NCBI GenBank assembly: GCA_031296105.1
Contig: JARLGJ010000033.1
Span: 1 to 64,000 of the forward strand
Length of the DNA: 64,000 bases
From: Acidobacteriota bacterium
GTDB taxonomy: Bacteria; Acidobacteriota; Terriglobia; Terriglobales; Acidobacteriaceae
Direction of reading: 5' to 3'
In this document: in pieces, positions 1 to 64,000 of the stretch
Position numbering within the stretch: the stretch's first letter is position 1
Layout of the letters: the number at the start of each line of letters is the position of its first letter
The notes under the pieces: model-generated
Told to the model about the DNA's origin: nothing
The model's input: the letters and a program-made list of their open reading frames with translations, nothing else
Databases searched by the model: none
Translations under genes and position numbers: made by a program

Positions 1-2
1 AA

Positions 3-113
3 ATCCGCATCGTCATCCCGGGGATACAGAACGTGGAGGCCAAGGAACTTTGGCAGAAGCTGGAAAAACTTCACCCGGAAGATCCGCGTCGCGAACTGTG
101 GGCAAAGATTTAA
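3..113 (+). CDS. C-terminal end of a DnaJ-like co-chaperone (5' partial)
   Basis: The reading frame is open from the window edge and ends at TAA 111-113, leaving 36 residues. The tail has a beta-strand (IRIVIPGI) followed by an amphipathic helix and ELAKLHPEDPR-like text (KLEKLHPEDPRREL), which is how many DnaJ/CbpA C-terminal domains end. The next gene is a MerR-type HspR repressor, and dnaJ-hspR order is common in bacteria that use the HAIR/HspR heat-shock circuit. Only the tail is visible, so the assignment rests on the ending and the neighbour. Any protein with a similar C-terminal beta-sandwich remains possible. Confidence 0.55.
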   Translation: MRIVIPGIQNVEAKELWQKLEKLHPEDPRRELWAKI

Positions 114-125
114 GGTTTCAAGGTG

Positions 126-162
126 TGTCATCCTGAGCGGGGCGCAGCGGAGTCGAAGGATC
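126..162. repeat. Dispersed intergenic repeat of the TCATCCTGAGCG type
   Basis: Between the dnaJ-like tail and hspR lies a segment opening TCATCCTGAGCG and closing GAGTCGAAGGATC. From general knowledge, near-identical segments are scattered through intergenic regions of many acidobacterial and other environmental genomes. Only one copy is visible here, so the repeat status is recalled, not observed. It lies just upstream of hspR and could affect its leader. Confidence 0.4.
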
Positions 163-229
163 GCTACTGTAAGCATTCCACGCGTACCGGATGATCCAGC
201 AAGAATTTTGTAAGCACGGCAGGCACACA

Positions 230-625
230 ATGACGAAACGCAAAGGTAAAGGCGCGTACATGATCTCGGTGGTTGCCGAGATGTATGAGATTCATCCGCA
301 GACGCTGCGCCTGTACGAGCGCGAAGGCCTCCTGAAGCCCTCGCGCAGCGAAGGCAACACGCGCCTATATACGGAAGAGGACTTGCAGCGGCTGGAGTTC
401 ATCCTCTCCCTGGCGCGCGACCTGGGGGTGAACATCGCCGGCATCGGCATCATCCTGAACATGCGCGAGCGCATGGAGCAGATGCAGCACCAGATGCAGG
501 AGTTCGTGAAGTACGTGCAACAGGAGGTCATGACCCGCGCCTCGCAGGCCATGCCCAAGGAGGGCCTGGTGCCGGTGCGCCGTCCGGTGGTGATTCCGCC
601 GGCGAAAAAGAAGCCGGCACGTTAG
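230..625 (+). CDS. hspR: HspR, MerR-family heat-shock repressor
   Basis: A 131-residue MerR-type regulator. The N-terminal winged helix reads AEMYEIHPQTLRLYEREGLL, followed by the typical TRLYTEEDLQRLEFI and LGVNIAGIGIIL segments of HspR. A coiled-coil helix (MRERMEQMQHQMQEF) and a Lys/Pro-rich tail follow. HspR represses dnaK-operon genes with DnaK as co-repressor and usually binds HAIR inverted repeats. No clear HAIR box was found in the short upstream region. An in-frame ATG at 191 would add 13 residues that do not resemble the family, so the ATG at 230 is preferred, though neither start has a strong ribosome-binding site. The preceding dnaJ-like tail supports the call. Confidence 0.85.
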   Translation: MTKRKGKGAYMISVVAEMYEIHPQTLRLYEREGLLKPSRSEGNTRLYTEEDLQRLEFILSLARDLGVNIAGIGIILNMRERMEQMQHQMQEFVKYVQQEVMTRASQAMPKEGLVPVRRPVVIPPAKKKPAR

Positions 626-651
626 CGCCGGGTACGCTGTTCCGCAATAAT

Positions 652-678
652 AAAGCCGGCCCTGGAGCCGGCTTTTTC
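652..678. terminator. Bidirectional rho-independent terminator
   Basis: The arm AAAGCCGGC (652-660) pairs with GCCGGCTTT (667-675) and runs into TTTTTC. It separates hspR from the convergent minus-strand gene ending at 692. The A-rich flank on the left lets it work in both directions. Confidence 0.85.
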
Positions 679-691
679 TTTGGTACGTAGA

Positions 692-1099
692 CTACTTGGG
701 CCAACCTACCCAGACGGGCTTGCCCTGGTCGTCGCGCATCAGCATGGTGTCACCGGCGCGCGTGATCTCGCGGGCCAGCAGCAGCGGCGTGCCGTCGGCG
801 GCGGTCACCTGTGAGCCGACAATCTCCAGCGCATCGCCTTTGTTGAAGGCGATCTCCATCTCCTTCAGAAATTTTTCCGGAGCCACAAAGACGTCGAGGC
901 TGCCCTTGTCGGTGGTGAACGCCAGGTGGACGATGCCATCGGCGCCGGTCTTCACCTCGGCGACGGTGCCTTTGACCTTAACTTCGCTGCTCTTCGCGTA
1001 TTTGACCGCCCCGGGAGCCTGAGCCATTGCGGCGAGGCTGGCGATCAAAACAATAAGTGCGGCTGCCAATACCGATTTGCAGAAACCCGCTCGTAGCAT
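692..1099 (-). CDS. Small secreted protein, probable OB-fold, unknown function
   Basis: A 135-residue protein starting MLRAGFCKSVLAAAL, with a clear signal peptide ending around AMAQA. The mature part reads as alternating short strands (VKVKGTVAEVK, IVHLAFTTDKGSLDVFVAP, GDALEIVGSQV, LLLAREITRAGDTMLMRDDQGKPVW), a pattern typical of small OB-fold periplasmic proteins. No catalytic residues stand out. The start at 1099 is set by an AAAGGAG ribosome site 12 nt upstream; a longer frame to 1228 lacks both a site and sensible protein sequence. It is monocistronic and ends at a shared terminator. Function is unknown. Confidence 0.7.
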   Translation of the reverse strand: MLRAGFCKSVLAAALIVLIASLAAMAQAPGAVKYAKSSEVKVKGTVAEVKTGADGIVHLAFTTDKGSLDVFVAPEKFLKEMEIAFNKGDALEIVGSQVTAADGTPLLLAREITRAGDTMLMRDDQGKPVWVGWPK

Positions 1100-1319
1100 G
1101 CTGGGAAATCTCTCCTTTGAGGCACGGATGGCCCAACGGCAAACTGCCCCGTTTGGACAGGCGCCACGTCCGGCGCCCCTCTGCTGCAACTGCAACCACG
1201 CCTTTCCTTTCCAGCCGTGCGCGACCAACCGTCAGTTGTGCGGCGCATTCGGCAAAAAAAGCCGCCAACAACGTATCTCCGGACGGCCGTTCTCACAGTG
1301 AGGCCAATCACATCCAGGC

Positions 1320-3167
1320 GTGATGCCTCGCCAGCGCGCCGGATTCATTGTTGCGGTACATGAACTTTCGTTTCATAATCGGTGTTTACTTCAGTACCCA
1401 CGGGACACTCACGGCGTGCGCTGGCTCTCCCCCTACCGTTATTTGACGCGGTTGCACGATCCCCCTTCGGCTGCCGAACGTACCCGCGTGGAAAAATACC
1501 TGGCCGTGCTGCGCGTGGTGATGACCCTGATCGCCGGCGCGGCCTATGCAGTGGAACGTCCCGAGCCAAGCCGGTTGGAATCGGTTGTTTACGTCATTCT
1601 GTCGGCTTACATCGTCCATGGACTTGTGCTTTATTTCTGGGTGCGGCACCGTACCGTCACCCGCGGTCTGCGTGTCTGGGCCCAGGTCACCGATACCTTA
1701 TGGCCGGTGCTGATCACCGCTTTTTCGCACGGTGAAAGCTCCCCTTTCATGCCGGTGTTTTCCTACGCCGTCCTCACCGCGGGCTTTCGCTGGGGATTCG
1801 TCGAGGCCGTGCTGATTGCGGCCTTCGGCGCCGTGATTGTGGCGGTCGAGGCGGCCCTGCTGCATGACACGGTCTGGGGCGCCTACGAGGGCAACCGTGC
1901 CCTGGTGCGCAGCGCGTACTTCCTGGCGCTCGGCTACCTGGTGGGCACCATGGGCGAGAATGAAAAAGAGCGGCGCGCCGAAGCCGACGTCGTCTCCCGC
2001 GTGCTGCAAAGGGTGCGCAGCGGACGCAGCCTGCGCACTGTTTTTGAAGCTGTCTTCAGCGAGTACATCGGCCTGTTTGACGCCTCCATGTGCTACCTGG
2101 CCACGCATGAGATTTCTTCGGGGCGCGTCTTCCTGTGGCGTATGCCGGTGCGTCCGCAGCGGGCGCTGTTCCCCGCGGCGGTGGAACTGACGGAAGACGA
2201 CCGCTTCGAATACATGCTGCCCGGCTGCCCCGATGCCTTCTACTGCCGCGACGCGGCCCATCCCTGCGAAGACATGCTGCTGTTGGGCGACGAGGATCCG
2301 CGGGAGCAAGGGGACGTAGCCTGCTCGCTGCAGAAGCTCTGCCCCAGCGGTCCAGTGCTGTCGGTGTCGGCGCCCCTGGCCAATGAGTGGACGCTGCGCC
2401 TGGTGGTGGCCGGTGCGCGGCTGGGCTCCGATGCGCAAGGCGAGTTATCCTTTGCCCGCTCTCTATTTCAGCAATCGGCCACGGCGCTTTATGGGGCATA
2501 TCTGCTGCGCCGCCTGCGGGCGCGCGCCAGCGCCGTGGAACGCGCCCGAGTGGCCCGCGAACTGCACGATGGCGCCATACAATCTCTGCTGGCTGCCGAG
2601 ATGCGGACGAATATTCTGCGCCGCCGCGCCGAGAAGGAATGGCCTGCCGCCGCCGCGGAAATGGCGTCGCTCGAAGGCCTGCTGCACTCCGAGGCGCGCG
2701 CCATGCGCGAGCTGATGCAGCAACTGCGCCCGGTGGAAGTGGAACCCGCGCAATTGCTGGATCACCTGGCCGAACGCGTGGACCGCTTCCGCCGCGACTC
2801 CGGCATCGCCGCCCGCTTCGTCTCCACCGAACACGACGTGCAACTGACGGCGCATGCCTGCCGCGAGCTTCTGCTCATTGTGCAGGAGGCGCTGGTGAAC
2901 GTGCGCAAGCACGCGCGCGCCAACAGCGTGCTGGTTTCCTTCGGGCGCCTGGACGGACAATGGCGTTTAACCATCACCGACGATGGCGTAGGTTTCGGGT
3001 TTGAAGGTACACTGGCAGGATCCGAGTTTATGAACTCGCCGCGAGGCCCCGCCATCATCAAGGAGCGGGTCGCCAACCTTGGCGGGGAACTCGAGGTAGT
3101 ATCCAGTTCACAAGGTTCGCAGTTGTTGATCCGTCTGCCGCAGAAAGGCCACTTTACCCATGGTTAG
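1320..3167 (+). CDS. Membrane sensor histidine kinase of the NarX/DegS (HisKA_3) type
   Basis: A protein of about 615 residues, the sensor half of a two-component system with the next gene. Roughly residues 65-205 hold several hydrophobic segments (a membrane sensor). About 230-395 is a GAF-like region with many Cys (CYLATHE, CPDAFYCRDAAHPCED, LQKLCPSGP) that might bind a metal or sense redox. The dimerisation motif ARELHDGAIQSLL near 415 carries the phosphorylated His. The ATPase N box QEALVNVRKHA is near 521 and the G box DDGVGFGF near 554. The start is uncertain: GTG 1320, ATG 1323 and GTG 1416 are all possible and none has a convincing ribosome site. It overlaps the response regulator by 8 bp, so the pair is surely co-transcribed. 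Confidence 0.85.
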   Translation: MMPRQRAGFIVAVHELSFHNRCLLQYPRDTHGVRWLSPYRYLTRLHDPPSAAERTRVEKYLAVLRVVMTLIAGAAYAVERPEPSRLESVVYVILSAYIVHGLVLYFWVRHRTVTRGLRVWAQVTDTLWPVLITAFSHGESSPFMPVFSYAVLTAGFRWGFVEAVLIAAFGAVIVAVEAALLHDTVWGAYEGNRALVRSAYFLALGYLVGTMGENEKERRAEADVVSRVLQRVRSGRSLRTVFEAVFSEYIGLFDASMCYLATHEISSGRVFLWRMPVRPQRALFPAAVELTEDDRFEYMLPGCPDAFYCRDAAHPCEDMLLLGDEDPREQGDVACSLQKLCPSGPVLSVSAPLANEWTLRLVVAGARLGSDAQGELSFARSLFQQSATALYGAYLLRRLRARASAVERARVARELHDGAIQSLLAAEMRTNILRRRAEKEWPAAAAEMASLEGLLHSEARAMRELMQQLRPVEVEPAQLLDHLAERVDRFRRDSGIAARFVSTEHDVQLTAHACRELLLIVQEALVNVRKHARANSVLVSFGRLDGQWRLTITDDGVGFGFEGTLAGSEFMNSPRGPAIIKERVANLGGELEVVSSSQGSQLLIRLPQKGHFTHG

Positions 3168-3828
3168 CAGTAACAAGATCCATGTCGTGATTGCCGACGA
3201 CCATCCGATTTTCCGCGATGGATTGCGCCGTCTGCTCGAGATGGAACCTGAATTCATAGTTGCCGGCGAGGCAGCCAACGGCCTGGAGGCCTTGTCTCTC
3301 GTCGAACAGTTGCAACCGGACATTCTCCTGCTCGACTTGGCCATGCCCAAACTACCCGGGTTGCAAACCCTGCGCGAGCTTTCGCAAACGCAATCCGCAA
3401 CCAGGACGATTCTGCTGACGGCGGCCATCGAGCGCCGTCAGATTCTGGAGGCCTTGCAAAGCGGCGCGCGCGGCGTGGTCATGAAAGACTGCGCCACTTC
3501 CCTGCTGCTGAAGGCCATACACACCGTGATGAGCGGGCTTTACTGGGTGGGAGAAGAACCGGTCACCGACCTGGTTGCCTATCTTAACCAGAAGGCTTCG
3601 CGCGAGAGCAAGCCGCGCGTGCGTTCGGACTACGGACTGACGCGCCGCGAAACCGACATTCTCGCGGCCATCGTCGCCGGCCTCAGTAACAAGGAGATTG
3701 CCAGCCGCTTCACCCTGAGCGAAGACACGGTCAAGCATCACCTGACCAGCATCTTCGACAAGGTTGGCGTTTCCAGCCGCCTGGAGCTTGCGCTCTTCGC
3801 CATCAACAACCGGCTTACCGAAGTATGA
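3160..3828 (+). CDS. NarL/FixJ-family response regulator
   Basis: A 222-residue cytoplasmic transcription factor. The receiver domain (about 6-125) has the acidic pair ADDHP, phospho-acceptor Asp59 in ILLLDLAMPK, and the Thr/Lys switch residues TILLTA and VMKDC. The LuxR-type helix-turn-helix (about 155-215) reads LTRRETDILAAIVAGLSNKEIA and SEDTVKHHLTSIFDKVG. It begins inside the kinase gene (ATG at 3160, kinase stop at 3165-3167), so translation is coupled. Target genes cannot be told from this window, and the ligand sensed by the kinase is unknown. Confidence 0.93.
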   Translation: MVSSNKIHVVIADDHPIFRDGLRRLLEMEPEFIVAGEAANGLEALSLVEQLQPDILLLDLAMPKLPGLQTLRELSQTQSATRTILLTAAIERRQILEALQSGARGVVMKDCATSLLLKAIHTVMSGLYWVGEEPVTDLVAYLNQKASRESKPRVRSDYGLTRRETDILAAIVAGLSNKEIASRFTLSEDTVKHHLTSIFDKVGVSSRLELALFAINNRLTEV

Positions 3829-3829
3829 G

Positions 3830-4324
3830 TTAGTTCTTTCCGTCGCCGGGCGCGGCGGAAAGGGCCTCCTGGGGGAAGGAGCGCAGGTCGAGTTTGTGGG
3901 TCTTTTGAACTGCCGCACTGTCTTTCGACTTACTGTGCACGGTCAAGGTTCCGCGGATAATCCAGTATCCTTCCCCTTCGATTGTTTTCGCCGGTCCGCG
4001 CTCCACGGTTCCGGAAAACTCATACCACAACGCATCCGTGCTCTTGGTGGCAAACGTCAGCGTGTTGCCCGCCAGCTTTGCCGTGTCGAAATAACAGTCC
4101 TCGAACTCCGCCGCCTCCGGCGATTCATTGCGGTAGTGCGAGATCACTCCCGTCACTTTACTGCCGTTCACTTCGATCTGCACAAACTCGCCTTCGTGCA
4201 GGAAGGAGTACATTCCGGTGATGTCCGGCTCGGGCAGCGCCGGAATCTCCGGCGGGGACGATTGGGCAACCCCGAATACGGCGGCAAGCAGCAGCGTTGC
4301 GGTAATTCCGAAAACGTTTCTCAT
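3830..4324 (-). CDS. Small exported protein of unknown function
   Basis: A 164-residue protein. The signal peptide MRNVFGITATLLLAAVFGVAQ is followed by a mature region of beta-type sequence (GMYSFLHEGEFVQIEVNGSKVTGVISHY, ALWYEFSGTVERG, GYWIIRGTLTVHSK) that resembles lipocalin-like or other small beta-barrel domains. The ATG at 4324 is chosen because the signal peptide begins there; an upstream frame to 4396 adds only Arg-rich text. It converges on the response regulator with one base between the stops and is divergent from the TonB-like gene at 4397. The name stays hypothetical because no family-defining motif was recognised. Confidence 0.65.
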   Translation of the reverse strand: MRNVFGITATLLLAAVFGVAQSSPPEIPALPEPDITGMYSFLHEGEFVQIEVNGSKVTGVISHYRNESPEAAEFEDCYFDTAKLAGNTLTFATKSTDALWYEFSGTVERGPAKTIEGEGYWIIRGTLTVHSKSKDSAAVQKTHKLDLRSFPQEALSAAPGDGKN

Positions 4325-4396
4325 ATGCGTGAATGGAAGTATAGCCGAGCCCGCACGGCACTGCCGTATTCCGGCCTCGCGATATAATCGCGCCAC

Positions 4397-6151
4397 GTGG
4401 TGATTCCGCCTGGCATAGACCGTTCGCGCGCCGGGGGCGCGTCAACTCCATCCGACGACCAGGGCCCGCAGCTCCTTCTTTCATGGAGAAGCCCGGCCTC
4501 CGAGTTTGCCGGAAACCTCCGCCTGCTTCTTGGCACAAGGATTGTCCTGCGCATCTCCCGCGGCAGCCAACCCGCGCAGGACTTCTGGAGCGGCGTCGAT
4601 CTGCGCACGCCCTTACCCCGCCGCGGCCTTGGCTTTTCGCTGCTCTTCCACGCCGCGCTGCTGGGTGCGCTCTACTCCGCCTCGGGGATGCCGCGCGGCA
4701 CGGCGCACCTGGTGGAGTCGGCGGCGCTGCGCTCCTTCGGCGGCGCGGAGATCAGCGCCTACCTGCCGGAACTGCACGGCGAGCCCGCGCGCCGCAAAGA
4801 TGCGGGCCACTACGATCCAGCGCCCGGACTCCAGAAAATCAATTCTCTGCCCGACGAGCCGGACAATCTGCGGCAAACCATCGTGGCTCCGCCGCCGGTG
4901 CGGCTTAAGCAGGATCTGGCACTGCCGAACCTTGCCGCCATGAATCCCGTGCCCGCCGTACAGCCACTCTCCGCAAGCTCCCGGGCCGCCCTGCCGCGTC
5001 TGCCGCAGATGCTTCCCCAGGTGGTGCAACCCGCGGTGGACGCGGCCTCGGCGGCTGCCCGCAACCGCCTGGCGCAGATGCTGCCTGACGTTGTGCGTCC
5101 CGTGGTGGACGCGCGCGATGTGCATGCCCGCAACCGCCTGAAGAACTTCGCGCCGGAGATCGTGCAACCCGCGGTGGATGCTTCGCGCAGCAAGGCCAGG
5201 CTGACCCTGCCCAGCTTCGCACCCGACGTGGTGCGCCCCGCGCCCGACCTGCATTCGGTGAGCCGCAGCAGCAGCGGGAATCTGGCGCAGATGCTGAATC
5301 GCGGCGCTGATCCCACGCCGCCCGCGCCGCAGGTGAACTCCGCGCCACACGGCGCGGGAGCCGTGCTGGCGCTCAATCTGAATCCTGCGGACATTCATCA
5401 GCCGGTGGCGGTGCCGGAGGGTAACCGCCGCGGCGAGTTTGCCACCTCTCCCAACGGCCGTGCGGGAGCCGCGGGCACGCCGGGCGCGGATTCCAGCGCG
5501 GGCGCCGGCGCCACACCGGGTCAGCGTCTTCTCAACGCTCCGGAGGGCATTGATGTCTTCGCGCCCAGGCCGCAGGTGGACACCGCGAATCTGCCCAATG
5601 CGCCGCGCAACCCAGCGGCCTCGGCGCAGCCTCCGCCCAGCGCCGATCCCGAAACGAAATCGAAGTTGCTGGCCGCCATGCGCGGTCCTGCCCTGCACAA
5701 CCTTCAGCCGCACCCTCCGGCGCAGAACACTCCGCTCAGCCAGTTGGAAACGCGCGTCTTCAACGGACGCCGCAGTTACACGCTGGCGGTGAACATGCCC
5801 AACCTGAACGCCGCCACCGGAAGCTGGATCATTCACTTTGTCGAGCGCGATCCCAACGCGAAGAGCACTCCGATTGCCGCGCCGGAAGTGGTACACAAAA
5901 GCGATCCCGCGTATCCCGGCGATTTGATTCACGATGGCGTGGAGGGGACGGTGATTCTGACGGCGGTGATTCGCGCCGACGGCACGGTGGGTAACATCAC
6001 GGTGGCAAAAAGCGTGGACCCGCGACTGGACCGCAACGCCGTGGAAGCCTTATCGCGCTGGGTCTTCCGCCCCGCAATCAAAGACGGCAGGAACATCGAC
6101 CTTGACGCAGTGGTGCTGGTTCCCTACCGCGCGCACGGCCCAAAGCTCTAG
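4397..6151 (+). CDS. TonB-like energy-transducer protein with a repeat-bearing linker
   Basis: A 584-residue protein starting at GTG 4397. A single hydrophobic segment (GLGFSLLFHAALLGALYSA, about 77-95) would anchor it in the inner membrane. A long Pro/Ala/Gln-rich region follows. The C-terminal TonB domain (about 500-575) has the family layout: HKSDPAYPGDLIHDGVEGTV, VIRADGTVGNITVAKS, DRNAVEALSRWVFRPA. Residues about 195-290 contain four imperfect copies of a unit built on LPQMLPQVVQPAVDA / LAQMLPDVVRPVVDA / LKNFAPEIVQPAVDA / LPSFAPDVVRPAPD, probably an extended periplasm-spanning stretch. There are no exbBD neighbours. It may energise an outer-membrane receptor encoded elsewhere or act as a TonB-like envelope protein. 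Confidence 0.8.
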   Translation: MVIPPGIDRSRAGGASTPSDDQGPQLLLSWRSPASEFAGNLRLLLGTRIVLRISRGSQPAQDFWSGVDLRTPLPRRGLGFSLLFHAALLGALYSASGMPRGTAHLVESAALRSFGGAEISAYLPELHGEPARRKDAGHYDPAPGLQKINSLPDEPDNLRQTIVAPPPVRLKQDLALPNLAAMNPVPAVQPLSASSRAALPRLPQMLPQVVQPAVDAASAAARNRLAQMLPDVVRPVVDARDVHARNRLKNFAPEIVQPAVDASRSKARLTLPSFAPDVVRPAPDLHSVSRSSSGNLAQMLNRGADPTPPAPQVNSAPHGAGAVLALNLNPADIHQPVAVPEGNRRGEFATSPNGRAGAAGTPGADSSAGAGATPGQRLLNAPEGIDVFAPRPQVDTANLPNAPRNPAASAQPPPSADPETKSKLLAAMRGPALHNLQPHPPAQNTPLSQLETRVFNGRRSYTLAVNMPNLNAATGSWIIHFVERDPNAKSTPIAAPEVVHKSDPAYPGDLIHDGVEGTVILTAVIRADGTVGNITVAKSVDPRLDRNAVEALSRWVFRPAIKDGRNIDLDAVVLVPYRAHGPKL

Positions 6152-6156
6152 GCTCC

Positions 6157-6172
6157 CGGTGCGAGCACCGGA
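6157..6172. terminator. Short GC hairpin between convergent genes
   Basis: CCGGTGC (6157-6163) pairs with GCACCGG (6166-6172). It lies between the TonB-like gene stop and the convergent cyclase-domain gene. The loop is only two bases and there is no T tract, so it is a weak terminator candidate. Confidence 0.35.
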
Positions 6173-6181
6173 CGAACCGCT

Positions 6182-8392
6182 CTAGCACTCCATGCGCGCC
6201 AGCAACTCGGGGTTGGTGCAAACTTCGTAATAGACGTGCTCGGCAAAGCGGATCACGTGGAAGTCGTTGACGTCCACCTGCGCGGCCCGGCCCTCGCGCA
6301 CAAGGATGGGATGGAAGACTCCGGGGCTTACCGGGACAAGTCCGCGATGGAAGCGCACGCGGTCGCTGCCCCAGGGCATGATCATCTCGGCCTCGCGCGT
6401 TTCCAGGGAAATTTCGCTGGCGAGCTTTTCAAACGCGGCGCGCGGCAGATGAATTCCGCCGACGTTGTAATTCAAGAGGAAGTCTTCGACGGCGCCAGCC
6501 ACGGCCTCATCGCCCGCGGTCTGGAAGACGAAGACGTTGAACAGCGATTTGAAATCGCGCAGGTGGTGGCGTGCCTTCTTGTGGCAGGCGCTGAGGCGGT
6601 CGCTCAGGTTCAACGCCTCGCTGATCATGATGCGGCTCGCGCCATCCATCAGGAACAGCGGCGCCGAGGCCTGGAAGGCGATGCCGATGCCGATCTCCAG
6701 CGGCGGCAGGCCGCGCTCGGTGGAGGCCGAGTTGTAGGCGGAGACAATGTTCAGCATCTCGCGCGCCATCACACAGGTGCGGGCCACGGCAAAGTTGCCC
6801 TGGCCTTCGTTCTCCAGAATCGCCAGGATGATGGCGTCGCCTTCGATGAAGACCTTCTCCGCGCCGTAGCGCGGCAGCAGCTTGTTGACCGGAGTGAAGA
6901 AGTTCAGGCTGAAGAACGAAGCCGGGTTCAAGCCGCGCTCCATCATGGTGCGCGTCAATCGCGTGGAGTCGCGCACGTCGGCCTTCAGCACCACGTGGTC
7001 GGCAATGCGCTGCTCCGTCTTCTTTTCTTCCTCGGGCAGGCGGAACTGGTAGAGCGTGCCGTTGATTTCGGAGAGTTCGCGCAGGCGCTCATTGGCCAGC
7101 AGGTTCACCGCCTCCAGAGCAGCGTCCAGCACGCGCATTTTGCTCACGTCGCGGAAGAAGCGCGAGAGGTCGATCAGGTAGCGTCCCGCGGCGCGCAGAC
7201 GTTCCGGTGCTCCCGCGGCGCGAACCCGGCCCGCGGCCTGATGCAGCTTATCGAGGGACAGGCGCGAGTCGCGCATCAACAGCACGTCCTCCACCTGCTT
7301 CATCTCGGCCTTCAGCACCAGGGCGCACTTCAACTGCTGCGGACTCACGATGTGCGCGTACTCGCCCAGGATGGGCACCACCTCATAGGCGGCCAGCACG
7401 TAGTCCATCACCCCGGCTTCTTCCAGCATGGACACCCAGTGCTGCGAGATGGACTTCTGCGCCTTGGCACGCGGCGAATCTTCGCTGAGCCCGCTGAACA
7501 TCAGGGCTTTCGCGTTGTCCGGCACGCGCAGCACGGACTCGGCTTCGGCGTTGTCCTTGGACAGCCCCAGCTCGTGATAGAAGGCCTTGGCGTGCACCAC
7601 CATGCGGTCGAACAAATCGGGATCGCGGTCGAAGCCGCCGAACAGCGCGTAGTTTTCGGCGCGGATAAACGCATCGCTCACCGAGTCGGGGAAGATGAGT
7701 CGGTTGGCCAGCACCTCGTAGGCCGCGGCCTCGCGCGTGCCGAACAAAGACTGCCGCGTGCTCACCACCGATTCGCGCTCGACCTCGGCCATGGTGGATA
7801 GAACGTCCTGGGCCGCCTTGCGCAGAACCTCCCGCTTGTTCACCTGGAACTTCAGGAAGCGGTCGCGCAGCTCCACTTGCTGGCGCTCCAGGGCGTGCTC
7901 GTCGCGCCGTTTCAGCTTGTCGCGGCAAAGGTCCAGCACCACGTTGAATTGATGAGTGAGTTCGAAGCGCAGAAAACGCAACAGCGCCACGCGAAACAGC
8001 AGGTCGATCTTGATGTCGCCTTCTTCGCGGGCGCGGCGCAGAGCCGCCAGTTGCAGCGCGGCAAGGGCCTGTTTGAACTCCACCGGGTAATCGACGGCCG
8101 CCGCTGGCAGCGCATCATACTTGATGTGCGCGCGGCCGTAGGGAGAAGAGCCGAAGGGATTCAACTCCTGCACGCGCGTCAGCGGCTGCACGTCGCCGAC
8201 TTGCTCGATCAATCCCTTTAAATAGCCGCAGGCCAGAGAGGCAAACTTGTCGCTCAGGTACACGTCGGGCCGTATGTTGTCCACCCCGGCCATCAGCCCC
8301 GTCAGCGTCAGCTCCGGGACGTAGTGCGACATGGTGAACTGGGCAGCCTGTTCGCGGAACTTGCTTTTCCCAAAGAACGGCAGCGGAGACAT
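6182..8392 (-). CDS. Large cytoplasmic protein with a C-terminal class III nucleotidyl-cyclase-like domain
   Basis: A 736-residue protein with no signal or membrane segment. The first 440 residues are mostly helical and charged and match no family I know. Residues about 470-640 look like a class III cyclase catalytic domain: VLKADVRDSTRLTRTM corresponds to the DxxGFT strand, and KVFIEGDAIILAILE to the xGD hairpin carrying the second metal Asp. LEIGIGIAFQASAPLFL and LNLSDRLSACHKKA follow in the expected order. Both metal-binding Asp positions appear kept, but the usual Phe-Thr after the first Asp is Ser-Thr and the substrate-choosing residues are not evident, so it may be a cyclase, a pseudo-enzyme or a nucleotide sensor. 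The gene is monocistronic. Confidence 0.6.
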   Translation of the reverse strand: MSPLPFFGKSKFREQAAQFTMSHYVPELTLTGLMAGVDNIRPDVYLSDKFASLACGYLKGLIEQVGDVQPLTRVQELNPFGSSPYGRAHIKYDALPAAAVDYPVEFKQALAALQLAALRRAREEGDIKIDLLFRVALLRFLRFELTHQFNVVLDLCRDKLKRRDEHALERQQVELRDRFLKFQVNKREVLRKAAQDVLSTMAEVERESVVSTRQSLFGTREAAAYEVLANRLIFPDSVSDAFIRAENYALFGGFDRDPDLFDRMVVHAKAFYHELGLSKDNAEAESVLRVPDNAKALMFSGLSEDSPRAKAQKSISQHWVSMLEEAGVMDYVLAAYEVVPILGEYAHIVSPQQLKCALVLKAEMKQVEDVLLMRDSRLSLDKLHQAAGRVRAAGAPERLRAAGRYLIDLSRFFRDVSKMRVLDAALEAVNLLANERLRELSEINGTLYQFRLPEEEKKTEQRIADHVVLKADVRDSTRLTRTMMERGLNPASFFSLNFFTPVNKLLPRYGAEKVFIEGDAIILAILENEGQGNFAVARTCVMAREMLNIVSAYNSASTERGLPPLEIGIGIAFQASAPLFLMDGASRIMISEALNLSDRLSACHKKARHHLRDFKSLFNVFVFQTAGDEAVAGAVEDFLLNYNVGGIHLPRAAFEKLASEISLETREAEMIMPWGSDRVRFHRGLVPVSPGVFHPILVREGRAAQVDVNDFHVIRFAEHVYYEVCTNPELLARMEC

Positions 8393-8420
8393 TATGACTC
8401 TACCCGAGGCGTAAGATTCT

Positions 8421-8443
8421 GGTTAACATCTGGAGGTTAACAT
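8421..8443. repeat. Two 9-bp direct repeats upstream of the cyclase-domain gene
   Basis: GGTTAACAT occurs at 8421-8429 and again at 8435-8443, a 14-bp period, 29-51 bp upstream of the ATG at 8392. The core GTTAAC is itself palindromic. The position fits an operator or upstream promoter element of that gene; the binding factor is unknown. Confidence 0.4.
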
Positions 8444-8498
8444 AGGCCACCCAGCCATGGGGCAGAATTGTCCTCCAGAGCGATACTCCAAGGTTACG

Positions 8499-10199
8499 TT
8501 ACTTCGCCATGGAAGCCTTGCGTTCCGGTTCGAATTCCGCCCCGGGAATCCACTCCACGTTCTGCGCCTGGGCTCCCACGCGGTAAGCCAGGGCGATGCC
8601 AAAGCGTGCCAGCACCGAGTTCGTCCGGTAATCGTACTCGTCTTTAAACTCGTCTGTTGGCTGATGGTAGGACTTTTCCATCTCCTCGGACTTCGCCTTC
8701 ACCCATGCTTCCGGATGCCCCAGGAACTGCTCGCCCGCCTCAATGGAGAAAGCCGGAATGCCATAGTGCGCAAAGCTGAAGTGGTCTGAGCGGTAGTAAC
8801 CACCGTTCTCCGGATGCCGCGGCTGCAAGACCTTCAACTTGAAATCCGCCGCGGTCTCCTCCAGCACCTTGGCCAGCGTTGTCTTTTCGTAACCCTGTGC
8901 CACCACTTCCTTGGGAATTCCCAGCGGCGCAATGGCATCGAAGTTCAGGTCCAGGGCCACGTCGGCCGCGCGCAGCGGCAGGTGCTGCGCCAGGTATTCC
9001 GAGCCCCACAGCCCCTGCTCCTCGGCGGTAACGGCGGCAAAGTACACGCTGCGCCTCGGATGCGGCGTGGTGGCACCCATGGCGCGAGCCATCTCCATCA
9101 CCATGGCCGTGCCGGTGCCGTTGTCCAAGGCCCCGTGGTAGATCACCTTGCCTGTGGCCGTCTGCACCATGCCCAGGTGGTCGTAGTGTCCGGTAAAGAA
9201 AATCGCCTGCTTGCTCAACTCGGCATCGGAGCCGGTCAGCTTGCCGATGACGTTGTTGGACGCGAAGTAGCGCACCTGCGAGGCAATGTGCGCCTTCACC
9301 CGCAGAGGCAGCGGAATAGCCCGGAAGCCCTTCTTCTGCGCCACCGCCAGCAGGGCATCCACGTCCTGCCCGGCGTCCGCCAGAATGGTGCGCGCCTTGT
9401 CATACTGAATCCAGCTTGCCATGGGCAGCTTGGGATTTTTGTCCTCGGCCAGTTGCGAGTGTTCTCCGCCCCACGAGCTGCGCACCACCTGCCAGCCGTA
9501 GCTGGCCATGTCCGTGCGATGAATCAGAATGACGCCCGCGGCGCCCATGCGCGCCGCCTGCTCGTACTTATAGGTCCAGCGGCCATAGTAGGTCAGCGCC
9601 TTGCCGCCAAAGAACGCGGGATCGTCCGAAGGCGGTTCGTTGACGAACATGAGCAGGATTTTTCCCTTCACGTCCACGCCCGCGTAGTCGTCCCAGCCAA
9701 ACTCCGGAGCCTGTATGCCGTAGCCAACAAACACCACCGGCGCGTCCAACTCCACCGACTTATTCTGATCCAGATTGAAGACCATCACGTCGTCGGCGAG
9801 CTTCAGGTTGAGCTTCTGCTTCGGCGTCGTCACCTCCACGGCGGTGGAGGCTTCCGTGGTGATGCCCACCATGGGCACCTTCTGGAACCAGGTGCCGTTA
9901 TCACCGGCCGGTTCCAACCCGGCGGCCTTGAACTGCTGCGCAATAAACTCGGCGGCCACGTCGCCGCCATGTGCCCCGGTGCCGCGTCCCTCCAGGGCAT
10001 CGCTCGACAGATACTTCACGTCGTCGCGGATTCTCTCGGCCTTGACCTTGCCCATGGCCTCCAGCATTCCCGCCGGACGCCGTGCGTCCATCGACGGAGC
10101 ATGACGCGCGGGGGCGCGGCGGCTCGAGGCGGCTTGAACAGGCAAAATTGTGCTGGCAAGAACGATTACGGACAGGGCGGCAACAACAATACGGCGCAT
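8499..10199 (-). CDS. Secreted M28-family zinc aminopeptidase with PA domain
   Basis: A 566-residue protein, start ATG 10199 with GGGAG eight bases upstream. The signal peptide is MRRIVVAALSVIVLASTILP. A protease-associated domain sits around 140-290. The M28 catalytic region carries the expected zinc and catalytic residues in order: the His of FTGHYDHLG, Asp of LDNGTGTAM, Glu-Glu of TAEEQGLWGSEYL and the His of YRSDHFSFAHYGIPAF. Such enzymes remove N-terminal residues from peptides outside the cytoplasm, matching the protein-scavenging habit of many Acidobacteria. It is monocistronic, between the cyclase-domain gene and mutY on the same strand with gaps over 100 bp. Substrate preference cannot be read. 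Confidence 0.88.
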   Translation of the reverse strand: MRRIVVAALSVIVLASTILPVQAASSRRAPARHAPSMDARRPAGMLEAMGKVKAERIRDDVKYLSSDALEGRGTGAHGGDVAAEFIAQQFKAAGLEPAGDNGTWFQKVPMVGITTEASTAVEVTTPKQKLNLKLADDVMVFNLDQNKSVELDAPVVFVGYGIQAPEFGWDDYAGVDVKGKILLMFVNEPPSDDPAFFGGKALTYYGRWTYKYEQAARMGAAGVILIHRTDMASYGWQVVRSSWGGEHSQLAEDKNPKLPMASWIQYDKARTILADAGQDVDALLAVAQKKGFRAIPLPLRVKAHIASQVRYFASNNVIGKLTGSDAELSKQAIFFTGHYDHLGMVQTATGKVIYHGALDNGTGTAMVMEMARAMGATTPHPRRSVYFAAVTAEEQGLWGSEYLAQHLPLRAADVALDLNFDAIAPLGIPKEVVAQGYEKTTLAKVLEETAADFKLKVLQPRHPENGGYYRSDHFSFAHYGIPAFSIEAGEQFLGHPEAWVKAKSEEMEKSYHQPTDEFKDEYDYRTNSVLARFGIALAYRVGAQAQNVEWIPGAEFEPERKASMAK

Positions 10200-10326
10200 A
10201 GTTCTCCCGCGGATTGGCAGAAACATTCGGCCTGGGCTGATTCCTGTTTATTGTACCCCGCGGCAAAGCGGCGGAAGAAACGCCACCAGCAGAGTTCCCC
10301 CGCTGCAACCTTGTGCAATTTCCGTT

Positions 10327-11340
10327 TTATGCCAACAGTCCCTGCCGGCGCAGCGCCTTACGCGTCAGCCCGGTCAGAGGCAGTTTCGCAAGATTCGCCA
10401 CGTCCACCCAGCGCCCGCCGCGCTTCTCCGCCGCCTTCAGCAGGCGCAGCGGCAGCGCCACAATATGCACCTCGTAATCCGTATCGGTGATGGAGTGGCG
10501 CAGCGTGCACAGCACTTCCCCGTCGCGCTCCGCGCCGCTCGCTAACTCCGGCAGCTCCCACATCCCGGCCATTTTGGAGGCCCCGGCCTCGCGCTGCGCC
10601 AGATAAACGCGGCCGGCATTGGTGACCAGTGCTCGCGCCATGCGCACGCGCTTGCGCTCCTCCTGCGCCCGACTGGTGTCGGCACCCGGGGCGCGGCACC
10701 ATTCATGCACGGGACACGCCAGACACTGCGGCGCGCGTGGCGTGCAAACCATGGCGCCCAGCTCCATCATGGCCTGGTTCCAGTCTCCGGCGTGGCGCGG
10801 GTCCAGCAGTTCCTGCGCCCTTTGCCACACGGCTTCACCCTCGCGCGGACGGCCGTCCAGGCGGGCCAGCACGCGCTCCACATTGCCATCCACCACCGCC
10901 ACGGCCTCGCCGCACGCGATACTGGCAATGGCCGCCGCCGTGTAGCGTCCCACACCCTCCAGGCGGCGCAACCCGGCCGCATTCTCAGGAATGTTCCCGC
11001 CCAGTTCACGCATCACGGTCCGCGCCGCCTTGTGCAGCAGGCGGGCCCGGCGGTAATAACCCAGGCCGCTCCAGCGGGCGAGCACCTGGCTCTCTTCGTC
11101 CGCGGCTAGAACCTCGATTGATGGAAATGCCTCCAGGAAGAGGCGATAGTGCTCCAGCACGGCGGCCACGCGCGTCTGTTGCAGCATGATCTCCGAGACC
11201 CACACGCGGTAGGCATCGTGGTCCTTGCGCCAGGGCAGGTCGCGGCGGTTTTGCCGGTACCAGGCGAGCAGCGCCCGGCGCAGCGGAAGGATCTCTTCCT
11301 CCGGCATGATGTCCTGCTGTTCTCCGCCCCGTTTTGCCAT
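10327..11340 (-). CDS. mutY: A/G-specific adenine DNA glycosylase MutY
   Basis: A 337-residue base-excision-repair enzyme that removes adenine mispaired with 8-oxoguanine. Seen in order: catalytic Glu in SEIMLQQTRV, the helix-hairpin-helix LEGVGRYTAAAIASIA, catalytic Asp in VVDGNVERVLAR, the four-Cys cluster CTPRAPQCLACPVHEWC (C-x6-C-x2-C-x5-C), and a C-terminal NUDIX-like recognition domain beginning ARALVTNAGRVYLAQRE. The ATG at 11340 begins MAKRGGEQQDIM; the frame stays open to 11715 but that part is antisense to the FKBP gene. mutY and the FKBP gene are divergent with about 110 bp between starts. Confidence 0.93.
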   Translation of the reverse strand: MAKRGGEQQDIMPEEEILPLRRALLAWYRQNRRDLPWRKDHDAYRVWVSEIMLQQTRVAAVLEHYRLFLEAFPSIEVLAADEESQVLARWSGLGYYRRARLLHKAARTVMRELGGNIPENAAGLRRLEGVGRYTAAAIASIACGEAVAVVDGNVERVLARLDGRPREGEAVWQRAQELLDPRHAGDWNQAMMELGAMVCTPRAPQCLACPVHEWCRAPGADTSRAQEERKRVRMARALVTNAGRVYLAQREAGASKMAGMWELPELASGAERDGEVLCTLRHSITDTDYEVHIVALPLRLLKAAEKRGGRWVDVANLAKLPLTGLTRKALRRQGLLA

Positions 11341-11451
11341 CTTTAGTGATTGTATCTTGCACCGCGTTAGCCCCGGCCAAGCCGCCCCAGGCGCGGCGAG
11401 AGAGCCGTTTACGCGGTTGCCGACGGGCGGCGATTGTGTTCTGATGTTCGA

Positions 11452-12300
11452 ATGAACAAGATACCCGCACTCACCTCCTTTTTCCTCGCCGGCTTGCTGT
11501 TGACCGGCTCGCTCGCGGCCCAAACTGCGCCTGCCAAAACGGCCACCGCGTCCAAGACAAAGACCGGTGTTGTTGCAGCCAAGAAAACGACGGAGGAAAA
11601 ATTGACCACACCCAAGGAAAAGAACAGCTACGCCATCGGCGCCGACATCGGCAAAAATCTGAAGGACAGCCTTACGCACGGCGGCTTCGACGTGGATTAC
11701 TCCATCATTGCGCACGGCTTTAAGGATGCCATGGCCGGCAAGGTTGAGCTGACCGATGAAGAGATGAAGACCATCATCACCGAGCTAACCAAGGAAGCCC
11801 GCGAGCGCAACGCCGCCAAGGCCAAGGCGGAGGCGGACGAGAACGAGCGCGCCGGCGAAGCCTTCCTGGCGGCTAACAAGTCTAAGGAAGGCGTCGTCAC
11901 CCTGCCCTCCGGCTTGCAGTACAAGGTCGTCACCCAGGGTACCGGCGTAATCCCCGGCCCCACCGACATCGTCGAGTGCAACTACCGCGGAACGCTTATC
12001 AACGGCAAGGAGTTCGACAGCTCTTATAAGCACGGCCAGCCGATTGAGTTCCCGGTGAATCGCGTCATCAAGGGTTGGACCGAAGTCCTGCAGAAGATGC
12101 CGGCCGGCTCCAAGTACCAGGTCTTCATCCCCGCCAGCCTGGCCTACGGCCCGCGCGGCTCGGGCCCTGACATCGGCCCCAACGAGGCTCTGATCTTCGA
12201 CATCGAACTGATCTCGGTGAAAAAGGCTGACGCACCCACGCCGGCCGAGGCCCCAAAGCCCGCGGAACCGGCCAAGCCCTCAGCTCCGGCCACCAAGTAA
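11452..12300 (+). CDS. FKBP-type peptidyl-prolyl isomerase, exported (FkpA/Mip-like)
   Basis: A 282-residue chaperone. The signal peptide MNKIPALTSFFLAGLLLTGSLAA is followed by an Ala/Lys/Thr linker, then the N-terminal dimerisation domain of FkpA/Mip proteins (EKNSYAIGADIGKNLKDSL ... DAMAGKVELTDEEM) and a long charged helix. The FKBP fold is at about 165-262: LPSGLQYKVVTQGTG, VECNYRGTLINGKEFDSSY, VIKGWTEVLQKMPAGSKYQVFIP, LAYGPRG, LIFDIELISV. Active-site aromatic residues are present. An Ala/Pro/Lys tail ends the protein. ATG 11452 is preferred over 11434 because the signal peptide starts there. Its likely role is folding of exported proteins in the periplasm. Confidence 0.92.
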   Translation: MNKIPALTSFFLAGLLLTGSLAAQTAPAKTATASKTKTGVVAAKKTTEEKLTTPKEKNSYAIGADIGKNLKDSLTHGGFDVDYSIIAHGFKDAMAGKVELTDEEMKTIITELTKEARERNAAKAKAEADENERAGEAFLAANKSKEGVVTLPSGLQYKVVTQGTGVIPGPTDIVECNYRGTLINGKEFDSSYKHGQPIEFPVNRVIKGWTEVLQKMPAGSKYQVFIPASLAYGPRGSGPDIGPNEALIFDIELISVKKADAPTPAEAPKPAEPAKPSAPATK

Positions 12301-12322
12301 CTGGAGTTCCGGCACACACAAC

Positions 12323-12347
12323 GAGGCCCGCCGATTTGGCGGGCCTC
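12323..12347. terminator. Hairpin after the FKBP gene
   Basis: GAGGCCCGCC (12323-12332) pairs perfectly with GGCGGGCCTC (12338-12347) around a GATTT loop. It sits 23 bp past the FKBP stop and between convergent genes. The T tract is short (AAACTTTG), so the hairpin is clear but efficiency is uncertain. Confidence 0.65.
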
Positions 12348-12420
12348 AAACTTTGTGATCGTGCTTTGTGCCCCCAGGTTCACCGGGCCTCATTTGCCCG
12401 GTTAACCTGGGAGAAGTAAC

Positions 12421-14076
12421 TTACTTCGCCTCCGCCGTCTCCAACTTCACGAAGTCGAAGCGCTCAAGCTGCTTCTCGAAGGGAATCGAGAACTGCTTTT
12501 CGATCTTCTCGCGGTAGGTGGGGCCGGAGTTGTAGGTGCAGAACGGATACAGCTTGCCATCCGGCGCAGCATAGTGAATCACGCAGCGCTTTACGCGCTC
12601 CACGTCGAAGTTGTAGGGATCCTGGAAGTGCATGCCGGCGCACAGCAGCGTGCGGTAGGTAAACGTGCCGTCCATGCCTTCGCGGCCCAGCTTCTTGTTG
12701 GTCATGCCCTGGATCGTGTTCAGGAACTTCTCGAAGGTCAAACCCTCGGGCGCGCGATCCGCCTTGAAGTGCTTCTTCAGGTCCAACCACGCCTTGGTGC
12801 CGTTGTAATACTTCATCACGCCGCCCCACTTCTTGCGGCTCAGCTCTTCCACGTCCTGCAGCATGGCCGGGATGTCCACGAACTGCGTCACCGGGATGGC
12901 CTTGCGGTTCTTCTCATCCACGAACAGATAGGTGCCCATGGAGCAGTGCGGGTGCGCGGAGATCGTCGGCACCGGACGGCCTTCGATGGCCGAGATCAGC
13001 TTGCTGAACGGCGTGACGGCCGAGAGCGGGAACCAGTCGTTGTAAGTGTCAAAGATGCCGGTCTGTTCGGCCAGCTTGTGCGCCAGGTCGCTCTGGGTGA
13101 AGCGCTTCTCTTCCAGCTCGCGGCGCGAGATGCGTCCGGTGAACGAAACCGGCTGCCAGCTAATGCCGCTGACCGTGTCCACGTTATTGATGGCGCACTG
13201 CAAAATGTCGCCGAGCTGGTGATCGTTGATGCCCTTGACGATGGTGGGCACGAAGACGACCTTGACCTTCGCCTGGCGGCAGTTCTCAATGGCCTGCATC
13301 TTCTTTTCGAACAGCGCTTCGCCGCGCGTCTTCATATAGACGTCATCGGTTACGCCGTCGAACTGCAGGTAGATCGTCGAGAGTCCGGCTTCCTTGCACT
13401 TCTTGGTGAACTCCAGGGAGTTCGCCATCATGATGCCGTTGGTGGCCGCCTGGATGTGGGTGAAGCCCATCTCCCGGGCCATCGCCAGAATCTCGATGAA
13501 CTGCGGGTGAATAGTCGGCTCGCCGCCGGAGAACTGCACCACGCGGCTGTCGATGGGGCGCGTGTCGCGCAGCGCCTGCAGCATTACCTTCACCTCGGGC
13601 ACGGTCGGCTCATACAGGTAACCGGCGGCGTTGGCGTTGGCAAAGCAGACCGGGCAGGTCAGGTTGCAGCGGTTCGTCAAATCCACGTTGGCCAGCGCCG
13701 CGTGCGAGGTATGCAGCGAGCACATGCCGCAGTCTTCCGGGCAATGGTTTTCGGCGCCCTTGTTGTAGGCGGGATTGGTGAGGCCCGGCATGTCGCCGAA
13801 TTCCCACTCTTCCATCTTCAGATAGAGCTTGGCATCGCCATAGATGGTGTCTTTGAACTCGCCGTGCTCGGGACAGGTCTTGACCATGACGACCTTGCCG
13901 TTTTCTTCCAGAATCTGTGCCGGAATTGTCTTGGTGCCGCCGCACTCGGGGCACATCGAGAGAGTGCTCTTGGGCAGTCCCTTCTGCAACTGCTGAATGG
14001 GGCCGCCGGTAAGGGTCGTTTCAGGTTGCAGGACTTTCAACTCAGGGCGCTTGGCCGATGCAAATGGGGTACTCAA
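12421..14076 (-). CDS. Tes-like radical SAM protein (candidate tetraether / membrane-spanning lipid synthase)
   Basis: A 551-residue cytoplasmic radical SAM enzyme. The N-terminal zinc-like module has CPEC (42-45) and CPEHGEF (68); an extra cluster motif CPEDCGMC is at 112-119; the AdoMet [4Fe-4S] motif CNLTCPVC is at 137-144; then VVQFSGGEPTIHP. This order is that of archaeal tetraether synthase and of bacterial homologues proposed to join lipid tails. The C-terminal third has further Cys (LLCAGMHF, RCVIHYA, PFCTYNSG) that could hold another cluster. The first in-frame codon is TTG 14094 with no ribosome site; TTG 14076, just after GGAGAG, is preferred. The reaction is inferred from family resemblance; another C-C bond-forming or methylating role is possible. 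Confidence 0.65.
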   Translation of the reverse strand: MSTPFASAKRPELKVLQPETTLTGGPIQQLQKGLPKSTLSMCPECGGTKTIPAQILEENGKVVMVKTCPEHGEFKDTIYGDAKLYLKMEEWEFGDMPGLTNPAYNKGAENHCPEDCGMCSLHTSHAALANVDLTNRCNLTCPVCFANANAAGYLYEPTVPEVKVMLQALRDTRPIDSRVVQFSGGEPTIHPQFIEILAMAREMGFTHIQAATNGIMMANSLEFTKKCKEAGLSTIYLQFDGVTDDVYMKTRGEALFEKKMQAIENCRQAKVKVVFVPTIVKGINDHQLGDILQCAINNVDTVSGISWQPVSFTGRISRRELEEKRFTQSDLAHKLAEQTGIFDTYNDWFPLSAVTPFSKLISAIEGRPVPTISAHPHCSMGTYLFVDEKNRKAIPVTQFVDIPAMLQDVEELSRKKWGGVMKYYNGTKAWLDLKKHFKADRAPEGLTFEKFLNTIQGMTNKKLGREGMDGTFTYRTLLCAGMHFQDPYNFDVERVKRCVIHYAAPDGKLYPFCTYNSGPTYREKIEKQFSIPFEKQLERFDFVKLETAEAK

Positions 14077-14381
14077 GATTTCTCTCCGCTTCAATCAGGG
14101 TGGTATTGCGGAACCTACACACGTCCGCGTACATATAGTGTCGCCCCTGGGGCAAACCGCGCTCAGTGGCAGCCATCACCTCGGCGAGTGAGGTCACTTT
14201 TCAGCGAATCGCAATTTGCCGCATTAAATGGCATATATTGGAACCCGGCGATACCCTTTGGGGTCAATCCATACGACGCACACGTTTTTGCGAAGCGGCA
14301 ATCCGGAGATTATTCCGGCCCTGCGGCTCGCTACGGGCGCGCCCCCGCGGTACGATTTCAGGTTCCACCAAGGAGACCTTG
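14077..14381. other. Divergent intergenic region between the Tes-like gene and the DUF4139 gene
   Basis: About 305 bp with no gene. AT-richer text (GCATTAAATGGCATATATTGG, near 14219-14239) lies roughly 140-165 bp upstream of the DUF4139 start and could contain a promoter. I see no convincing operator or structured RNA. Confidence 0.35.
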
Positions 14382-16547
14382 ATGCGACGCCGTTCCCTAC
14401 TTCCCTGCCTCAGCCTGTTGCTGCTGCTCACGGCCGCCGTTGCCCAACCCGCTAAGCCGTCCACGACTTCCCACGCCTCCTCCGCGGAGGCCGCCGAGCT
14501 GCCCGTGCGCCGCGTCGTCCTTTACAAGAACGGCGTCGGCTACTTCGAGCACCAGGGACGCGTCACGGGCAATCAGGAGCTGAACATACGCTTCACTACC
14601 TCGCAACTCAACGATGTGCTCAAGTCGCTCACCGTGGTCGATCTCGGCGGCGGACAAGTCTCGGGTGTGCGCTACAACTCAGTAGCTCCGCTCAGCCAGC
14701 GCCTCAGCACCCTGCGCCTGGCCCTGGATGGCAACACCGACCGCGCCAGCTTCCTGAACGCCCTGCGCGGTGCCCGCGTGGAGGTGCGCAGCGGCACTGC
14801 TTCGGCCATCGGCAAGCTACTCTCCATTGAAGAAGTCACCCGTCAGGACAAGGACGGCAACGAGCTCAAGTCCACACAACTCTCGTTGGTGAGCGACGCC
14901 GGAGAGCTGCGCAGCTTCGAGATGAACACGGCAACCTCGGTAAAGATTCTGGACGGCGAGATGACGCGCGAGGTGGGCCGCTACATGGCCTTGCTGGCCA
15001 GCGCGCGCGACAAGGACGTGCGCCAGATGACCATCGCCACCAGTGGCAGCGGTACGCGCGACGTTCTGGTCAGCTACATCAGCGAGGTGCCAGTGTGGAA
15101 GTCCACCTACCGCATCGTGCTGCCGAAGAATAAGGACGCCAAGCCCCTCTTGCAAGGCTGGGCCATCGTGGACAACACCGTGGGCGAAGACTGGAAAGAC
15201 GTGCAGCTCTCGCTCGTCGCGGGCTCGCCGCAGTCGTTCGTCGAGCAGATATCGCAGCCGTACTACGTGCGCCGCCCAGTGGTGGAACTGCCCAAGAGCG
15301 CGCAGTTGACGCCGCAGACGCACGAGGGAGCGGAGTATGCCGAGGACAAGGCCCCCACTGGGTTGGGCGGTGTGGCTGGTGGCATGGTTGCAGAAACGCT
15401 AAATGCGCCCGCTCCGATGGCGAAGGCTGCCAGATCGCGCGGCGTTGGAAGCGGTTCCGGGGGCGGCATAGGAGGTGGTGTTTATCACGTCGGAAATTCC
15501 GTCGCCACGGACCAGGCCAATGCCCTCACCGAATCCTACGAGCAATCGTTCCAGGCGCAGTCCAACGGCGAAGCACTCGGAGACATGTTCCAGTACGCCG
15601 TGCATCAGCCGGTGACCATCCTGCAGAACCAGTCGGCGCTGGTGCCCATTGTGCAGGCCCGCGTGGACGCCGAAAAAGTCACCTTGTGGAACGCCCACGA
15701 GCAGGCACCGGTGCGCGCCCTGTGGCTCACCAACTCCAGCGGCCTCACGCTCGATGCCGGCTCGTTCAACATCGTCGAAGATGGAGCCTTCGCCGGAGAG
15801 GGCTTACTTAGCGAAGTCCATCCCAACGAGCGCCGCCTTGTAAGCTATGCCGCCGACACTGCCGTGCGGGTGAAGTCGCAGGGAGCCAACGAGACGCGGC
15901 CCTACACGCATCTGCGCGCGGCCAAGGGCATTCTCACCCTCACTCGCGAACTGCGCGAGACGCGCACCTACACCGTCACCAACACCGACATCGCGCCGCG
16001 CACCGTGGTCATCGAGCATCCCGCCCGCGCTGGATGGAAGTTCCTCGACGCCGCCACGAAGCCGGACGAGACCTCCAACTCGTATTCCCGCTTCCGCCTT
16101 GCGGTCGCGGCCAGCAGCACGCAGAAGCTGGAGGTGGCCGAGTACTTCCCGCAGCAGACCACCTACGCACTCAGTACGGTCGCGCCCGACGTGATCCAAA
16201 TGGTGCTGAGCACGCGCGACGTGCAGCCCGAGGTCGAGGCCTCTCTGCGCAAGCTGCTGGCGAAAAAGGATGAGGTCTCCGCCGCTGAGCAGGCCCTCAA
16301 GCAGCGCCACGAAGAGGTGGAGCGCATCGGCCAGGAGCAGGCCCGCCTGCGCGAAAACATGCAGGCCCTCAAGGGCAGCAGCGAGGAGAAGGCCCTGGTG
16401 CAACGCTATGTGGGAGAACTAAATAAGCAGGAAGATCGCCTGGAAAAGCTCAACGCCGAAATTTCTGCAAAAGAAGTGGAACTTTCTTCGTTGCAGGGTG
16501 AATACCAACATATGGCTGAGTCGGTGACCTTCGACCAGATCAGATAG
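14382..16547 (+). CDS. Exported DUF4139 / mucoidy-inhibitor-like protein
   Basis: A 721-residue exported protein, ATG 14382 after AAGGAGACCTTG. The signal peptide MRRRSLLPCLSLLLLLTAAVA is followed by the N-terminal strand VRRVVLYKNGVGYFEHQG that typifies this family. The DUF4139 core has DVLVSYISEVPVWKSTYRI, LQGWAIVDNTVGEDWKDVQLSLVAGSP and, later, RTYTVTNTDIAPRTVVIEHP. A Gly/Ser-rich insert (about 345-370) breaks the core. The last 120 residues form a coiled coil (EEVERIGQEQARLRENMQAL). Function is unknown for the family; an envelope or surface role is likely. It is monocistronic and closed by a strong terminator. Confidence 0.8.
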   Translation: MRRRSLLPCLSLLLLLTAAVAQPAKPSTTSHASSAEAAELPVRRVVLYKNGVGYFEHQGRVTGNQELNIRFTTSQLNDVLKSLTVVDLGGGQVSGVRYNSVAPLSQRLSTLRLALDGNTDRASFLNALRGARVEVRSGTASAIGKLLSIEEVTRQDKDGNELKSTQLSLVSDAGELRSFEMNTATSVKILDGEMTREVGRYMALLASARDKDVRQMTIATSGSGTRDVLVSYISEVPVWKSTYRIVLPKNKDAKPLLQGWAIVDNTVGEDWKDVQLSLVAGSPQSFVEQISQPYYVRRPVVELPKSAQLTPQTHEGAEYAEDKAPTGLGGVAGGMVAETLNAPAPMAKAARSRGVGSGSGGGIGGGVYHVGNSVATDQANALTESYEQSFQAQSNGEALGDMFQYAVHQPVTILQNQSALVPIVQARVDAEKVTLWNAHEQAPVRALWLTNSSGLTLDAGSFNIVEDGAFAGEGLLSEVHPNERRLVSYAADTAVRVKSQGANETRPYTHLRAAKGILTLTRELRETRTYTVTNTDIAPRTVVIEHPARAGWKFLDAATKPDETSNSYSRFRLAVAASSTQKLEVAEYFPQQTTYALSTVAPDVIQMVLSTRDVQPEVEASLRKLLAKKDEVSAAEQALKQRHEEVERIGQEQARLRENMQALKGSSEEKALVQRYVGELNKQEDRLEKLNAEISAKEVELSSLQGEYQHMAESVTFDQIR

Positions 16548-16565
16548 TTCTTCCTCCAGAAACTT

Positions 16566-16594
16566 GTCCGCCGCGAAACGGCGGACGTTTTTTT
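16566..16594 (+). terminator. Rho-independent terminator after the DUF4139 gene
   Basis: GTCCGCCG (16566-16573) pairs with CGGCGGAC (16579-16586), followed by GTTTTTTT. It is 19 bp past the stop codon. Confidence 0.9.
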
Positions 16595-16612
16595 GCGCCC
16601 GGCACTCCACCC

Positions 16613-16645
16613 ATAAAAAACCGCCGGAGCCATTGGCTCCGGCGG
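16613..16645 (-). terminator. Rho-independent terminator after the second Tes-like gene
   Basis: Read on the minus strand, CCGCCGGAGCCAA pairs with TGGCTCCGGCGG and runs into TTTTTTAT. It serves the minus-strand gene ending at 16698 and stands back to back with the plus-strand terminator at 16566-16594. Confidence 0.88.
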
Positions 16646-16697
16646 CGGTGCAACTGGGCACGAACCGGAAAGGAAATCGCCTCTCCGGAAACGCCAG

Positions 16698-18842
16698 TTA
16701 GTCGCCCATCACTTCTTCTTCCTTCTTGGCATCCGGCTTGGCGAGGGGCTGCACTCCGGGCTTGGAGCCCAGCGTGTCCAGACTGACGAAGCTGCCCACC
16801 TCGGCCGGCTTCTCGCCCAGCACATGCTGACGGTAGAGAGCCATCATCTTGGCCTTCTCGGCCTCCTGCTTGATGCGCTCGCTGTCCTTCAGCTTGGCAT
16901 CGCGGGCGCGGGTCTTCTCCTCGCGGGCGGTCTTGGCAATGCCCAGGTCGTCCAGCGTGTGGTTACGCCCGGCGTGTACGTGCTCCTGGTTCAGCGTCAG
17001 CGAGTGAGCCGTGCTTTCCAGGCCCACCTGTTTGTTGCCGGCAAATATCTCGTGGCGGCCGTGCTCCTCGTACCACTTGGTCAGGGTGGCCGTCATGTGC
17101 ATCTTCTCGATGATGTTGCGCCAACCCACGCCGGTGTTGTAGGCACAGAAGCTGATCTCGCCCTCCTGCGTGGCGTAGGGAATGATGCACTGCTCGGTGC
17201 GGCGGAAGTCGTAGTTGAACAGATCCTGGAACCACATGCCGGCCACGAACAGGAAGTTCCAGCGGTCGGCGCGGCGCTTCTGAATGTCGGTCATGGTGCG
17301 TCCCGGCGAGCTCTTGCCGTACTTCGCTTCGGCCTTCTTGGTAGCCGCAAACGTCTTATCGAACTTCTTCAACAAGTCGGTGAACTTGAAGTGCGTCGGC
17401 GACAGGAACGGGTTGTAGTTGCGCGCCAAGGCCAGGGCCATGCCCAGATTGCTCCAGCGAGCGCCGCGTCCGCCGTCGCTGACGTGGGCCACGTCCCTGG
17501 CCACCTGCTCGGCGTTGATGAACTTCGTCACCGGCACGGCTTCCTTGGTCTCCTTGTCGATCATCAGGGCCATACCCACGCCGCAGTTCGGATGGCAGCC
17601 GCAGTTGAGCGAGCCCCAGTCCTTCTCCTGCCCGTGCACCACGTCGGCCCAGTCGCTGAAGGTGCCCATAAAGCTGATGGGGAACCAGTCGCGAGCGGGC
17701 TCGCCCAGGCCGGTCTGGTCCTTCACGTCGTGTGCCAGGTGGCTGAGCGTGTAGCGCTGCGCCTGGCGGCGCTCGTCGGTAATTTCCTCGTCGCGGCCGG
17801 TAAACGATACTGGCTGGAAGCTGAGGAAGCTGATCTTCTTCGGATTGTCCAGCGCGAACTGGATGATGCGGCCCACCTGCTCGTTGTTCACGCCGTTCAC
17901 GATGGTCGTCACCGGCACAATCTCCACGCCGGCGGCGTGCAGGTTCTCAATCGCGCGCAGCTTGACGTCAAACAGGTTGCCTACCGCGCGATGCGCATTG
18001 GCGGCGTTGCCGATGCCATCAAACTGAAGGTATGCGTAGCGCAGACCGGCTTCGGCGGCCTTCTTGCAGAACTCCGGAGACTTGGCAAACTCAATGCCGT
18101 TGGTGGCCGCCTGCACCGAGTTGTAACCCACCTTGCGGGCGTAGGAAACGGCCTGCAGGAAGTAGGGCGACAGCGTCGGCTCGCCGCCCGAAAACTGCAC
18201 GCTCATCTGGCGGCGCGGCTTGATGCTGATGGCGTTGTCGAGCAGTCGCTGAATGTCTTCCCAGCTCAGTTCGTGGACAAAGCCCACCTGGTTGGCGTCC
18301 ATGAAGCAGGGATCGCACATCATGTTGCAGCGGTTGGTCAGATCGACGGTCAGCACCGAGCCGCGGCCGTACTTCACCGTGGAGGTGCCGTGGTTGTGCA
18401 GCTTCTCGTCGTTGTGCGCCCGCATGTCGCGCCCAGGGAACGTCTCTTCCAGGTGGCGGAAGAACGTGGTGTCCATGGCCATCACATCTTCAAAGTGGCC
18501 ATGCTTGGGGCAGTCCTTCACCATCAGGATCTTGCCGTCGCGCTCGATGATCTGCGCCTTGATCTCGCCGACCTTTTCGTTGAGCAGAATCTCGTAGGGC
18601 AGCTTGCCGTCCACAATCTGCTGGCGAATCTCAGGCACGCACTTGGGACACAAAGAGTCCGTGGTGCGCGGCCAGCCCAGCGGCGGCTTCGTCTTCTGAT
18701 AGCTCTTCAACAGCGGCTTGTCCGCCCACTTGGGCGTAATGGCGGGCTTCTGGTTGATGCTGTTCAGCCCGTCATAAATCACCCAGGCACCCTTGGCCAC
18801 ATAGGTGAATGCCTTCTCCACATACTTAATCGGCTTATGCAT
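16698..18842 (-). CDS. Second Tes-like radical SAM protein, long form
   Basis: A 714-residue radical SAM protein, paralogous in layout to the one at 12421-14076. It has CPKC (65-68), CPKHGHF (111), the AdoMet motif CNMMCDPC (172-179), MSVQFSGGEPTLSP, and SFLSFQPVSFTGR, matching WQPVSFTGR in the shorter paralogue. It lacks the CPxDCGxC motif; that position reads HNHGTSTVKYGRG. The C-terminal Cys elements are kept (GCHPNCGVG, EQCIIPYA, SFCAYNTGVG). About 110 extra C-terminal residues are charged and helical. ATG 18842 follows AGGAGACAGCGCTTC. It may act with the shorter paralogue in membrane-spanning lipid synthesis. The reaction is inferred. Confidence 0.62.
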   Translation of the reverse strand: MHKPIKYVEKAFTYVAKGAWVIYDGLNSINQKPAITPKWADKPLLKSYQKTKPPLGWPRTTDSLCPKCVPEIRQQIVDGKLPYEILLNEKVGEIKAQIIERDGKILMVKDCPKHGHFEDVMAMDTTFFRHLEETFPGRDMRAHNDEKLHNHGTSTVKYGRGSVLTVDLTNRCNMMCDPCFMDANQVGFVHELSWEDIQRLLDNAISIKPRRQMSVQFSGGEPTLSPYFLQAVSYARKVGYNSVQAATNGIEFAKSPEFCKKAAEAGLRYAYLQFDGIGNAANAHRAVGNLFDVKLRAIENLHAAGVEIVPVTTIVNGVNNEQVGRIIQFALDNPKKISFLSFQPVSFTGRDEEITDERRQAQRYTLSHLAHDVKDQTGLGEPARDWFPISFMGTFSDWADVVHGQEKDWGSLNCGCHPNCGVGMALMIDKETKEAVPVTKFINAEQVARDVAHVSDGGRGARWSNLGMALALARNYNPFLSPTHFKFTDLLKKFDKTFAATKKAEAKYGKSSPGRTMTDIQKRRADRWNFLFVAGMWFQDLFNYDFRRTEQCIIPYATQEGEISFCAYNTGVGWRNIIEKMHMTATLTKWYEEHGRHEIFAGNKQVGLESTAHSLTLNQEHVHAGRNHTLDDLGIAKTAREEKTRARDAKLKDSERIKQEAEKAKMMALYRQHVLGEKPAEVGSFVSLDTLGSKPGVQPLAKPDAKKEEEVMGD

Positions 18843-19177
18843 GAAGCGCTGTCTCCTCTAATCTAAAAGGGAACCGGCGGTTCCCGCGTCGCTGGCGATT
18901 TTGTGGGCGGAGTATTCCGGCAAACCCCACACCAATTCGATGATCCATCGTAGGGCGGCTGGCGAACGGGGCCAACGCGCATCCCATGAATGGCGTGAAA
19001 TTGAACTTGATTGGTAAAATATCACATCCAGTGGTGACCAATATCACACGATGATGTTCATCATAAATCCTTGATTGCAGGAGTCTTCGCCCCAGGGGAA
19101 CCAAGTGCCCTCCGGGCGCGTATCCTACAATGCAAGCAGCCGGCGGAGTGCAGCGGACCGGCCTGGAGGGTTCAACG
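18843..19177. other. Divergent regulatory region with paired ATATCACA elements
   Basis: About 335 bp between the long Tes-like gene and the PspC-domain gene. An AT-rich island carries ATATCACA at 19019-19026 and 19041-19048, 22 bp (two helical turns) apart, with the palindrome TGGTGACCA (19032-19040) just before the second copy and the inverted repeat ATGATG-TT-CATCAT at 19051-19064. The arrangement looks like a transcription-factor platform serving one or both divergent genes. No RNA gene was seen. Confidence 0.45.
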
Positions 19178-19474
19178 ATGTTCTGCGTTCAGTGCGGCAA
19201 GGATTTGGGGGAAGGCGCGGCGTTTTGCCAGTATTGCGGCGCTCCAGTGGCTCCGCTTCCCTATGTGGCTCCCAAAAAGCGCTTTGCGCGCTTCCGAGCG
19301 GAAAAGAAGATCGCCGGCGTCTGCAGTGGAGTGGCCCGCCACTTCGATCTGGACCCCTCCCTGGTGCGCGCCGTGTGGCTGCTGTGCGTGCTGTTGGGTG
19401 GCACGGGATTGCTGGCCTACATCATCCTGTGGATTGTGATGCCGCTCGACCCCCTCCCCGAGCTGCCCGCATAG
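19178..19474 (+). CDS. Zinc-ribbon plus PspC-domain membrane protein
   Basis: A 98-residue protein. An N-terminal zinc ribbon has two CxxC knuckles (FCVQCG and FCQYCG). A PspC domain follows: FRAEKKIAGVCSGVARHFDLDPSLVRAVWLL, then a hydrophobic helix pair VLLGGTGLLAYIILWIVMPL anchoring it in the inner membrane. PspC proteins act in phage-shock envelope stress or simply as small membrane proteins. ATG 19178 is preceded by GGAGGG. The pspA-flotillin operon is 14 kb away, so a functional link is only suggestive. The gene is monocistronic. Confidence 0.85.
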   Translation: MFCVQCGKDLGEGAAFCQYCGAPVAPLPYVAPKKRFARFRAEKKIAGVCSGVARHFDLDPSLVRAVWLLCVLLGGTGLLAYIILWIVMPLDPLPELPA

Positions 19475-19627
19475 GTGGTGCCGATTGCAGCGCTCCGGCG
19501 GCAACCTCGCCGCCGGGGGCACGTTCGGTTTCGCTCCCCAAACGTAAGGTGACCAAGGGATTACCCCTGCGTTGACCCATCCTCCCTGGAACGGCAGAAT
19601 CGCAGAAGAACCGGGGATTCCGCCGCG

Positions 19628-20449
19628 ATGTTTTTTGCTTCCAGCACTTTGTCTGCTTTCCTTCGGCTGCGCCGCCGCGGAGCCTCTGCCGCCTTATTCC
19701 TTGCCCTGATTGTGCTGGCGCTTGTGGCCGCCGGCTGCGGACACAAGCAGACCGCGCGCAACGTGCCGCCGCCACCCGGGATTCAGCAGCCCGAGGCCGG
19801 GAGCGAGGCGCAGGCAAAGCCCCACAGGAAGAAGCCGTCGAATCGTCCGCCCACGCCGGAAGGACAGGTCAACAGCGGCATACACGTCGATCCCCACGCC
19901 AAGGTCATCTGGCGGCAGGAGGGATACGCGAGCTGGTACGGTCCGCAGTACCACATGAAGAAGGCTGCCAATGGCGAGGTCTATGACCAGAACCAGATGA
20001 CGGCCGCACACAACACTCTGCCGCTGAATTCGATTGTGCGCGTCATCAATGAGAAGACGCGCAAGTCGGCCATTGTACGCATCACCGACCGCGGCCCGTT
20101 CGTGCTGGACCGCGTAATCGACCTCTCCATGGCCGCCGCCAAGGCCCTGGACATCTACCTGCCGGGCACGGCGCCGGTGCGCATCGAAGTCCTCGACGCG
20201 CCCCACCCGATTGAAACCGGCGGCCGCTGGTGCGTGCAGATGGGAGCCTTCCAATCGCAGGACGCGGCGCTAGACATGAAGGAGCACCTCCAAGATCGCT
20301 ACCCCACCGCGCAGGTTCTGCAATTCAAGGGACCAACCGGCTACTGGGTAAGAGTGCGCGTGGAAAGCGACGACAAGGAGCAGACGCGCAAGGTCTTCGA
20401 CCACGTCAAAGTAAAAGAGGGCGCGGTGTTCATGGTAAGGCTGGACTAA
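19628..20449 (+). CDS. rlpA: RlpA-like septal-ring lipoprotein with SPOR domain
   Basis: A 273-residue lipoprotein. The signal peptide ends in the lipobox LVAAGC. The double-psi beta-barrel (about 95-185) has GYASWYGPQYHMKKAANGEVYDQNQMTAAHNTLP split over two strands and ITDRGPF with the conserved Asp of lytic transglycosylase RlpA. The SPOR domain (about 195-270) begins WCVQMGAFQSQDAALDM and binds denuded peptidoglycan. Such proteins cut naked glycan strands at the division site. The gene is followed by a bidirectional terminator and has no operon partner. Confidence 0.9.
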   Translation: MFFASSTLSAFLRLRRRGASAALFLALIVLALVAAGCGHKQTARNVPPPPGIQQPEAGSEAQAKPHRKKPSNRPPTPEGQVNSGIHVDPHAKVIWRQEGYASWYGPQYHMKKAANGEVYDQNQMTAAHNTLPLNSIVRVINEKTRKSAIVRITDRGPFVLDRVIDLSMAAAKALDIYLPGTAPVRIEVLDAPHPIETGGRWCVQMGAFQSQDAALDMKEHLQDRYPTAQVLQFKGPTGYWVRVRVESDDKEQTRKVFDHVKVKEGAVFMVRLD

Positions 20450-20495
20450 CTCCGGCGCGTATCTTCCATCTGGTTGGACTTATACCAAAACAAAA

Positions 20496-20530
20496 AATGC
20501 CTTGCAGGCTTCCCGGCAAGGCATTCTTTG
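20496..20530. terminator. Bidirectional terminator between rlpA and the repeat protein
   Basis: AATGCCTTGC (20496-20505) pairs with GCAAGGCATT (20516-20525), flanked by A-rich sequence on the left and TCTTTG on the right. It serves rlpA and, on the minus strand with a long T run, the gene ending at 20562. Confidence 0.85.
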
Positions 20531-20561
20531 TGCGCCCTTGGGCGCTGCGTGATTCGTTCTG

Positions 20562-23500
20562 TTACTTCCGCCGCACGGTCTGCGTCTTTACCGTGCTTAC
20601 CGATGAAGCCATCGCTGACGGATCGACATACACATACGACTTGGACGTCAGGCTGCCGTTCACCGTCGACCAGAGCGTCGCATACACCGTCACTCCGTCC
20701 GTGGGTAACGTCAGCGTTACAGTTCCGCCCGTGAGCGGACCGATGTTGGCCACGTCATACGCTCCCGCCGACGTTCCCAGCCACAAGTACACTGGGTCCG
20801 TGGACTGGTTGTAGGCATAAGTAAACGTCTGGGTGGAAGATAGTTGCGACCCGCTGGCCGGCGAAGTGATCTGCGCCGGGGCAATGCTGGCCTCGGTGTA
20901 GCTGTATGACTTCGACACCAACGTACCATTTACCGTGGACCACAGCGTCGCGTAGACCGTTGCCCCGTTCGTCGGCAGCGTCACCGTCGTGCTTGTCCCG
21001 CTCAGAGGCCCAATGTTCACCAGGTCGTAAGCGCCAGCCGAAGTGCCAACCCACAGATAAACCGGCGTCGTCGAACCGTTCGCCGACCAGGTAAACGTCG
21101 TGCTCGCCCCGCTCAGCGTGCTCCCCGTCGTAGGAGACGTCAGCGTCGCGGGCAACACGCTGGCTTCGGTATAGGTTGCAGTGCTGGAAACCAGACTGCC
21201 GTTCACCGTGGACCAAAGAGTCGCATACACCGTGGCCCCATTCGTCGGCAGCGTCACCGTCGTGCTTGTCCCGCTCAGAGGACCTATGTTCACCAGGTCG
21301 AGACCTCCTGCCGAGGTGCCAACCCACAAATACACCGGCTTCGTCGAACCATTCGCCGTCCAGGTAAACGTCGTGCTTGCCCCGTTTAGCGTGCTCCCCG
21401 TAGTAGGAGACGCCAGCGACGCGGGCAACACACTCGCCTCGGTATAAGTAGCCGTAGAAGACACCAGACTGCCGTTCACCGTGGACCACAGCGTGGCATA
21501 CACCGTGGCGCCGTTCGTCGGCAACGTCACCGTCGTGCTCGTCCCGCTCAGAGGACCTACGTTCACCAGATCATAAGCGCCAGCCGTCGAGCCAACCCAT
21601 AGATACACCGGCGTCGTCGAACCGTTCGCCGACCAGGTAAACGTCGTGCTCGCCCCGCTCAGAGTGCTGCCCGAGGTAGGAGACGAGAGCGTCGCCGGAC
21701 CGGCAACCGCAAAGTTCGCCGTCACGCTCTCCGCGGCGTTCATCGTAATGGTCGTCGTTGCCGCCGTCGAACTCGCTACGGCATCCGGCGAGGAGGTCCA
21801 TCCAGAGAAGTAGTAACCACTGTTGGGAGTGGCGGTGATGGCGGCATCGCTGCCCGCCGTATAGTAGCCGCCGCTGCTCACGGTTCCGCCCGTGCCCGCG
21901 GCGGTCGTAAGTTGATATTGCGTGGTAAACACGGCGTTGTACACCGCAGAACTGGTCGGAGCCGTCACCGTATCGGTCGCGGTGGTGGTACCGTCGCTCC
22001 ACTGACTAAAGACGTACTGCGTGCCGGTCGCTGCCGACGGAGTGCCGATGCTCAGCGTGCAGGTGCTGGACTGGGTCCAGATCAGCGTAACCGGCGTGCT
22101 GTAGCTGCCCGGCACACAGCCCGTTCCGGAGGTCGTCAGGCTCACGCCGGAAGGCGTGCTGGTAATGGTGGCGCTGCCCGCCGCAAGGGTCGGAGAAAAA
22201 GCGACGCCCTTGAAATTGGAATCCGCGGGAGCCGTTGCCAGTACGGTAAACGACGTCCCCGGGCTGGTTGTGGACGCCAGTGTATCGGTAATGCCGTACA
22301 GATAGGTCTGGTCCAGATCCGAGATCGTGTAGTTGGTCGCGAACAGGTAAACGTTCGTGCCGCTGATAACGCCGGTCAGTCCGTACAGCCCCGTGGTTCC
22401 CGACGTGTTGCTGGAGTTGGCGGTGGAGTTCGCCACCAGGCTCAACCCTTTGGAAAGCGTGTATTGCAACTCCCAGGTGCCGGAGCCATCCGTCTTGGTG
22501 TTGACCCACTTCTGCAATCCGCCGGCGCCCAGGGTACTGGTGCCGGAAGTGTTCTTCGGGCTGCCGCTATCGGCCACATACAAGGTGTAGGCGTTGGCGA
22601 AGAAATAGTTCACCGGACTGATGTTGACCGAACTTACTCCGCTGTTCACGGTGTTATATTCGCTGCTCGTCAGCGTGAGCTTGCCCTTGCTGCTTATGGC
22701 CACGGGAGTGCTCGCATTGTTGGCCATGGTGAGCTGCGTGGGGCCGGCCGCGCTGTTGAACAGAGAGGTCGAGGGCGGCGTGCCCAGCGTGCCAAGGTAG
22801 TCGCGGTTCGTCGAGCCTTCCTTGCTGTCCACCGAGACATACAGCGTGTTGTTGTAGATCTGCACGTCGCGCGTATCCTGGCTCACGCCGCTGCCCGAAT
22901 CGGCGCCGGTGATGGCCGTTGCCGCCGTCGCGCCGATCGTGGTGTAGAAGACGCCGCCCGTCGTATCGCTGCCGGTGCCTTGTCCGGAAACGTAGATCTT
23001 CACTCCGTCCGCGGTATAAGTGCTGCGCGGATTGTTTGTATCAAAGATGTTATAAAGCTGGGTGGAAGTGTTCACGTTGCCGTATGGGTCCACCAGCGCC
23101 ACCACGCGCGGCACTGGCGTGTAGCTCTGGCCGGTCAGGCTGTCGGACTGTGCCAGCGCGGCGTTGCCCGAAGAACTGTAGGTGGCCGGGCTGGCGTTGA
23201 AGGCCGCCGCGTTTACGCCGTAGCCCATCAGGGTAAGGTATTGGCCGGAGCCAGCCAGTTGCACCGTTCCTTCCGAAGAGGAACCGTATTCACCCGATAT
23301 GGCACTGTTGTTGCCCGATGCAGTCTGCGGCAACACCAGCGAGTTCACATACGTGGGCGCGGTCGTAGCCGGATTTGTCGAGTCCAACTGGTATTGAAAC
23401 AACGTAAGCGGCGCAGCTTGATTATCCGTATAGCTGCCGCTGCTGCCTTCTACGCCATTTCCTTCCAAAACAACCACCAGGTTTCCCGAGGAAAAGTGGA

Positions 23501-23591
23501 GCGTGTCCTGAGCAAACGCGCCGGGTACCGCAATTCCGGCAACAAAGAGCCACGCCAGCGAGACAAATATCCCGCGCATGAGCTTCAACAT
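20562..23591 (-). CDS. Very large secreted Ser/Thr-rich protein with tandem repeats
   Basis: A 1009-residue exported protein (start ATG 23591; signal peptide MLKLMRGIFVSLAWLFVAGIA). Residues about 30-470 resemble a beta-propeller-like surface domain (repeated GxYGV/VxLVDPYGN strands). A bacterial repeat of the GGTVSSGGYYTAGSDAAITATP / GYYFSGW type follows. Four tandem units of about 91 residues then each run SPTSGSTLSGASTTFTWSANGS to PTNGATVYATLWSTVNGSL. The units are very alike at the DNA level, implying recent duplication. Ser, Thr and Gly make up much of the protein, and Lys is rare until the end. It is probably surface-exposed, in adhesion or matrix, but no sorting signal was recognised. 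An upstream extension to 23672 lacks a signal peptide. Confidence 0.72.
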   Translation of the reverse strand: MLKLMRGIFVSLAWLFVAGIAVPGAFAQDTLHFSSGNLVVVLEGNGVEGSSGSYTDNQAAPLTLFQYQLDSTNPATTAPTYVNSLVLPQTASGNNSAISGEYGSSSEGTVQLAGSGQYLTLMGYGVNAAAFNASPATYSSSGNAALAQSDSLTGQSYTPVPRVVALVDPYGNVNTSTQLYNIFDTNNPRSTYTADGVKIYVSGQGTGSDTTGGVFYTTIGATAATAITGADSGSGVSQDTRDVQIYNNTLYVSVDSKEGSTNRDYLGTLGTPPSTSLFNSAAGPTQLTMANNASTPVAISSKGKLTLTSSEYNTVNSGVSSVNISPVNYFFANAYTLYVADSGSPKNTSGTSTLGAGGLQKWVNTKTDGSGTWELQYTLSKGLSLVANSTANSSNTSGTTGLYGLTGVISGTNVYLFATNYTISDLDQTYLYGITDTLASTTSPGTSFTVLATAPADSNFKGVAFSPTLAAGSATITSTPSGVSLTTSGTGCVPGSYSTPVTLIWTQSSTCTLSIGTPSAATGTQYVFSQWSDGTTTATDTVTAPTSSAVYNAVFTTQYQLTTAAGTGGTVSSGGYYTAGSDAAITATPNSGYYFSGWTSSPDAVASSTAATTTITMNAAESVTANFAVAGPATLSSPTSGSTLSGASTTFTWSANGSTTPVYLWVGSTAGAYDLVNVGPLSGTSTTVTLPTNGATVYATLWSTVNGSLVSSTATYTEASVLPASLASPTTGSTLNGASTTFTWTANGSTKPVYLWVGTSAGGLDLVNIGPLSGTSTTVTLPTNGATVYATLWSTVNGSLVSSTATYTEASVLPATLTSPTTGSTLSGASTTFTWSANGSTTPVYLWVGTSAGAYDLVNIGPLSGTSTTVTLPTNGATVYATLWSTVNGTLVSKSYSYTEASIAPAQITSPASGSQLSSTQTFTYAYNQSTDPVYLWLGTSAGAYDVANIGPLTGGTVTLTLPTDGVTVYATLWSTVNGSLTSKSYVYVDPSAMASSVSTVKTQTVRRK
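20586..21690. repeat. Four tandem ~273-bp coding repeats
   Basis: Within the secreted-protein gene, the block beginning CCGTTCACCGTGGACCA recurs near 20655, 20926, 21199 and 21472, a period of about 271-273 bp (91 codons). Copies two to four are close to identical over long stretches, copy one (C-terminal in the protein) is more diverged. The perfect codon period fits repeat expansion under reading-frame selection. Confidence 0.8.
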
Positions 23592-23779
23592 GAGCAATTC
23601 CCCCGAGGTGTATCCGAGATGGGTGTTCTGCTGAAAATTATCTTGGAGCCCGCCCCGGCTCCAGATGAACATTTCGTGAATTTCTCATCTCTTCGCCTTA
23701 GTACCGCGCGGTGCTTCTGGCGGAGGGTTCATTCAGCGCACATCCTCGTCTGTGCTAAAGTTGCCCTCAAGGAGCCAGC

Positions 23780-24121
23780 ATGAGCGACTGTTTATTCTGC
23801 AAGATCATTGCGGGCCAGATCCCCTCGAAGAAGGTGTATGAAGACGACTTGGTCTATGCCTTCGAGGACATTCAGCCGGCCGCGCCCACCCATGTGCTCA
23901 TCGTGCCCAAGCGCCATTTTGCCGGACTGAAAGAGGCCACGCCTGAAGACGCCGAGATCATCGGCTACATGCAACTTGTCGCCGCCAAAATCGGACGCGA
24001 GCGCAACATCGAGGACGGCTACCGCACGGTCTTCAACGTCGGCCCGCGCAGCGGACAATCCGTCTTCCATCTTCATCTGCACCTGCTTGGCGGGCGCGAC
24101 ATGGCATGGCCTCCGGGCTAG
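23780..24121 (+). CDS. HIT-family (HINT) nucleotide-binding protein
   Basis: A 113-residue histidine-triad protein: CLFCKIIAGQIPS at the N terminus, a hydrophobic VLIVPKRHF strand, and the active-site triad HLHLHLLGG near the C terminus. HINT proteins hydrolyse adenosine phosphoramidates; length and motif order are normal. The start at 23780 follows AAGGAGCCAGC closely. It could share a transcript with the molbindin gene 130 bp downstream, though nothing requires it. Confidence 0.92.
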   Translation: MSDCLFCKIIAGQIPSKKVYEDDLVYAFEDIQPAAPTHVLIVPKRHFAGLKEATPEDAEIIGYMQLVAAKIGRERNIEDGYRTVFNVGPRSGQSVFHLHLHLLGGRDMAWPPG

Positions 24122-24253
24122 ACACACCGTTTGGGGAAGCGACTTGCGCCGGGCAGCCCGGCGCTTTTCCGTAGCCCTTGACTTGACCTTCCGCCGGGAG
24201 TACGTTCGGCTCAAATTCGCCCATTCGTCATGGGGAAGAAAGCAGGCAAACAC

Positions 24254-24463
24254 ATGAAAGTTGGCGCGCGCAATCGCATCATCGGCAAGGTCACCAAAAT
24301 TCAGGAAGGCGGCGTGATGGGATTGGTCAAGCTGGAGATCCCCGCCAAGTCGCAGATGGGATCGGTTCTCACCCTGGAATCGCTGCACGAGATGGGGCTG
24401 AAGGAAGGCGATGAAGTGGAAGTGGTCGTCAAGGCCGTCAACGTCCTCCTCATCAAGCCGTAG
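24254..24463 (+). CDS. Molbindin: single TOBE/Mop-domain molybdate-binding protein
   Basis: A 69-residue protein of one Mop/TOBE domain: MKVGARNRIIGKVTKIQEGGVMGLVKLEI, then VLTLESLHEMGLKEGDEVEVVVKAVNVLLIKP. Six such units form a ring that binds molybdate or tungstate in the cytoplasm, as storage or homeostasis. ATG 24254 matches the family start; ATG 24230 would add eight residues. The ribosome site is weak for either. It is of interest because the window also carries a large molybdenum-enzyme region 18 kb away, but it is not part of that cluster. Confidence 0.85.
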   Translation: MKVGARNRIIGKVTKIQEGGVMGLVKLEIPAKSQMGSVLTLESLHEMGLKEGDEVEVVVKAVNVLLIKP

Positions 24464-24493
24464 CCCGCGCGGCGGCCGGCAATCCTGGAAAAC

Positions 24494-24526
24494 AAGAAAC
24501 CGGCAGGCTCGGCCTGCCGGTTTCTT
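24494..24526. terminator. Bidirectional terminator after the molbindin gene
   Basis: AAGAAACCGGCAGG (24494-24507) pairs perfectly with CCTGCCGGTTTCTT (24513-24526) between convergent genes. Built-in A and T runs allow function on both strands. Confidence 0.9.
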
Positions 24527-24544
24527 CGTTGACAGATGCGGTCT

Positions 24545-25348
24545 CTAGGACTCCTGCAGTTCGGCTTCGCTGGCCGCGTGACGGCGCAGCAGTTGCGGCA
24601 GGTTCTGGCTGAAGGCCGAGCGCGGCAGAACCATGTCGCAACCGCACTCCTGGGCTTTCATCTTCAGCTCGCCCTGCAGGTGAGAGAGGAAGCCGATGAT
24701 GTTGGTTTCCTTCTTGAACTTGGTCTTCAGCTTGGGGATCACCGTCAGCGGCTTGATGCCGTGGTGATTCAGGTCCACGATCACCAGAGCCGGCTTTTCG
24801 CCAGAGGCCGCCGCGGCCTCAATCACTTCCTTGTCGCTCTTGGCAAAAGTGACCTTCACGTTCAACTTGCGCGCCGTCTCCTGCACCTTGGCCATAAAAA
24901 ACAGGTCGTCGATGAAGGCGAAGATGGGGCGGCTGGCGGAGGAATCAATCACTGGCTGGGCGTCGTAGGCGCCGCGTCCGGCCGAGTTTCCGTCCTGCGC
25001 CAGCGCGCGGTAGGAGTGGTCCATGGGCGCGCTGTAGATGCCTGCGTCCGGCAGTTTCTGATTCACAACCGAGCGCGTGGTGCGGGTCTTGTAGCCGTTG
25101 CCATTTCCGTTGCCATTGGCTTCGGCGGCACGGCGTGGTTTCTTAATAAATCGTTTCATTGGCTTCCCTTGTGATACTCCATGAGAAGCCTGCTGGCTGG
25201 ACTGCGCGGTTCCGCTCTGCGGGGCCGACTGCATGCCGGAAGGTGCTCCGGACTGCGGTGCGGCGGAACCCTGGCCTCCGCGGCGCCCACGGCGCCGCTT
25301 GCGTCCTCTCCCGCTGTTGCCCGCGGGATGGTTCGTTCCACTGTTCAT
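24545..25348 (-). CDS. Arg/Gly-rich N-terminal region fused to a receiver-like domain
   Basis: A 267-residue protein of two parts. Residues 1-75 are disordered and basic (SGRGRKRRRGRRGGQG, then Gln/Ser/Pro-rich), like nucleic-acid-binding RGG tails. Residues about 140-255 resemble a CheY receiver: the strand RPIFAFIDDLFFMAKV, a hydrophobic strand ending in Asp (ALVIVDLNHHG), the strand TNIIGFLSHL and the strand CDMVLPRSAF. The phospho-acceptor Asp seems present, but the usual Thr/Ser switch and conserved Lys are not clear (Ser-His and Pro-Arg occupy the region), so it may be a pseudo-receiver. ATG 25348 begins MNSGTNHPAGNS. Function is unknown. Confidence 0.55.
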   Translation of the reverse strand: MNSGTNHPAGNSGRGRKRRRGRRGGQGSAAPQSGAPSGMQSAPQSGTAQSSQQASHGVSQGKPMKRFIKKPRRAAEANGNGNGNGYKTRTTRSVVNQKLPDAGIYSAPMDHSYRALAQDGNSAGRGAYDAQPVIDSSASRPIFAFIDDLFFMAKVQETARKLNVKVTFAKSDKEVIEAAAASGEKPALVIVDLNHHGIKPLTVIPKLKTKFKKETNIIGFLSHLQGELKMKAQECGCDMVLPRSAFSQNLPQLLRRHAASEAELQES

Positions 25349-25732
25349 ATATTTCAGGCTTCTCTGGTGTCTTACTTCGCCCCGAAGACATGCGGCAGGG
25401 CCGGCTTCCGGCGTGCCTGTCACGGTTCGGGTTGGTCTTTTCGTTTCTTCGTTATCGCGGCTAAGCTATTAGGATTCAGCGCCGCGCCCCGCGATCAAAT
25501 CGAACTACTTAATCCGGAAGGATACCCGATACTACTCAACGCTCCCTTGAACGGGCAAGCCGAAACCCAGTTCCGGCTGTGGATATTCGGCCTAATCATT
25601 TTGCCAATGAGGCGGCCGACGTTGATGGAGATGCACGTACTCCGGTCCGGGTCGCGGAGAATTTCCATACCCCGACAAATTAATCGTTTCCCGTCCGCTT
25701 TGGCAAACCGTCCACTCGCCGGAGGTTGGCAG
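25349..25732. other. Intergenic region upstream of the receiver-like gene
   Basis: About 384 bp between the receiver-like gene and the tRNA. I see no reading frame with protein-like composition, no hairpin with a T run and no repeat. It should contain the promoter of the minus-strand gene at 24545-25348. Confidence 0.3.
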
Positions 25733-25807
25733 TGGTGGGCGCTATAGGATTCGAACCTATGACTTCCACCGTGTGAAGGTGGCACTCTACCGCTGAGTTA
25801 AGCGCCC
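25733..25807 (-). tRNA. tRNA-Val (anticodon CAC), 3' CCA encoded
   Basis: Read on the minus strand: acceptor GGGCGCT pairs with AGCGCCC; the D arm includes AGCGGTAGAG; the anticodon stem CCACC/GGTGG encloses loop TTCACAC, giving anticodon CAC; the T arm is CATAG-GTTCGAATC-CTATA. The discriminator A is followed by an encoded CCA (complement at 25733-25735). It reads the GUG codon. Confidence 0.93.
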
Positions 25808-25928
25808 CAGTGGTTTGCACTAAACGGATTGTAGCAAAGGCTCCTCGTTTGGCAAAGCCGGGGCTGTGAGTTTCCTCGCAAAGCCTTGATGTTTCAGGCA
25901 TAATAGCCGGGAGATACCTCTCTTTCGC

Positions 25929-26696
25929 ATGATCTGGCGGCGTAAAAAACACGAAGAGCCGGAGCCGGGCCCGGAACCCACCGAAGCTGAAGAATCCCCG
26001 CAACTTTCCGAATCGGAGGGGGTTTCTAGCGATATGAGCAGCATGGTCATCGGTGGCGCTTTCCCCGAACCAGCCAGCCTCCCGGTTGGCGGTACGATCC
26101 GCTTCGGCGATCCGGCCCAGTTGGCGGCCATGGATGACGCCCAGGTGATGCTGCGGGTACGCGACGGCGACGACGCGGCCTTCAACTATCTGGTGGAGCA
26201 TTACCGGCGGGCCATGATCGGCTTCATGTTCCGCATGGTGCATGACTCCGCCGTGGCCGAAGACCTGGCGCAGGAGGTCTTCCTGCGGGTGTACCGCTCA
26301 CGCGAAAGTTATTCGGCCGACGCCAAGTTCACCACCTGGTTGTACCGCATTGCCACCAACCTGGGCGTGAACTACGTGCGCGACCACAAGAACGAGCGTC
26401 CCGAGGTGAAGTCCAGCCTGGATGAGACCGATGAAGATACCGGCCTCAGCATGGATGTGGCGGATACCCGCCGGAACGTGGAGCAGGAGTTGTTGCGTCA
26501 GGAACGCATGATGGCCATCCGGCAGAAGGTGCAGGAACTGCCCGAACGCCAGCGCTTGGCGGTGCTGATGCATAAATACCAGGAGATGGATTACCGGCAG
26601 ATCGCCGAGGTGCTGCACCTGAGCGAATCCGCCACCAAGAGCTTGCTCTTCCGCGCCTATGAAACATTGCGGGAGAGCCTGAAGGACTTTGTGTAG
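25929..26696 (+). CDS. ECF (RpoE-like) sigma factor
   Basis: A 255-residue sigma-70-family factor with an acidic, Pro/Glu-rich N-terminal extension (about 1-65) not typical of the family. Region 2 is at about 75-145 (FNYLVEHYRRAMIGFMFRMV, DLAQEVFLRVYRSRESY, FTTWLYRIATNLGVNYVRD). Region 4 is at about 195-250 (ELPERQRLAVLMHKYQEMDYRQIAEVLHLSESATKSLLFRAYETLRE). The anti-sigma gene follows 8 bp after the stop. ECF factors redirect RNA polymerase to envelope or stress regulons. Later Met codons (36, 67) could be the true start; the first ATG was kept because the acidic stretch is protein-like. Confidence 0.9.
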   Translation: MIWRRKKHEEPEPGPEPTEAEESPQLSESEGVSSDMSSMVIGGAFPEPASLPVGGTIRFGDPAQLAAMDDAQVMLRVRDGDDAAFNYLVEHYRRAMIGFMFRMVHDSAVAEDLAQEVFLRVYRSRESYSADAKFTTWLYRIATNLGVNYVRDHKNERPEVKSSLDETDEDTGLSMDVADTRRNVEQELLRQERMMAIRQKVQELPERQRLAVLMHKYQEMDYRQIAEVLHLSESATKSLLFRAYETLRESLKDFV

Positions 26697-26704
26697 GTGT
26701 TGCA

Positions 26705-27199
26705 ATGAACTGTAAAACGATTCGCGAACAGTTGCCGGACGTAGCCCTCGCGGCCAACGCGGTGCCTCCTGAAATGGAAGCCCACCTGACCGGATGCCAG
26801 GAATGCGCCCACGTCTTGGAGTCTCTCCGCGCAACGATGAGCTTGCTGGACGAATGGAAGGCTCCCGAGCCTTCTCCCTTCTGGGACGTTCGTATGCAGG
26901 CGCGTCTGCGCGAAGAACAACAGAAAGCGGCGGTGCCGCGCGGCTGGCTGTATTGGCTGCGGCGTCCGGCGCTGAGCCTTGCGGCCGCCTTGTGCCTGGT
27001 GCTCGGCGTGGGGTCTTACCAGGCGTTCCGCTTTTTAAGCACCTCGGAGACTGCTCCGGCTCTGCCTACGCAGATGGCATCGGCGCCCACCGGCACGGCC
27101 GTGGCCGACCTGCTCTACCTGGAGTCGAACCACGAACTGCTGCAGAACTTCGATGCCCTGGACGATCTGGACGGCGATGACAACACCGAGGTGAACTAA
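26705..27199 (+). CDS. Membrane-anchored anti-sigma factor with HxxxCxxC zinc motif
   Basis: A 164-residue anti-sigma factor. The zf-HC2 motif HLTGCQEC near 27-34, with the upstream Cys3, fits a zinc-binding anti-sigma domain that holds the ECF factor. A single transmembrane segment (PALSLAAALCLVLGVGSYQAF, about 88-108) follows, and the last 55 residues lie outside the membrane and are acidic at the end (DALDDLDGDDNTEVN). The gene is 8 bp downstream of its sigma gene, the usual arrangement. Confidence 0.88.
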   Translation: MNCKTIREQLPDVALAANAVPPEMEAHLTGCQECAHVLESLRATMSLLDEWKAPEPSPFWDVRMQARLREEQQKAAVPRGWLYWLRRPALSLAAALCLVLGVGSYQAFRFLSTSETAPALPTQMASAPTGTAVADLLYLESNHELLQNFDALDDLDGDDNTEVN

Positions 27200-27268
27200 C
27201 TCTCGGTACGATGATTTTCCTTGGGCGCGCCGCGGGGTGCGCACAAGTCTGACGACCCGGTAATTTTG

Positions 27269-27979
27269 ATGATGCGCGGCAATTCCATTCCGGCCCTGAT
27301 CGTGTGCCTGCTGCTGGCGGCTCCGCTGACGGCGCAGCACCACGCGTCTGCCCCGCAGGCGCCGCGCGGGCCGGCGCCCTTGTATGTGCCGCGCGGCGAG
27401 GCGCACGTGCAACGCAACACGATGCCGCCATCCCAGGGTCATAACAATTCCCGTCCGGAAGTTTCCGGCGCCCGCGGCGGCGCACCCAACAATGCCGGCC
27501 CGGCGCAGCACGCAAACCAGCCGCAGGCACAGCCCCACTCGATCCTCCGCGGACAGGGCCCGCACACTGGCGACTGGCTGCGCGACAATCGCAAGCTCTC
27601 TCCCGACGAACAGCGCCACCTGTTGCAGCAGGATCCGAACTTCAACCGTCTGCCGCCGCAGCGCCAGCAGCAGTTGGTAAACCGTCTGCAGAAGTTCAAT
27701 TCCATGACGCCGCAACAGCAGCAGCGCGTGCTGAACCGCATGCAGATGATGGAACATCTGCCGCCGGCGCAGCAGCAGAGGGCCAACCAGCTCTTCGGCC
27801 AGTTCAAGCAGATGCCGGAGGCGCGCAAGCAGGCCGTGCGTCAGGAACTGCATCAGATGCACAACATGCCGCCGGAGGCGCGCGAGCACGAGTTGGATTC
27901 GCCCGAATTGCGGAATCGCTTTTCGCCCGACGAATTGCGGATGCTGCGCGGCTTTAACGACATCGGGTTTATCGAGTAA
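27269..27979 (+). CDS. Exported DUF3106 protein (Gln/Arg/Pro-rich)
   Basis: A 236-residue protein. The signal peptide MMRGNSIPALIVCLLLAAPL is followed by a His/Pro/Gln linker and then a DUF3106-type region made of short helices rich in Gln, Arg and Met: RLPPQRQQQLVNRLQKFNSM, TPQQQQRVLNRMQMMEHLPP, AQQQRANQLFGQFKQMPEAR. In Acidobacteria such genes often follow ECF sigma/anti-sigma pairs, as here (70 bp gap). The start is ATG 27269, with a weak ribosome site. A role in envelope stress as a periplasmic sensor or chaperone is inference from position. Confidence 0.78.
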   Translation: MMRGNSIPALIVCLLLAAPLTAQHHASAPQAPRGPAPLYVPRGEAHVQRNTMPPSQGHNNSRPEVSGARGGAPNNAGPAQHANQPQAQPHSILRGQGPHTGDWLRDNRKLSPDEQRHLLQQDPNFNRLPPQRQQQLVNRLQKFNSMTPQQQQRVLNRMQMMEHLPPAQQQRANQLFGQFKQMPEARKQAVRQELHQMHNMPPEAREHELDSPELRNRFSPDELRMLRGFNDIGFIE

Positions 27980-27999
27980 TACGTTTCCCGTGAAATGAG

Positions 28000-28027
28000 A
28001 AAGGCGCGGCCATGGCCGCGCCTTTGC
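28000..28027 (+). terminator. Terminator after the ECF-sigma operon
   Basis: AAAGGCGCGGC (28000-28010) pairs with GCCGCGCCTTT (28015-28025) around CATG. It lies 21 bp past the DUF3106 stop. The T run is only three bases, but the stem is perfect. Confidence 0.75.
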
Positions 28028-28074
28028 TGTGTGCAAGAAGTATGCTGCCGGGAAATGTCTAAACAAGTGGAACT

Positions 28075-28108
28075 TTGTCAGGGCACGGCTGAAGCCGTGC
28101 CCTGACAA
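28075..28108. repeat. Perfect 15-bp palindrome with TGAA loop
   Basis: TTGTCAGGGCACGGC (28075-28089) pairs without mismatch with GCCGTGCCCTGACAA (28094-28108) around TGAA. It is not linked to a T run and follows the terminator by 47 bp. The core GGGCACGGCTGAAGCCGTGCC is, from general knowledge, a dispersed palindromic element common in acidobacterial genomes. Only one copy is visible. Confidence 0.6.
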
Positions 28109-28241
28109 AACATCTTCCCATCAATATCTATTGGTGACCGGTTAAATTCCCGCAGAATAGCTTGCGAGACGTACTTATTCAGAGTTCCCTTGCGAGAAAC
28201 GGATCTGCTCCGTTTCAGTCCACGATTCGCACATCTCGTAG

Positions 28242-28270
28242 TTGACATATTATTGCATCTGCAATAATAT
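28242..28270 (+). promoter_or_regulatory. perR promoter with an overlapping 24-bp inverted repeat operator
   Basis: TTGACA (28242-28247) and TAATAT (28265-28270) are spaced 17 bp, a consensus sigma-70 promoter. Arms ATATTATTGCA (28247-28257) and TGCAATAATAT (28260-28270) are perfect inverted repeats around TC and cover the whole spacer and -10 box. This resembles a PerR/Fur box, so the downstream regulator probably represses itself. The -10 box ends only five bases before the first ATG, leaving little or no leader. Confidence 0.85.
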
Positions 28271-28275
28271 CCACG

Positions 28276-28737
28276 ATGATGAATGCACGAGACGACAAGG
28301 CAGCGCGCCGGGCAGAGATTGAAAAGATATGCCGTGAACATGGCCTGCCTCTGACCGCGCAACGGCGCATTGTGCTGGAGACATTGCCAAAGCTGAACCA
28401 TCCGGCGGTGGATGAAATCTGGGAGCAAGCCCGCGAGTCCATGCCGGAGGTCTCCCGCACGACGGTCTATCGCACGCTGGAAATGTTTTCGAAGCTCAGA
28501 ATCATCCGCAAGGTCTGCCATCCGGGAGCGGTGGCGCGCTACGAGGACAAGACCAACCGCCACCACCATCTGCTATGTCTGCGCTGTGGCAAGATGACGG
28601 ACCTCGACGATCCATCGCTGGACAAGCTGCATCTTCCCGGTGCCGGCACCGGTTACCAGATCGAAGATTATTCCATTCAGTTTCGCGGGCTGTGCAAGAA
28701 ATGCATGGCGGACAAGAAACATAAGCAAAACCTATAA
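28276..28737 (+). CDS. perR: Fur-family peroxide regulator (PerR-like)
   Basis: A 153-residue winged-helix metalloregulator: HGLPLTAQRRIVLETLPKLNHP, then VSRTTVYRTLEMFSKLRIIRK for DNA recognition. The metal-binding part has RHHHLLCLRCGKMTDL and FRGLCKKCMADKK, giving the two CxxC zinc knuckles. Directly downstream is katG, which supports PerR rather than Fur: peroxide oxidises metal-bound His and lifts repression of catalase-peroxidase. Two ATGs (28276, 28279) are adjacent and the promoter -10 box is immediately upstream, so translation is probably leaderless. katG begins 104 bp after the stop and may be on the same transcript. Confidence 0.88.
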   Translation: MMNARDDKAARRAEIEKICREHGLPLTAQRRIVLETLPKLNHPAVDEIWEQARESMPEVSRTTVYRTLEMFSKLRIIRKVCHPGAVARYEDKTNRHHHLLCLRCGKMTDLDDPSLDKLHLPGAGTGYQIEDYSIQFRGLCKKCMADKKHKQNL

Positions 28738-28802
28738 AGACTACTTTTGGCGCGGCCCGGAAAGCCGGTCGCGACAGCTTTTACTGGTCAACAGCAACGT
28801 AA

Positions 28803-31049
<2,247 letters not shown>

Positions 31050-31307
31050 TCCGCAACGGGATGGAAGACCGGCGAAGGCAAATCGACTTCTTACAAAAAT
31101 AGGCAGCCGATGAACAATGCCTTCGCCGGGTCTTTCTGCAGTAGTTGCACGCCGGGCTGAGTGTGGCTAGCCATCGTCATACCCGGCACGAATGCAGCAC
31201 GGCGCTGGCCGCGCTGCATTGCGGCTTGCGCCGGAGCGGACAAAGGCGGAAAATCGGCGGGAGCGTTTGGGGCGGGGTTCGGGACACATCCTGCCAAGGA
31301 GGCGGTT

Positions 31308-32936
31308 ATGCGCAAAGGATTGCTGATTCTCGCAGGCGTGGTAGTAGTTCTGTTGGTGGCTATGTTGGCGTTGGCGATGCTGGTGAATGCCGACCACTTC
31401 CGTCCGCAGGTGGAGCAGCAGGCAACGGCGGCGCTGGGCAGGCAGGTGACCATCGGAAAGCTGAAGCTAGCACTCTTCGCGGGCGGCATTACAGCGGAAA
31501 AACTCTCGGTGGCCGATGATCCGCAGTTCAGCAACGAGCCGTTCTTGACCGCCGACTCGATGGCGATTGGCGTCGATCTGCACGCGCTCATCTTTAGCCG
31601 CAAGTTGAACGTGAAGTCCTTTACGCTGCACGCCCCCAGTGTGCACCTGGTGCAGAATGCGAAGGGCGACTGGAATTACGCCACCCTGGGCAGCAAGACC
31701 GCCAGCACCGCTCCCAAGGATAAAAGCGCGACGCCGGATTTTGTGGTGGGTAAGTTCCTGCTGGATGACGGCAAGGTGAGCGTGCTACATCTGGAGAACA
31801 ACCACACCAGCGCCTACACGAAGCTGAAGATGGAAGCGACCGACGTTACGCTGAAGGGCACGGTTCCCTACTCGTTCTCGGCCAGCGCGCCGGGCGGCGG
31901 CACCGTTGAGGCCAAAGGATTGTTCGGCCCGTTGGCGGAAGACGTTGAGCGGACTCCAGTAACGGCCACGGTAACGGTGAAAGGATTTGACATCTCGGCC
32001 TCGGGCTTCACCGATCCGGGTTCACCGATGAAGGGCATTGTGGATCTGACGGCCGACGTGCAATCCGACGGCACGAAGAGTGAAGTGGTGGCGCACGTTA
32101 CAGGCAACAAGATGTGCCTGGTGGAGGGTTGCTCCGCGGCCAGCACTGTGATTGCTTTAGATGTGAATGCAAGCTATCTGCTGGCCGACAAACTGGCCAC
32201 CCTCAGCAGCAGCCAGTTGCGCTTTGGCAAGAGCACGGCCAGCATCAGCGGCACGGTGAATTTGAAAGCGGCCTCGCCCAAGGTGGATGCCAAGGTGGAT
32301 GCCAACTCGCTGGCCGTGGGTGACATTGAAGGCGTGCTGCCGGCAGTAGCCGTGGTGCTGCCTCCGGGCGCCAAACTGGAAGGCGGCACGGCCGCGTTGC
32401 ACGCTTCGGCTGCTGGACCGGCAAGCGCGATGACCATCAAGGCGCACGTGGCGCTGAGTAACAGCAAGCTAACAGGCTACGACCTGAACTCCAAGATGAG
32501 CGTGGTAACGCACCTGACCGGCATTACGGTAAATAAGGAGACGCCAATTCAGGAGTTCTCCGCCGACGCGCTGCAGAATAGCGACGGAACAAAGGTGGAT
32601 AACCTGCTGCTGAACATGCCGGGACTGGCCAAAGTAACAGGCTCGGGCACCATTGGCAAAAAGAACGAGCTGAACTTTACCATGAAGGCCGTGGTGGACA
32701 TCAGCCATAGCGCGGTGGGCAAGGTGAACGCGGTGTTCGGTAAGAAGAGCACCAACCTGCCGGTTCCTTTCCATGTAGGCGGCACTGCGCAGGACCCGAA
32801 GATTACGCCGGACGTAGGCGTGCCGGGAGTAAGTTCGCTGACCAACGCGGGTACCGGCGCAGCCTCAACCGTTAAGGATTCCGCAACGAAGGCCGTAAGC
32901 GGACTGGGCGGACTCTTCGGCAAAAAGAAGAAGTAA
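31308..32936 (+). CDS. AsmA-family inner-membrane-anchored protein
   Basis: A 542-residue protein, ATG 31308 after AAGGAGGCGGTT. An N-terminal transmembrane helix (LLILAGVVVVLLVAMLALAML) precedes an AsmA/DUF748-type beta-rich periplasmic region: FRPQVEQQATAALGRQVTIGKLKL, VKSFTLHAPSVHLVQNAKGDWNY and later LLLNMPGLAKVTGSGTI. AsmA-like proteins are long beta-taco bridges moving lipids between the two membranes. It ends Lys-rich (LGGLFGKKKK). It is monocistronic and closed by a terminator. A longer frame to 31161 lacks a ribosome site. Confidence 0.83.
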   Translation: MRKGLLILAGVVVVLLVAMLALAMLVNADHFRPQVEQQATAALGRQVTIGKLKLALFAGGITAEKLSVADDPQFSNEPFLTADSMAIGVDLHALIFSRKLNVKSFTLHAPSVHLVQNAKGDWNYATLGSKTASTAPKDKSATPDFVVGKFLLDDGKVSVLHLENNHTSAYTKLKMEATDVTLKGTVPYSFSASAPGGGTVEAKGLFGPLAEDVERTPVTATVTVKGFDISASGFTDPGSPMKGIVDLTADVQSDGTKSEVVAHVTGNKMCLVEGCSAASTVIALDVNASYLLADKLATLSSSQLRFGKSTASISGTVNLKAASPKVDAKVDANSLAVGDIEGVLPAVAVVLPPGAKLEGGTAALHASAAGPASAMTIKAHVALSNSKLTGYDLNSKMSVVTHLTGITVNKETPIQEFSADALQNSDGTKVDNLLLNMPGLAKVTGSGTIGKKNELNFTMKAVVDISHSAVGKVNAVFGKKSTNLPVPFHVGGTAQDPKITPDVGVPGVSSLTNAGTGAASTVKDSATKAVSGLGGLFGKKKK

Positions 32937-32952
32937 CATACGCACAATACTA

Positions 32953-32990
32953 ACGCGCGGAGGAGTAACACTTCTCCGCGCGTTTTCTTT
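32953..32990 (+). terminator. Terminator between asmA-like and pspA genes
   Basis: ACGCGCGGAG (32953-32962) pairs with CTCCGCGCGT (32974-32983) and runs into TTTCTTTT. It closes the asmA-like gene just before the convergent pspA stop at 32990. Confidence 0.88.
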
Positions 32991-33661
32991 TACGCGGAAG
33001 GCAATCCCTTGCGCTGCTTTAACTCCTCCAACATGCGATCGATCTGCTGATCGCGTTCGAGACGGGCGAAGCGGCGCTCCAGGTCATCTCCACTCAACTC
33101 CACGGCGGCCTGCGCGGTGGCCTCGGCGTGCAGCACCTTGTGATTCATTCGCTGAAAGGCTCCCGCGGTTTGCTGCGCCGAATCCGGCTCGCTGGCAGCG
33201 GCCGCGGCACGGCTCACGGCGCGCGAGCGGCGATGACGCGCCAGCAGCAGCTCGGCCTGTGCTTCGGCCTCGCGAATCTTCTGCGCCAGGGCATCCAGGG
33301 CCTCGCGCAGCACGTCCACTTGCGAACGCTGATCTTCAATCTGCTCAACGAAGCTGGCGGCCATCTGCTTGTTGGTCATGGCGCGGTCGAGCGCGGCGCG
33401 CGCCAGGCGGTCGTCCTGCTTGCCTACGGCGAGATTGGCCTTGTTCATCCAGTCGGCTTCGAGGGCCTGGTTCTCCTTCTGCTTCTTCTCCAGAAGGTGC
33501 AGGTCGGCCAAGGCGATGGCCACCTGCGTTTTCACTTGGATGTACTGGTTCTGCATGTCCAGCACAACCTGCTTGATCATCTTCTCGGGATTCTCAGCGC
33601 GGTCCACCATGTCATTCAGGTTGGCCCGGATGAGAGTAGCAACTCGCTCCAGCAGTGCCAT
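32990..33661 (-). CDS. pspA: PspA/IM30-family membrane-remodelling protein
   Basis: A 223-residue protein that is almost all coiled-coil helix: MALLERVATLIRANLNDMVDRAENPEKMIKQVV is split over the first two helices (N-terminal amphipathic helix plus the conserved DPEK-type turn), followed by long helices rich in Lys, Glu and Gln. PspA forms rods or rings on damaged inner membrane. The last gene of a four-gene operon with XRE regulator, NfeD-like and flotillin, a stress module for membrane integrity. ATG 33661 follows AAGGAG. A hairpin (33678-33708) separates it from the flotillin gene. Confidence 0.9.
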   Translation of the reverse strand: MALLERVATLIRANLNDMVDRAENPEKMIKQVVLDMQNQYIQVKTQVAIALADLHLLEKKQKENQALEADWMNKANLAVGKQDDRLARAALDRAMTNKQMAASFVEQIEDQRSQVDVLREALDALAQKIREAEAQAELLLARHRRSRAVSRAAAAASEPDSAQQTAGAFQRMNHKVLHAEATAQAAVELSGDDLERRFARLERDQQIDRMLEELKQRKGLPSA

Positions 33662-33677
33662 AGCAACTCCTTACTGC

Positions 33678-33708
33678 GGGGAAGGATGCGCCGCGCGCAC
33701 CCTTCCCC
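33678..33708 (-). other. Intercistronic hairpin between flotillin and pspA genes
   Basis: GGGGAAGG (33678-33685) pairs with CCTTCCCC (33701-33708) within the 54-bp gap. There is no T run on the minus strand, so it is likely to protect or process the mRNA rather than terminate it. Confidence 0.5.
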
Positions 33709-33715
33709 GTTCGTC

Positions 33716-35152
33716 TTACGATTCCGGCGCGGCCTCCGGCTTGGGAGCCTTGTCGCCGATGGTGCGCACCTTGGACATTAGTTCCTGCATGTTCATGCCA
33801 CTGAGCGCCTCGAACAGAGCCGGCACCTGCGCCGCCATCTGTGCGATGTCGCCAGTGATTTTGTTGACGCCGGCGGTCTTGCCGTCGCCGGTGGAGACCA
33901 CGGTGATGCGGTCCACCTGCGCCAGCGGTGCGGCCAGCGCGCGTACAATCTCCGGCATTCCGGTGATGAGCTTATCGATCACGGCGGCCTGGTTGTACTC
34001 CTGGAACGCCTCGGCCTTCACGTTCATCGCCTTCGCCTCGGCCTCACCTTTCTTGAAAATGATCTCGGCTTCGGCCTCGCCCTGGTTGCGCGTACTGGCG
34101 GCCTTGCCTTCGGCTTCCAGCGTAAGGCGCTGCTTTTCGGCGGCAGCCAGGGCCTCAATGCGCTGACGCTCAATCTCCGCCGGCTTCAGCACGGTGGCAA
34201 TCAGTTCCTTTTCGCGGCGGCTGATTTCGGCTTCCTGCACCAGCACCTGCTGCTCCTTCTCGGCCCTTTGCACCTTCACGGCCTCAACCACCAACTGCTG
34301 CTGCATGACGTTGGTCTGAATCTCATAGGCCTTGTCGGCCGTGGCCTGTTGCTTTTTCACCGACTCGGTGTACTCGGCCTTCTTCAGATCGAGGTCGCGC
34401 TGCGACTCGGCCTGCTTGGTCTGCGAGAGCGTTTCGGCCAGCACCCGCTCCTGGTCGGCCTGCGCTTTGGCCACTGCGGCCTCGCGGGTGGCAATGGCCC
34501 GCCGCATGGCCGTGTCGCGCTCGGCTTCGGCGGTGGCCACGTCGGCATCGCGCTTGATGCGGGCAATGTCCGGACGTCCCATGTTGGTGATGTACTCGTT
34601 CTGGTCGCGCACTTCCTTAATGGTGAACGAGATCACCTCCAGGCCCATCTTGCTCATGTCCTCGGCGCAGGTGGAGCGCATGCGGTCGCTCACCATCTCC
34701 GGCTGCTTCACGATTTCTTCCACCGTCAACTGGCCGATGATGCCGCGCAGGTGGCCCTCCATCACCAGGCGGATGAGGCCCTCGCGCTCGATCGGGTTCT
34801 TGGTGAGGAACTGCTCCGAGGCCGTCATGATGGACTCGTTGTCGGACTTCACCTTGATCTGCGCCACGGCCTCCACCGTGACGGCCACGCCTTGCTTGGT
34901 GTAGAGATCCTGCTTGGGCGCCACGTCAAACGACATCAGCTCCAGCGAGAGCTCGTGAAAATTTTCGATCATGGGAATGACCACGGTGCCCTTGCCCTTT
35001 ACGATGCGCGTTCCACGAAAGCCATACACCACCAGCGCCTCATGCGGACCTGCTTTGCGATACAGCTTGGCAAATGCCGTGAACGCAAACAGAATCACCA
35101 GGACTAACAGACCTACAACAACTTCAACCTCTAAAGGGATGTGAAACCCCAT
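33716..35152 (-). CDS. Flotillin-family SPFH-domain protein
   Basis: A 478-residue membrane-associated scaffold. It begins with a transmembrane helix (VVVGLLVLVILFAFTAFAKLY), then an SPFH/PHB domain (about 30-210: EALVVYGFRGTRIVKGKGTVVIP, VAVTVEAVAQIKV, LEVISFTIKEVRDQNEYI). A long Ala/Glu coiled coil follows, with repeated AEAE blocks. The C-terminal Ala-rich motif KLITGMPEIVRALAAPLAQVD and a VSTGDG segment match bacterial FloT/YuaG. Flotillins organise membrane microdomains. ATG 35152 follows GGAGG. Next to the NfeD-like gene, as is usual. Confidence 0.93.
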   Translation of the reverse strand: MGFHIPLEVEVVVGLLVLVILFAFTAFAKLYRKAGPHEALVVYGFRGTRIVKGKGTVVIPMIENFHELSLELMSFDVAPKQDLYTKQGVAVTVEAVAQIKVKSDNESIMTASEQFLTKNPIEREGLIRLVMEGHLRGIIGQLTVEEIVKQPEMVSDRMRSTCAEDMSKMGLEVISFTIKEVRDQNEYITNMGRPDIARIKRDADVATAEAERDTAMRRAIATREAAVAKAQADQERVLAETLSQTKQAESQRDLDLKKAEYTESVKKQQATADKAYEIQTNVMQQQLVVEAVKVQRAEKEQQVLVQEAEISRREKELIATVLKPAEIERQRIEALAAAEKQRLTLEAEGKAASTRNQGEAEAEIIFKKGEAEAKAMNVKAEAFQEYNQAAVIDKLITGMPEIVRALAAPLAQVDRITVVSTGDGKTAGVNKITGDIAQMAAQVPALFEALSGMNMQELMSKVRTIGDKAPKPEAAPES

Positions 35153-35186
35153 ATTGCCTCCTCAGGCACAGAAAACTGCGGTTGTT

Positions 35187-35795
35187 TTACAGAACTTCGC
35201 GGGTGGATTCGACGCCGGCCGCGGCGGCCAGCTCGTCCCAACGCCGCACATAGGCGATGCCGCGTTCGTAGCGAGTGACGACTACTTCCACGTCGCGCGG
35301 AATTTCCACGTTATCCTCACTGCGCGCCGGCGATGAGCAACGCGAACCCAGGCGTGAGAAAATCATCTCTCCCGTGCCGCCCGGGCGCAGCGTGCTGCTG
35401 ACGCGGCCCAGCACGCCCACCATTTCGTAGTCGGCCGGATCCATCGGCGTCTCCATGCGCAACAGCACCTTGGTGACCAGCACAAACACCACCGTGGCGC
35501 CAATGAAGCCGCCAACGATGGCCACCAGCAAAGCCACCATGGCGTACCAATGCGAGTGGCGCGTGAGCAGATAACCAATGCCGCCGAACCAGGCCAGAAA
35601 CGCCGTGACCGTACCCAGGTTCACCGCCGGCATGGAGTTGCCGCCGTGCGCGCCCGGGTGCAGGTGCACGGGATGGCCCAGATGAAAGTGAAACGGCAGG
35701 TGGAGGTGCAAATGCACTCCGCCCAACATCACCGACAACAGGCTGAGCACAAAGCCCACCAGGAAGCAGGTGAGGTATAAGTCCGCAATGGTCAC
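35187..35795 (-). CDS. NfeD-like membrane protein with a His-rich segment
   Basis: A 202-residue membrane protein, GTG start 35795 overlapping the previous stop (GTGA). Residues about 1-25 and 60-110 are membrane-spanning. A loop rich in His (HLHLHLPFHFHLGHPVHLHP, about 29-48) faces the periplasm or cytoplasm and may bind metal. The C-terminal 75 residues read as an OB-fold of NfeD type (VGVLGRVSSTLRPGGTGEMIF, VEVVVTRYERGIAYVRRW). NfeD proteins couple to flotillins, here the next gene. The His stretch is unusual for the family. Confidence 0.8.
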   Translation of the reverse strand: MTIADLYLTCFLVGFVLSLLSVMLGGVHLHLHLPFHFHLGHPVHLHPGAHGGNSMPAVNLGTVTAFLAWFGGIGYLLTRHSHWYAMVALLVAIVGGFIGATVVFVLVTKVLLRMETPMDPADYEMVGVLGRVSSTLRPGGTGEMIFSRLGSRCSSPARSEDNVEIPRDVEVVVTRYERGIAYVRRWDELAAAAGVESTREVL

Positions 35796-36307
35796 TTGCT
35801 TTGCTCTCCCTTGCGCCGCGCACGCGCCGCGACGGGCGGAGCGGACGGCAGTAGAACTTCCATCAAACGATCCACGAGCGTTGGCGTCTCCAGAATCTCG
35901 CTCAACAACAGAAGACAGCGGCGCGAGTCCTCATGCCTGGCCAGCCGCAGCAGTGCGTGCGCCACCGGGGCATCGCGGCGGAAGCGCTCGGCACCGCCGA
36001 TGAGCCACAGGTCGAGACGGTCCTCCAGCACGCGCGCGTCACTGGCCAGCTCGGTGTGATAGCCCTCGGGGTCATCCACCAGGTAGCCGGGATGCACCTT
36101 GAAGAAACGCGACAGCGTGAGCCGCGACGAGTTGGTGAGGTGCGGGCGCGAGCCATGCTCCAGTTGCGACAGGTAGCTTTGGCTGAACTTGGCGCCTGTC
36201 TCCTTTTGAATGGCGCGCACGGTTTCCTGCTGCGTCATCTCGCGGCCCAGGCCGCGCAGGGTTCCCTCCATCTGGCGGAGGTAGCGAAGTTTCTCGGCGA
36301 GCTTCAT
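35792..36307 (-). CDS. XRE-family transcription regulator of the stress operon
   Basis: A 171-residue regulator. An N-terminal helix-turn-helix reads EKLRYLRQMEGTLRGLGREM and TQQETVRAIQKETGAKFSQSYLSQLEHG, with NSSRLTLSRFFKVHPGYLVDD completing it. The C-terminal half has helices of unknown role (AHALLRLARHEDSRRCLLLL). ATG 36307 gives MKLAEKLRYLR; it lies seven bases after a perfect palindrome overlapping its promoter, so it most likely represses itself and the downstream nfeD, flotillin and pspA genes. It overlaps the next gene by 4 bp. Confidence 0.85.
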   Translation of the reverse strand: MKLAEKLRYLRQMEGTLRGLGREMTQQETVRAIQKETGAKFSQSYLSQLEHGSRPHLTNSSRLTLSRFFKVHPGYLVDDPEGYHTELASDARVLEDRLDLWLIGGAERFRRDAPVAHALLRLARHEDSRRCLLLLSEILETPTLVDRLMEVLLPSAPPVAARARRKGEQSK

Positions 36308-36313
36308 TTCGAT

Positions 36314-36346
36314 TTGCAATATTACTATTGCAATTTGCGATGTCAA
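36314..36346 (-). promoter_or_regulatory. Autoregulatory operator-promoter of the XRE-NfeD-flotillin-PspA operon
   Basis: On the minus strand TTGACA (36346-36341) and TAATAT (36324-36319) are spaced 16 bp. The palindrome TTGCAATA-TTAC-TATTGCAA (36314-36333) covers the -10 box and spacer. A second half-site, GCAAATTGCAA, lies next to the -35 box. The ATG is 11 bases past the -10 box, so the leader is only a few bases. Confidence 0.78.
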
Positions 36347-36562
36347 GAAAAATCAGGCGGAATTTTAGGCAGACGCGCTAGTGTACTCACATCTATTTTG
36401 TTTTTAATTAGTTAGGCGAGACCAAGGGAGGCAGGCAGCGGCGCGGTGGCGGCTTCATGGGGTATCTGTTGTGTTTGTACGCCGCAGATTGACATATTTC
36501 GATCTATGCCGCCCCGGTAGAACAACCGTCGATGCGCGGGGGCTTTCGCGGTAGCATAGAGC

Positions 36563-36970
36563 ATGGAACCAAATGCAGAACTTCCCGTCATGATGGTGTC
36601 GCCCAGCCGCTCGTTTTTGCCGCACGCGCGGCTCATCAGTGTCCTGTTCCGCACTGCGCATCTGCTGGTCATCAGCATTCTGGTGGGCGCCCATGCCTAT
36701 CACGCTCCGCGCCAACAGTTGCTGCCGCTGCTGTATGTTGCCATTGTCAGCGGCATTGGCATGGCCTTCATCGAGGTCTATCCCAACTGGAACAAGCTGG
36801 CGGAGAACTGGGCGTATGTGCTGTACATCAAGCTGGCGCTGCTCTGCGTGATTCCCTTTGCCTGGGACTATCGCTTTCCGATTCTGCTGGTGGTGGTGGC
36901 CATTGCCGGGCTGATGTCCCATGCCACGCGCAACATTCGCCATGGGTCGCCGTTCGGCGGAGCACACTAA
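36563..36970 (+). CDS. Small multi-span membrane protein of unknown function
   Basis: A 135-residue protein with four likely membrane helices: LISVLFRTAHLLVISILVGAHAY, LLPLLYVAIVSGIGMAFIEV, AYVLYIKLALLCVIPFAW, and FPILLVVVAIAGLMSHATR. The N-terminal 20 residues are cytoplasmic-like. No family was recognised; the layout resembles small heme or quinone-linked membrane proteins, but no conserved His pair stands out. ATG 36563 lacks a strong ribosome site. The gene stands alone between an AT-rich promoter region and a small gene at 37095. Confidence 0.55.
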   Translation: MEPNAELPVMMVSPSRSFLPHARLISVLFRTAHLLVISILVGAHAYHAPRQQLLPLLYVAIVSGIGMAFIEVYPNWNKLAENWAYVLYIKLALLCVIPFAWDYRFPILLVVVAIAGLMSHATRNIRHGSPFGGAH

Positions 36971-37094
36971 ACTACACGTATTCTTAAGAGAGCATTCGCG
37001 AGCGCGAAGCTTCCGGAAGAAACGCAAGCAGCATGGATAGCGGATTCGGGCCAGGCGACAACGCCGTGCTGGCCCGCCAGATTATCTTGTGGCG

Positions 37095-37268
37095 CTAGTG
37101 CTTTTTGCCGCGCGTGGCAGCCTGCTGCACGGCCTTCTGCGCATCACCCTTATGCTCGCGGTTGTGGCGCTGCACGGCCTTGGCAATTTCCTCGGCACTC
37201 AACGCACTGTGATGTTCGGAATGGAGCACATCGCTGCCTGCACTTGCACTCATCTGCTTGGTATCCAT
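37095..37268 (-). CDS. Small basic, His-containing protein of unknown function
   Basis: A 57-residue protein starting MDTKQMSASAGSDVLHSEHHSALSAEEIAKAVQRHNREH split between Ser/His-rich and charged-helical parts, ending AATRGKKH. The start is set by a very strong ribosome site (GAGGAGG) six bases before ATG 37268; an upstream frame to 37361 has no such site. There is no signal or membrane segment. Small proteins of this type in Acidobacteria are often stress-related, but nothing in the sequence shows it. Confidence that it is translated is moderate to good because of the ribosome site. Confidence 0.6.
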   Translation of the reverse strand: MDTKQMSASAGSDVLHSEHHSALSAEEIAKAVQRHNREHKGDAQKAVQQAATRGKKH

Positions 37269-37494
37269 AAACCCTCCTCGAGATGCGAGACCCCACGACG
37301 GGGCGCACGTTCTCTGCTCTGTAGGATGGAAGATGGGCGGGTCAGGGTGAGCCTGAGGCACTCAGAGTTCCAGCCACTGAGCAGCATCGCAAACTCGTAT
37401 TGCTTCTACGATAGACCCATCGGCGGCCGGCGGCGCATAAATCGCACCGCGGCGTTCGATTTCAGAACTCACAAAACCCCGCACAGGGCGAATG

Positions 37495-39177
37495 TTACTG
37501 CTCGCCGCCGCCGAAGTTGAATTCCGCCACGCGCTTGCCAAAGTTCACCATGCCCTTCGGCATGTCAGTTTTCTCCAGCATGACTTCAATCAAGGTAAAG
37601 CGGTCCGCGCGTTGCGCCGCTTCCAGCGCGACCTGTAACTCGCTCTGGGTGGCGGCCCGCACGGTGAGCAGCGGAGACCCATCACGGAAGACTTCAGGCA
37701 ACGCGCGATAGTCCCAACTTTGAATGTCGTTGTACACCGCCTCGCGTCCATATATAGCGCGCTCAATGGTGTATCCAGCGTTGTTGATGACGAAGATGAC
37801 CGGCTTGAGTCCGCAGCGGAACATGGTGGACAGCTCCTGCGCCGTCATTTGCACCGAGCCGTCGCCGATGAAGAGGACGTGGCGACGCGCGGGCTGCGCC
37901 AGCATGGAACCCAACATGGCCGGCAACGCGTAGCCAATGGACGCCCAAAGCGTCTGGTGAATGAAGGCCGATCCCGCGGGCAGGCGAATTCCGCCGATGG
38001 ATGCCGATGAGGTTCCCGACTCGGCGATAACCACATCGCCCGGCTCCAGGAAGCGCTCCAGTTGCTGCCACAGGCTCTCGTAACTGAGCGACGCCTGAGG
38101 CTCGGCGATTGACAGTGGCGCTTGCATCGCCACCTCGGCGGCGGCGGTGCTCTTTCCTTTGCTGCCAAAGTGCAGGTTCAACTCGCGCAGCACATCAGCA
38201 GCGCCAACTCCTTCGAAGGTCTTGCCGTCCACGGAAACGGAGAAGGGATCGATGGCCACCAGGTTTTCATCGTCGATGTTGTGCGTGTGCAGGCCGGTAG
38301 TGATGTCAAAGAAACGCACGCCGATGGCCAGCAGGCAATCCGACTGCTCAACGGTCTCCGCGGCCTGTCCCGTGGAAGCCACGCCCGCGTAGATTCCACG
38401 GTAAAGCGGATGCTGTTCGTCGAAGATGGTGCGCCCGCTGGCCAAGGCCGCAAAGGGCACTCCGAGCGTTTGACCGAGTTCGCAGATCAAGGGGCGCAGA
38501 CCAAAGCGGTGCGCGTCACCGTCGATGAGGATGGCGGGGCGGCGGGCATTCTCCAGCCGTTCGGCAACCGCTCCCACCGCGCGCTCAAGCTGCTTGCGGT
38601 CGGACTGCAGAGGCGCAAGGTTGAGCGGCGCGGAAGGTGCTTCAATCTCAAGATTGACGATGTCGCAGGGCACCTGCAAGTACACCGGGCGCTTCTCGCG
38701 CATGGCGGTTTCCAGCAGGCGGTCGATTTCGCGCGCGGCGTTGGCGGGCGTAATGCGCGCCTGGGCGGCGGTGAACTGCGCCATGCAGCCCATCACGTCC
38801 TCGATATTGCCGGCACCCGATGTATGATGCAGCATCATGCGTTGGCGGATGGCATGAAGCGGCGGCACACCGCTGATGCAGATGACGGGGACGTGCTCGG
38901 CAAAAGCTCCGGCAATACCGTTCAAGGCGCTCAGGTCGCCGACGCCGTAGGTGATCACCAGGGCGGCCGCGCCCTTCATGCGCGCGTAGCCATCCGCCGC
39001 ATAGGCGGCGTTCAGTTCGTTGCAGTTTCCCACCCAGCAGAGATCGTCGTTCTCCAGAAGACGTTCCAACAGGACAAGGTTGAAGTCGCCGGGAACGCCA
39101 AATGCCGCGTCAATGCCGCACTCACTGAGGCGTGTGCGAAGGTAGCCGCCAATCGTCGATCGTATGCCCATTGCCAT
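37495..39177 (-). CDS. Thiamine-diphosphate 2-keto-acid decarboxylase (pyruvate/indolepyruvate type)
   Basis: A 560-residue ThDP-dependent decarboxylase turning a 2-keto acid into an aldehyde and CO2. The catalytic Glu is in GNCNELNAAYAADGYAR, the double His in LHHTSG, and the cofactor motif GDGSVQMTAQELSTMFRC ends in the NN pair (VINNAGYTIE). The central DHS-like domain carries the GHDG-type region. ATG 39177 or 39171 (MG) are both possible; 39177 has GTAGAGG just upstream. The divergent Lrp-type regulator 96 bp away is the likely regulator, which suggests an aromatic or branched-chain 2-keto acid substrate. Pyruvate decarboxylase and indolepyruvate decarboxylase cannot be told apart. Confidence 0.88.
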   Translation of the reverse strand: MAMGIRSTIGGYLRTRLSECGIDAAFGVPGDFNLVLLERLLENDDLCWVGNCNELNAAYAADGYARMKGAAALVITYGVGDLSALNGIAGAFAEHVPVICISGVPPLHAIRQRMMLHHTSGAGNIEDVMGCMAQFTAAQARITPANAAREIDRLLETAMREKRPVYLQVPCDIVNLEIEAPSAPLNLAPLQSDRKQLERAVGAVAERLENARRPAILIDGDAHRFGLRPLICELGQTLGVPFAALASGRTIFDEQHPLYRGIYAGVASTGQAAETVEQSDCLLAIGVRFFDITTGLHTHNIDDENLVAIDPFSVSVDGKTFEGVGAADVLRELNLHFGSKGKSTAAAEVAMQAPLSIAEPQASLSYESLWQQLERFLEPGDVVIAESGTSSASIGGIRLPAGSAFIHQTLWASIGYALPAMLGSMLAQPARRHVLFIGDGSVQMTAQELSTMFRCGLKPVIFVINNAGYTIERAIYGREAVYNDIQSWDYRALPEVFRDGSPLLTVRAATQSELQVALEAAQRADRFTLIEVMLEKTDMPKGMVNFGKRVAEFNFGGGEQ

Positions 39178-39272
39178 ACCTCTACGATAGGACGTTATCA
39201 CGGACGCAGGATTGCAAAGAACGGTTCAGGAAAGGAGTGGAACGCAATATTATTCTATACATTTGTCGTTTT

Positions 39273-39761
39273 ATGACGAATCATTGCACCATGAGACAGG
39301 AATTTAAAATCGACGAGATCGACCGCAAGATTCTCGACATCCTTCAAGCCCGGGCGGATATCCCCAACAACGCCCTGGCCGACCAGGTGGGACTGACGCC
39401 GGGGCCATGCCTGCGCCGGGTCAAGCGATTGCGGCAGAGCGGCATCATCCGCCGTTTCACCATCGAGATGAATCCCGAGGTGCTGGGCTACCAGATTTGC
39501 GCCTTCGTGGAAATCACGCTGCACCAGCACACGCGACAGGTCTCCAGCCGCTTTATGAGGTCGATCCGCAACAAGAAGGAAATCCTCTCCTGCCACATGG
39601 TGGCCGGCGACTGCGACTTCATTCTGCGGGTGCAGGCGCGCAACCTGGCCGAGTACCGCAAGCTCATCTGGGAGGATCTGCATTCCATCGAGGGCGTGGA
39701 GCGCATTCACTCCATCATCGTGCTGGACACGCTGAAAGACCACTCTTCGCCGGGCGTCTGA
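39273..39761 (+). CDS. Lrp/AsnC-family regulator, divergent from the decarboxylase
   Basis: A 162-residue regulator (156 from the alternative ATG 39291). The helix-turn-helix is IDRKILDILQARADIPNNALADQVGLTPGPCLRRVKRLRQSGIIRRF in sum, with CLRRVKRL as the recognition helix. The C-terminal RAM domain (about 75-150) has AFVEITLHQHT, CHMVAGDCDFILRVQARN and HSIIVLDTLKDH. Lrp-type proteins bind amino acids or keto acids as effectors. The gene is head-to-head with the keto-acid decarboxylase. Neither start has a ribosome site, so leaderless translation is possible. Confidence 0.88.
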   Translation: MTNHCTMRQEFKIDEIDRKILDILQARADIPNNALADQVGLTPGPCLRRVKRLRQSGIIRRFTIEMNPEVLGYQICAFVEITLHQHTRQVSSRFMRSIRNKKEILSCHMVAGDCDFILRVQARNLAEYRKLIWEDLHSIEGVERIHSIIVLDTLKDHSSPGV

Positions 39762-39780
39762 GTGTTCTCTAAATAGAACA

Positions 39781-39803
39781 GGGCGGAGGTTTGACCTCCG
39801 CCC
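39781..39803. terminator. Hairpin between lrp and dsbD
   Basis: GGGCGGAGGT (39781-39790) pairs with ACCTCCGCCC (39794-39803) around TTG. No T run follows on either strand; it lies between convergent genes. Weak terminator candidate. Confidence 0.5.
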
Positions 39804-39828
39804 ATTCGAAATGTTGTACGGCGATGGA

Positions 39829-41790
39829 CTACGAACGTCCCTGGCCGGAGGCAAGAAACGCCACAAACTCCGGCGCGCTGCGCGTGAGTCCGGGGAAGGC
39901 TTTCACCAGCGATCCATCCGGGCGGACGATGGCATAGTAAGGCAGTGCCACGGTGCCGAATTTTTCCTGCTGCAACTTCTGCTGGCCCGCAAACAATGCG
40001 CCCTCGCCGTCGGTGTACAGACGCACGCGCACGAACTTATCCATCTCCTGCGCCACCTCGGGACGCGGGAACATGTTGGCTTCCATCCAGCGGCAGTTGG
40101 TACAGGTGTAGCCGGTAAAATCCACAAAGACCAGTTTGTTCTCCTGCTTCGCCTGGGCGAGCGCGCTGTTGTAATCGTTCAGGATCCAGGCGGCTTCGGC
40201 TGGCGGCTTTGCGCCGGGCAAGGCCGAAACTGGCGCTGTTGTGTCCGGCGGCAGGAAGGGTTCAAGTTCGCCGAGCGGCTTGCCGAACAATCCCGGAACC
40301 AGCCACACCACAATGGCAAGAAAAGCAATGGCCAGTGCAATGCGCACGGCACCGACGGATTCCAACGGCGGCTCGTGCTCCATGCGGAAGTAGCCGAGGA
40401 TGTAGAGCACGGTCAATACGCCGATGGCGATCCACACGGCCAGCACCGTCGTGCGAGTAAAGATTCCCCAGCGCCACACCAGGTCGGCGTTGGAGAGAAA
40501 CTTCATGGCCGCGGCGATCTCCAGAAAGCCCATTACTACCTTCACCGAGACCATCCAACCGCCGGCCTTTGGCATCTTCGACATCCACTGCGGCGCCAGG
40601 GCCAGCACCACGAATGGGCTGGCAAACACGGTGGAGAAGGCCAGCATGCCCAGCAGAGGCCACTGCCAGTTCCCTTGCGCGGTCATTACCAGCAGCGTGC
40701 CCACAAACGGCGCCGTGCAGGTGAACGACGTCAGCGTGAAGGTAAAGCCCATCAGAAGCGCGCCGATAACACCGCTGCCTTCCTTGCTGCGCGTAAGGTT
40801 GTTGATCCTGTTCATCAGGCCGGGCGGCACCTGGATGAAGTAGGCTCCGAAGAGTGAGAACGCCAGCGCCAGGAAGATGGCGGTGATCAGCAGGTTGATC
40901 CAAGGATTGGCCGCGAGCTGATTGACGCCACCCGCGCCGAAGACGATGGCCAGCGCCATGCCCAGCGCGGTAAAGGTCAGGATGATTCCCACGCCGTACA
41001 CGAGGGCCGTCATGATGGCCGTGCCGCGATCCTTGCCCGCGTGATTGGTGAAGTACGACACGGTGATGGGAATCATGGGAAAGACGCAGGGCGTCAACAA
41101 GGAAAGCGCGCCCATCACCACGGCCAGCCACACAAACGATCCCAGGGTTTGTCCCGGCGCGGTTGCACCGGAAGCGGGTGCGGACTGACTGCCGGTCACA
41201 GACTGCGTAGCCGCGGCATTCTCCGGAGCGGAAGAGATTGGCGCGGCAACGGAGACAGCTTCCGGCGCAACGGCCGTGGGACTCTTCGCCGCCGCCGCGG
41301 GTGTGGCCCCTTGTGCGGGCACAAAATTTACCGGCGCAAACAGATGCACGGTCTTGGGAGGGATGCAGGTGGTGTCGTTGCACAACTGATAGGTAGCATC
41401 CACGGCGACCTGGTGCGGGCCGGACGGAAGCGCGGCAGAGGCCACGACCGGCAGCACAAACGAGGCTTTCCCCTGATAGGTCTCCGTCTCCAGTTCAAAG
41501 CTCTTGTCATACGCCTTGTGCGGTGCGGGGCCGGAGATGTTGCCCGACAGCGTGAACAGGTTGGCTTCCGGCAGCTTGATGACGGTGCGCGTGGGCCCAC
41601 CCGGAGCCTGGGTGATGGAGTACATGTGCCAGCCATCGCTGATGGACGCCGCGAGCTGAATGGAAAACTTTCCGCCCGCGTTCACGGCCTTGTCCGGCCC
41701 CGTGGCCGTCCAGTCCACATGCCCAAGCTGCGCCCAGCCGGATACCGCAAACAGCAGCAGGACCGCGATGGCGTTACCAATCTTCTTCAT
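39829..41790 (-). CDS. dsbD: Thiol:disulfide interchange protein DsbD
   Basis: A 653-residue inner-membrane protein moving reducing power to the periplasm. The signal peptide MKKIGNAIAVLLLFAVSGWA precedes a DsbC-like alpha domain (residues about 25-165, with the Cys pair in YQLCNDTTCIPP). The middle CcdA-like part (about 220-470) has eight helices with LTPCVFPMIPITVSYF and TSFTCTAPFVG carrying the membrane Cys pair. The C-terminal thioredoxin domain has GYTCTNCRWMEANMF. Start ATG 41790. It likely keeps c-type cytochrome or periplasmic Cys residues reduced. No ccm genes are visible nearby. Confidence 0.93.
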   Translation of the reverse strand: MKKIGNAIAVLLLFAVSGWAQLGHVDWTATGPDKAVNAGGKFSIQLAASISDGWHMYSITQAPGGPTRTVIKLPEANLFTLSGNISGPAPHKAYDKSFELETETYQGKASFVLPVVASAALPSGPHQVAVDATYQLCNDTTCIPPKTVHLFAPVNFVPAQGATPAAAAKSPTAVAPEAVSVAAPISSAPENAAATQSVTGSQSAPASGATAPGQTLGSFVWLAVVMGALSLLTPCVFPMIPITVSYFTNHAGKDRGTAIMTALVYGVGIILTFTALGMALAIVFGAGGVNQLAANPWINLLITAIFLALAFSLFGAYFIQVPPGLMNRINNLTRSKEGSGVIGALLMGFTFTLTSFTCTAPFVGTLLVMTAQGNWQWPLLGMLAFSTVFASPFVVLALAPQWMSKMPKAGGWMVSVKVVMGFLEIAAAMKFLSNADLVWRWGIFTRTTVLAVWIAIGVLTVLYILGYFRMEHEPPLESVGAVRIALAIAFLAIVVWLVPGLFGKPLGELEPFLPPDTTAPVSALPGAKPPAEAAWILNDYNSALAQAKQENKLVFVDFTGYTCTNCRWMEANMFPRPEVAQEMDKFVRVRLYTDGEGALFAGQQKLQQEKFGTVALPYYAIVRPDGSLVKAFPGLTRSAPEFVAFLASGQGRS

Positions 41791-42260
41791 CCGAATATTC
41801 ACTCCCCAACCCGACTACGGATTCTCTCCGGTTTCACCAGGAGCCCAGTCTTCCCGCGGAACAGTTTGCCCGGCGCCGCCGCGCCAGTGACTCCGGCAAC
41901 CTTGACGGACTGGCGGACACTCCGCGCCGTGCTGGCTGGATGACACGGCCTCCGCGTGTGCCCGTAGGCCGGTGAGACGTACTGCTCAATATTAGATGAT
42001 AACCAAAAAGCCGACGACGCACTGCGGACGGTAATTCCACGCGGGGTTTGCGCCCGCCAAGCCCGCGAATCCATGCAAAACACAGAATCTATGGAATAAG
42101 GAGGAACCCTGGAACGTTTCCTTGAAAGAGAGGTTGCCGGGCCGGGCAGAACGTCTCGCCGGGCGATACGCTTCGCCGTCCGCAGCACGGCGGCGGCCCT
42201 CGCGCAACGCCAGCCTACCCGCCGGCGGGGTGTCAAGACGCAGAGTTTACGGCCGCGGTG
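41791..42260. other. Intergenic region upstream of dsbD
   Basis: About 470 bp. No protein-like frame was found (the longest minus frame is Arg/Ser-rich noise). There is no hairpin with a T run. The AT-rich segment near 41987-42010 could hold the dsbD promoter. Confidence 0.35.
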
Positions 42261-42752
42261 TCACCAGCGGCTGACGTCGTTTTGCAATGCGATTGGAACA
42301 AGAGTGGCTACCAAATGCTCTCCCGGGACGGACGAATAGGCGGGGCCGATCTTTTGCCGTGGCATCGTCCAGAAGACAAACAACTGCACGGTGGTGGCAA
42401 AAAGAATCACTCCTGTAAGAATCGCTACCACGGGAAACAACCTGCTCTGCGAGTCGTCCCTTCTCGACTGCGCAAGAAAGACGCAGATGATCAACAAAGC
42501 CACGGTAACGGCCGTCAGTTCGCGGGACAGGATGGAGTGCAAATTTCCGAACGCGCCGAAGATCCTCTCATAATGACCAAGGAACGCCGCACCGCAAAAG
42601 ATGCCGGCGACCTGGCAGGCGAGGGAAACCCAGGCAAAGCGCAGTTGTAAAGCAGTCGCTTTCCTTCGCCATCCCAGGCTCCCCGCCCAGGCAAAGGAAA
42701 GGGAGGCTGCGATGATAAACACAGTAAATAAGAGGCCCCAGATCAGTTTCAC
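42261..42752 (-). CDS. Small multi-span membrane protein of unknown function
   Basis: A 163-residue protein with about four membrane helices: LIWGLLFTVFIIAASLSFAW, RFAWVSLACQVAGIFCGAAFL, LTAVTVALLIICVFLAQSR and FPVVAILTGVILFATTVQLFVFW. GTG 42752 begins MKLIWGLLF; GGAG lies about eight bases before it. It follows the FhlA-like regulator by 53 bp on the same strand and could be its partner, but no family was recognised. Confidence 0.55.
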   Translation of the reverse strand: MKLIWGLLFTVFIIAASLSFAWAGSLGWRRKATALQLRFAWVSLACQVAGIFCGAAFLGHYERIFGAFGNLHSILSRELTAVTVALLIICVFLAQSRRDDSQSRLFPVVAILTGVILFATTVQLFVFWTMPRQKIGPAYSSVPGEHLVATLVPIALQNDVSRW

Positions 42753-42805
42753 CTTGCATGCTCCATTGATGTTCGTGGCAACTCCGCGGCAAACTTCAGC
42801 AAGCC

Positions 42806-44914
42806 TCAGAGTTGGACACGCCTATTGATGATCCCCAGGCGCTGCATCTTGCTGGCTAATGTTGTGCGCTTCAAACCCAGCAACTTTGCCGCGCCCCGAG
42901 GGCCGGAAATAATGCCATTGGTCCGCGCCAATGCGCCCAGAATCTGTTCGCGCTGCGCGCGCTCGTATTCCGTCAACGGCAACTGCAGCAAGCTGGGCGG
43001 GGATATTGGCTCCAAATCCGCTTTTGGCGAGGAGTTGTTGACCACCAGTTCGTGCAGCGGGACGTTGAGTTCCCTTCCCCGGCTCATCACAACGGCGCGC
43101 TCCATGAAGTTCTCAAGCTCGCGGATGTTCCCCGGCCAAGTCCACTGCTTCAGCGCGGTCATTACGCAATCGGGAACCGTATCGACCGCGCGGCGGCGGA
43201 TCCGGGAGAATTTCTGCACAAAGTAGTGCACGAGAGATGGAATATCCTCACGCCGCTCGCGAAGTGGCGGGACATGAATTGGCACAACATTCAGCCGGTA
43301 AAACAAATCGCTGCGAAACTTCTCCTCCGCTACCATCTTCGGCAGGTCGCGATTGGTGGCCGAGATGATCTGTATATCCACCTGGATCGTCCGGGTGCTG
43401 CCTACGCGGCTGAATTGCTGCTCCTGAAGCACGCGCAACAGCTTTGGCTGAAGCTCAAGCGGAAGATCGCCGACCTCATCCAGAAAGAGCGTTCCGCGGT
43501 TCGCGATCTCGATCATTCCCATCTTGTTGGCAATGGCGCCGGTGAACGCGCCTTTCTCGTGCCCGAACAGCTCCGTCTCCAGCAGACCGGCTGGAATTGC
43601 GGCACAATTCAGTTTGACGAAAGCGCGGCTCTTTCTGCGGCCCAGGCTGTACAGGGTGCGGGCGATCAGTTCTTTTCCGGTTCCCGTCTCTCCCAGGATC
43701 AGGACGTTGGCTTCACTGTCGGCAACCAGCGCCACCTGGTCCAGCACCGCGCGCAACGCCTTGCTTTCACCCACAATCTCATCCTGCCGCGAACTGCTGC
43801 GGAGCACGCCCTCAAGGGATTCTTTTTCGCAGGCAAGCTTGTCTTTCAATTCCAATAATTCTTTATAAGTAAGAGCGTTATTAACGGCGACTGCGATAGG
43901 CTTGGCAATCTCCATCAGCAGAGATACCCACTCGGTAACAAACGTCCCCGTCTTGGTGCTGCAAGCGTTGAACACGCCCAGCGTTTTTCCCTGCGAGATG
44001 AGCGGGACGCTGCAAGTCTCCTGAATACCTTCCGCCAGGAGCAGCCGCATCGCCTCAACCTCCTTGCCAAGGTCCACCATCTCGCGGCGCGTGCATACAA
44101 CTGGCTTGCGCAGCAGGAACGCGCGATGGGCAGGAGATTTGCACATTGGCTCATCGAAGTTCTCGCTCATCAGGTCACCGTCCTCATAGCTGACCGCGAG
44201 GCGCGACATCATGCTCTTTTCCGGATTGAACAGCAGCAGGTCGCAGTATTCGATGTGCAGCACGTTCCGCACCGATTCGGCTACTTTGTACAGCAGCTTC
44301 TTCATATCCAGTTCCGCAACAACAGCCTCGGTCACATGCTGCACAATTTTCAACTTCTTGTCGTCACCGATGTGCGTTGGAGGGAAGCGGCAGTTTCTTT
44401 CTTCAAGATCCAGGGCGCGTTCAAGCGCGATGGCAAACACGGAAGCCAGTGTGGCTATCCATGCCAGAGCTTCGCCGGATGGCTCCACGTCATTTTTCGA
44501 TCCCAGCAGCAGGAAGCCAAAGCATCGCTTCGCGCTCGCGATGGGAGCAATCTGGCACCACCGGACTCCCTGATGCTGCAACTGCGCGGCAAGACGAGGA
44601 CTCTCAGCGGCCAGTGACTCAAGGCTGCATACAAATGCACGGCCGGTTGACCAGGTGATACTCTCCGCCTGTTCTAGAAAGATGGCCCTTGACTTGGTGC
44701 GAAAGATGCCGGCCTGAGGCAGAAAGCTGCATGGCAGCAAGAGAAGCGCCAATTCGTCAAAACAAACCACCGATTGCATCCATGGCAGCAGCGCCTCTAG
44801 CGCCTTCTGCGAACCGCTAGCCGACATCAATTCCTGAATGGGCTGGGAAGGAAGACCCGGTGGAGCGGTGTCTGTCAGTTCGCAGTTATTTGTGGGTTGA
44901 TCAATTTCTACCAT
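42806..44914 (-). CDS. FhlA-like sigma54-dependent transcription activator with GAF domains
   Basis: A 702-residue bacterial enhancer-binding protein. Two GAF-like sensor domains (about 20-170 and 190-345; ACKSPAHRAFLLRKPVV, ETCSVPLISQGKTLGVFN) precede the AAA+ domain (about 390-620): Walker A GETGTGKELIAR, GAFTGA motif in HEKGAFTGAIAN, Walker B GTLFLDEVGDLP, and RLNVVPIHVPPLRERR. The C-terminal Fis-type helix-turn-helix ends NGIISGPRGAAKLLGLKRTTLASKMQ. The same layout is found in FhlA, which responds to formate. Sites matching sigma54 promoters occur before several genes in the region, so this protein is the probable activator. Its effector is unknown and may not be formate. Confidence 0.88.
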   Translation of the reverse strand: MVEIDQPTNNCELTDTAPPGLPSQPIQELMSASGSQKALEALLPWMQSVVCFDELALLLLPCSFLPQAGIFRTKSRAIFLEQAESITWSTGRAFVCSLESLAAESPRLAAQLQHQGVRWCQIAPIASAKRCFGFLLLGSKNDVEPSGEALAWIATLASVFAIALERALDLEERNCRFPPTHIGDDKKLKIVQHVTEAVVAELDMKKLLYKVAESVRNVLHIEYCDLLLFNPEKSMMSRLAVSYEDGDLMSENFDEPMCKSPAHRAFLLRKPVVCTRREMVDLGKEVEAMRLLLAEGIQETCSVPLISQGKTLGVFNACSTKTGTFVTEWVSLLMEIAKPIAVAVNNALTYKELLELKDKLACEKESLEGVLRSSSRQDEIVGESKALRAVLDQVALVADSEANVLILGETGTGKELIARTLYSLGRRKSRAFVKLNCAAIPAGLLETELFGHEKGAFTGAIANKMGMIEIANRGTLFLDEVGDLPLELQPKLLRVLQEQQFSRVGSTRTIQVDIQIISATNRDLPKMVAEEKFRSDLFYRLNVVPIHVPPLRERREDIPSLVHYFVQKFSRIRRRAVDTVPDCVMTALKQWTWPGNIRELENFMERAVVMSRGRELNVPLHELVVNNSSPKADLEPISPPSLLQLPLTEYERAQREQILGALARTNGIISGPRGAAKLLGLKRTTLASKMQRLGIINRRVQL

Positions 44915-45029
44915 GACGAGCCTCGATCTAGCCGGACAGCAGCGGGCGAGAAACGATCCGCCATTGTCTTAGAGTAAACTTCTCCACCTGGCGCCGAAAG
45001 GGGTCCGTGCCAAGTGGAGTTCCTCTGCA

Positions 45030-45713
45030 TTATGCGGCGGGCTCATCAGACTCCGCCATAAGATTCTCCAGCAGCGACTCATCCAGATGCAGAAATCCCA
45101 GGAGCATATCCGCGGCGCCCAGGTAGAAGCCGGTGGCCGCACACTTCTTGATATCGGAACAAAACTCCGGAATCCAATTCAATAAGTGGTCGCGGAGAAA
45201 CTGCTTCTGCTCCGCAAACGAACGCTGGCATATCCCAGCGTCCTTACTTTTGCAGAGAGGAATCGCATCCGCACAGAGATGCGCCATATACTCCAGTTCA
45301 AACGAAATGTGGTCCTCCGGCATGTCCAGGGAGCCATCGCAACTGAGCCCCTTGCCGAGAAAGAGAGCCTGCATCTGATCGCACGCGTCCTGGCACATCA
45401 GGCGTTCGGTGCTGGTATAGACAGACTCATAGGGATGGGCCACGGTTCCCTGCGCAATGCCGGCCCCGAGAAACGTATGCGCATAATCCACCGCAAGATC
45501 CGTAAGAGGATCGGCGCCCGGCTTGGCGAGATACGCACTCATTCTTCCATAACCGCCGGCAAGTTCCGACGGCCCCGCGGCAGACGGAAAGTTCATCGCC
45601 ATCATTTTGTTCAGCAGGTCCTGGTCCACCTCTACCCGAAACAACCGCGCCAGCAATGAATAGAACTGGCTGCGGTTGCGCATGATTCCCTGCAATTCTG
45701 CTTCTTCACTCAC
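45030..45713 (-). CDS. TorD/DmsD-family chaperone for a molybdoenzyme
   Basis: A 227-residue, all-helical chaperone, GTG start 45713 after AAGGGG. The conserved family stretch is DYAHTFLGAGIAQGTVAHPYESVYTS split around the YESVY motif, with MPEDHISFELEYMAHLC matching the PDH/E-x-E helix of TorD. Such proteins bind the Tat signal peptide of an exported molybdoenzyme and hold it until the cofactor is inserted. It lies in the oxidoreductase operon, third after the catalytic and ferredoxin genes, and is surely its dedicated chaperone. Confidence 0.88.
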   Translation of the reverse strand: MSEEAELQGIMRNRSQFYSLLARLFRVEVDQDLLNKMMAMNFPSAAGPSELAGGYGRMSAYLAKPGADPLTDLAVDYAHTFLGAGIAQGTVAHPYESVYTSTERLMCQDACDQMQALFLGKGLSCDGSLDMPEDHISFELEYMAHLCADAIPLCKSKDAGICQRSFAEQKQFLRDHLLNWIPEFCSDIKKCAATGFYLGAADMLLGFLHLDESLLENLMAESDEPAA

Positions 45714-45848
45714 GTCGTTCCCCTTTGCCTATTCCTTCTGGTAAATTCCTCGTTTTTGGGTTCCGCGCGGTCAGCCACTACACCTTTACCGCACGCAAGC
45801 CGCGGCCATGGCAGGCGCGTAATCCGCCTGCGATGGCCGCGCCGGGTG

Positions 45849-46424
45849 CTACGGCTTGCGCCAAACGCCGTTCTTCGGATGAAGAATGTACTTCACCGAA
45901 GGGTGATTGCCGCTATCGGGCAAGCTGTGTACGTTCTCAGCGCCCGCCTTTTTAATAGCCACGGACACGGTGCTGTTCGGGTCGCTGGTATCGCCAAAGA
46001 AGCGGCACCTTCCCGGACAGTTGATGACGCAGGCAGGGTCGGAGCCAGACTCCCGCAGTTGCACACAGGTAGTGCACTTTTCCACCACCTTGGTTTCCGG
46101 ATTCAACGTGCGCGAGCCGTACGGGCATGCCTTCACGCATAATTCGCATCCGATGCACTTTGCCTTGTCGATGAGGACAATGCCATCGGGCATCTGCTGC
46201 GACGCTCCGGTCGGGCAAACCTGTACACACGGCGGATTGCTGCACTCCTGGCACATCACCGGAAGGAAGTACATCTCCACCTTGGGAAATCTTCCATTCG
46301 GCCCCATCGTCAGCACGCGGTTCCAGTAAAGCCCCAGGGACACTCCATTCTCCTGCTTGCAGGCGACATGGCATCCCTGGCACCCGATACAACGATCAAG
46401 ATCGATCACAAATGTTTTGCTCAT
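45849..46424 (-). CDS. Four-cluster ferredoxin subunit (DmsB/PsrB-like)
   Basis: A 191-residue electron-transfer subunit with four [4Fe-4S] motifs: CIGCQGCHVACKQE, CQECSNPPCVQVCP, CIGCELCVKACP, and CTTCVQLRESGSDPACVINCP. No signal peptide, so it would cross with the Tat-bearing catalytic subunit as a hitchhiker complex. The catalytic gene stops 2 bp before it. No NrfD-type membrane anchor gene is visible in the operon; electrons may instead come through the NapG/NapH-like proteins encoded at 52.9-55.7 kb. Confidence 0.92.
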   Translation of the reverse strand: MSKTFVIDLDRCIGCQGCHVACKQENGVSLGLYWNRVLTMGPNGRFPKVEMYFLPVMCQECSNPPCVQVCPTGASQQMPDGIVLIDKAKCIGCELCVKACPYGSRTLNPETKVVEKCTTCVQLRESGSDPACVINCPGRCRFFGDTSDPNSTVSVAIKKAGAENVHSLPDSGNHPSVKYILHPKNGVWRKP

Positions 46425-46426
46425 GG

Positions 46427-49111
46427 CTACACCTTCACCTCGGGCGTGGGATCAGATTGCTCCGGCAGCCACGGCTTGAATTGCTCCGGCTTCAACCACA
46501 CACCCTTTGGCGGCCCATCGGCCTTGAAAACACGTACCTGGTATCCGCGCAGAGTGTAGGTGCCGACTACGTCGTTGAATGGAGGATCGTTCTTAGAGAG
46601 CACGTTAACATTCATTTCGCGCCAGCCATGGGTAGGCGTGTTCAGTGTCTCCGGGTTCCAGTAACGCTCCATGTACACCACGCCGGGGCCGATGCCTTCG
46701 GTGAGGTGCGCCCGTGCCTGCGTCTTACCGCGAGCCGACTCAACCCACACCCAGTCGCCGTGCGACACGCCGTACTTCTTAGCGGATACCGGATTGATCC
46801 AAATCTCGGGAGCCGGATAGATCTCGCGCAACCAGGGAATGTTTCTCAGCGTGCCGTGGTGGAAGATCGGCAGGCGCCCATTGGTCATTACCAGCGGGAA
46901 TTGCTTTCCGATCTCGCCTTCGACGGGGCTTTCGCCCGGCTCAACGTAATACGGCAGCGGGTCGTAATCCTGCGAAGCCGGGGGCAGCGGATAAGTTGTG
47001 TAAGGCTTTCCGGTGCGGCCCAGAGTGATGAGGCTCTCCAGGTAGATTTCGAGTTTTTTGGACGGTGTATCGAAGCCCTGCGGCTTGCCCGTCTTGGGAT
47101 CGTCTCGCTTATACACGTAGTGCTGGTCCCACTCCTCAAAGGAGCAAAATTCGACCGGGCTCTTTTGCTTTAACTCTTCCCAGCTCATGTGGAGCGCTGG
47201 CTTTACGCGCTTGTCCAGCAGTTCTTCCATGGTGTCCCAATACACCATATCGTCTCCCATCACCTTGGGATCGAAAGCTTTCTTGCAGTTCTCGTGGCCC
47301 ATGTCAGCGCAACGCTTGGCCAGCTTGGACCAGAAGAGCGTTTCGTCCATCGTCTCCCACAGGTGAGTGACTGCCTGACGAACGAATACCTTGTTGATGG
47401 ACTCCACGATCATGTCGGTCTCCAGCCATTCCTTCGCTGGAAGCAGAATGTCTGCGTAAGCGGAGAATGACGTGGGGTACATATACATATGGACGATCAT
47501 ATCCATCTGATCAATGGCGGGCAGCCACGCGGAAGAGTTGCCCAGCACGGCGAATTTGTTACCTGAACGGTCGATCCACACTCTTGGTTTGTAGGGCTTG
47601 CCGGTCAAAATGGCCTGCAGCACGGTCGGCGGATGGGCGGCCCACCACTGCAGCAGTCCCTTGTGGTCCAACATCCCCAGGCGCTTATTCAACTGCTTCT
47701 CGGAAAGCAGCTTCTTCGCTGGATTGACGATATAAGTCAGAATAGGCGCGGCGCCGCTGGACTTGAAGCGCTGCAGGTTCGCGCCAGGTTTTTCCACGTG
47801 CCCCATCAACATCTCAATGGTCGGAGCAGCCATGCCGGCCTGCACGGAGAGCCGGGTCTGGTCGGTGGCCACGCCAAGGCTCATGGCCGAGGGCTGGGTC
47901 TCAATGTAAAGCTTCAGCGCTTTCTCTATGCTGGCCACATCCAACCAGCAGATTTTGGCGGCCTTTTCCAGCGTGTAAGGTTCCACCCGCTCTTTCAGCA
48001 TTTGAAAGCCCGTCTTGCACGGCACGCCGTTCACCGGGAATGTACCTTCCAACTCCGGTTCCAGGTTGTTATCCCATGGGTAGGCCATCGCCTTCGGCGA
48101 GTTACTTTGCTTATCCCATACAACAAACGTGGTCTCCGGATCGCCCTTGGCGCCGATGTCCTGCGGACGCAGGAACATCTTGGTCTCGGTGTTGACCAGG
48201 AAGGGGAGGTTCGTCCACTTCATGACAAATTCGCGGTCGTAACTCTTGTGGTCGATAATGTACTTGATCCACGCCAGCATGAGCGCAACGTCGGTGCCGG
48301 GGCGCACGGGGAGCCAGACGTCGGCCTTGGCGGCATCCGGCGTCAGACGCGGGTCGATCACGACCGTCTTCACGCCCTTGGCGCGCAGTTCCACCATCGC
48401 CCGGCCTCCGCCCGCGGGGCAGCTCTGCGAAGGATCGGTTCCCCATAGCACGTAAGCCTTCACCGGATTTACTTCCGGAAAATAAATCTCCAGGCAGTTG
48501 GAATCCGCAATGCTGATGTCGGCTCCGCCATACATTAGGGCGTTGGCCAACGTGCGCGGCAGATAGCACTGCGCGCAACCAGGCTCGAACCAATTCGGCG
48601 TATCGAACGTGTTACAGAAACGCGAGATGCTCCAGAATTCGGGGTTACCTCCGCCACCGGTGGAGCAGAAACAAGTTTCCGCACCGTACTTTGCACGTGT
48701 CTCCATCAACTTTTTGGCAACCGTGTCCAGCGCTTCATCCCAGGAGATGCGCATCCACTTGCCTTCGCCGCGCGCCCCGGCGCGCTTCATTGGATACTTG
48801 TTGCGGTTGGGGTTATACAGCGCCTGCACTCCCGCAAGCCCCTTGGCGCACAGCGCGCCGCGCGTCATTGGATATTCGGGATCGCCCTGAACCTTCACCA
48901 CGCGCCCATTCTTCACGGTGGCAATTACTCCGCAGTTGGCAATGCAGGCACGACAACAGGTTCTCACCGTTCCCGTGCGCCCCTTGGAGGGACCGGTTTT
49001 ATTCTTGTGCTTCTTGAGTCCCTCGTAGGCGCCGACGGCAACCGCCGCGCCAACCCCGGTGATGGCCGTGGCTTTCAGGAAGTCTCTTCTCGATATGATG
49101 GATCGTTCCAT
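46427..49111 (-). CDS. Tat-exported molybdopterin oxidoreductase, DMSO-reductase superfamily (dehydroxylase-like?)
   Basis: An 894-residue catalytic subunit. The Tat signal SRRDFLKATAITGVGAAVA precedes a [4Fe-4S] motif C53-x2-C56-x3-C60 with the fourth Cys in GALCAKG (about 88). CSTGGGGNPEFWS, DTPNWFEPGCAQCYLPRTL (candidate molybdenum-ligand Cys) and VLWGTDPSQSCPAGGGRAMVELRAKG follow, then VVIDPRLTPDAAKADVWLPVRPGTDVALML. The overall wording, as I recall it, is close to the anaerobic catechol-dehydroxylase group of gut Eggerthellaceae and unlike nitrate or formate enzymes. Thiosulfate/polysulfide or arsenate-type reductases remain possible. ATG 49111 has AAGGG just upstream; ATG 49126 has none. 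The operon also encodes its ferredoxin and TorD. Confidence 0.85.
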   Translation of the reverse strand: MERSIISRRDFLKATAITGVGAAVAVGAYEGLKKHKNKTGPSKGRTGTVRTCCRACIANCGVIATVKNGRVVKVQGDPEYPMTRGALCAKGLAGVQALYNPNRNKYPMKRAGARGEGKWMRISWDEALDTVAKKLMETRAKYGAETCFCSTGGGGNPEFWSISRFCNTFDTPNWFEPGCAQCYLPRTLANALMYGGADISIADSNCLEIYFPEVNPVKAYVLWGTDPSQSCPAGGGRAMVELRAKGVKTVVIDPRLTPDAAKADVWLPVRPGTDVALMLAWIKYIIDHKSYDREFVMKWTNLPFLVNTETKMFLRPQDIGAKGDPETTFVVWDKQSNSPKAMAYPWDNNLEPELEGTFPVNGVPCKTGFQMLKERVEPYTLEKAAKICWLDVASIEKALKLYIETQPSAMSLGVATDQTRLSVQAGMAAPTIEMLMGHVEKPGANLQRFKSSGAAPILTYIVNPAKKLLSEKQLNKRLGMLDHKGLLQWWAAHPPTVLQAILTGKPYKPRVWIDRSGNKFAVLGNSSAWLPAIDQMDMIVHMYMYPTSFSAYADILLPAKEWLETDMIVESINKVFVRQAVTHLWETMDETLFWSKLAKRCADMGHENCKKAFDPKVMGDDMVYWDTMEELLDKRVKPALHMSWEELKQKSPVEFCSFEEWDQHYVYKRDDPKTGKPQGFDTPSKKLEIYLESLITLGRTGKPYTTYPLPPASQDYDPLPYYVEPGESPVEGEIGKQFPLVMTNGRLPIFHHGTLRNIPWLREIYPAPEIWINPVSAKKYGVSHGDWVWVESARGKTQARAHLTEGIGPGVVYMERYWNPETLNTPTHGWREMNVNVLSKNDPPFNDVVGTYTLRGYQVRVFKADGPPKGVWLKPEQFKPWLPEQSDPTPEVKV

Positions 49112-49140
49112 TGTTACCCTTCCCATAGAATTGTGGTTCG

Positions 49141-49737
49141 TTACTTATGACTGCTTCCAACCGGAATACTTAGGTGCAAAGAGGCGCGCCCACGCTCGGT
49201 GAGCCGCCAACCACCCTGCCACTGAATTGCGTCAACCGACTCCAGACGGTCCATGAAATAACTGGGGCTGATACCGGCTGGGAGTTGCACCCCGCCCGCC
49301 TCCAGCATTGACTCAAGCGCCTCACGGCTTCTGGGCTCACAACATGCCTGCAGCACTTGCAAATACAACGGCTGCAAATCCGGCTCCGCGGCCATGATCC
49401 TGGAAATGCCATCGTTGTTTTTTTCTTCCTCGCAGATCACCTTCCCAGCCTCGCTGGTGCAATAACACTGGGGTTGTTTTTCCTGCGCCTCCGTACAGTC
49501 GATCCCGCCCGCCTGCACCATCCACTGAAGGACAATGGAAGGCGAGTGTAGAGCCGTTGCCATGGCCGGATAGGATTGCAACTCCCGCATAGCTTCTTCC
49601 ACCGTTCGCGGAACCAGGCAATAGTCCAGAAGTTTGTAAAACACCATCCGGTACGCAGGCTCTAGTTGGATACGTTTCCGCACGTTATCTACTTGCTCTG
49701 CAAGTTCGAGGTGAAGTTGCCGATCCGTTGCACTCAT
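49141..49737 (-). CDS. Two-domain winged-helix-like protein at the head of the molybdoenzyme operon
   Basis: A 198-residue cytoplasmic protein, first gene of the oxidoreductase operon. It seems to hold two copies of one domain: first half KLLDYCLVPRTVEEAMREL...SPSIVLQWMVQAGGIDC, second half QVLQACCEPRSREALESML...SPSYFMDRLESVDAIQW, each with CxxPR(T/S)xEA and an SPS turn, ending WRLTERGRA like a winged-helix wing. A Cys-rich linker QCYCTSEAGKVICEEEKN sits between. It may be a DNA- or protein-binding regulator or an assembly factor. ATG 49737 follows GGAG. I do not recognise the family. Confidence 0.7.
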   Translation of the reverse strand: MSATDRQLHLELAEQVDNVRKRIQLEPAYRMVFYKLLDYCLVPRTVEEAMRELQSYPAMATALHSPSIVLQWMVQAGGIDCTEAQEKQPQCYCTSEAGKVICEEEKNNDGISRIMAAEPDLQPLYLQVLQACCEPRSREALESMLEAGGVQLPAGISPSYFMDRLESVDAIQWQGGWRLTERGRASLHLSIPVGSSHK

Positions 49738-49820
49738 TGCTGCACTCCGTTGTTCGCGCGTTGCATAGCCACACCGCAATTGCAATTCTTGAAATGCGAT
49801 GAGCGCGCATCTCCCTTGAG

Positions 49821-49836
49821 TGCACGTTACTCTCCA
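49821..49836 (-). promoter_or_regulatory. Sigma54-type -24/-12 promoter of the oxidoreductase operon
   Basis: Read on the minus strand: TGGAGAGTAACGTGCA, with GG and GC ten bases apart. The predicted start is about 12 bp downstream, giving a leader of about 74 nt to ATG 49737. It shares ACGTGCA with three other candidates in this region. Confidence 0.68.
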
Positions 49837-50127
49837 CACGTTGTCCGGCAATGTTGCGGCAGCGGCAAGCCTGCCCTCACCGTGCCCCCTGCGGCAGGCG
49901 CCAGAAGGCTCGAAACGGCTCTACTCTTGTGGCAGCGTCTCTCGCGTGCCGGCCCAATTTCTTTTATACGTAAAGGAGTTACCGATCCCATCGCGCTTGC
50001 CGCGGCGCGCGCGGACACCTGTGCTGGCCACGCCTTGGCGCGGCGTGAGTGCTTTCCGCGGCGCGGTTTCTACTCTGTCATCGCTGTGCCACACACCATC
50101 AGCACGGCAAGTGCAACCTCTCGCTTC

Positions 50128-50139
50128 GGCAAAAGTGAC
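50128..50139. promoter_or_regulatory. Near-palindromic activator site between the divergent genes
   Basis: GGCAAAAGTGAC; on the other strand GTCACTTTTGCC, one base different from the perfect site GTCACTTTTGAC in front of moaA1. It is about 100 bp upstream of the plus-strand -24 element at 50240 and 292 bp from the minus-strand one, both acceptable for an enhancer. Confidence 0.5.
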
Positions 50140-50238
50140 GAGCAAAAGCCTTCCACAACGGCGTTTTTTCTGTCGCAGCCGGAAGCGGTGTTTGCGCAAG
50201 TGCCGCAATCCCTTCACTTGATCGCGCTTCCAGGCTTA

Positions 50239-50254
50239 GGGAACAGGACGTGCA
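50239..50254 (+). promoter_or_regulatory. Sigma54-type element upstream of the porin gene
   Basis: GGGAACAGGACGTGCA, with GG (50240-50241) and GC (50252-50253) ten bases apart. The first base is G instead of the usual T, so this is the weakest of the four. The leader to GTG 50352 would be about 87 nt. Confidence 0.5.
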
Positions 50255-50351
50255 AAGTGAGACATGAGCTCCGCGATGTTTCTGTTCGCAAAGCGCGCAG
50301 CTCTCCTCGCGCCGGCCCTCGGGCACAACGGCGCGACACCTTGGAGGAACC

Positions 50352-51359
50352 GTGATTTTTCTGGAACAAGACTCTTATAGATTCATGAACTCAGCAGCGC
50401 CCGGCTTACACGCCACGCGCCTGCTCCCTGGCTTTAGCGCTCTACTTGTGTTCATAGCCCTGGCATTTTCCGCCCCACTGTATGCGCAGGTTTCGCTGCC
50501 TTCCGTCAATCTTGGACAGACCACCTTCGAAGATGGCATAGCATTTCCGGGACTGATGGTGGAGACGCTGCCCGAGTACTACCACGCCGGACAGTGGAAG
50601 AATGCTACGGGAGGCACGATTGCCGGCGACAATACACTGACCACGGTCAGCACGCTGAACCATGTCGCGCTTATCTCGCATCGTCGCCTGCTGGGCGGCT
50701 ACGCCGGAGCGGAAGCAGTACTGGTGCTGGCCGACGCGAATCCGCAAACCAGCTTTGGACCGGACTCGCGTACCGCCGGCGTCAGCGACCTAACGATGGC
50801 CCCGCTGATTCAGTGGACCAATAACAAACTGTTCGGCAAGCCTTACTTTCAACGTATCTGCTTCGATTTTTCTGTTCCCACCGGAAAGTACAACAAGAAT
50901 CGCGCAGTCAATATTGGCAACAACGCGTTCGTCTTCAACCCTTACTATGCGTTTACCTACGTCTTTGCCCCGCGCTGGGAGGCAAGCGCGCGCCTGCACT
51001 ACCTCTATAACGGCGAAAACGATTCGCCCGTCGGCCAATCCTCCACTCTCCGCAACGTCCAGGCCGGACAGGCCTTCCACCAGAATTACATGGTCTCCTA
51101 CAAGGTGGTGGATGGCGTCCGGTTTGGCTTCAATGGCTATGCCTTGGAACAGTTCACCGACCACCGCGAGAACGGTATTGCTCTCGCCAACTCGCGCGAA
51201 CGCGTTTTTGGTCTCGGACCGGGTGTGGAACTCGGCGGCAAAGGTACGTGGCTCTGGGTGAACGCCTATATCGAAACCGGCGCGCAGAACCGCCCGCAGG
51301 GAGCCGCTGTCTCTTTTGACTTCCGCAAGGTCTTCTCCCTTGAGCGCAAGCAGAAGTAG
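50352..51359 (+). CDS. Outer-membrane protein of the phenol-degradation MetA family
   Basis: A 335-residue exported protein, GTG 50352 after TTGGAGGAACC. The signal region ends at AFSAPLYAQ. The mature part is beta-strand-rich with aromatic girdles, as in outer-membrane barrels: GLMVETLPEYYHAGQWK, HVALISHRRLLGGYAGAEAVLVLA, FSVPTGKYNKNRAVNIGNNAFVFNPYYAFTYVF in sum, and the terminal strand ending VSFDFRKVFSLERK. The family (MetA-pathway of phenol degradation, SphA-like) is thought to help phenolic and similar compounds cross or be sensed at the outer membrane. Divergent to the oxidoreductase operon, it suggests an aromatic substrate. Confidence 0.78.
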   Translation: MIFLEQDSYRFMNSAAPGLHATRLLPGFSALLVFIALAFSAPLYAQVSLPSVNLGQTTFEDGIAFPGLMVETLPEYYHAGQWKNATGGTIAGDNTLTTVSTLNHVALISHRRLLGGYAGAEAVLVLADANPQTSFGPDSRTAGVSDLTMAPLIQWTNNKLFGKPYFQRICFDFSVPTGKYNKNRAVNIGNNAFVFNPYYAFTYVFAPRWEASARLHYLYNGENDSPVGQSSTLRNVQAGQAFHQNYMVSYKVVDGVRFGFNGYALEQFTDHRENGIALANSRERVFGLGPGVELGGKGTWLWVNAYIETGAQNRPQGAAVSFDFRKVFSLERKQK

Positions 51360-51515
51360 GCGAGTCGCATCCATCGCGTCAGAGATGCGGAGGGGTGAGC
51401 GCAGTCGCAGCGCGCCACGCCTCCGCGCACTCCGAGCGACGGTGGCCGGGCGCAGCGCACGAACATCGCCTCACTCCGTCTGCCAACTTGCTGCCACTCG
51501 CGCCGTCACTCTGTC

Positions 51516-51527
51516 GTCACTTTTGAC
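51516..51527. promoter_or_regulatory. GTCA-N4-TGAC palindrome, candidate activator-binding site (moaA1)
   Basis: GTCACTTTTGAC, arms GTCA/TGAC around CTTT. It ends 77 bp before the -24 GG of the moaA1 promoter at 51604. The matching site before moaA2 (57064-57075) lies 75 bp from its own GG element, on the opposite strand. Confidence 0.6.
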
Positions 51528-51602
51528 CAATTCGACTCGTCGCGAGCAAGCATGGTCTAACTATGTTATTGATTTATAAGGTTTTTATCAGTGCCAATTG
51601 AT

Positions 51603-51618
51603 TGGTACCTAACGTGCA
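51603..51618 (+). promoter_or_regulatory. Sigma54-type -24/-12 promoter of the moaA1 operon
   Basis: TGGTACCTAACGTGCA, with GG at 51604-51605 and GC at 51616-51617. The predicted start is near 51629, giving a leader of about 197 nt that contains the riboswitch-like fold. Confidence 0.72.
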
Positions 51619-51707
51619 CATATCTCTATGAATCACAAATTAAGCATGTGATTCAGTCAGTAAAGCGGTTAATCCGAAGCAGTTTGTGGGTTCCGTCTCT
51701 GACCGGT

Positions 51708-51822
51708 GTCTCCTAAAGGCGTTGCTTGCCCAAGGGGGCGCAGGCGGTGGTCGATCTTCGCAGGAAATCGATCCCAGGGTCGCGCGGGAAACCGCACTTC
51801 CTCCCGTATTTGGAAAGGAGAC
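51708..51822 (+). ncRNA. Molybdenum-cofactor (moco) riboswitch-like leader of moaA1
   Basis: The 3' end reads CTCCCGTATTTGGAAAGGAG, matching the end of the E. coli moaA moco RNA (as recalled: CUCCCGUAUCUGGAAAGGUG). Closing stem GTCTCCT (51708-51714) pairs perfectly with AGGAGAC (51816-51822), which includes the ribosome-binding site of ATG 51826. A CCAG element (51774-51777) can pair with TTGG (51810-51813), where E. coli has CCAG/CUGG. A hairpin GCGCGG-GAAA-CCGCAC (one mismatch) lies between. Cofactor excess would be expected to hide the ribosome site. Confidence 0.8.
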
Positions 51823-51825
51823 CAG

Positions 51826-52848
51826 ATGAGCTTTAACGGTTTTTCATTGCACGGTAAGCCAGGCGGACTTCCGGAGTTGTTATATTCCGGACCGCCACAG
51901 TTATCCAAAATTCACACCTTGCGCGTCTCCGTTACCGAACGCTGCAATTTCCGTTGCCAGTACTGCATGCCTGCCTCGGGCGTGCAATGCACTCCACACA
52001 AGGAACTCCTGACTTTTGAGCAGCTCTTTGAAAATGTGGAGTGGATTGCCAAACGCACCGCGATTGAGCACATCCGCCTGACCGGCGGCGAACCGTTGGT
52101 TCGCGAGGGCATTCACCACATGATTGCCATGCTCTCGTCTCTACCGCATTCCCCGGAAATTACCATGACGACCAACGGCACGCTGCTGGCCAGGCAGGTC
52201 TGGGCGTTGAAGGCGGCCGGACTCCGGCGCGTGAATGTATCCCTCGATACGCTGAATCCCATGCGCTTCTCACACCTGACGCGCGGCGGCCGTCTGGAAA
52301 ACACCGTGGCGGGCATCGATGCGGCACTGAAAGCCGGGCTGACGCCGTTGAAACTGAACGCCGTGTTGCTGGCATCGAGCTGGCAGGAGGACGTGCCGCA
52401 GTTAATCCAGTTTGCCGCCGACCGCGGCGTGGAAGTTCGCTTCATCGAACTGATGCGCACTGGCACTGAATATGAATGGTGCGCTTCCGAGCAGGTGACG
52501 GTGGAGACCGTGCAGGACTGGCTCTCCGGACACGCTCAATTCCGTTGTCTCACGTCCAGCAAGAGTTCTCCGGAGGCGCGCACCCTGGTGAACTGGAAGG
52601 GGCGCGATGTGTCCGTCGGCTGGATCTCTCCGCGTTCGCACCCATTCTGCGCGTTCTGCGATCGTCTGCGTATCGATGCTCGCGGTCAACTTCGCCGTTG
52701 TCTGATGGATGGAGCAACTCTCAACCTCCCAATGGCGCGATCGGGCGGCGACCTGCACGCACACAATGCGTTCTGCAAATACCTGACTGGCAAACACCCG
52801 CCGGGCGCAATGGAAATGGAGCAGTCCATGTGCCAGATCGGCGGGTAA
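51826..52848 (+). CDS. moaA: GTP 3',8-cyclase MoaA (copy 1)
   Basis: A 340-residue radical SAM enzyme making 3',8-cyclo-GTP, the first step of molybdopterin synthesis. AdoMet motif CNFRCQYC (40-47), GGEPLVR, the C-terminal [4Fe-4S] motif CAFCDRLRIDARGQLRRC, and the essential C-terminal Gly-Gly (CQIGG) are all present. ATG 51826 follows AAAGGAGACC; a longer frame to 51706 runs through the riboswitch and is rejected. Its leader carries the moco-like RNA and a sigma54-type promoter. It heads an operon of iron-sulfur electron carriers, which links cofactor making to this particular pathway. Confidence 0.95.
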   Translation: MSFNGFSLHGKPGGLPELLYSGPPQLSKIHTLRVSVTERCNFRCQYCMPASGVQCTPHKELLTFEQLFENVEWIAKRTAIEHIRLTGGEPLVREGIHHMIAMLSSLPHSPEITMTTNGTLLARQVWALKAAGLRRVNVSLDTLNPMRFSHLTRGGRLENTVAGIDAALKAGLTPLKLNAVLLASSWQEDVPQLIQFAADRGVEVRFIELMRTGTEYEWCASEQVTVETVQDWLSGHAQFRCLTSSKSSPEARTLVNWKGRDVSVGWISPRSHPFCAFCDRLRIDARGQLRRCLMDGATLNLPMARSGGDLHAHNAFCKYLTGKHPPGAMEMEQSMCQIGG

Positions 52849-52967
52849 GGCCGCGTGTCCGTCATGCGGAGCGCGGGCAAAACGCGTTCCGCATGGCCGC
52901 CATTCTGTCAGTTAGCGCTCTGCTTGCCTGAGTTACTGGCGCCTGGCGGCACAGGAGAGATTGAGTA

Positions 52968-53609
52968 ATGGAAAAGAACGAGAAGAAAAGCACAACATTA
53001 GAGATAAAGGGAGTCGAGCGCCGCACCCTGATGAAAGGGTTAGGGTGTGTCGGCGTGACGCTGGCACTGGGCCCCGCGGCCTTGAGCCTCGTTCCCGGCG
53101 AGGTTAAGCACAGCAAACTCATCCGCCCTCCCGGCGGCCAGGTGGAGCGGCGTTTTTCCTCTCTCTGCGTTCGCTGCAATCGCTGCCAGGAGGCCTGCCC
53201 ACGCCACGTAATTGCGACGGCACACCTGGGCGACGGCCTGCTGGCGGCGCGCACGCCGAAACTCGACTTCACACTCGGCTACTGCGACTTCTGCATGAAG
53301 TGCGTGGACGTTTGCCCGACCAACGCTCTGGCACGCGTGGATAAAAAAACAACCCACATCGGAATTGCAGTCATCCTCAAGGACCAGTGCATCCCCTGGC
53401 AGTGGGGCGGATGCACGCGCTGTTTTGAGAAGTGCCCGGAGAAGGCCATCCGTCTCGACGATCAGAAGCGGCCATACATTGATCCCGCGAAGTGTAACGG
53501 TTGTGGACTGTGCGAGCAAATCTGCCCGGCGACCGAGTTGCGCTCTTATCAGCCTGGCCAGACGCGCGGAGTTGAGATTGTCCGCCTGGGCAGCAGGATT
53601 GAGGCGTAA
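52968..53609 (+). CDS. NapG/MauM-type Tat-exported ferredoxin
   Basis: A 213-residue periplasmic ferredoxin. A Tat-like signal (ERRTLMKGLGCVGVTLALG) precedes four cluster motifs: CVRCNRCQEACP, CDFCMKCVDVCP, CTRCFEKCP, and CNGCGLCEQICP. NapG passes electrons from membrane NapH to a periplasmic oxidoreductase. ATG 52968 follows AGGAGAGATTGAGTA. It is co-oriented with moaA1 (119 bp gap), then NapH-like (8 bp) and polyferredoxin genes; all four are probably one transcript. The expected electron acceptor is the molybdoenzyme encoded divergently. Confidence 0.88.
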   Translation: MEKNEKKSTTLEIKGVERRTLMKGLGCVGVTLALGPAALSLVPGEVKHSKLIRPPGGQVERRFSSLCVRCNRCQEACPRHVIATAHLGDGLLAARTPKLDFTLGYCDFCMKCVDVCPTNALARVDKKTTHIGIAVILKDQCIPWQWGGCTRCFEKCPEKAIRLDDQKRPYIDPAKCNGCGLCEQICPATELRSYQPGQTRGVEIVRLGSRIEA

Positions 53610-53617
53610 GCGAAGCT

Positions 53618-54550
53618 ATGCAGAAACAGACCCGTGCCCATCAATTGCGAACCATCTCCATTGTTGCCGTGGCGGCGCTGGCCGTTGCCGGAGCGATGAA
53701 GAACATTGCGATCGGTTCATTATCCGGATTCGGGGTGAAAGGCATCTCTGCCATTTGCCCGCTCGGCTACCTGGAAACGCTGCTGGCCAGCCGCCTGATG
53801 ATGCCGCGATTGTTACTTGCCTTCGCCGCCATCGTGATTTCAGTAGTCATTCTTGGCCGCATCTTTTGCGCCTGGATGTGTCCGATACCGCTGATCAAGC
53901 GCTTTCTGCCCAAGCCCGCCGCCAATAAGCCGGCGGCCAGCGCGCCGGACGTGGCGGAAAACTCCGGCCAGGACTTCTCTCTTCCCAGCGGAGTGCGTTT
54001 GCCCATTCTTCAATCGGAGATACGGACCACCTCGCCGGAACCCACCAACCGCAGCGAACGCGATACGCCAGGCCGTACCTCCTCCACCGGTCTGCTCGTG
54101 CTGGGCGGCACGCTGTTATCGTCGGCGATCTTCGGCTTTCCCGTGTTCTGCCTGGTCTGCCCCATTGGTCTCACCTTCGCCACGCTGTTCGCCATTATTC
54201 GTCTCTTTCATTTCAACGAGCCCACAATGGACTTGATCCTGTTCCCGGCGATCATTGCCGCCGAACTCCTGTTGCTGCGCAAATGGTGCAGCCGCATCTG
54301 CCCGGTGGGCGCGCTGCTATCGCTCGCCGGCAAATTGAATCGCTCCCTGGTGCCCACCGTGGATGCCAAGCGCTGCCTCGCCTTGAGCAGCGGCACAAAG
54401 TGCGACCTCTGCCGCACCTCCTGCGACTATGAAATTGATCTGAAGGCGTCCCAGGCCGATTCCAGGGTCAACCAGTGCACCAAGTGCCGCGAGTGCGCCG
54501 AACGGTGTCCGGTTCACGCAATCCACTTCCCTCTCTGGAAGAGAACCTAA
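53618..54550 (+). CDS. NapH/MauN-type membrane quinol dehydrogenase with iron-sulfur clusters
   Basis: A 310-residue inner-membrane protein with about four helices (TISIVAVAALAVAGAM, LLLAFAAIVISVVILGRIF, LVLGGTLLSSAIFGFPVFC, LILFPAIIAAELLLL). Cys clusters CAWMCPIPL and CSRICPVGALL follow the NapH pattern. Near the C terminus CDLCRTSCDYEID and CTKCRECAERCPVHAI hold two [4Fe-4S] sites. NapH-type proteins oxidise menaquinol and pass electrons to NapG-like partners. A Pro/Ser-rich insert (about 105-165) with no family match sits in the middle. Confidence 0.85.
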   Translation: MQKQTRAHQLRTISIVAVAALAVAGAMKNIAIGSLSGFGVKGISAICPLGYLETLLASRLMMPRLLLAFAAIVISVVILGRIFCAWMCPIPLIKRFLPKPAANKPAASAPDVAENSGQDFSLPSGVRLPILQSEIRTTSPEPTNRSERDTPGRTSSTGLLVLGGTLLSSAIFGFPVFCLVCPIGLTFATLFAIIRLFHFNEPTMDLILFPAIIAAELLLLRKWCSRICPVGALLSLAGKLNRSLVPTVDAKRCLALSSGTKCDLCRTSCDYEIDLKASQADSRVNQCTKCRECAERCPVHAIHFPLWKRT

Positions 54551-55716
54551 TGCTTTCGAAACTTGAGATCTTCAGCGAATCATGCGCCCTGATGGACCAG
54601 CGTGGCATAGTCGTCCGCAACGAGCTATGCCTGCACACGCGCCACCAGGCCAGCGACTGCCTGCGTTGCTCCTCGGTATGCCCGACAGGGGCAATCCGTT
54701 TTGACAACGGACTCGTCTTCACCGCCGGAGAGTGCTCCGGATGCGGCGCCTGCACGACGGTATGCCCCAGCGGAGCCCTCAGCGGGAAACTTCCTTCGAA
54801 CGCCGAAGTTCGCCAGGCAGTGAAGCGCCACATTGCACTCTCCGGCGCAGTGGCCTTCGCCTGCGAAACCTGGCTTGACGAACATCCAGCGGAGCGCGAC
54901 CGGGTGGTAGCTCTGCAATGCATCGCGCGGCTGGACGAGTCCGTTCTGGCGGACGCGGTGCTCGGCGGCGCCGCACAAGTCGCAATCCTCGACGGCGCCT
55001 GCGCGCAGTGCCCACAGGGTAAGCTGCGCCGACTGGCGCAGCACACGGCCGACACCGTCAACAACTTGCTTGGCCATTGGCAGTACAAATCCGCCATCGC
55101 AATTTCTCACGAAGTGCCAACGGAACTTCGCGCGTTGCCGCCGGCACAGGATCAAACTGCTGGCGTTTCACGGCGCGGATTCTTCAGCTTCCTGCGCAGT
55201 CGTGGCGCCGGCCTTGCCTCCACGGCTTTACCCGGCATGTTGAGCGTGGCGCTCGGGCGCCGCGAAGATAATCCCAACGCAAATCGTCTTGTCTCCGGGC
55301 AAACGAAGATGGAACCGGAGCGGCATCGGCATCTGGTGGACGCTCTGCGAAAATTGGCCACGACGCCGCTGCCCAAGGAATTCGCAAGCAAGCTGTGGGC
55401 GGAGTTGAGCATTACGCCGGACTGCATTGGGTGCGCGGCCTGTGCCGAGGCGTGTCCAAGCGGCGCTCTGGCCGCTGTAACTTGTGACGCCCTGTGGGGA
55501 ATCTTTCACGAGTCATCGCGCTGCACGCATTGCGGCCTGTGCGTAAACATTTGCCCGCGTAAATGCATCCAGATGGATTCCACCGTCATGCTCGACCTGC
55601 TGCTGAAGCAGCAACCCCGGCTGTTGGCCGGCAAAGACCGCAAAGAGGTCGAGAACCTCTCCGAGCCGATGGCCTCCCGCGTTGCGCGCATGTTTGAAGG
55701 AGTGGTTCACTGGTAG
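54550..55716 (+). CDS. Polyferredoxin with internal twin-arginine motif
   Basis: A 388-residue protein with two [4Fe-4S] pairs. The N-terminal pair is CLRCSSVCP and CSGCGACTTVCP; the C-terminal pair is CIGCAACAEACP and CTHCGLCVNICP. A middle domain (about 85-190) has isolated Cys (FACETW, DGACAQCPQGK) reminding one of HybA/DsrK-like electron-transfer proteins. At about 205 a Tat-like motif SRRGFFSFLR is followed by a hydrophobic GLASTALPGML stretch, so it may be an internal signal or a fusion of two ancestral proteins. ATG 54550 overlaps the NapH stop (TAATG). It is the last gene of the moaA1 operon. Confidence 0.75.
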   Translation: MLSKLEIFSESCALMDQRGIVVRNELCLHTRHQASDCLRCSSVCPTGAIRFDNGLVFTAGECSGCGACTTVCPSGALSGKLPSNAEVRQAVKRHIALSGAVAFACETWLDEHPAERDRVVALQCIARLDESVLADAVLGGAAQVAILDGACAQCPQGKLRRLAQHTADTVNNLLGHWQYKSAIAISHEVPTELRALPPAQDQTAGVSRRGFFSFLRSRGAGLASTALPGMLSVALGRREDNPNANRLVSGQTKMEPERHRHLVDALRKLATTPLPKEFASKLWAELSITPDCIGCAACAEACPSGALAAVTCDALWGIFHESSRCTHCGLCVNICPRKCIQMDSTVMLDLLLKQQPRLLAGKDRKEVENLSEPMASRVARMFEGVVHW

Positions 55717-55718
55717 GC

Positions 55719-55764
55719 AGAGCGGTTACGCACGCGATGGAAATTGAGATCGCGGAACCGCTCT
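55719..55764. terminator. Long hairpin between the convergent moaA1 operon and moaA2
   Basis: Outer arms AGAGCGGTT (55719-55727) and AACCGCTCT (55756-55764) and inner arms CGCGAT (55733-55738) and ATCGCG (55749-55754). No T run follows. It sits between converging genes and overlaps the moaA2 stop region. Confidence 0.5.
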
Positions 55765-56785
55765 AACCGCCGATCTGGCACATCCCCTTATCGATCTCCA
55801 TCCCTCGGGGCGCGTGCTTTTCCGCAAGATAATCGAAGAACGCCAACTCCGCCTGCTTCTCGCCCAGAGACCGTATCCCGGGAAGATTGAACGTAGCCGG
55901 ATCCATCAGGCAGCGCCGCACTCGTCCGCAAGCGTCAATGCGCAGGCGGTCGCAGTCTTTGCAGAACGGCTGCGACCGCGGCGTGATCCAGCCCACGCTG
56001 AGGTCGTGTCCGTACCAGCGCACAATGGTATTGGCAGAAGGGGAACTGGCGCGAACAGGCATCGGGTATATCCCCGCACGCCTGGCGAGCCAGGCCTGAA
56101 CAACATCAACCGTCACCAGTTCGGACGCGCACCAACTGCGCTCAGTGCCCGTGCGCATTAGTTCAATAAAGCGTATTTCCACATTCTGCATAGCCGCATA
56201 ATCGAGCAGCCGCGGCACATCCTCCTGCCAGCTTGTTCGCTGCAAGACGGCGTTGAGCTTCACCGGCGTCAGACCGGCGCGAATCGCCTCATTGATACCT
56301 GACAGCGTATGCCACAGGTGGCCGCCGCGCGTCAGCGTTGTAAAACGCTGCGGATTCATCGTATCCAGAGAAATGTTGACCCGGCTGACGCCCGCGGCCT
56401 TCAATGCCCATACCTGGTGGGCCAGCATTGCGCCATTCGTCGTCAGGGAAACTTCCGGCATATCCGGCAAGGCCGTGAGCCGGGCAATTAGGTGATGAAT
56501 TCCCCGGCGCACCAGCGGTTCGCCGCCGGTCAGCCGCACTCTTTGAAGGTCCGTGCGGTGCGCAATCCACTCCACGTTTTCGTACAGTTCTTCGAGAGAA
56601 AGCAATTCCTCGTGCGGCAGCCATGCGACGCCCTTGGATGGCATACAGTAGAGGCAGCGGAAGTTGCACCGATCCGTGACCGAGACGCGAAGCGAGTGAA
56701 TCCTCGATAATCGCCGCGGCTCGGAGTGCGAAGCTCCACGGCTTGCCCCGGGCGTTACATGCGAAAAGGATTCGGACGGACCCAT
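55763..56785 (-). CDS. moaA: GTP 3',8-cyclase MoaA (copy 2)
   Basis: A 340-residue radical SAM enzyme, the same length as copy 1 and about two-thirds identical by eye. It has CNFRCLYC, GGEPLVR, CKDCDRLRIDACGRVRRC and the C-terminal Gly-Gly. ATG 56785 is used (MGPSESFSHVTP); TTG 56788 is in frame and adjacent. Its own sigma54-type promoter (56975-56990, minus) and the matching palindrome at 57064-57075 lie upstream. The leader is about 180 nt, as for copy 1, but it does not keep the CTCCCGTAT signature of the riboswitch. Two copies of moaA in one region are unusual and hint at differently controlled cofactor supply. Confidence 0.93.
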   Translation of the reverse strand: MGPSESFSHVTPGASRGASHSEPRRLSRIHSLRVSVTDRCNFRCLYCMPSKGVAWLPHEELLSLEELYENVEWIAHRTDLQRVRLTGGEPLVRRGIHHLIARLTALPDMPEVSLTTNGAMLAHQVWALKAAGVSRVNISLDTMNPQRFTTLTRGGHLWHTLSGINEAIRAGLTPVKLNAVLQRTSWQEDVPRLLDYAAMQNVEIRFIELMRTGTERSWCASELVTVDVVQAWLARRAGIYPMPVRASSPSANTIVRWYGHDLSVGWITPRSQPFCKDCDRLRIDACGRVRRCLMDPATFNLPGIRSLGEKQAELAFFDYLAEKHAPRGMEIDKGMCQIGG

Positions 56786-56974
56786 CAAATCTCCAATCCA
56801 GAACTTACTGGAAGGTATCGTATTTCACCCGGACCGTGGCTCGCCGCGTCAACAAGGGCCTCGCCCAGCCGCTGTCTTCATCGGACCACGGCCCGCATTA
56901 CCACCCGCATCTCCACTCGAGTTGGCGGCGCGGAGTGAGTGAACAACCTGCTTTGTTTCGTTGATGAAATTAAC

Positions 56975-56990
56975 TGCACGTAAAGGACCA
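56975..56990 (-). promoter_or_regulatory. Sigma54-type -24/-12 promoter of moaA2
   Basis: Read on the minus strand: TGGTCCTTTACGTGCA, GG and GC ten bases apart. It shares TGGT and ACGTGCA with the moaA1 element. Predicted start near 56964, leader about 180 nt. Confidence 0.7.
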
Positions 56991-57063
56991 CTTCTTTCCC
57001 TCGTTAATCTCTAAGCATTGCAATCAGATACAACCCGACGAAAAGTATGCCGCCAGAATGTCA

Positions 57064-57075
57064 GTCAAAAATGAC
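57064..57075. promoter_or_regulatory. GTCA-N4-TGAC palindrome, candidate activator-binding site (moaA2)
   Basis: GTCAAAAATGAC on the plus strand, GTCATTTTTGAC on the minus strand. It is 75 bp upstream of the moaA2 -24 element, against 77 bp for the matching site of moaA1. A looser GACA-CA-TGTC repeat (57084-57093) follows. Confidence 0.6.
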
Positions 57076-57323
57076 AACTTGATGACACATGTCGGACTAC
57101 GAGATGATTTCGCAGCAGGGATGCTGTGATGCAAAATTCAGCAGCCACTCGTATTCGTTTCGTGCGGAGCGGGACAGGACGAGCGCTCCCTCCAGCGAGC
57201 GTAAGGCAGCGGAACTATGGCCAGATGGCTCGCAGAACCGGCGCAGCGCATAGCGCCGGCCCGCAGGTACCAGACGACGAGCCAGATTATTTACGAGCCA
57301 GGCATCAGCCTTTTCCTGCCACT

Positions 57324-58154
57324 CTACACTTCTTTTACCGGCTCCGGCTTCCGGATGCGATGGCGCGAGTGTGGCAGCGCCGCCTCCGAGTGACGGCGCA
57401 ACCCAATCAATTCCGCCGTCACGGATATGGCAATCTCCTCTGGCGTTACCGCTCCAAGTTGCAGTCCAATCGGCGCGTAAACCTTGTCCAGCACTTCCCG
57501 CCGCACGCCTTCTTCTTCCAACTGATGGAAGAGCGTGAGCACCTTGCGGCCCGACCCGATCATGCCGATGTAGCACGCGCTGGTATCCAGAGCCCAGCGC
57601 AGCACTCTCAGGTCATGCTGGTGCCCGCGTGTAACGATTGCAATATAAGAGCTGTCCGAAGGCGATAGCTGGGACATGATCTGGTCCATGTCTCCGTTAT
57701 AAATATCCAGCGCATCCGGGAAGCGCTCCCGGTTCGCATATTCCTCGCGATCGTCGGCCACGGTCACTTCAAAACCCGCAATCACGGCAACCTTGTACAG
57801 GTTCAGCCCCACATGTCCAGCGCCAAAAATATACAGGTGCGGAGAGGGTATCAAGGGTTCGATAAACACTTGCAGCGAGCCTCCGCAAACCAGCCCGGTA
57901 TCGTCATCCGGACGCTGATTCAGATTGAAGTTAAAGGTTCGCGGCTTCTCGTCTTTCATTACTTCATGCGCGCCCTTCCGCACTTCATTCTCAATGCACC
58001 CGCCGCCAATCGTGCCGAGAATCGAACCATCGTCGCGCACCAGCATCTTGGAGGCTGTTGCCGACGGAATCGAGCCCTGAACGTTCACGATGGTTGCCAG
58101 TGCCGAACGTCTTCCCTGCCGCTTAAGATTGCTGATCTCTTCATAAATATCCAT
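57324..58154 (-). CDS. XdhC-family molybdenum-cofactor maturation protein
   Basis: A 276-residue protein. The N-terminal XdhC domain has VNVQGSIPSATASKMLVRDD and ILGTIGGGCIENEV; the C-terminal Rossmann part has LYIFGAGHVGLNLYKVAVIAG and VTRGHQHDLRVLRWALDTSACYIGMIGSGRKV. XdhC binds molybdenum cofactor and protects it while the terminal sulfur is added, in concert with a cysteine desulfurase (the gene upstream here). The gene closes a six-gene overlapping operon (NTP transferase to XdhC). The protein could mature a molybdenum hydroxylase not in this window or the oxidoreductase at 46.4 kb. Confidence 0.9.
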   Translation of the reverse strand: MDIYEEISNLKRQGRRSALATIVNVQGSIPSATASKMLVRDDGSILGTIGGGCIENEVRKGAHEVMKDEKPRTFNFNLNQRPDDDTGLVCGGSLQVFIEPLIPSPHLYIFGAGHVGLNLYKVAVIAGFEVTVADDREEYANRERFPDALDIYNGDMDQIMSQLSPSDSSYIAIVTRGHQHDLRVLRWALDTSACYIGMIGSGRKVLTLFHQLEEEGVRREVLDKVYAPIGLQLGAVTPEEIAISVTAELIGLRRHSEAALPHSRHRIRKPEPVKEV

Positions 58155-58187
58155 GATTTTCCCTCCAACACCCTCTCCAGCCCCTTA

Positions 58188-59357
58188 CTACTTATGCACA
58201 ACAACGCCCTGTGTTTCTGAGCTAAAAGATGTTCTGGCCCGCAGTGTCTCCACGGCCTTGGGAAGCACTGTAATCAACAGGTCGATGTCGCTTTCAACGT
58301 TCATTTTGCCCAGGCTGAAACGGATGCTGGATCGTGAACGCTCGCCGCCGACTCCCATCGCCATCAATACACTTGAAGGCTCGGCCTCTCCGGAGTTACA
58401 AGCCGCTCCGCGTGAAGCCGCGATATCCTGTTCGTCCAGTGCCAGCACCAAAGCGTCTCCCCCTACATGGTCAAAATAAATGTTGGAGGTATTCGCCACG
58501 CGCGGCGCGGTGCGGGCGTGCACGCCACAATCAGGAATTTGCGCCAGCACTGCTTCTTCCAGTTTGTTTCTCCACTCTTCAATGCGCTTCATGGACCCAT
58601 CTTGCAATCCCTCGAACGCTAACTCACAAGCACGCCCCAGGCCGGCGATACCCGCAATGTTTTCGGTCCCAGGACGTTTTCCTCCCTGCTGATGCCCACC
58701 ATGCAACAAAGGACGAAGCGGAGTTCCACGCCGCACGTAAAGCGCTCCAATCCCCTGGGGTCCGTTGAATTTGTGCGCGGTGATCGTCAGCAAATCGCAG
58801 CCGATCCGGTCCACGTCGATCGGCGTCTTACCTACGGCCTGCACGGCGTCGGTGTGAAACCAGATATCCGCATCCGTGGCAATCTTTCCAATCTCTTCCA
58901 CCGGCTGCAGAACGCCCGTCTCGTTATTCGCCGCCATGATCGAGATAAGCCGGGTATTAGTCTTGATGGCTTGGCGCACGCTCTCCGGCTCCACTTGCCC
59001 TTTGCCGTTCACGCCCACGCGCGTCACTTCGCATCCGGTATGTTCAAGGTAGCGGCACATCTCCAGCACTGCCCCGTGCTCAATGACCGACGTGATGATG
59101 TGGTCTCCAGCGTGTACCATTCCAGCCAGAGCCATGTTGTCGCCTTCCGTGCCGCCGCTGGTGAATAGGATCTCCGTGGGTTGGCAGCCCAGCAATTTGG
59201 CCACGGAGGTCCGCGCCTCCTTCACCGCCGCCAGGGTCCGCCTTCCGCATACATGAATCGAAGAGGGATTGCCGAATTTTTCTGTGAAGTATGGCAGCAT
59301 CGCTTTCAGCACTTCAGGATGCACCGGGGTCGTTCCGTTATTGTCCAGGTAGATCAT
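58188..59357 (-). CDS. Cysteine desulfurase (NifS/IscS type)
   Basis: A 389-residue PLP enzyme that removes sulfur (or selenium) from cysteine (or selenocysteine). The N terminus MIYLDNNGTTPVHPEV, the PLP lysine in TAHKFNGPQGIG, and the active-site Cys in RGAACNSGEAEPSS are all seen. The Cys lies in an extended flexible loop, as in NifS/IscS. It lies between the histidine phosphatase and xdhC genes in an operon on molybdenum or related cofactor modification, so a specific sulfur donor role is more likely than general iron-sulfur assembly. Confidence 0.92.
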   Translation of the reverse strand: MIYLDNNGTTPVHPEVLKAMLPYFTEKFGNPSSIHVCGRRTLAAVKEARTSVAKLLGCQPTEILFTSGGTEGDNMALAGMVHAGDHIITSVIEHGAVLEMCRYLEHTGCEVTRVGVNGKGQVEPESVRQAIKTNTRLISIMAANNETGVLQPVEEIGKIATDADIWFHTDAVQAVGKTPIDVDRIGCDLLTITAHKFNGPQGIGALYVRRGTPLRPLLHGGHQQGGKRPGTENIAGIAGLGRACELAFEGLQDGSMKRIEEWRNKLEEAVLAQIPDCGVHARTAPRVANTSNIYFDHVGGDALVLALDEQDIAASRGAACNSGEAEPSSVLMAMGVGGERSRSSIRFSLGKMNVESDIDLLITVLPKAVETLRARTSFSSETQGVVVHK

Positions 59358-59372
59358 CCACGCCCTCTCTTC

Positions 59373-60032
59373 TCACCGCGCCCTCTGCAGGGCGCCTTCA
59401 ATGGAACTTACTGATGCCAGGCCGCGGTTTTCATAAGGGGAGTAATTCAATAAATGCAAGCGCTGCCGCCCCTCGCCATACTCGATCATGTTGACGCAGC
59501 CATAGTCCTGTCGGATGTTCATCAGGTTTTGCACCGGCAACCCAAGAGCGTCGCAGAGGATAAGACGGTTCACTCCGGCATGTCCCACCAGAATCACGTT
59601 TCCGTAAGAGTTATCGAGTATCCTGCGAAGCATTGGCAATACCCGCGAGCGGCAATCAGCAAAGCTCTCTCCACCGGGCGGACGCCAGTTTTCAAGATCG
59701 CGCCCACGCGCCTCGTATTGCTCCGGATGCTGCTGGGCAATTTCCCGGAAGCTAACTCCCTCCCAATCGCCAAGGCTGATCTCGCGAAGCTCCGGAAAGG
59801 GCTGTAACACTAAGTCGCGCTGACCAATTACAATCCGTGCGGTTCGTTCAGAGCGGGTCAGGTCGCTGCAATACGCGTGGGAGAAATCCACGGGTTCCAG
59901 CCAGTTCCTCAGCGCCCAGGCCTGCTCCACTCCGCGCTCGCTAAGTGGCGCCTGAATCTGCCCGATGTAGTGTTTGCCGTTCACCGAAATCACCGCGCCG
60001 TGGCGCGCGAGATATAAATACGTGAGCTTCAT
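59373..60032 (-). CDS. Histidine phosphatase superfamily protein
   Basis: A 219-residue phosphatase. The catalytic RHG motif is in LYLARHGAV (9-11), SDLTRSERTA is the second conserved region, and the C-terminal HAGVNRLIL carries the second catalytic His. Its overall shape resembles alpha-ribazole phosphatases and phosphoglycerate mutases. It overlaps the ligase stop by 4 bp (ATGA). As I recall, the same phosphatase-ligase-TrsS-NTP transferase set occurs next to an aldehyde oxidoreductase gene in Desulfovibrio (DVU1551-1559), but its substrate is not known. Confidence 0.85.
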   Translation of the reverse strand: MKLTYLYLARHGAVISVNGKHYIGQIQAPLSERGVEQAWALRNWLEPVDFSHAYCSDLTRSERTARIVIGQRDLVLQPFPELREISLGDWEGVSFREIAQQHPEQYEARGRDLENWRPPGGESFADCRSRVLPMLRRILDNSYGNVILVGHAGVNRLILCDALGLPVQNLMNIRQDYGCVNMIEYGEGRQRLHLLNYSPYENRGLASVSSIEGALQRAR

Positions 60033-61363
60033 AACTCTGTGAGCACCTCGATTTTTCTTTTCTCACCGGAGAATGCAAACGGTTGCGAAACAGCCATGAC
60101 TTCCACCGACAAACAGCCCCTGCGCACGGCTCTTCCTATTGCAGGAATCCCATCATGCAACGCCGCATTAGCCTGCGATAGTGCATGTGTATCGCCAAAC
60201 GGCAGGCAGCAAGTAACTTCCAGGTGTTCATTTGCGCCACGGACCAAGCGGGCTTTAAAGTCCACCACCCCGGGAATGGCGAATAACACTTCATCCAGAT
60301 CGGTGATCGATATTTTTCCTTCTTCCCCAAGACTTACGCCGCCCTTCGTGCGGCCCTGAATTCTTTCCAGGTTACGAAGCTCCGAGCCGCACGGGCAGCC
60401 GTTTGCGGAAAAGCGGGACAAATCTCCTGTGCGATAGCGAATAAGCGGCATCGCCTCTCGGGTCAATGTCGTAAACACCACCTCGCCGGTCTCTCCGTCC
60501 GGCAATGTTCTACCGCTTTCGGGGTCCACAATCTCAAACAAGAGGTCGGCTTCGCGCAAGTGATAGCCGCAATGTGCCTCGCAATCCACGCCGCCGCCCA
60601 TCCCCATTTCCGTCATTCCGTAATGCTCGTACACCTCGCAACCACATAGCGCTTGCAGACGCTGCACAAGCGGCCCGGGCACATAGTCGCTGCACACCAC
60701 AACGCTGTGCAGCATCGTAAGGGCCTCTTCTGCAAGCGCACTGCGTTGACTGGCCAGCCACAGCATCTGTACGGGGAAGCCAATCATGCACGTGGCCTTT
60801 TCGCGTACCACCGTCTGCAGAGTCTCTTCTGCCCGCTCAATCAATCCATGCAATACCGGTCTTACTCCGGCGCGGCTTATGCCTTCCGCGAGCAATGACC
60901 CAACACCACCCTGTCGCTGCCCCGGCAACGCGATAAGCATAGTGTCTGCATTACCCGCTAAAGTAGCGACTCCATGCGCGAAGAAGTCCAGGGTCCGCTC
61001 CTGGTCGGCTGCGCTAAAATACAATCTCTTAGGTTCACCGCTGGTGCCACTGCTGGTTAACGTGACAATGTGCGCTATCGCATCCTGCGACACACACACG
61101 AACCTCCCTTGCTCGCTTGCCAGCTCCGCCGCGTTGGTAAAGGGGATGCGCTGCAAGCCTCCGGGCAGTTCGATCCTCTGGGCATCGACGTCTTTCAAAT
61201 GTTCGCGATAAAACGGTGAGTTCTTTTTTGCGCGGATTAGTGTCTCGCGCAGCTTGAGCGTCTGATATTCCTGCAGTGACTGCCGAAGACAGTCGCCTCC
61301 GGTAATGCCGTTAATCCAGGCATCCAGCGGACTCTTATGCAGGTTGGTAGGCAAATGACTCAC
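60029..61363 (-). CDS. DVU_1553-family AMP-dependent CoA-ligase-like protein
   Basis: A 444-residue adenylate-forming enzyme related to phenylacetate-CoA ligase. The AMP-binding P-loop LTSSGTSGEPKRLYFS is near 115, YEHYGMTEMGMGGGVDC near 255, and YRTGDLSRFSANGCPCGSELRNLERIQGR split around the hinge carries the conserved Asp/Arg. Cys residues (DCEAHCGYH, CPCGS) may bind zinc as in PaaK. It probably activates a carboxylate as an acyl-AMP or thioester. GTG 61363 overlaps the TrsS stop (GTGA). Whether the acid is a small metabolite or part of a cofactor is unknown. Confidence 0.82.
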   Translation of the reverse strand: MSHLPTNLHKSPLDAWINGITGGDCLRQSLQEYQTLKLRETLIRAKKNSPFYREHLKDVDAQRIELPGGLQRIPFTNAAELASEQGRFVCVSQDAIAHIVTLTSSGTSGEPKRLYFSAADQERTLDFFAHGVATLAGNADTMLIALPGQRQGGVGSLLAEGISRAGVRPVLHGLIERAEETLQTVVREKATCMIGFPVQMLWLASQRSALAEEALTMLHSVVVCSDYVPGPLVQRLQALCGCEVYEHYGMTEMGMGGGVDCEAHCGYHLREADLLFEIVDPESGRTLPDGETGEVVFTTLTREAMPLIRYRTGDLSRFSANGCPCGSELRNLERIQGRTKGGVSLGEEGKISITDLDEVLFAIPGVVDFKARLVRGANEHLEVTCCLPFGDTHALSQANAALHDGIPAIGRAVRRGCLSVEVMAVSQPFAFSGEKRKIEVLTEL

Positions 61364-62799
61364 GGCTTACCTTCCAACGCAGGGCTAGCCGTGCCACACC
61401 CACGATACAAGCTTTGTCCGCCAGCGGCAGTAAGGTTATACGCACACAGAGGCACCAGATTCTCGTCTGGCGACAGCACATGCAGAAAGCATTCCTTCAG
61501 GCGGCGCAGATCAAGATTCCACGCATCCTGAAAGGCCATTGCCGAAATACAGAACGTCTGTCTATGCTCCGCCAGGAAAGCATCCATGCTGTTCAAGTCC
61601 AATCCTGGAGAGCACTCTTCGGGCTCTTCCGGCATCGCCCAGTGACGAGCCACAAAGTTCCTCGCCCGCCTTGCGCCTTCGCCATTACCGTCGGGAACGG
61701 CTCCGAGTTGCACCAACCCGGCATCCACTGGAGGAGCGCAGCACGAATTCTTAGGACGTCCGCAGGAATCCACCCGGCCATCCGAATGCACAAGGAACTT
61801 TCCGTGAAATTCGCAGAAAGCGTTTTCTCCCGATGCAGGATACAAATCGCAGGCGCGGAAGAGTCCGCCGGTTTGTAATTCAATGGCGCGCATAATCTCT
61901 GGCAACGTTATGCGGTCTTCGTTGCGTGGTTCAGACGGATAACGTCCAAAATAACTTACTGGCTGGAAGTGCACCGCCCGCACCGTGGGGGCATAATGCA
62001 ATGCCAGCTCGAGGATTGCGCCAATCTCGCCGGTATTAACTCCTGGGACGAGCGTGGGAACCAGCACCACCCCCAGTCCGCATGTCGAGCAATTACGTAT
62101 CGCCTTCAGCTTTTTCGCACGCAGGTCGCGACCGCGGATACTCCGGTGGGCTTCAGCCGTCACCCCATCAAACTGAAGAAATACGCAGCCTAGGCCGGCA
62201 TCCTTAAGTTGCCTCGCATACTCCTTATCTTCTCCAAGGCGCAGCCCATTTGTATTCAACTGCACAAATTCAAATCCTTCGCTGCGCACCAGTCTTACAA
62301 TCTCTGGAACATCATCGCGCACCGTTGGTTCGCCGCCTGAGAGTTGCACATTGTAGGGACCGCCTTTTTCAAGCAGCCGCCTGCACCAGCGGCGAATGTC
62401 CTCCAGTCCCGGTTCATCCGTCCTCGACTCAGCGCCAGAGCGGGCAAAGCACACTGGGCAGCGCAGATTGCAACGCTGTGTTACTTCTAGAATTACACAA
62501 CAAGTATGCTGACGATGTTCTTCGCATAACCCGCAATCATACGGGCAGCCGAGGCCGCTCGACGGCTGGCAGGATGGCGGACAAGACGGGACAATCTTCG
62601 CCGACTCCCATTGCCGGTATGTTTCCAATCCGCGCCAAAGGATTGTTTTGAACTCGCCGTGTTCCGGGCATTGCTTCTCCAGGTATATGTCATCGCCCCT
62701 GGCAACACGCCTGGCCGCGATGCGCGATAAGCACTGCGGACAGACGCTTTCTGTCTCACTAAGCTCAACCGCTTTGCCTGTACAGTCCTCAGTCTTCAT
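61360..62799 (-). CDS. trsS: TrsS-family radical SAM protein
   Basis: A 479-residue radical SAM protein of the same superfamily as the Tes-like proteins at 12.4 and 16.7 kb. It has CPQC (20-23), CPEHGEF (44), CPYDCGLC (about 85-92), AdoMet motif CNLRCPVC (about 109-116), VQLSGGEPTVRDD, and HFQPVSYFGRYP. C-terminal Cys (KNSCCAPP, KECFLHV, VPLCAYNLT) fit an added cluster. The family is known under NCBI naming as TrsS, at times a selenoprotein; here a Cys pair, not an in-frame TGA, is at the KNSCC site. The reaction is unknown. It lies with NTP transferase, ligase, phosphatase, cysteine desulfurase and XdhC genes. Confidence 0.8.
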   Translation of the reverse strand: MKTEDCTGKAVELSETESVCPQCLSRIAARRVARGDDIYLEKQCPEHGEFKTILWRGLETYRQWESAKIVPSCPPSCQPSSGLGCPYDCGLCEEHRQHTCCVILEVTQRCNLRCPVCFARSGAESRTDEPGLEDIRRWCRRLLEKGGPYNVQLSGGEPTVRDDVPEIVRLVRSEGFEFVQLNTNGLRLGEDKEYARQLKDAGLGCVFLQFDGVTAEAHRSIRGRDLRAKKLKAIRNCSTCGLGVVLVPTLVPGVNTGEIGAILELALHYAPTVRAVHFQPVSYFGRYPSEPRNEDRITLPEIMRAIELQTGGLFRACDLYPASGENAFCEFHGKFLVHSDGRVDSCGRPKNSCCAPPVDAGLVQLGAVPDGNGEGARRARNFVARHWAMPEEPEECSPGLDLNSMDAFLAEHRQTFCISAMAFQDAWNLDLRRLKECFLHVLSPDENLVPLCAYNLTAAGGQSLYRGCGTASPALEGKP

Positions 62800-63992
62800 G
62801 AGTTATGCTCCTGCGCATTTTGCAATGAACAGTGCTCTGGTGGTTCATCGCGCAGTAAGAACTCATGCAGTCTCATCCCAATGCACTGCTCTAATGCATG
62901 GGCAATTGATTCAGCATTCTTCTTCCGTATCGAGGCGGCTTCAAGGGCGGCGGGGTTATCTCGGAACCGCTCCATCGTGCGTGCAAACCGCTGCTCTAAG
63001 CCGATATACTTTTCGCCGCCAATCAATTTATCGGCCAGATATACAATCGCAGCCTCGCTCAACACGCATCCATCCACGGGGTAGTCATGGTGCACGGCAG
63101 CGATATCGGCGACTTCTAGGAATTCCAAATAACGAAGCAAGGATGCCGCTGATTCGGCGTGATCTTTCGTTCCTCGCGCAAGATCGTGTAACAGCCCGCC
63201 GGCCCGAGCAAGCTCGGGGTCCACCTCGGCACCGCCGTCTGCTGCGCCAATGGCCAGCCGGAAGGCAGCGTCTCCCACCGCCCGGCAATGCTGAATGACC
63301 CTCTTTTCAGGTTGATAATAGGAAAGTAATGCTTCACACTCGCGCACACTCGGAATATATCGGCGCGGCGCCAGCTCTTGCATGTCAACATATTGCACTG
63401 GAGTGTCCATATCAAGCAGGATGGCTTCATCCGGAACAAACAAATTACAGGCCTCTGCTTCATGAGCAGCCAACAGGGTGGAGAGCCGGTCATCATTGGG
63501 CATGATGAACACTTCGTCGAGCACCCGGCGCGCAATCAGCGGTGGATGACCCCTTTGTCCGTCAAAACTGGGATACACAACAGCCGTTTCACGGCCATGC
63601 CGGAAGCGCAATATTCTGCGCAACGTTGACGGTCGCACAAGTGGCATGTCCACCGGCATTACAAAACAGGCTTTACATGACGCTGGAAGCGCACTAACCC
63701 CAGCTCTAACAGATGAAAACATCCCAGTGGCGTAGTTAGCATTGTGAACGCGCCGCGCGCCGGCCGCCTCCGCTACAGCGACAATCTCACCCGCGCGATG
63801 GCCCGTAACCACAACCACATCCTCAACTCCTGCCTCCAGAAACAAGTGCACTGCGCATTCTAGTGCTGTGCGCGTTTCCAACGGTAGCAGTGGTTTAAAG
63901 GCACCCATGCGGGAGGAATATCCAGCTGCAAGGATGATTGCAGAGACTCCCGCCGCAGCTATTTCAGATCGATTCAGGGCGGGTAAAGTCAT
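62796..63992 (-). CDS. DVU_1551-family MobA-like NTP transferase fused to an HD domain
   Basis: A 398-residue two-domain protein. N-terminal (about 15-205) is a MobA/MocA-type nucleotidyltransferase: AIILAAGYSSRMGAFKPLLP is the nucleotide motif, followed by VVVTGHRAGEIV and MPVDMPLVRPSTL with the metal Asp. C-terminal (about 245-370) is an HD hydrolase-like domain: HCRAVGDAAFRLA, GLLHDLARGTKDHAESAA, HHDYP. MobA and MocA add GMP or CMP to molybdopterin; the HD part may cleave a phosphate ester. First gene visible of the operon; it starts 8 bp from the window edge, so partners may lie upstream. Confidence 0.85.
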   Translation of the reverse strand: MTLPALNRSEIAAAGVSAIILAAGYSSRMGAFKPLLPLETRTALECAVHLFLEAGVEDVVVVTGHRAGEIVAVAEAAGARRVHNANYATGMFSSVRAGVSALPASCKACFVMPVDMPLVRPSTLRRILRFRHGRETAVVYPSFDGQRGHPPLIARRVLDEVFIMPNDDRLSTLLAAHEAEACNLFVPDEAILLDMDTPVQYVDMQELAPRRYIPSVRECEALLSYYQPEKRVIQHCRAVGDAAFRLAIGAADGGAEVDPELARAGGLLHDLARGTKDHAESAASLLRYLEFLEVADIAAVHHDYPVDGCVLSEAAIVYLADKLIGGEKYIGLEQRFARTMERFRDNPAALEAASIRKKNAESIAHALEQCIGMRLHEFLLRDEPPEHCSLQNAQEHNS

Positions 63993-64000
63993 AGTCGCTT

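Follow-up and report, generated by a model that had tools for sequence, protein, structure and literature searches.

Within a 64,000-nt stretch of Acidobacteriota DNA (contig JARLGJ010000033.1, positions 1 to 64,000; here termed the window), genes of the Trs type, among them one for the radical SAM protein TrsS, are joined to genes for a cysteine desulfurase and XdhC. This arrangement raises the question of whether the operon produces a new modification of the molybdenum cofactor, as proposed in the initial annotation, or a different product. In the literature, we found no assigned function for TrsS, a named family of radical SAM (seleno)proteins. The annotated gene identities and the link to the DVU1551-1557 set of Desulfovibrio were borne out by our analysis, whereas the new cofactor modification was not.

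Gene content and extent of the operon

All six ORFs were verified between positions 57324 and 63992 on the minus strand (Table 1). As annotated, the genes overlap or nearly touch, with 4-base overlaps at three junctions and gaps of 15 and 33 bases at the others. They represent the downstream portion of an operon that continues beyond window position 64000 on a contig of 89,512 bases. The upstream part encodes an aldehyde oxidoreductase (AOR), its FAD/Fe-S partner, a 70-aa zinc-ribbon protein, an ArsM-like methyltransferase, and a C-GCAxxG-C-C protein. Methyltransferase, C-GCAxxG-C-C gene, and AOR had all been predicted to lie there.

Table 1. Genes of the operon, with coordinates and supporting matches.
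Feature	Position	Strand	Match
XdhC-family AOR maturation factor, last gene of operon	57324..58154	-	XdhC_C 141 bits; XdhC_CoxI 76 bits
NifS/IscS-type cysteine desulfurase	58188..59357	-	TIGR03402 487 bits (below cut-off 530.75)
CobC-like histidine phosphatase	59373..60032	-	His_Phos_1 182 bits; TIGR03162 161.7 (cut-off 162.9); RHG and GHAG motifs
DVU1553-family AMP-forming ligase (PaaK/F390-synthetase-like), GTG start	60029..61363	-	NF045666 436 bits (cut-off 300)
TrsS radical SAM protein	61360..62799	-	NF045646 626 bits (cut-off 490); PF23545 71 bits
DVU1551-family NTP transferase, MocA-like, C-terminal HD domain	62796..63992	-	NF045665 404 bits (cut-off 315)
C-GCAxxG-C-C gene (DVU1555 family), 3' end in window	63964..64000 (start at contig position 64410, outside window)	-	NF045669 166 bits
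DVU1556 ArsM-like methyltransferase	64416-65108	-	NF045667 191 bits
DUF7479 (DVU1557) gene, hidden, 70 aa, zinc ribbon	65105-65317	-	
FAD/dicluster protein	65317-67647	-	NF045663 969 bits
AOR, MOP-type	67796-70543	-	NF045668 1531 bits

NCBIfam models for these families already exist. TrsS, the NTP transferase-HD, the AMP ligase, the methyltransferase, the C-GCAxxG-C-C protein, DUF7479, the FAD/dicluster protein, and AOR all scored above the curated cut-offs, and all are encoded in one operon. The identities of the six window genes are strong. XdhC reached 290 bits against NF045664, under the curated cut-off of 350, while its XdhC domains themselves are clear and the conserved CGG cysteine is C90. 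The cysteine desulfurase has its PLP-Lys in HKF at 195 and the active-site Cys in ACNSG at 319, and the AMP ligase carries TSSGTSG, YGMT, and YRTGD. TrsS displays an N-terminal zinc ribbon, the CxxxCxxC motif, and Gly at a position that in 51 of 88 alignment rows holds Cys or Sec. The initially suggested donation of selenium to the cofactor is therefore not indicated here. The NTP transferase-HD (motif LAAGYSSRM) scored 149 bits against the MocA CTP:molybdopterin cytidylyltransferase model TIGR03310, under its cut-off of 186, and is the sole MocA-like gene of the genome (next match, 43 bits). AOR is likewise the only XO-family enzyme, and both are encoded inside the operon.

The gene set is kept in Acidobacteriota, Chloroflexota, Bacillota, Thermodesulfobacteriota, Myxococcota, and Pseudomonadota, and this conservation indicates that it is not due to chance. 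We concluded that the operon is a complete set for MOP-type aldehyde oxidation, gained by horizontal acquisition, plus an unexplained helper pathway.

Association of TrsS with molybdenum and tungsten enzymes

The initial annotation had made its interpretation depend on a link between TrsS and molybdoenzymes, and this link was found: TrsS nearly always lies beside a molybdoenzyme. It occurred with a MOP-type AOR in 37 of 41 loci with full flanks, in 102 of 106 AOR-bearing genomes of Desulfovibrionales after correction, and in all 15 AOR-bearing genomes of Sporomusales. Apparent AOR-only and TrsS-only genomes of Desulfovibrionales were examined as counter-examples. TrsS was present in G454, G502, and G513; the locus was cut by contig ends in G437 and G515; G447, G449, and G451 allowed no call either way; and G374, with AOR alone, is an exception to the link. 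In Sporomusales genome G562, Trs genes are present and a match to MOP-type AOR was not found at E <= 1e-300. XdhC is frequent (27/41 full-flank loci), whereas a desulfurase of the same subfamily is only occasional (7/41 other full-flank loci) and was gained or lost at least five times on the TrsS tree.

Besides MOP-type AOR and DUF7479, the partners of TrsS in some lineages are tungsten AFOR and DMSO-reductase-type enzymes. At L132, the Trs core (DUF7479, TrsS, methyltransferase, and AMP ligase) is in an operon with tungsten AFOR, ferredoxin, and MoeA, without MOP, and both XdhC and a MocA-like gene are absent. The core further adjoins AFOR at six loci (L087, L137, L139, L140, L058, L059) and DMSOR-type enzymes at L115 and L205, the latter with TupA. 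The tight AOR link, and the assignment by homology of the NTP transferase and XdhC to MCD (molybdopterin cytosine dinucleotide) maturation, would fit an ordinary role of all Trs proteins in folding or insertion of plain MCD. We regard this as hardly credible: E. coli PaoABC obtains MCD via MocA and PaoD (PMC2997495), a scheme with no place for a radical SAM enzyme, a ligase, or a methyltransferase, and the AFOR-linked module lacks MCD genes.

The MocA-like NTP transferase is fused to TrsS at L069 and L090 and to the AMP ligase and phosphatase at L099, L100, and L124; in relatives, the histidine phosphatase is fused to the AMP ligase or the NTP transferase. These fusions suggest a common pathway or complex for the MCD-synthase and Trs steps. 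They are also in line with TrsS, methyltransferase, AMP ligase, and phosphatase building a labile ligand or an altered pterin on the Mo/W cofactor, to be inserted by XdhC. The frequency of XdhC and the repeated recruitment of the desulfurase point the same way, as do the metal-pterin common to the three enzyme classes beside Trs genes and the conserved cysteines of the ArsM-like methyltransferase (C43 in 60/61, C97 in 61/61). L132, without XdhC or MocA-like gene, and the low count of the desulfurase argue against such a modification, which we consider doubtful in view of the D. gigas enzyme described below.

DUF7479 occurred in 11 of 11 sampled genomes with Trs and in none of 31 without, the AOR-alone genome included, and thus follows TrsS, not AOR. 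Its free C-terminal tail has the pattern E-x-x-L-E-D-K, in which Glu at -3 and Lys at -1 do not vary (E-x-K end, 83/83), a lead for testing. At loci without the FAD/Fe-S part, DUF7479 and the C-terminal domain of the FAD partner are encoded beside TrsS as fused or paired small proteins. In a structure search for a family of this domain with DUF7479, RelE/BrnT-fold matches were too weak (best Z 6.9), and Foldseek gave no match at E <= 0.001. Literature on DUF7479 or the DVU155x genes was not found beyond lists. DUF7479 might be a protein substrate of TrsS, with its tail processed by TrsS, methyltransferase, and AMP ligase, as for PQQ or mycofactocin, into a redox cofactor linking the three classes of Mo/W oxidoreductases to electron acceptors; we consider this quite improbable.

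The cofactor of AOR and the product of the Trs proteins

AOR matched D. gigas MOP (PDB 1SIJ) with 1205 bits over 3-905 at ~60% identity; it is full-length, with both [2Fe-2S] domains, the Mo-site glutamate, and a conserved GVGE stretch. The D. gigas genome was identified by 100% identity to 1SIJ over 310 aa. Its locus (L188, L197) reads AOR-FAD/dicluster-DUF7479-MTase-CGCA-TrsS-AMP ligase-XdhC-HisP; the MocA-like NTP transferase-HD gene lies elsewhere in the genome, and no cysteine desulfurase was seen at the locus. A very well studied molybdoenzyme hence lives beside the Trs set, and Trs function is testable in tractable Desulfovibrio strains.

The set also bears on an oddity: a sulfido ligand is required in the enzyme family of AOR, yet D. 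gigas AOR is functional without one. Crystallized from native cells, this enzyme contained plain MCD with an equatorial oxo ligand, not sulfido, and it is active without the sulfido ligand (PMC3877041, PMC10223205). The D. gigas relative carries an ordinary cofactor despite the gene set, which argues that the product of the helper pathway is probably not a new form of the molybdenum cofactor; the observation concerns the relative's enzyme as isolated rather than AOR here, and a labile group is possible.

Another reading places AOR as one step in the breakdown of a particular compound, with the AMP ligase activating the resulting acid and TrsS, methyltransferase, and phosphatase acting on the same substrate. 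An outer-membrane-type DUF3034 protein heads the operon, a DhaR-like sigma-54 regulator is encoded close by, as in 11/41 other full loci, and a -24/-12 site (TGGCAC-N5-TTGCA) lies upstream. The operon is probably controlled by sigma-54, and these features would suit a catabolic pathway. However, the substrate range of D. gigas AOR spans many aldehydes (PMC3877041), the Trs core is retained beside unrelated oxidoreductase classes, and DUF7479 keeps company with TrsS rather than AOR, so that we regard this pathway as unlikely.

We tentatively favor a MOP-type aldehyde oxidation operon in which the Trs core serves to make or install an accessory group distinct from a modified molybdenum cofactor, a reading to which we give somewhat less than an even chance. 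By homology and genome content, several of its steps are well supported: AOR would oxidize aldehydes using MCD; the NTP transferase-HD is the sole candidate MCD synthase of the genome; XdhC, aided here by the desulfurase, would carry, protect, or sulfurate MCD and insert it in the usual way; and the FAD/4Fe-4S/double-CCG protein would receive the electrons. The accessory group may come from TrsS, methyltransferase, AMP ligase, and DUF7479 together with the C-GCAxxG-C-C protein and histidine phosphatase, and it would act in concert with the zinc ribbon of DUF7479 and the C-terminal domain carried by the FAD partner. From domain company, the group would most likely help electrons leave Mo/W oxidoreductases of several classes.

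Against a separate factor stand the NTP transferase fusions to TrsS, AMP ligase, and phosphatase; in addition, D. gigas AOR may lose a group on purification.

Relation to known systems

TrsS aligns with the tetraether lipid synthase Tes (PDB 7TOL) over the N-terminal zinc ribbon, radical SAM core, and C-terminal segment (304 bits). A tetraether lipid synthase assignment was rejected, with NF045702 at 368 bits below its cut-off of 450 and a molybdoenzyme as genomic company.

XdhC and NifS4 of R. capsulatus are a known bacterial pair for Moco sulfuration (PMC2997495), and the annotation of XdhC and the desulfurase as handlers of labile sulfur agrees with it. By their sequences, both partners appear alike here, with the conserved Cys in XdhC and PLP-Lys and active Cys in a NifS-type desulfurase. 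In contrast to that system, the partner enzyme here is an aldehyde oxidoreductase with MCD, and its D. gigas relative is active in the absence of a sulfido ligand.

D. gigas MOP (DgAOR; PDB 1SIJ, 1VLB), like AOR here, has two [2Fe-2S] domains and Mo domains, no FAD domain, and the active-site GVGE; the accessory genes differ in all being within one operon here, with a desulfurase added. A counterpart with the same gene families is the Desulfovibrio AOR-trs locus (DVU1551-DVU1559; NF045645, NF045646, NF045663-NF045669), whose XdhC is named aldehyde oxidoreductase maturation factor by NCBI. Compared to that locus, the operon described here has an added cysteine desulfurase, a different gene order, a shorter XdhC under the family cut-off, and a TrsS with Gly at the Sec/Cys site.

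The trs-type operon on both sides of position 64000

The six minus-strand genes that the initial annotation described at 57324-63992 (NTP transferase-HD, the radical SAM protein TrsS, AMP ligase, histidine phosphatase, cysteine desulfurase and XdhC) were all found at these positions. Three of their junctions overlap by 4 bases and the remaining gaps are 15 and 33 bases. The CobC-like phosphatase, the NifS-like desulfurase and XdhC (NF045664) scored just to moderately under their family cut-offs; the catalytic motifs of the desulfurase, phosphatase, ligase, TrsS and NTP transferase are all intact.

The window comprises the first 64,000 of the 89,512 bases of its contig. A search past its end for the methyltransferase and C-GCAxxG-C-C protein expected there recovered both, as members of the DVU1556 and DVU1555 families. 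The operon continues upstream to genes for a FAD/dicluster protein (FAD partner) and an MOP-type aldehyde oxidoreductase (AOR). The zinc ribbon gene DUF7479 lies between those of the FAD partner and the methyltransferase and is absent from an ORF list made at 80 aa. Farther upstream than AOR, genes for a DUF3034 protein and a DhaR-like activator occur on the same strand. A sigma-54 -24/-12 site, TGGCAC-N5-TTGCA, is located immediately upstream of the DUF3034 gene, which sits between this site and AOR. Such sites occur within 600 bases upstream of AOR in 5 of 50 loci, compared to 0.12 expected in shuffles.

Elsewhere in the window, two further radical SAM genes are relatives of TrsS and the tetraether lipid synthase Tes over the N-terminal 296 positions, and two MoaA-like genes bracket a run of iron-sulfur protein genes. 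Additional MoaA-like matches occur on other contigs of the genome.

Features of the trs-type operon and related genes on contig JARLGJ010000033.1
Feature	Position	Strand	Family or score
TrsS		minus	NCBIfam, 626 bits (cut-off 490)
DVU1551 NTP transferase		minus	NCBIfam, 404 bits (cut-off 315)
DVU1553 AMP ligase		minus	NCBIfam, 436 bits (cut-off 300)
DVU1555 C-GCAxxG-C-C gene	63964-64410	minus
DVU1556 methyltransferase	64416-65108	minus
DUF7479/DVU1557 zinc ribbon, 70 aa	65105-65317	minus	NF045645 and PF24292/DUF7479
FAD/NAD, 4Fe-4S, double-CCG protein	65317-67647	minus	NF045663
Aldehyde oxidoreductase	67796-70543	minus	NF045668
Sigma-54 site	71849
DhaR-like sigma-54 activator	72104-74098	minus
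Radical SAM gene	13057-13968	minus	302 bits
Radical SAM gene	17709-18566	minus	185 bits
MoaA-like gene	51706-52848		just over TIGR02666 cut-off
Iron-sulfur protein gene run	52968-55716
MoaA-like gene	55763-56788		just over TIGR02666 cut-off

Distribution of TrsS and its association with AOR

We performed a TrsS-anchored survey of 84,980 species, one genome each, which yielded 80 loci; as these resemble the query most closely, rarer arrangements are under-sampled. Gene content was counted in 41 loci flanked on each side by roughly 9.5 kb or more, excluding the window's own. The AMP ligase was present in 40 of these, the FAD partner in 39, the C-GCAxxG-C-C gene in 38, AOR and the methyltransferase in 37 each, XdhC and NTP transferase-HD in 27 each, the phosphatase in 22 and the desulfurase in 7. 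The TrsS tree implies five or more changes in desulfurase presence, indicating that this gene has been repeatedly recruited or lost. None of the 60 closest relatives has TrsS over the cut-off, and in the tree the window protein pairs with that of an Acidobacteriaceae MAG (100/97), adjoins Pseudomonadota and lies near Sporomusaceae. Such a scattered distribution, in mixed company, points to acquisition of the operon via horizontal transfer.

Raw searches of 170 Desulfovibrionales genomes detected AOR in 106, TrsS in 101 and both in 99 (Fisher p ~1e-35, uncorrected for shared ancestry). Three seemingly AOR-only genomes contain TrsS after all, and both TrsS-only genomes are truncated by contig ends. 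In Sporomusales, TrsS occurs in 15/15 AOR genomes. Where a TrsS locus has no AOR nearby, the genome mostly encodes one elsewhere: AOR over the cut-off was present in 17 of 21 such genomes checked. In Clostridium ragsdalei, one AOR locus (L202) retains a 41-aa TrsS remnant, with no methyltransferase or C-GCAxxG-C-C gene found there; the genome also has an intact TrsS at another locus (L094) and a broken second AOR copy.

Of 88 alignment rows of TrsS, 51 have Cys or Sec at the Sec/Cys position and the rest mostly Gly or Ala; the window protein has Gly. An in-frame TGA occurs in 4 of 6 TrsS genes over the cut-off from another genus of the same phylum. Selenium is therefore optional for TrsS and not used by the window protein.

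Proposed cofactor modification and the possible role of the Trs core

The trs-type set, desulfurase and XdhC had been proposed to carry out a new molybdenum cofactor modification. The D. gigas genome, recognised by a 100% AOR match across 310 residues, contiguously encodes AOR, FAD/dicluster protein, DUF7479, methyltransferase, C-GCAxxG-C-C, TrsS, AMP ligase, XdhC and phosphatase, with NTP transferase-HD elsewhere, away from this row. The AOR of the present operon is related over its full length to that of D. gigas (1205 bits). The native D. gigas enzyme contains pyranopterin cytidine dinucleotide and an oxo ligand in the equatorial position; it has no sulfido ligand and is active without one (PMC3877041; PMC10223205). 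Since D. gigas has both the gene set and this published cofactor, a stable new cofactor form is not the product of these genes in D. gigas. Possibly, the Trs genes add a labile group that is lost from the D. gigas AOR on purification; the best argument for cofactor modification is provided by fusions involving the MocA-like enzyme. In the window genome, NTP transferase-HD is the sole MocA-like gene product and AOR the sole protein with a MoCoBD_2 domain. NTP transferase-HD and XdhC account for ordinary maturation of molybdopterin cytosine dinucleotide (MCD). Natural fusions (L069, L090, L070, L099, L100, L124 and L117) join NTP transferase-TrsS, AMP ligase-phosphatase, AMP ligase-NTP transferase-phosphatase and methyltransferase-AMP ligase, so these enzymes probably act together.

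The Trs core (TrsS, methyltransferase, AMP ligase and DUF7479) is separable from the MCD genes. Locus L132 has the order AFOR (a tungsten enzyme), ferredoxin, MoeA, a fusion of the FAD partner C-terminal domain with DUF7479, methyltransferase, TrsS and AMP ligase, and its genome gave no match to MOP-type AOR. AFOR also adjoins Trs genes in L087, L058 and L059 and in the Sec-TrsS loci L137, L139 and L140. In L115 and L205 the same type of fusion is next to DMSO-reductase-type enzymes; L205, from the genome of L132, forms a run of MoeA, TupA, a formate-dehydrogenase-like Mo/W enzyme, C-GCAxxG-C-C and the fusion, with no TrsS in the stretch read. These small numbers are suggestive of a link of the Trs core to AFOR and DMSO-reductase-type enzymes.

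DUF7479 was detected in 11/11 sampled Trs genomes versus 0/31 others, one of which has AOR alone. Its 83 homologues end in a near-invariant LEDK (Glu -7 in 82, Leu -4 in 80, Glu -3 in 83, Asp -2 in 76 and Lys -1 in 83), with the stop codon directly after the Lys. The FAD partner C-terminal domain has no Pfam match, and its model weakly resembles the RelE/BrnT fold. It also occurs near TrsS as a small separate protein (L132:8787-9266, L115:4359-4847, L203:18004-18474, L138:8881-9357), which in some cases is joined to DUF7479 and in one genus carries a Tat-like signal. We infer that the Trs core would provide an accessory group or protein modification, acting via DUF7479 and this domain.

NCBIfam already models the gene families of the locus, and a review citing Haft and Tolstoy 2025 lists TrsS. 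The operon adds a further representative to a known type of locus, in which the desulfurase is uncommon. Points that may be new are the DUF7479 tail, the D. gigas argument and the links of the Trs core to W-AFOR and to DMSO-reductase-type enzymes.
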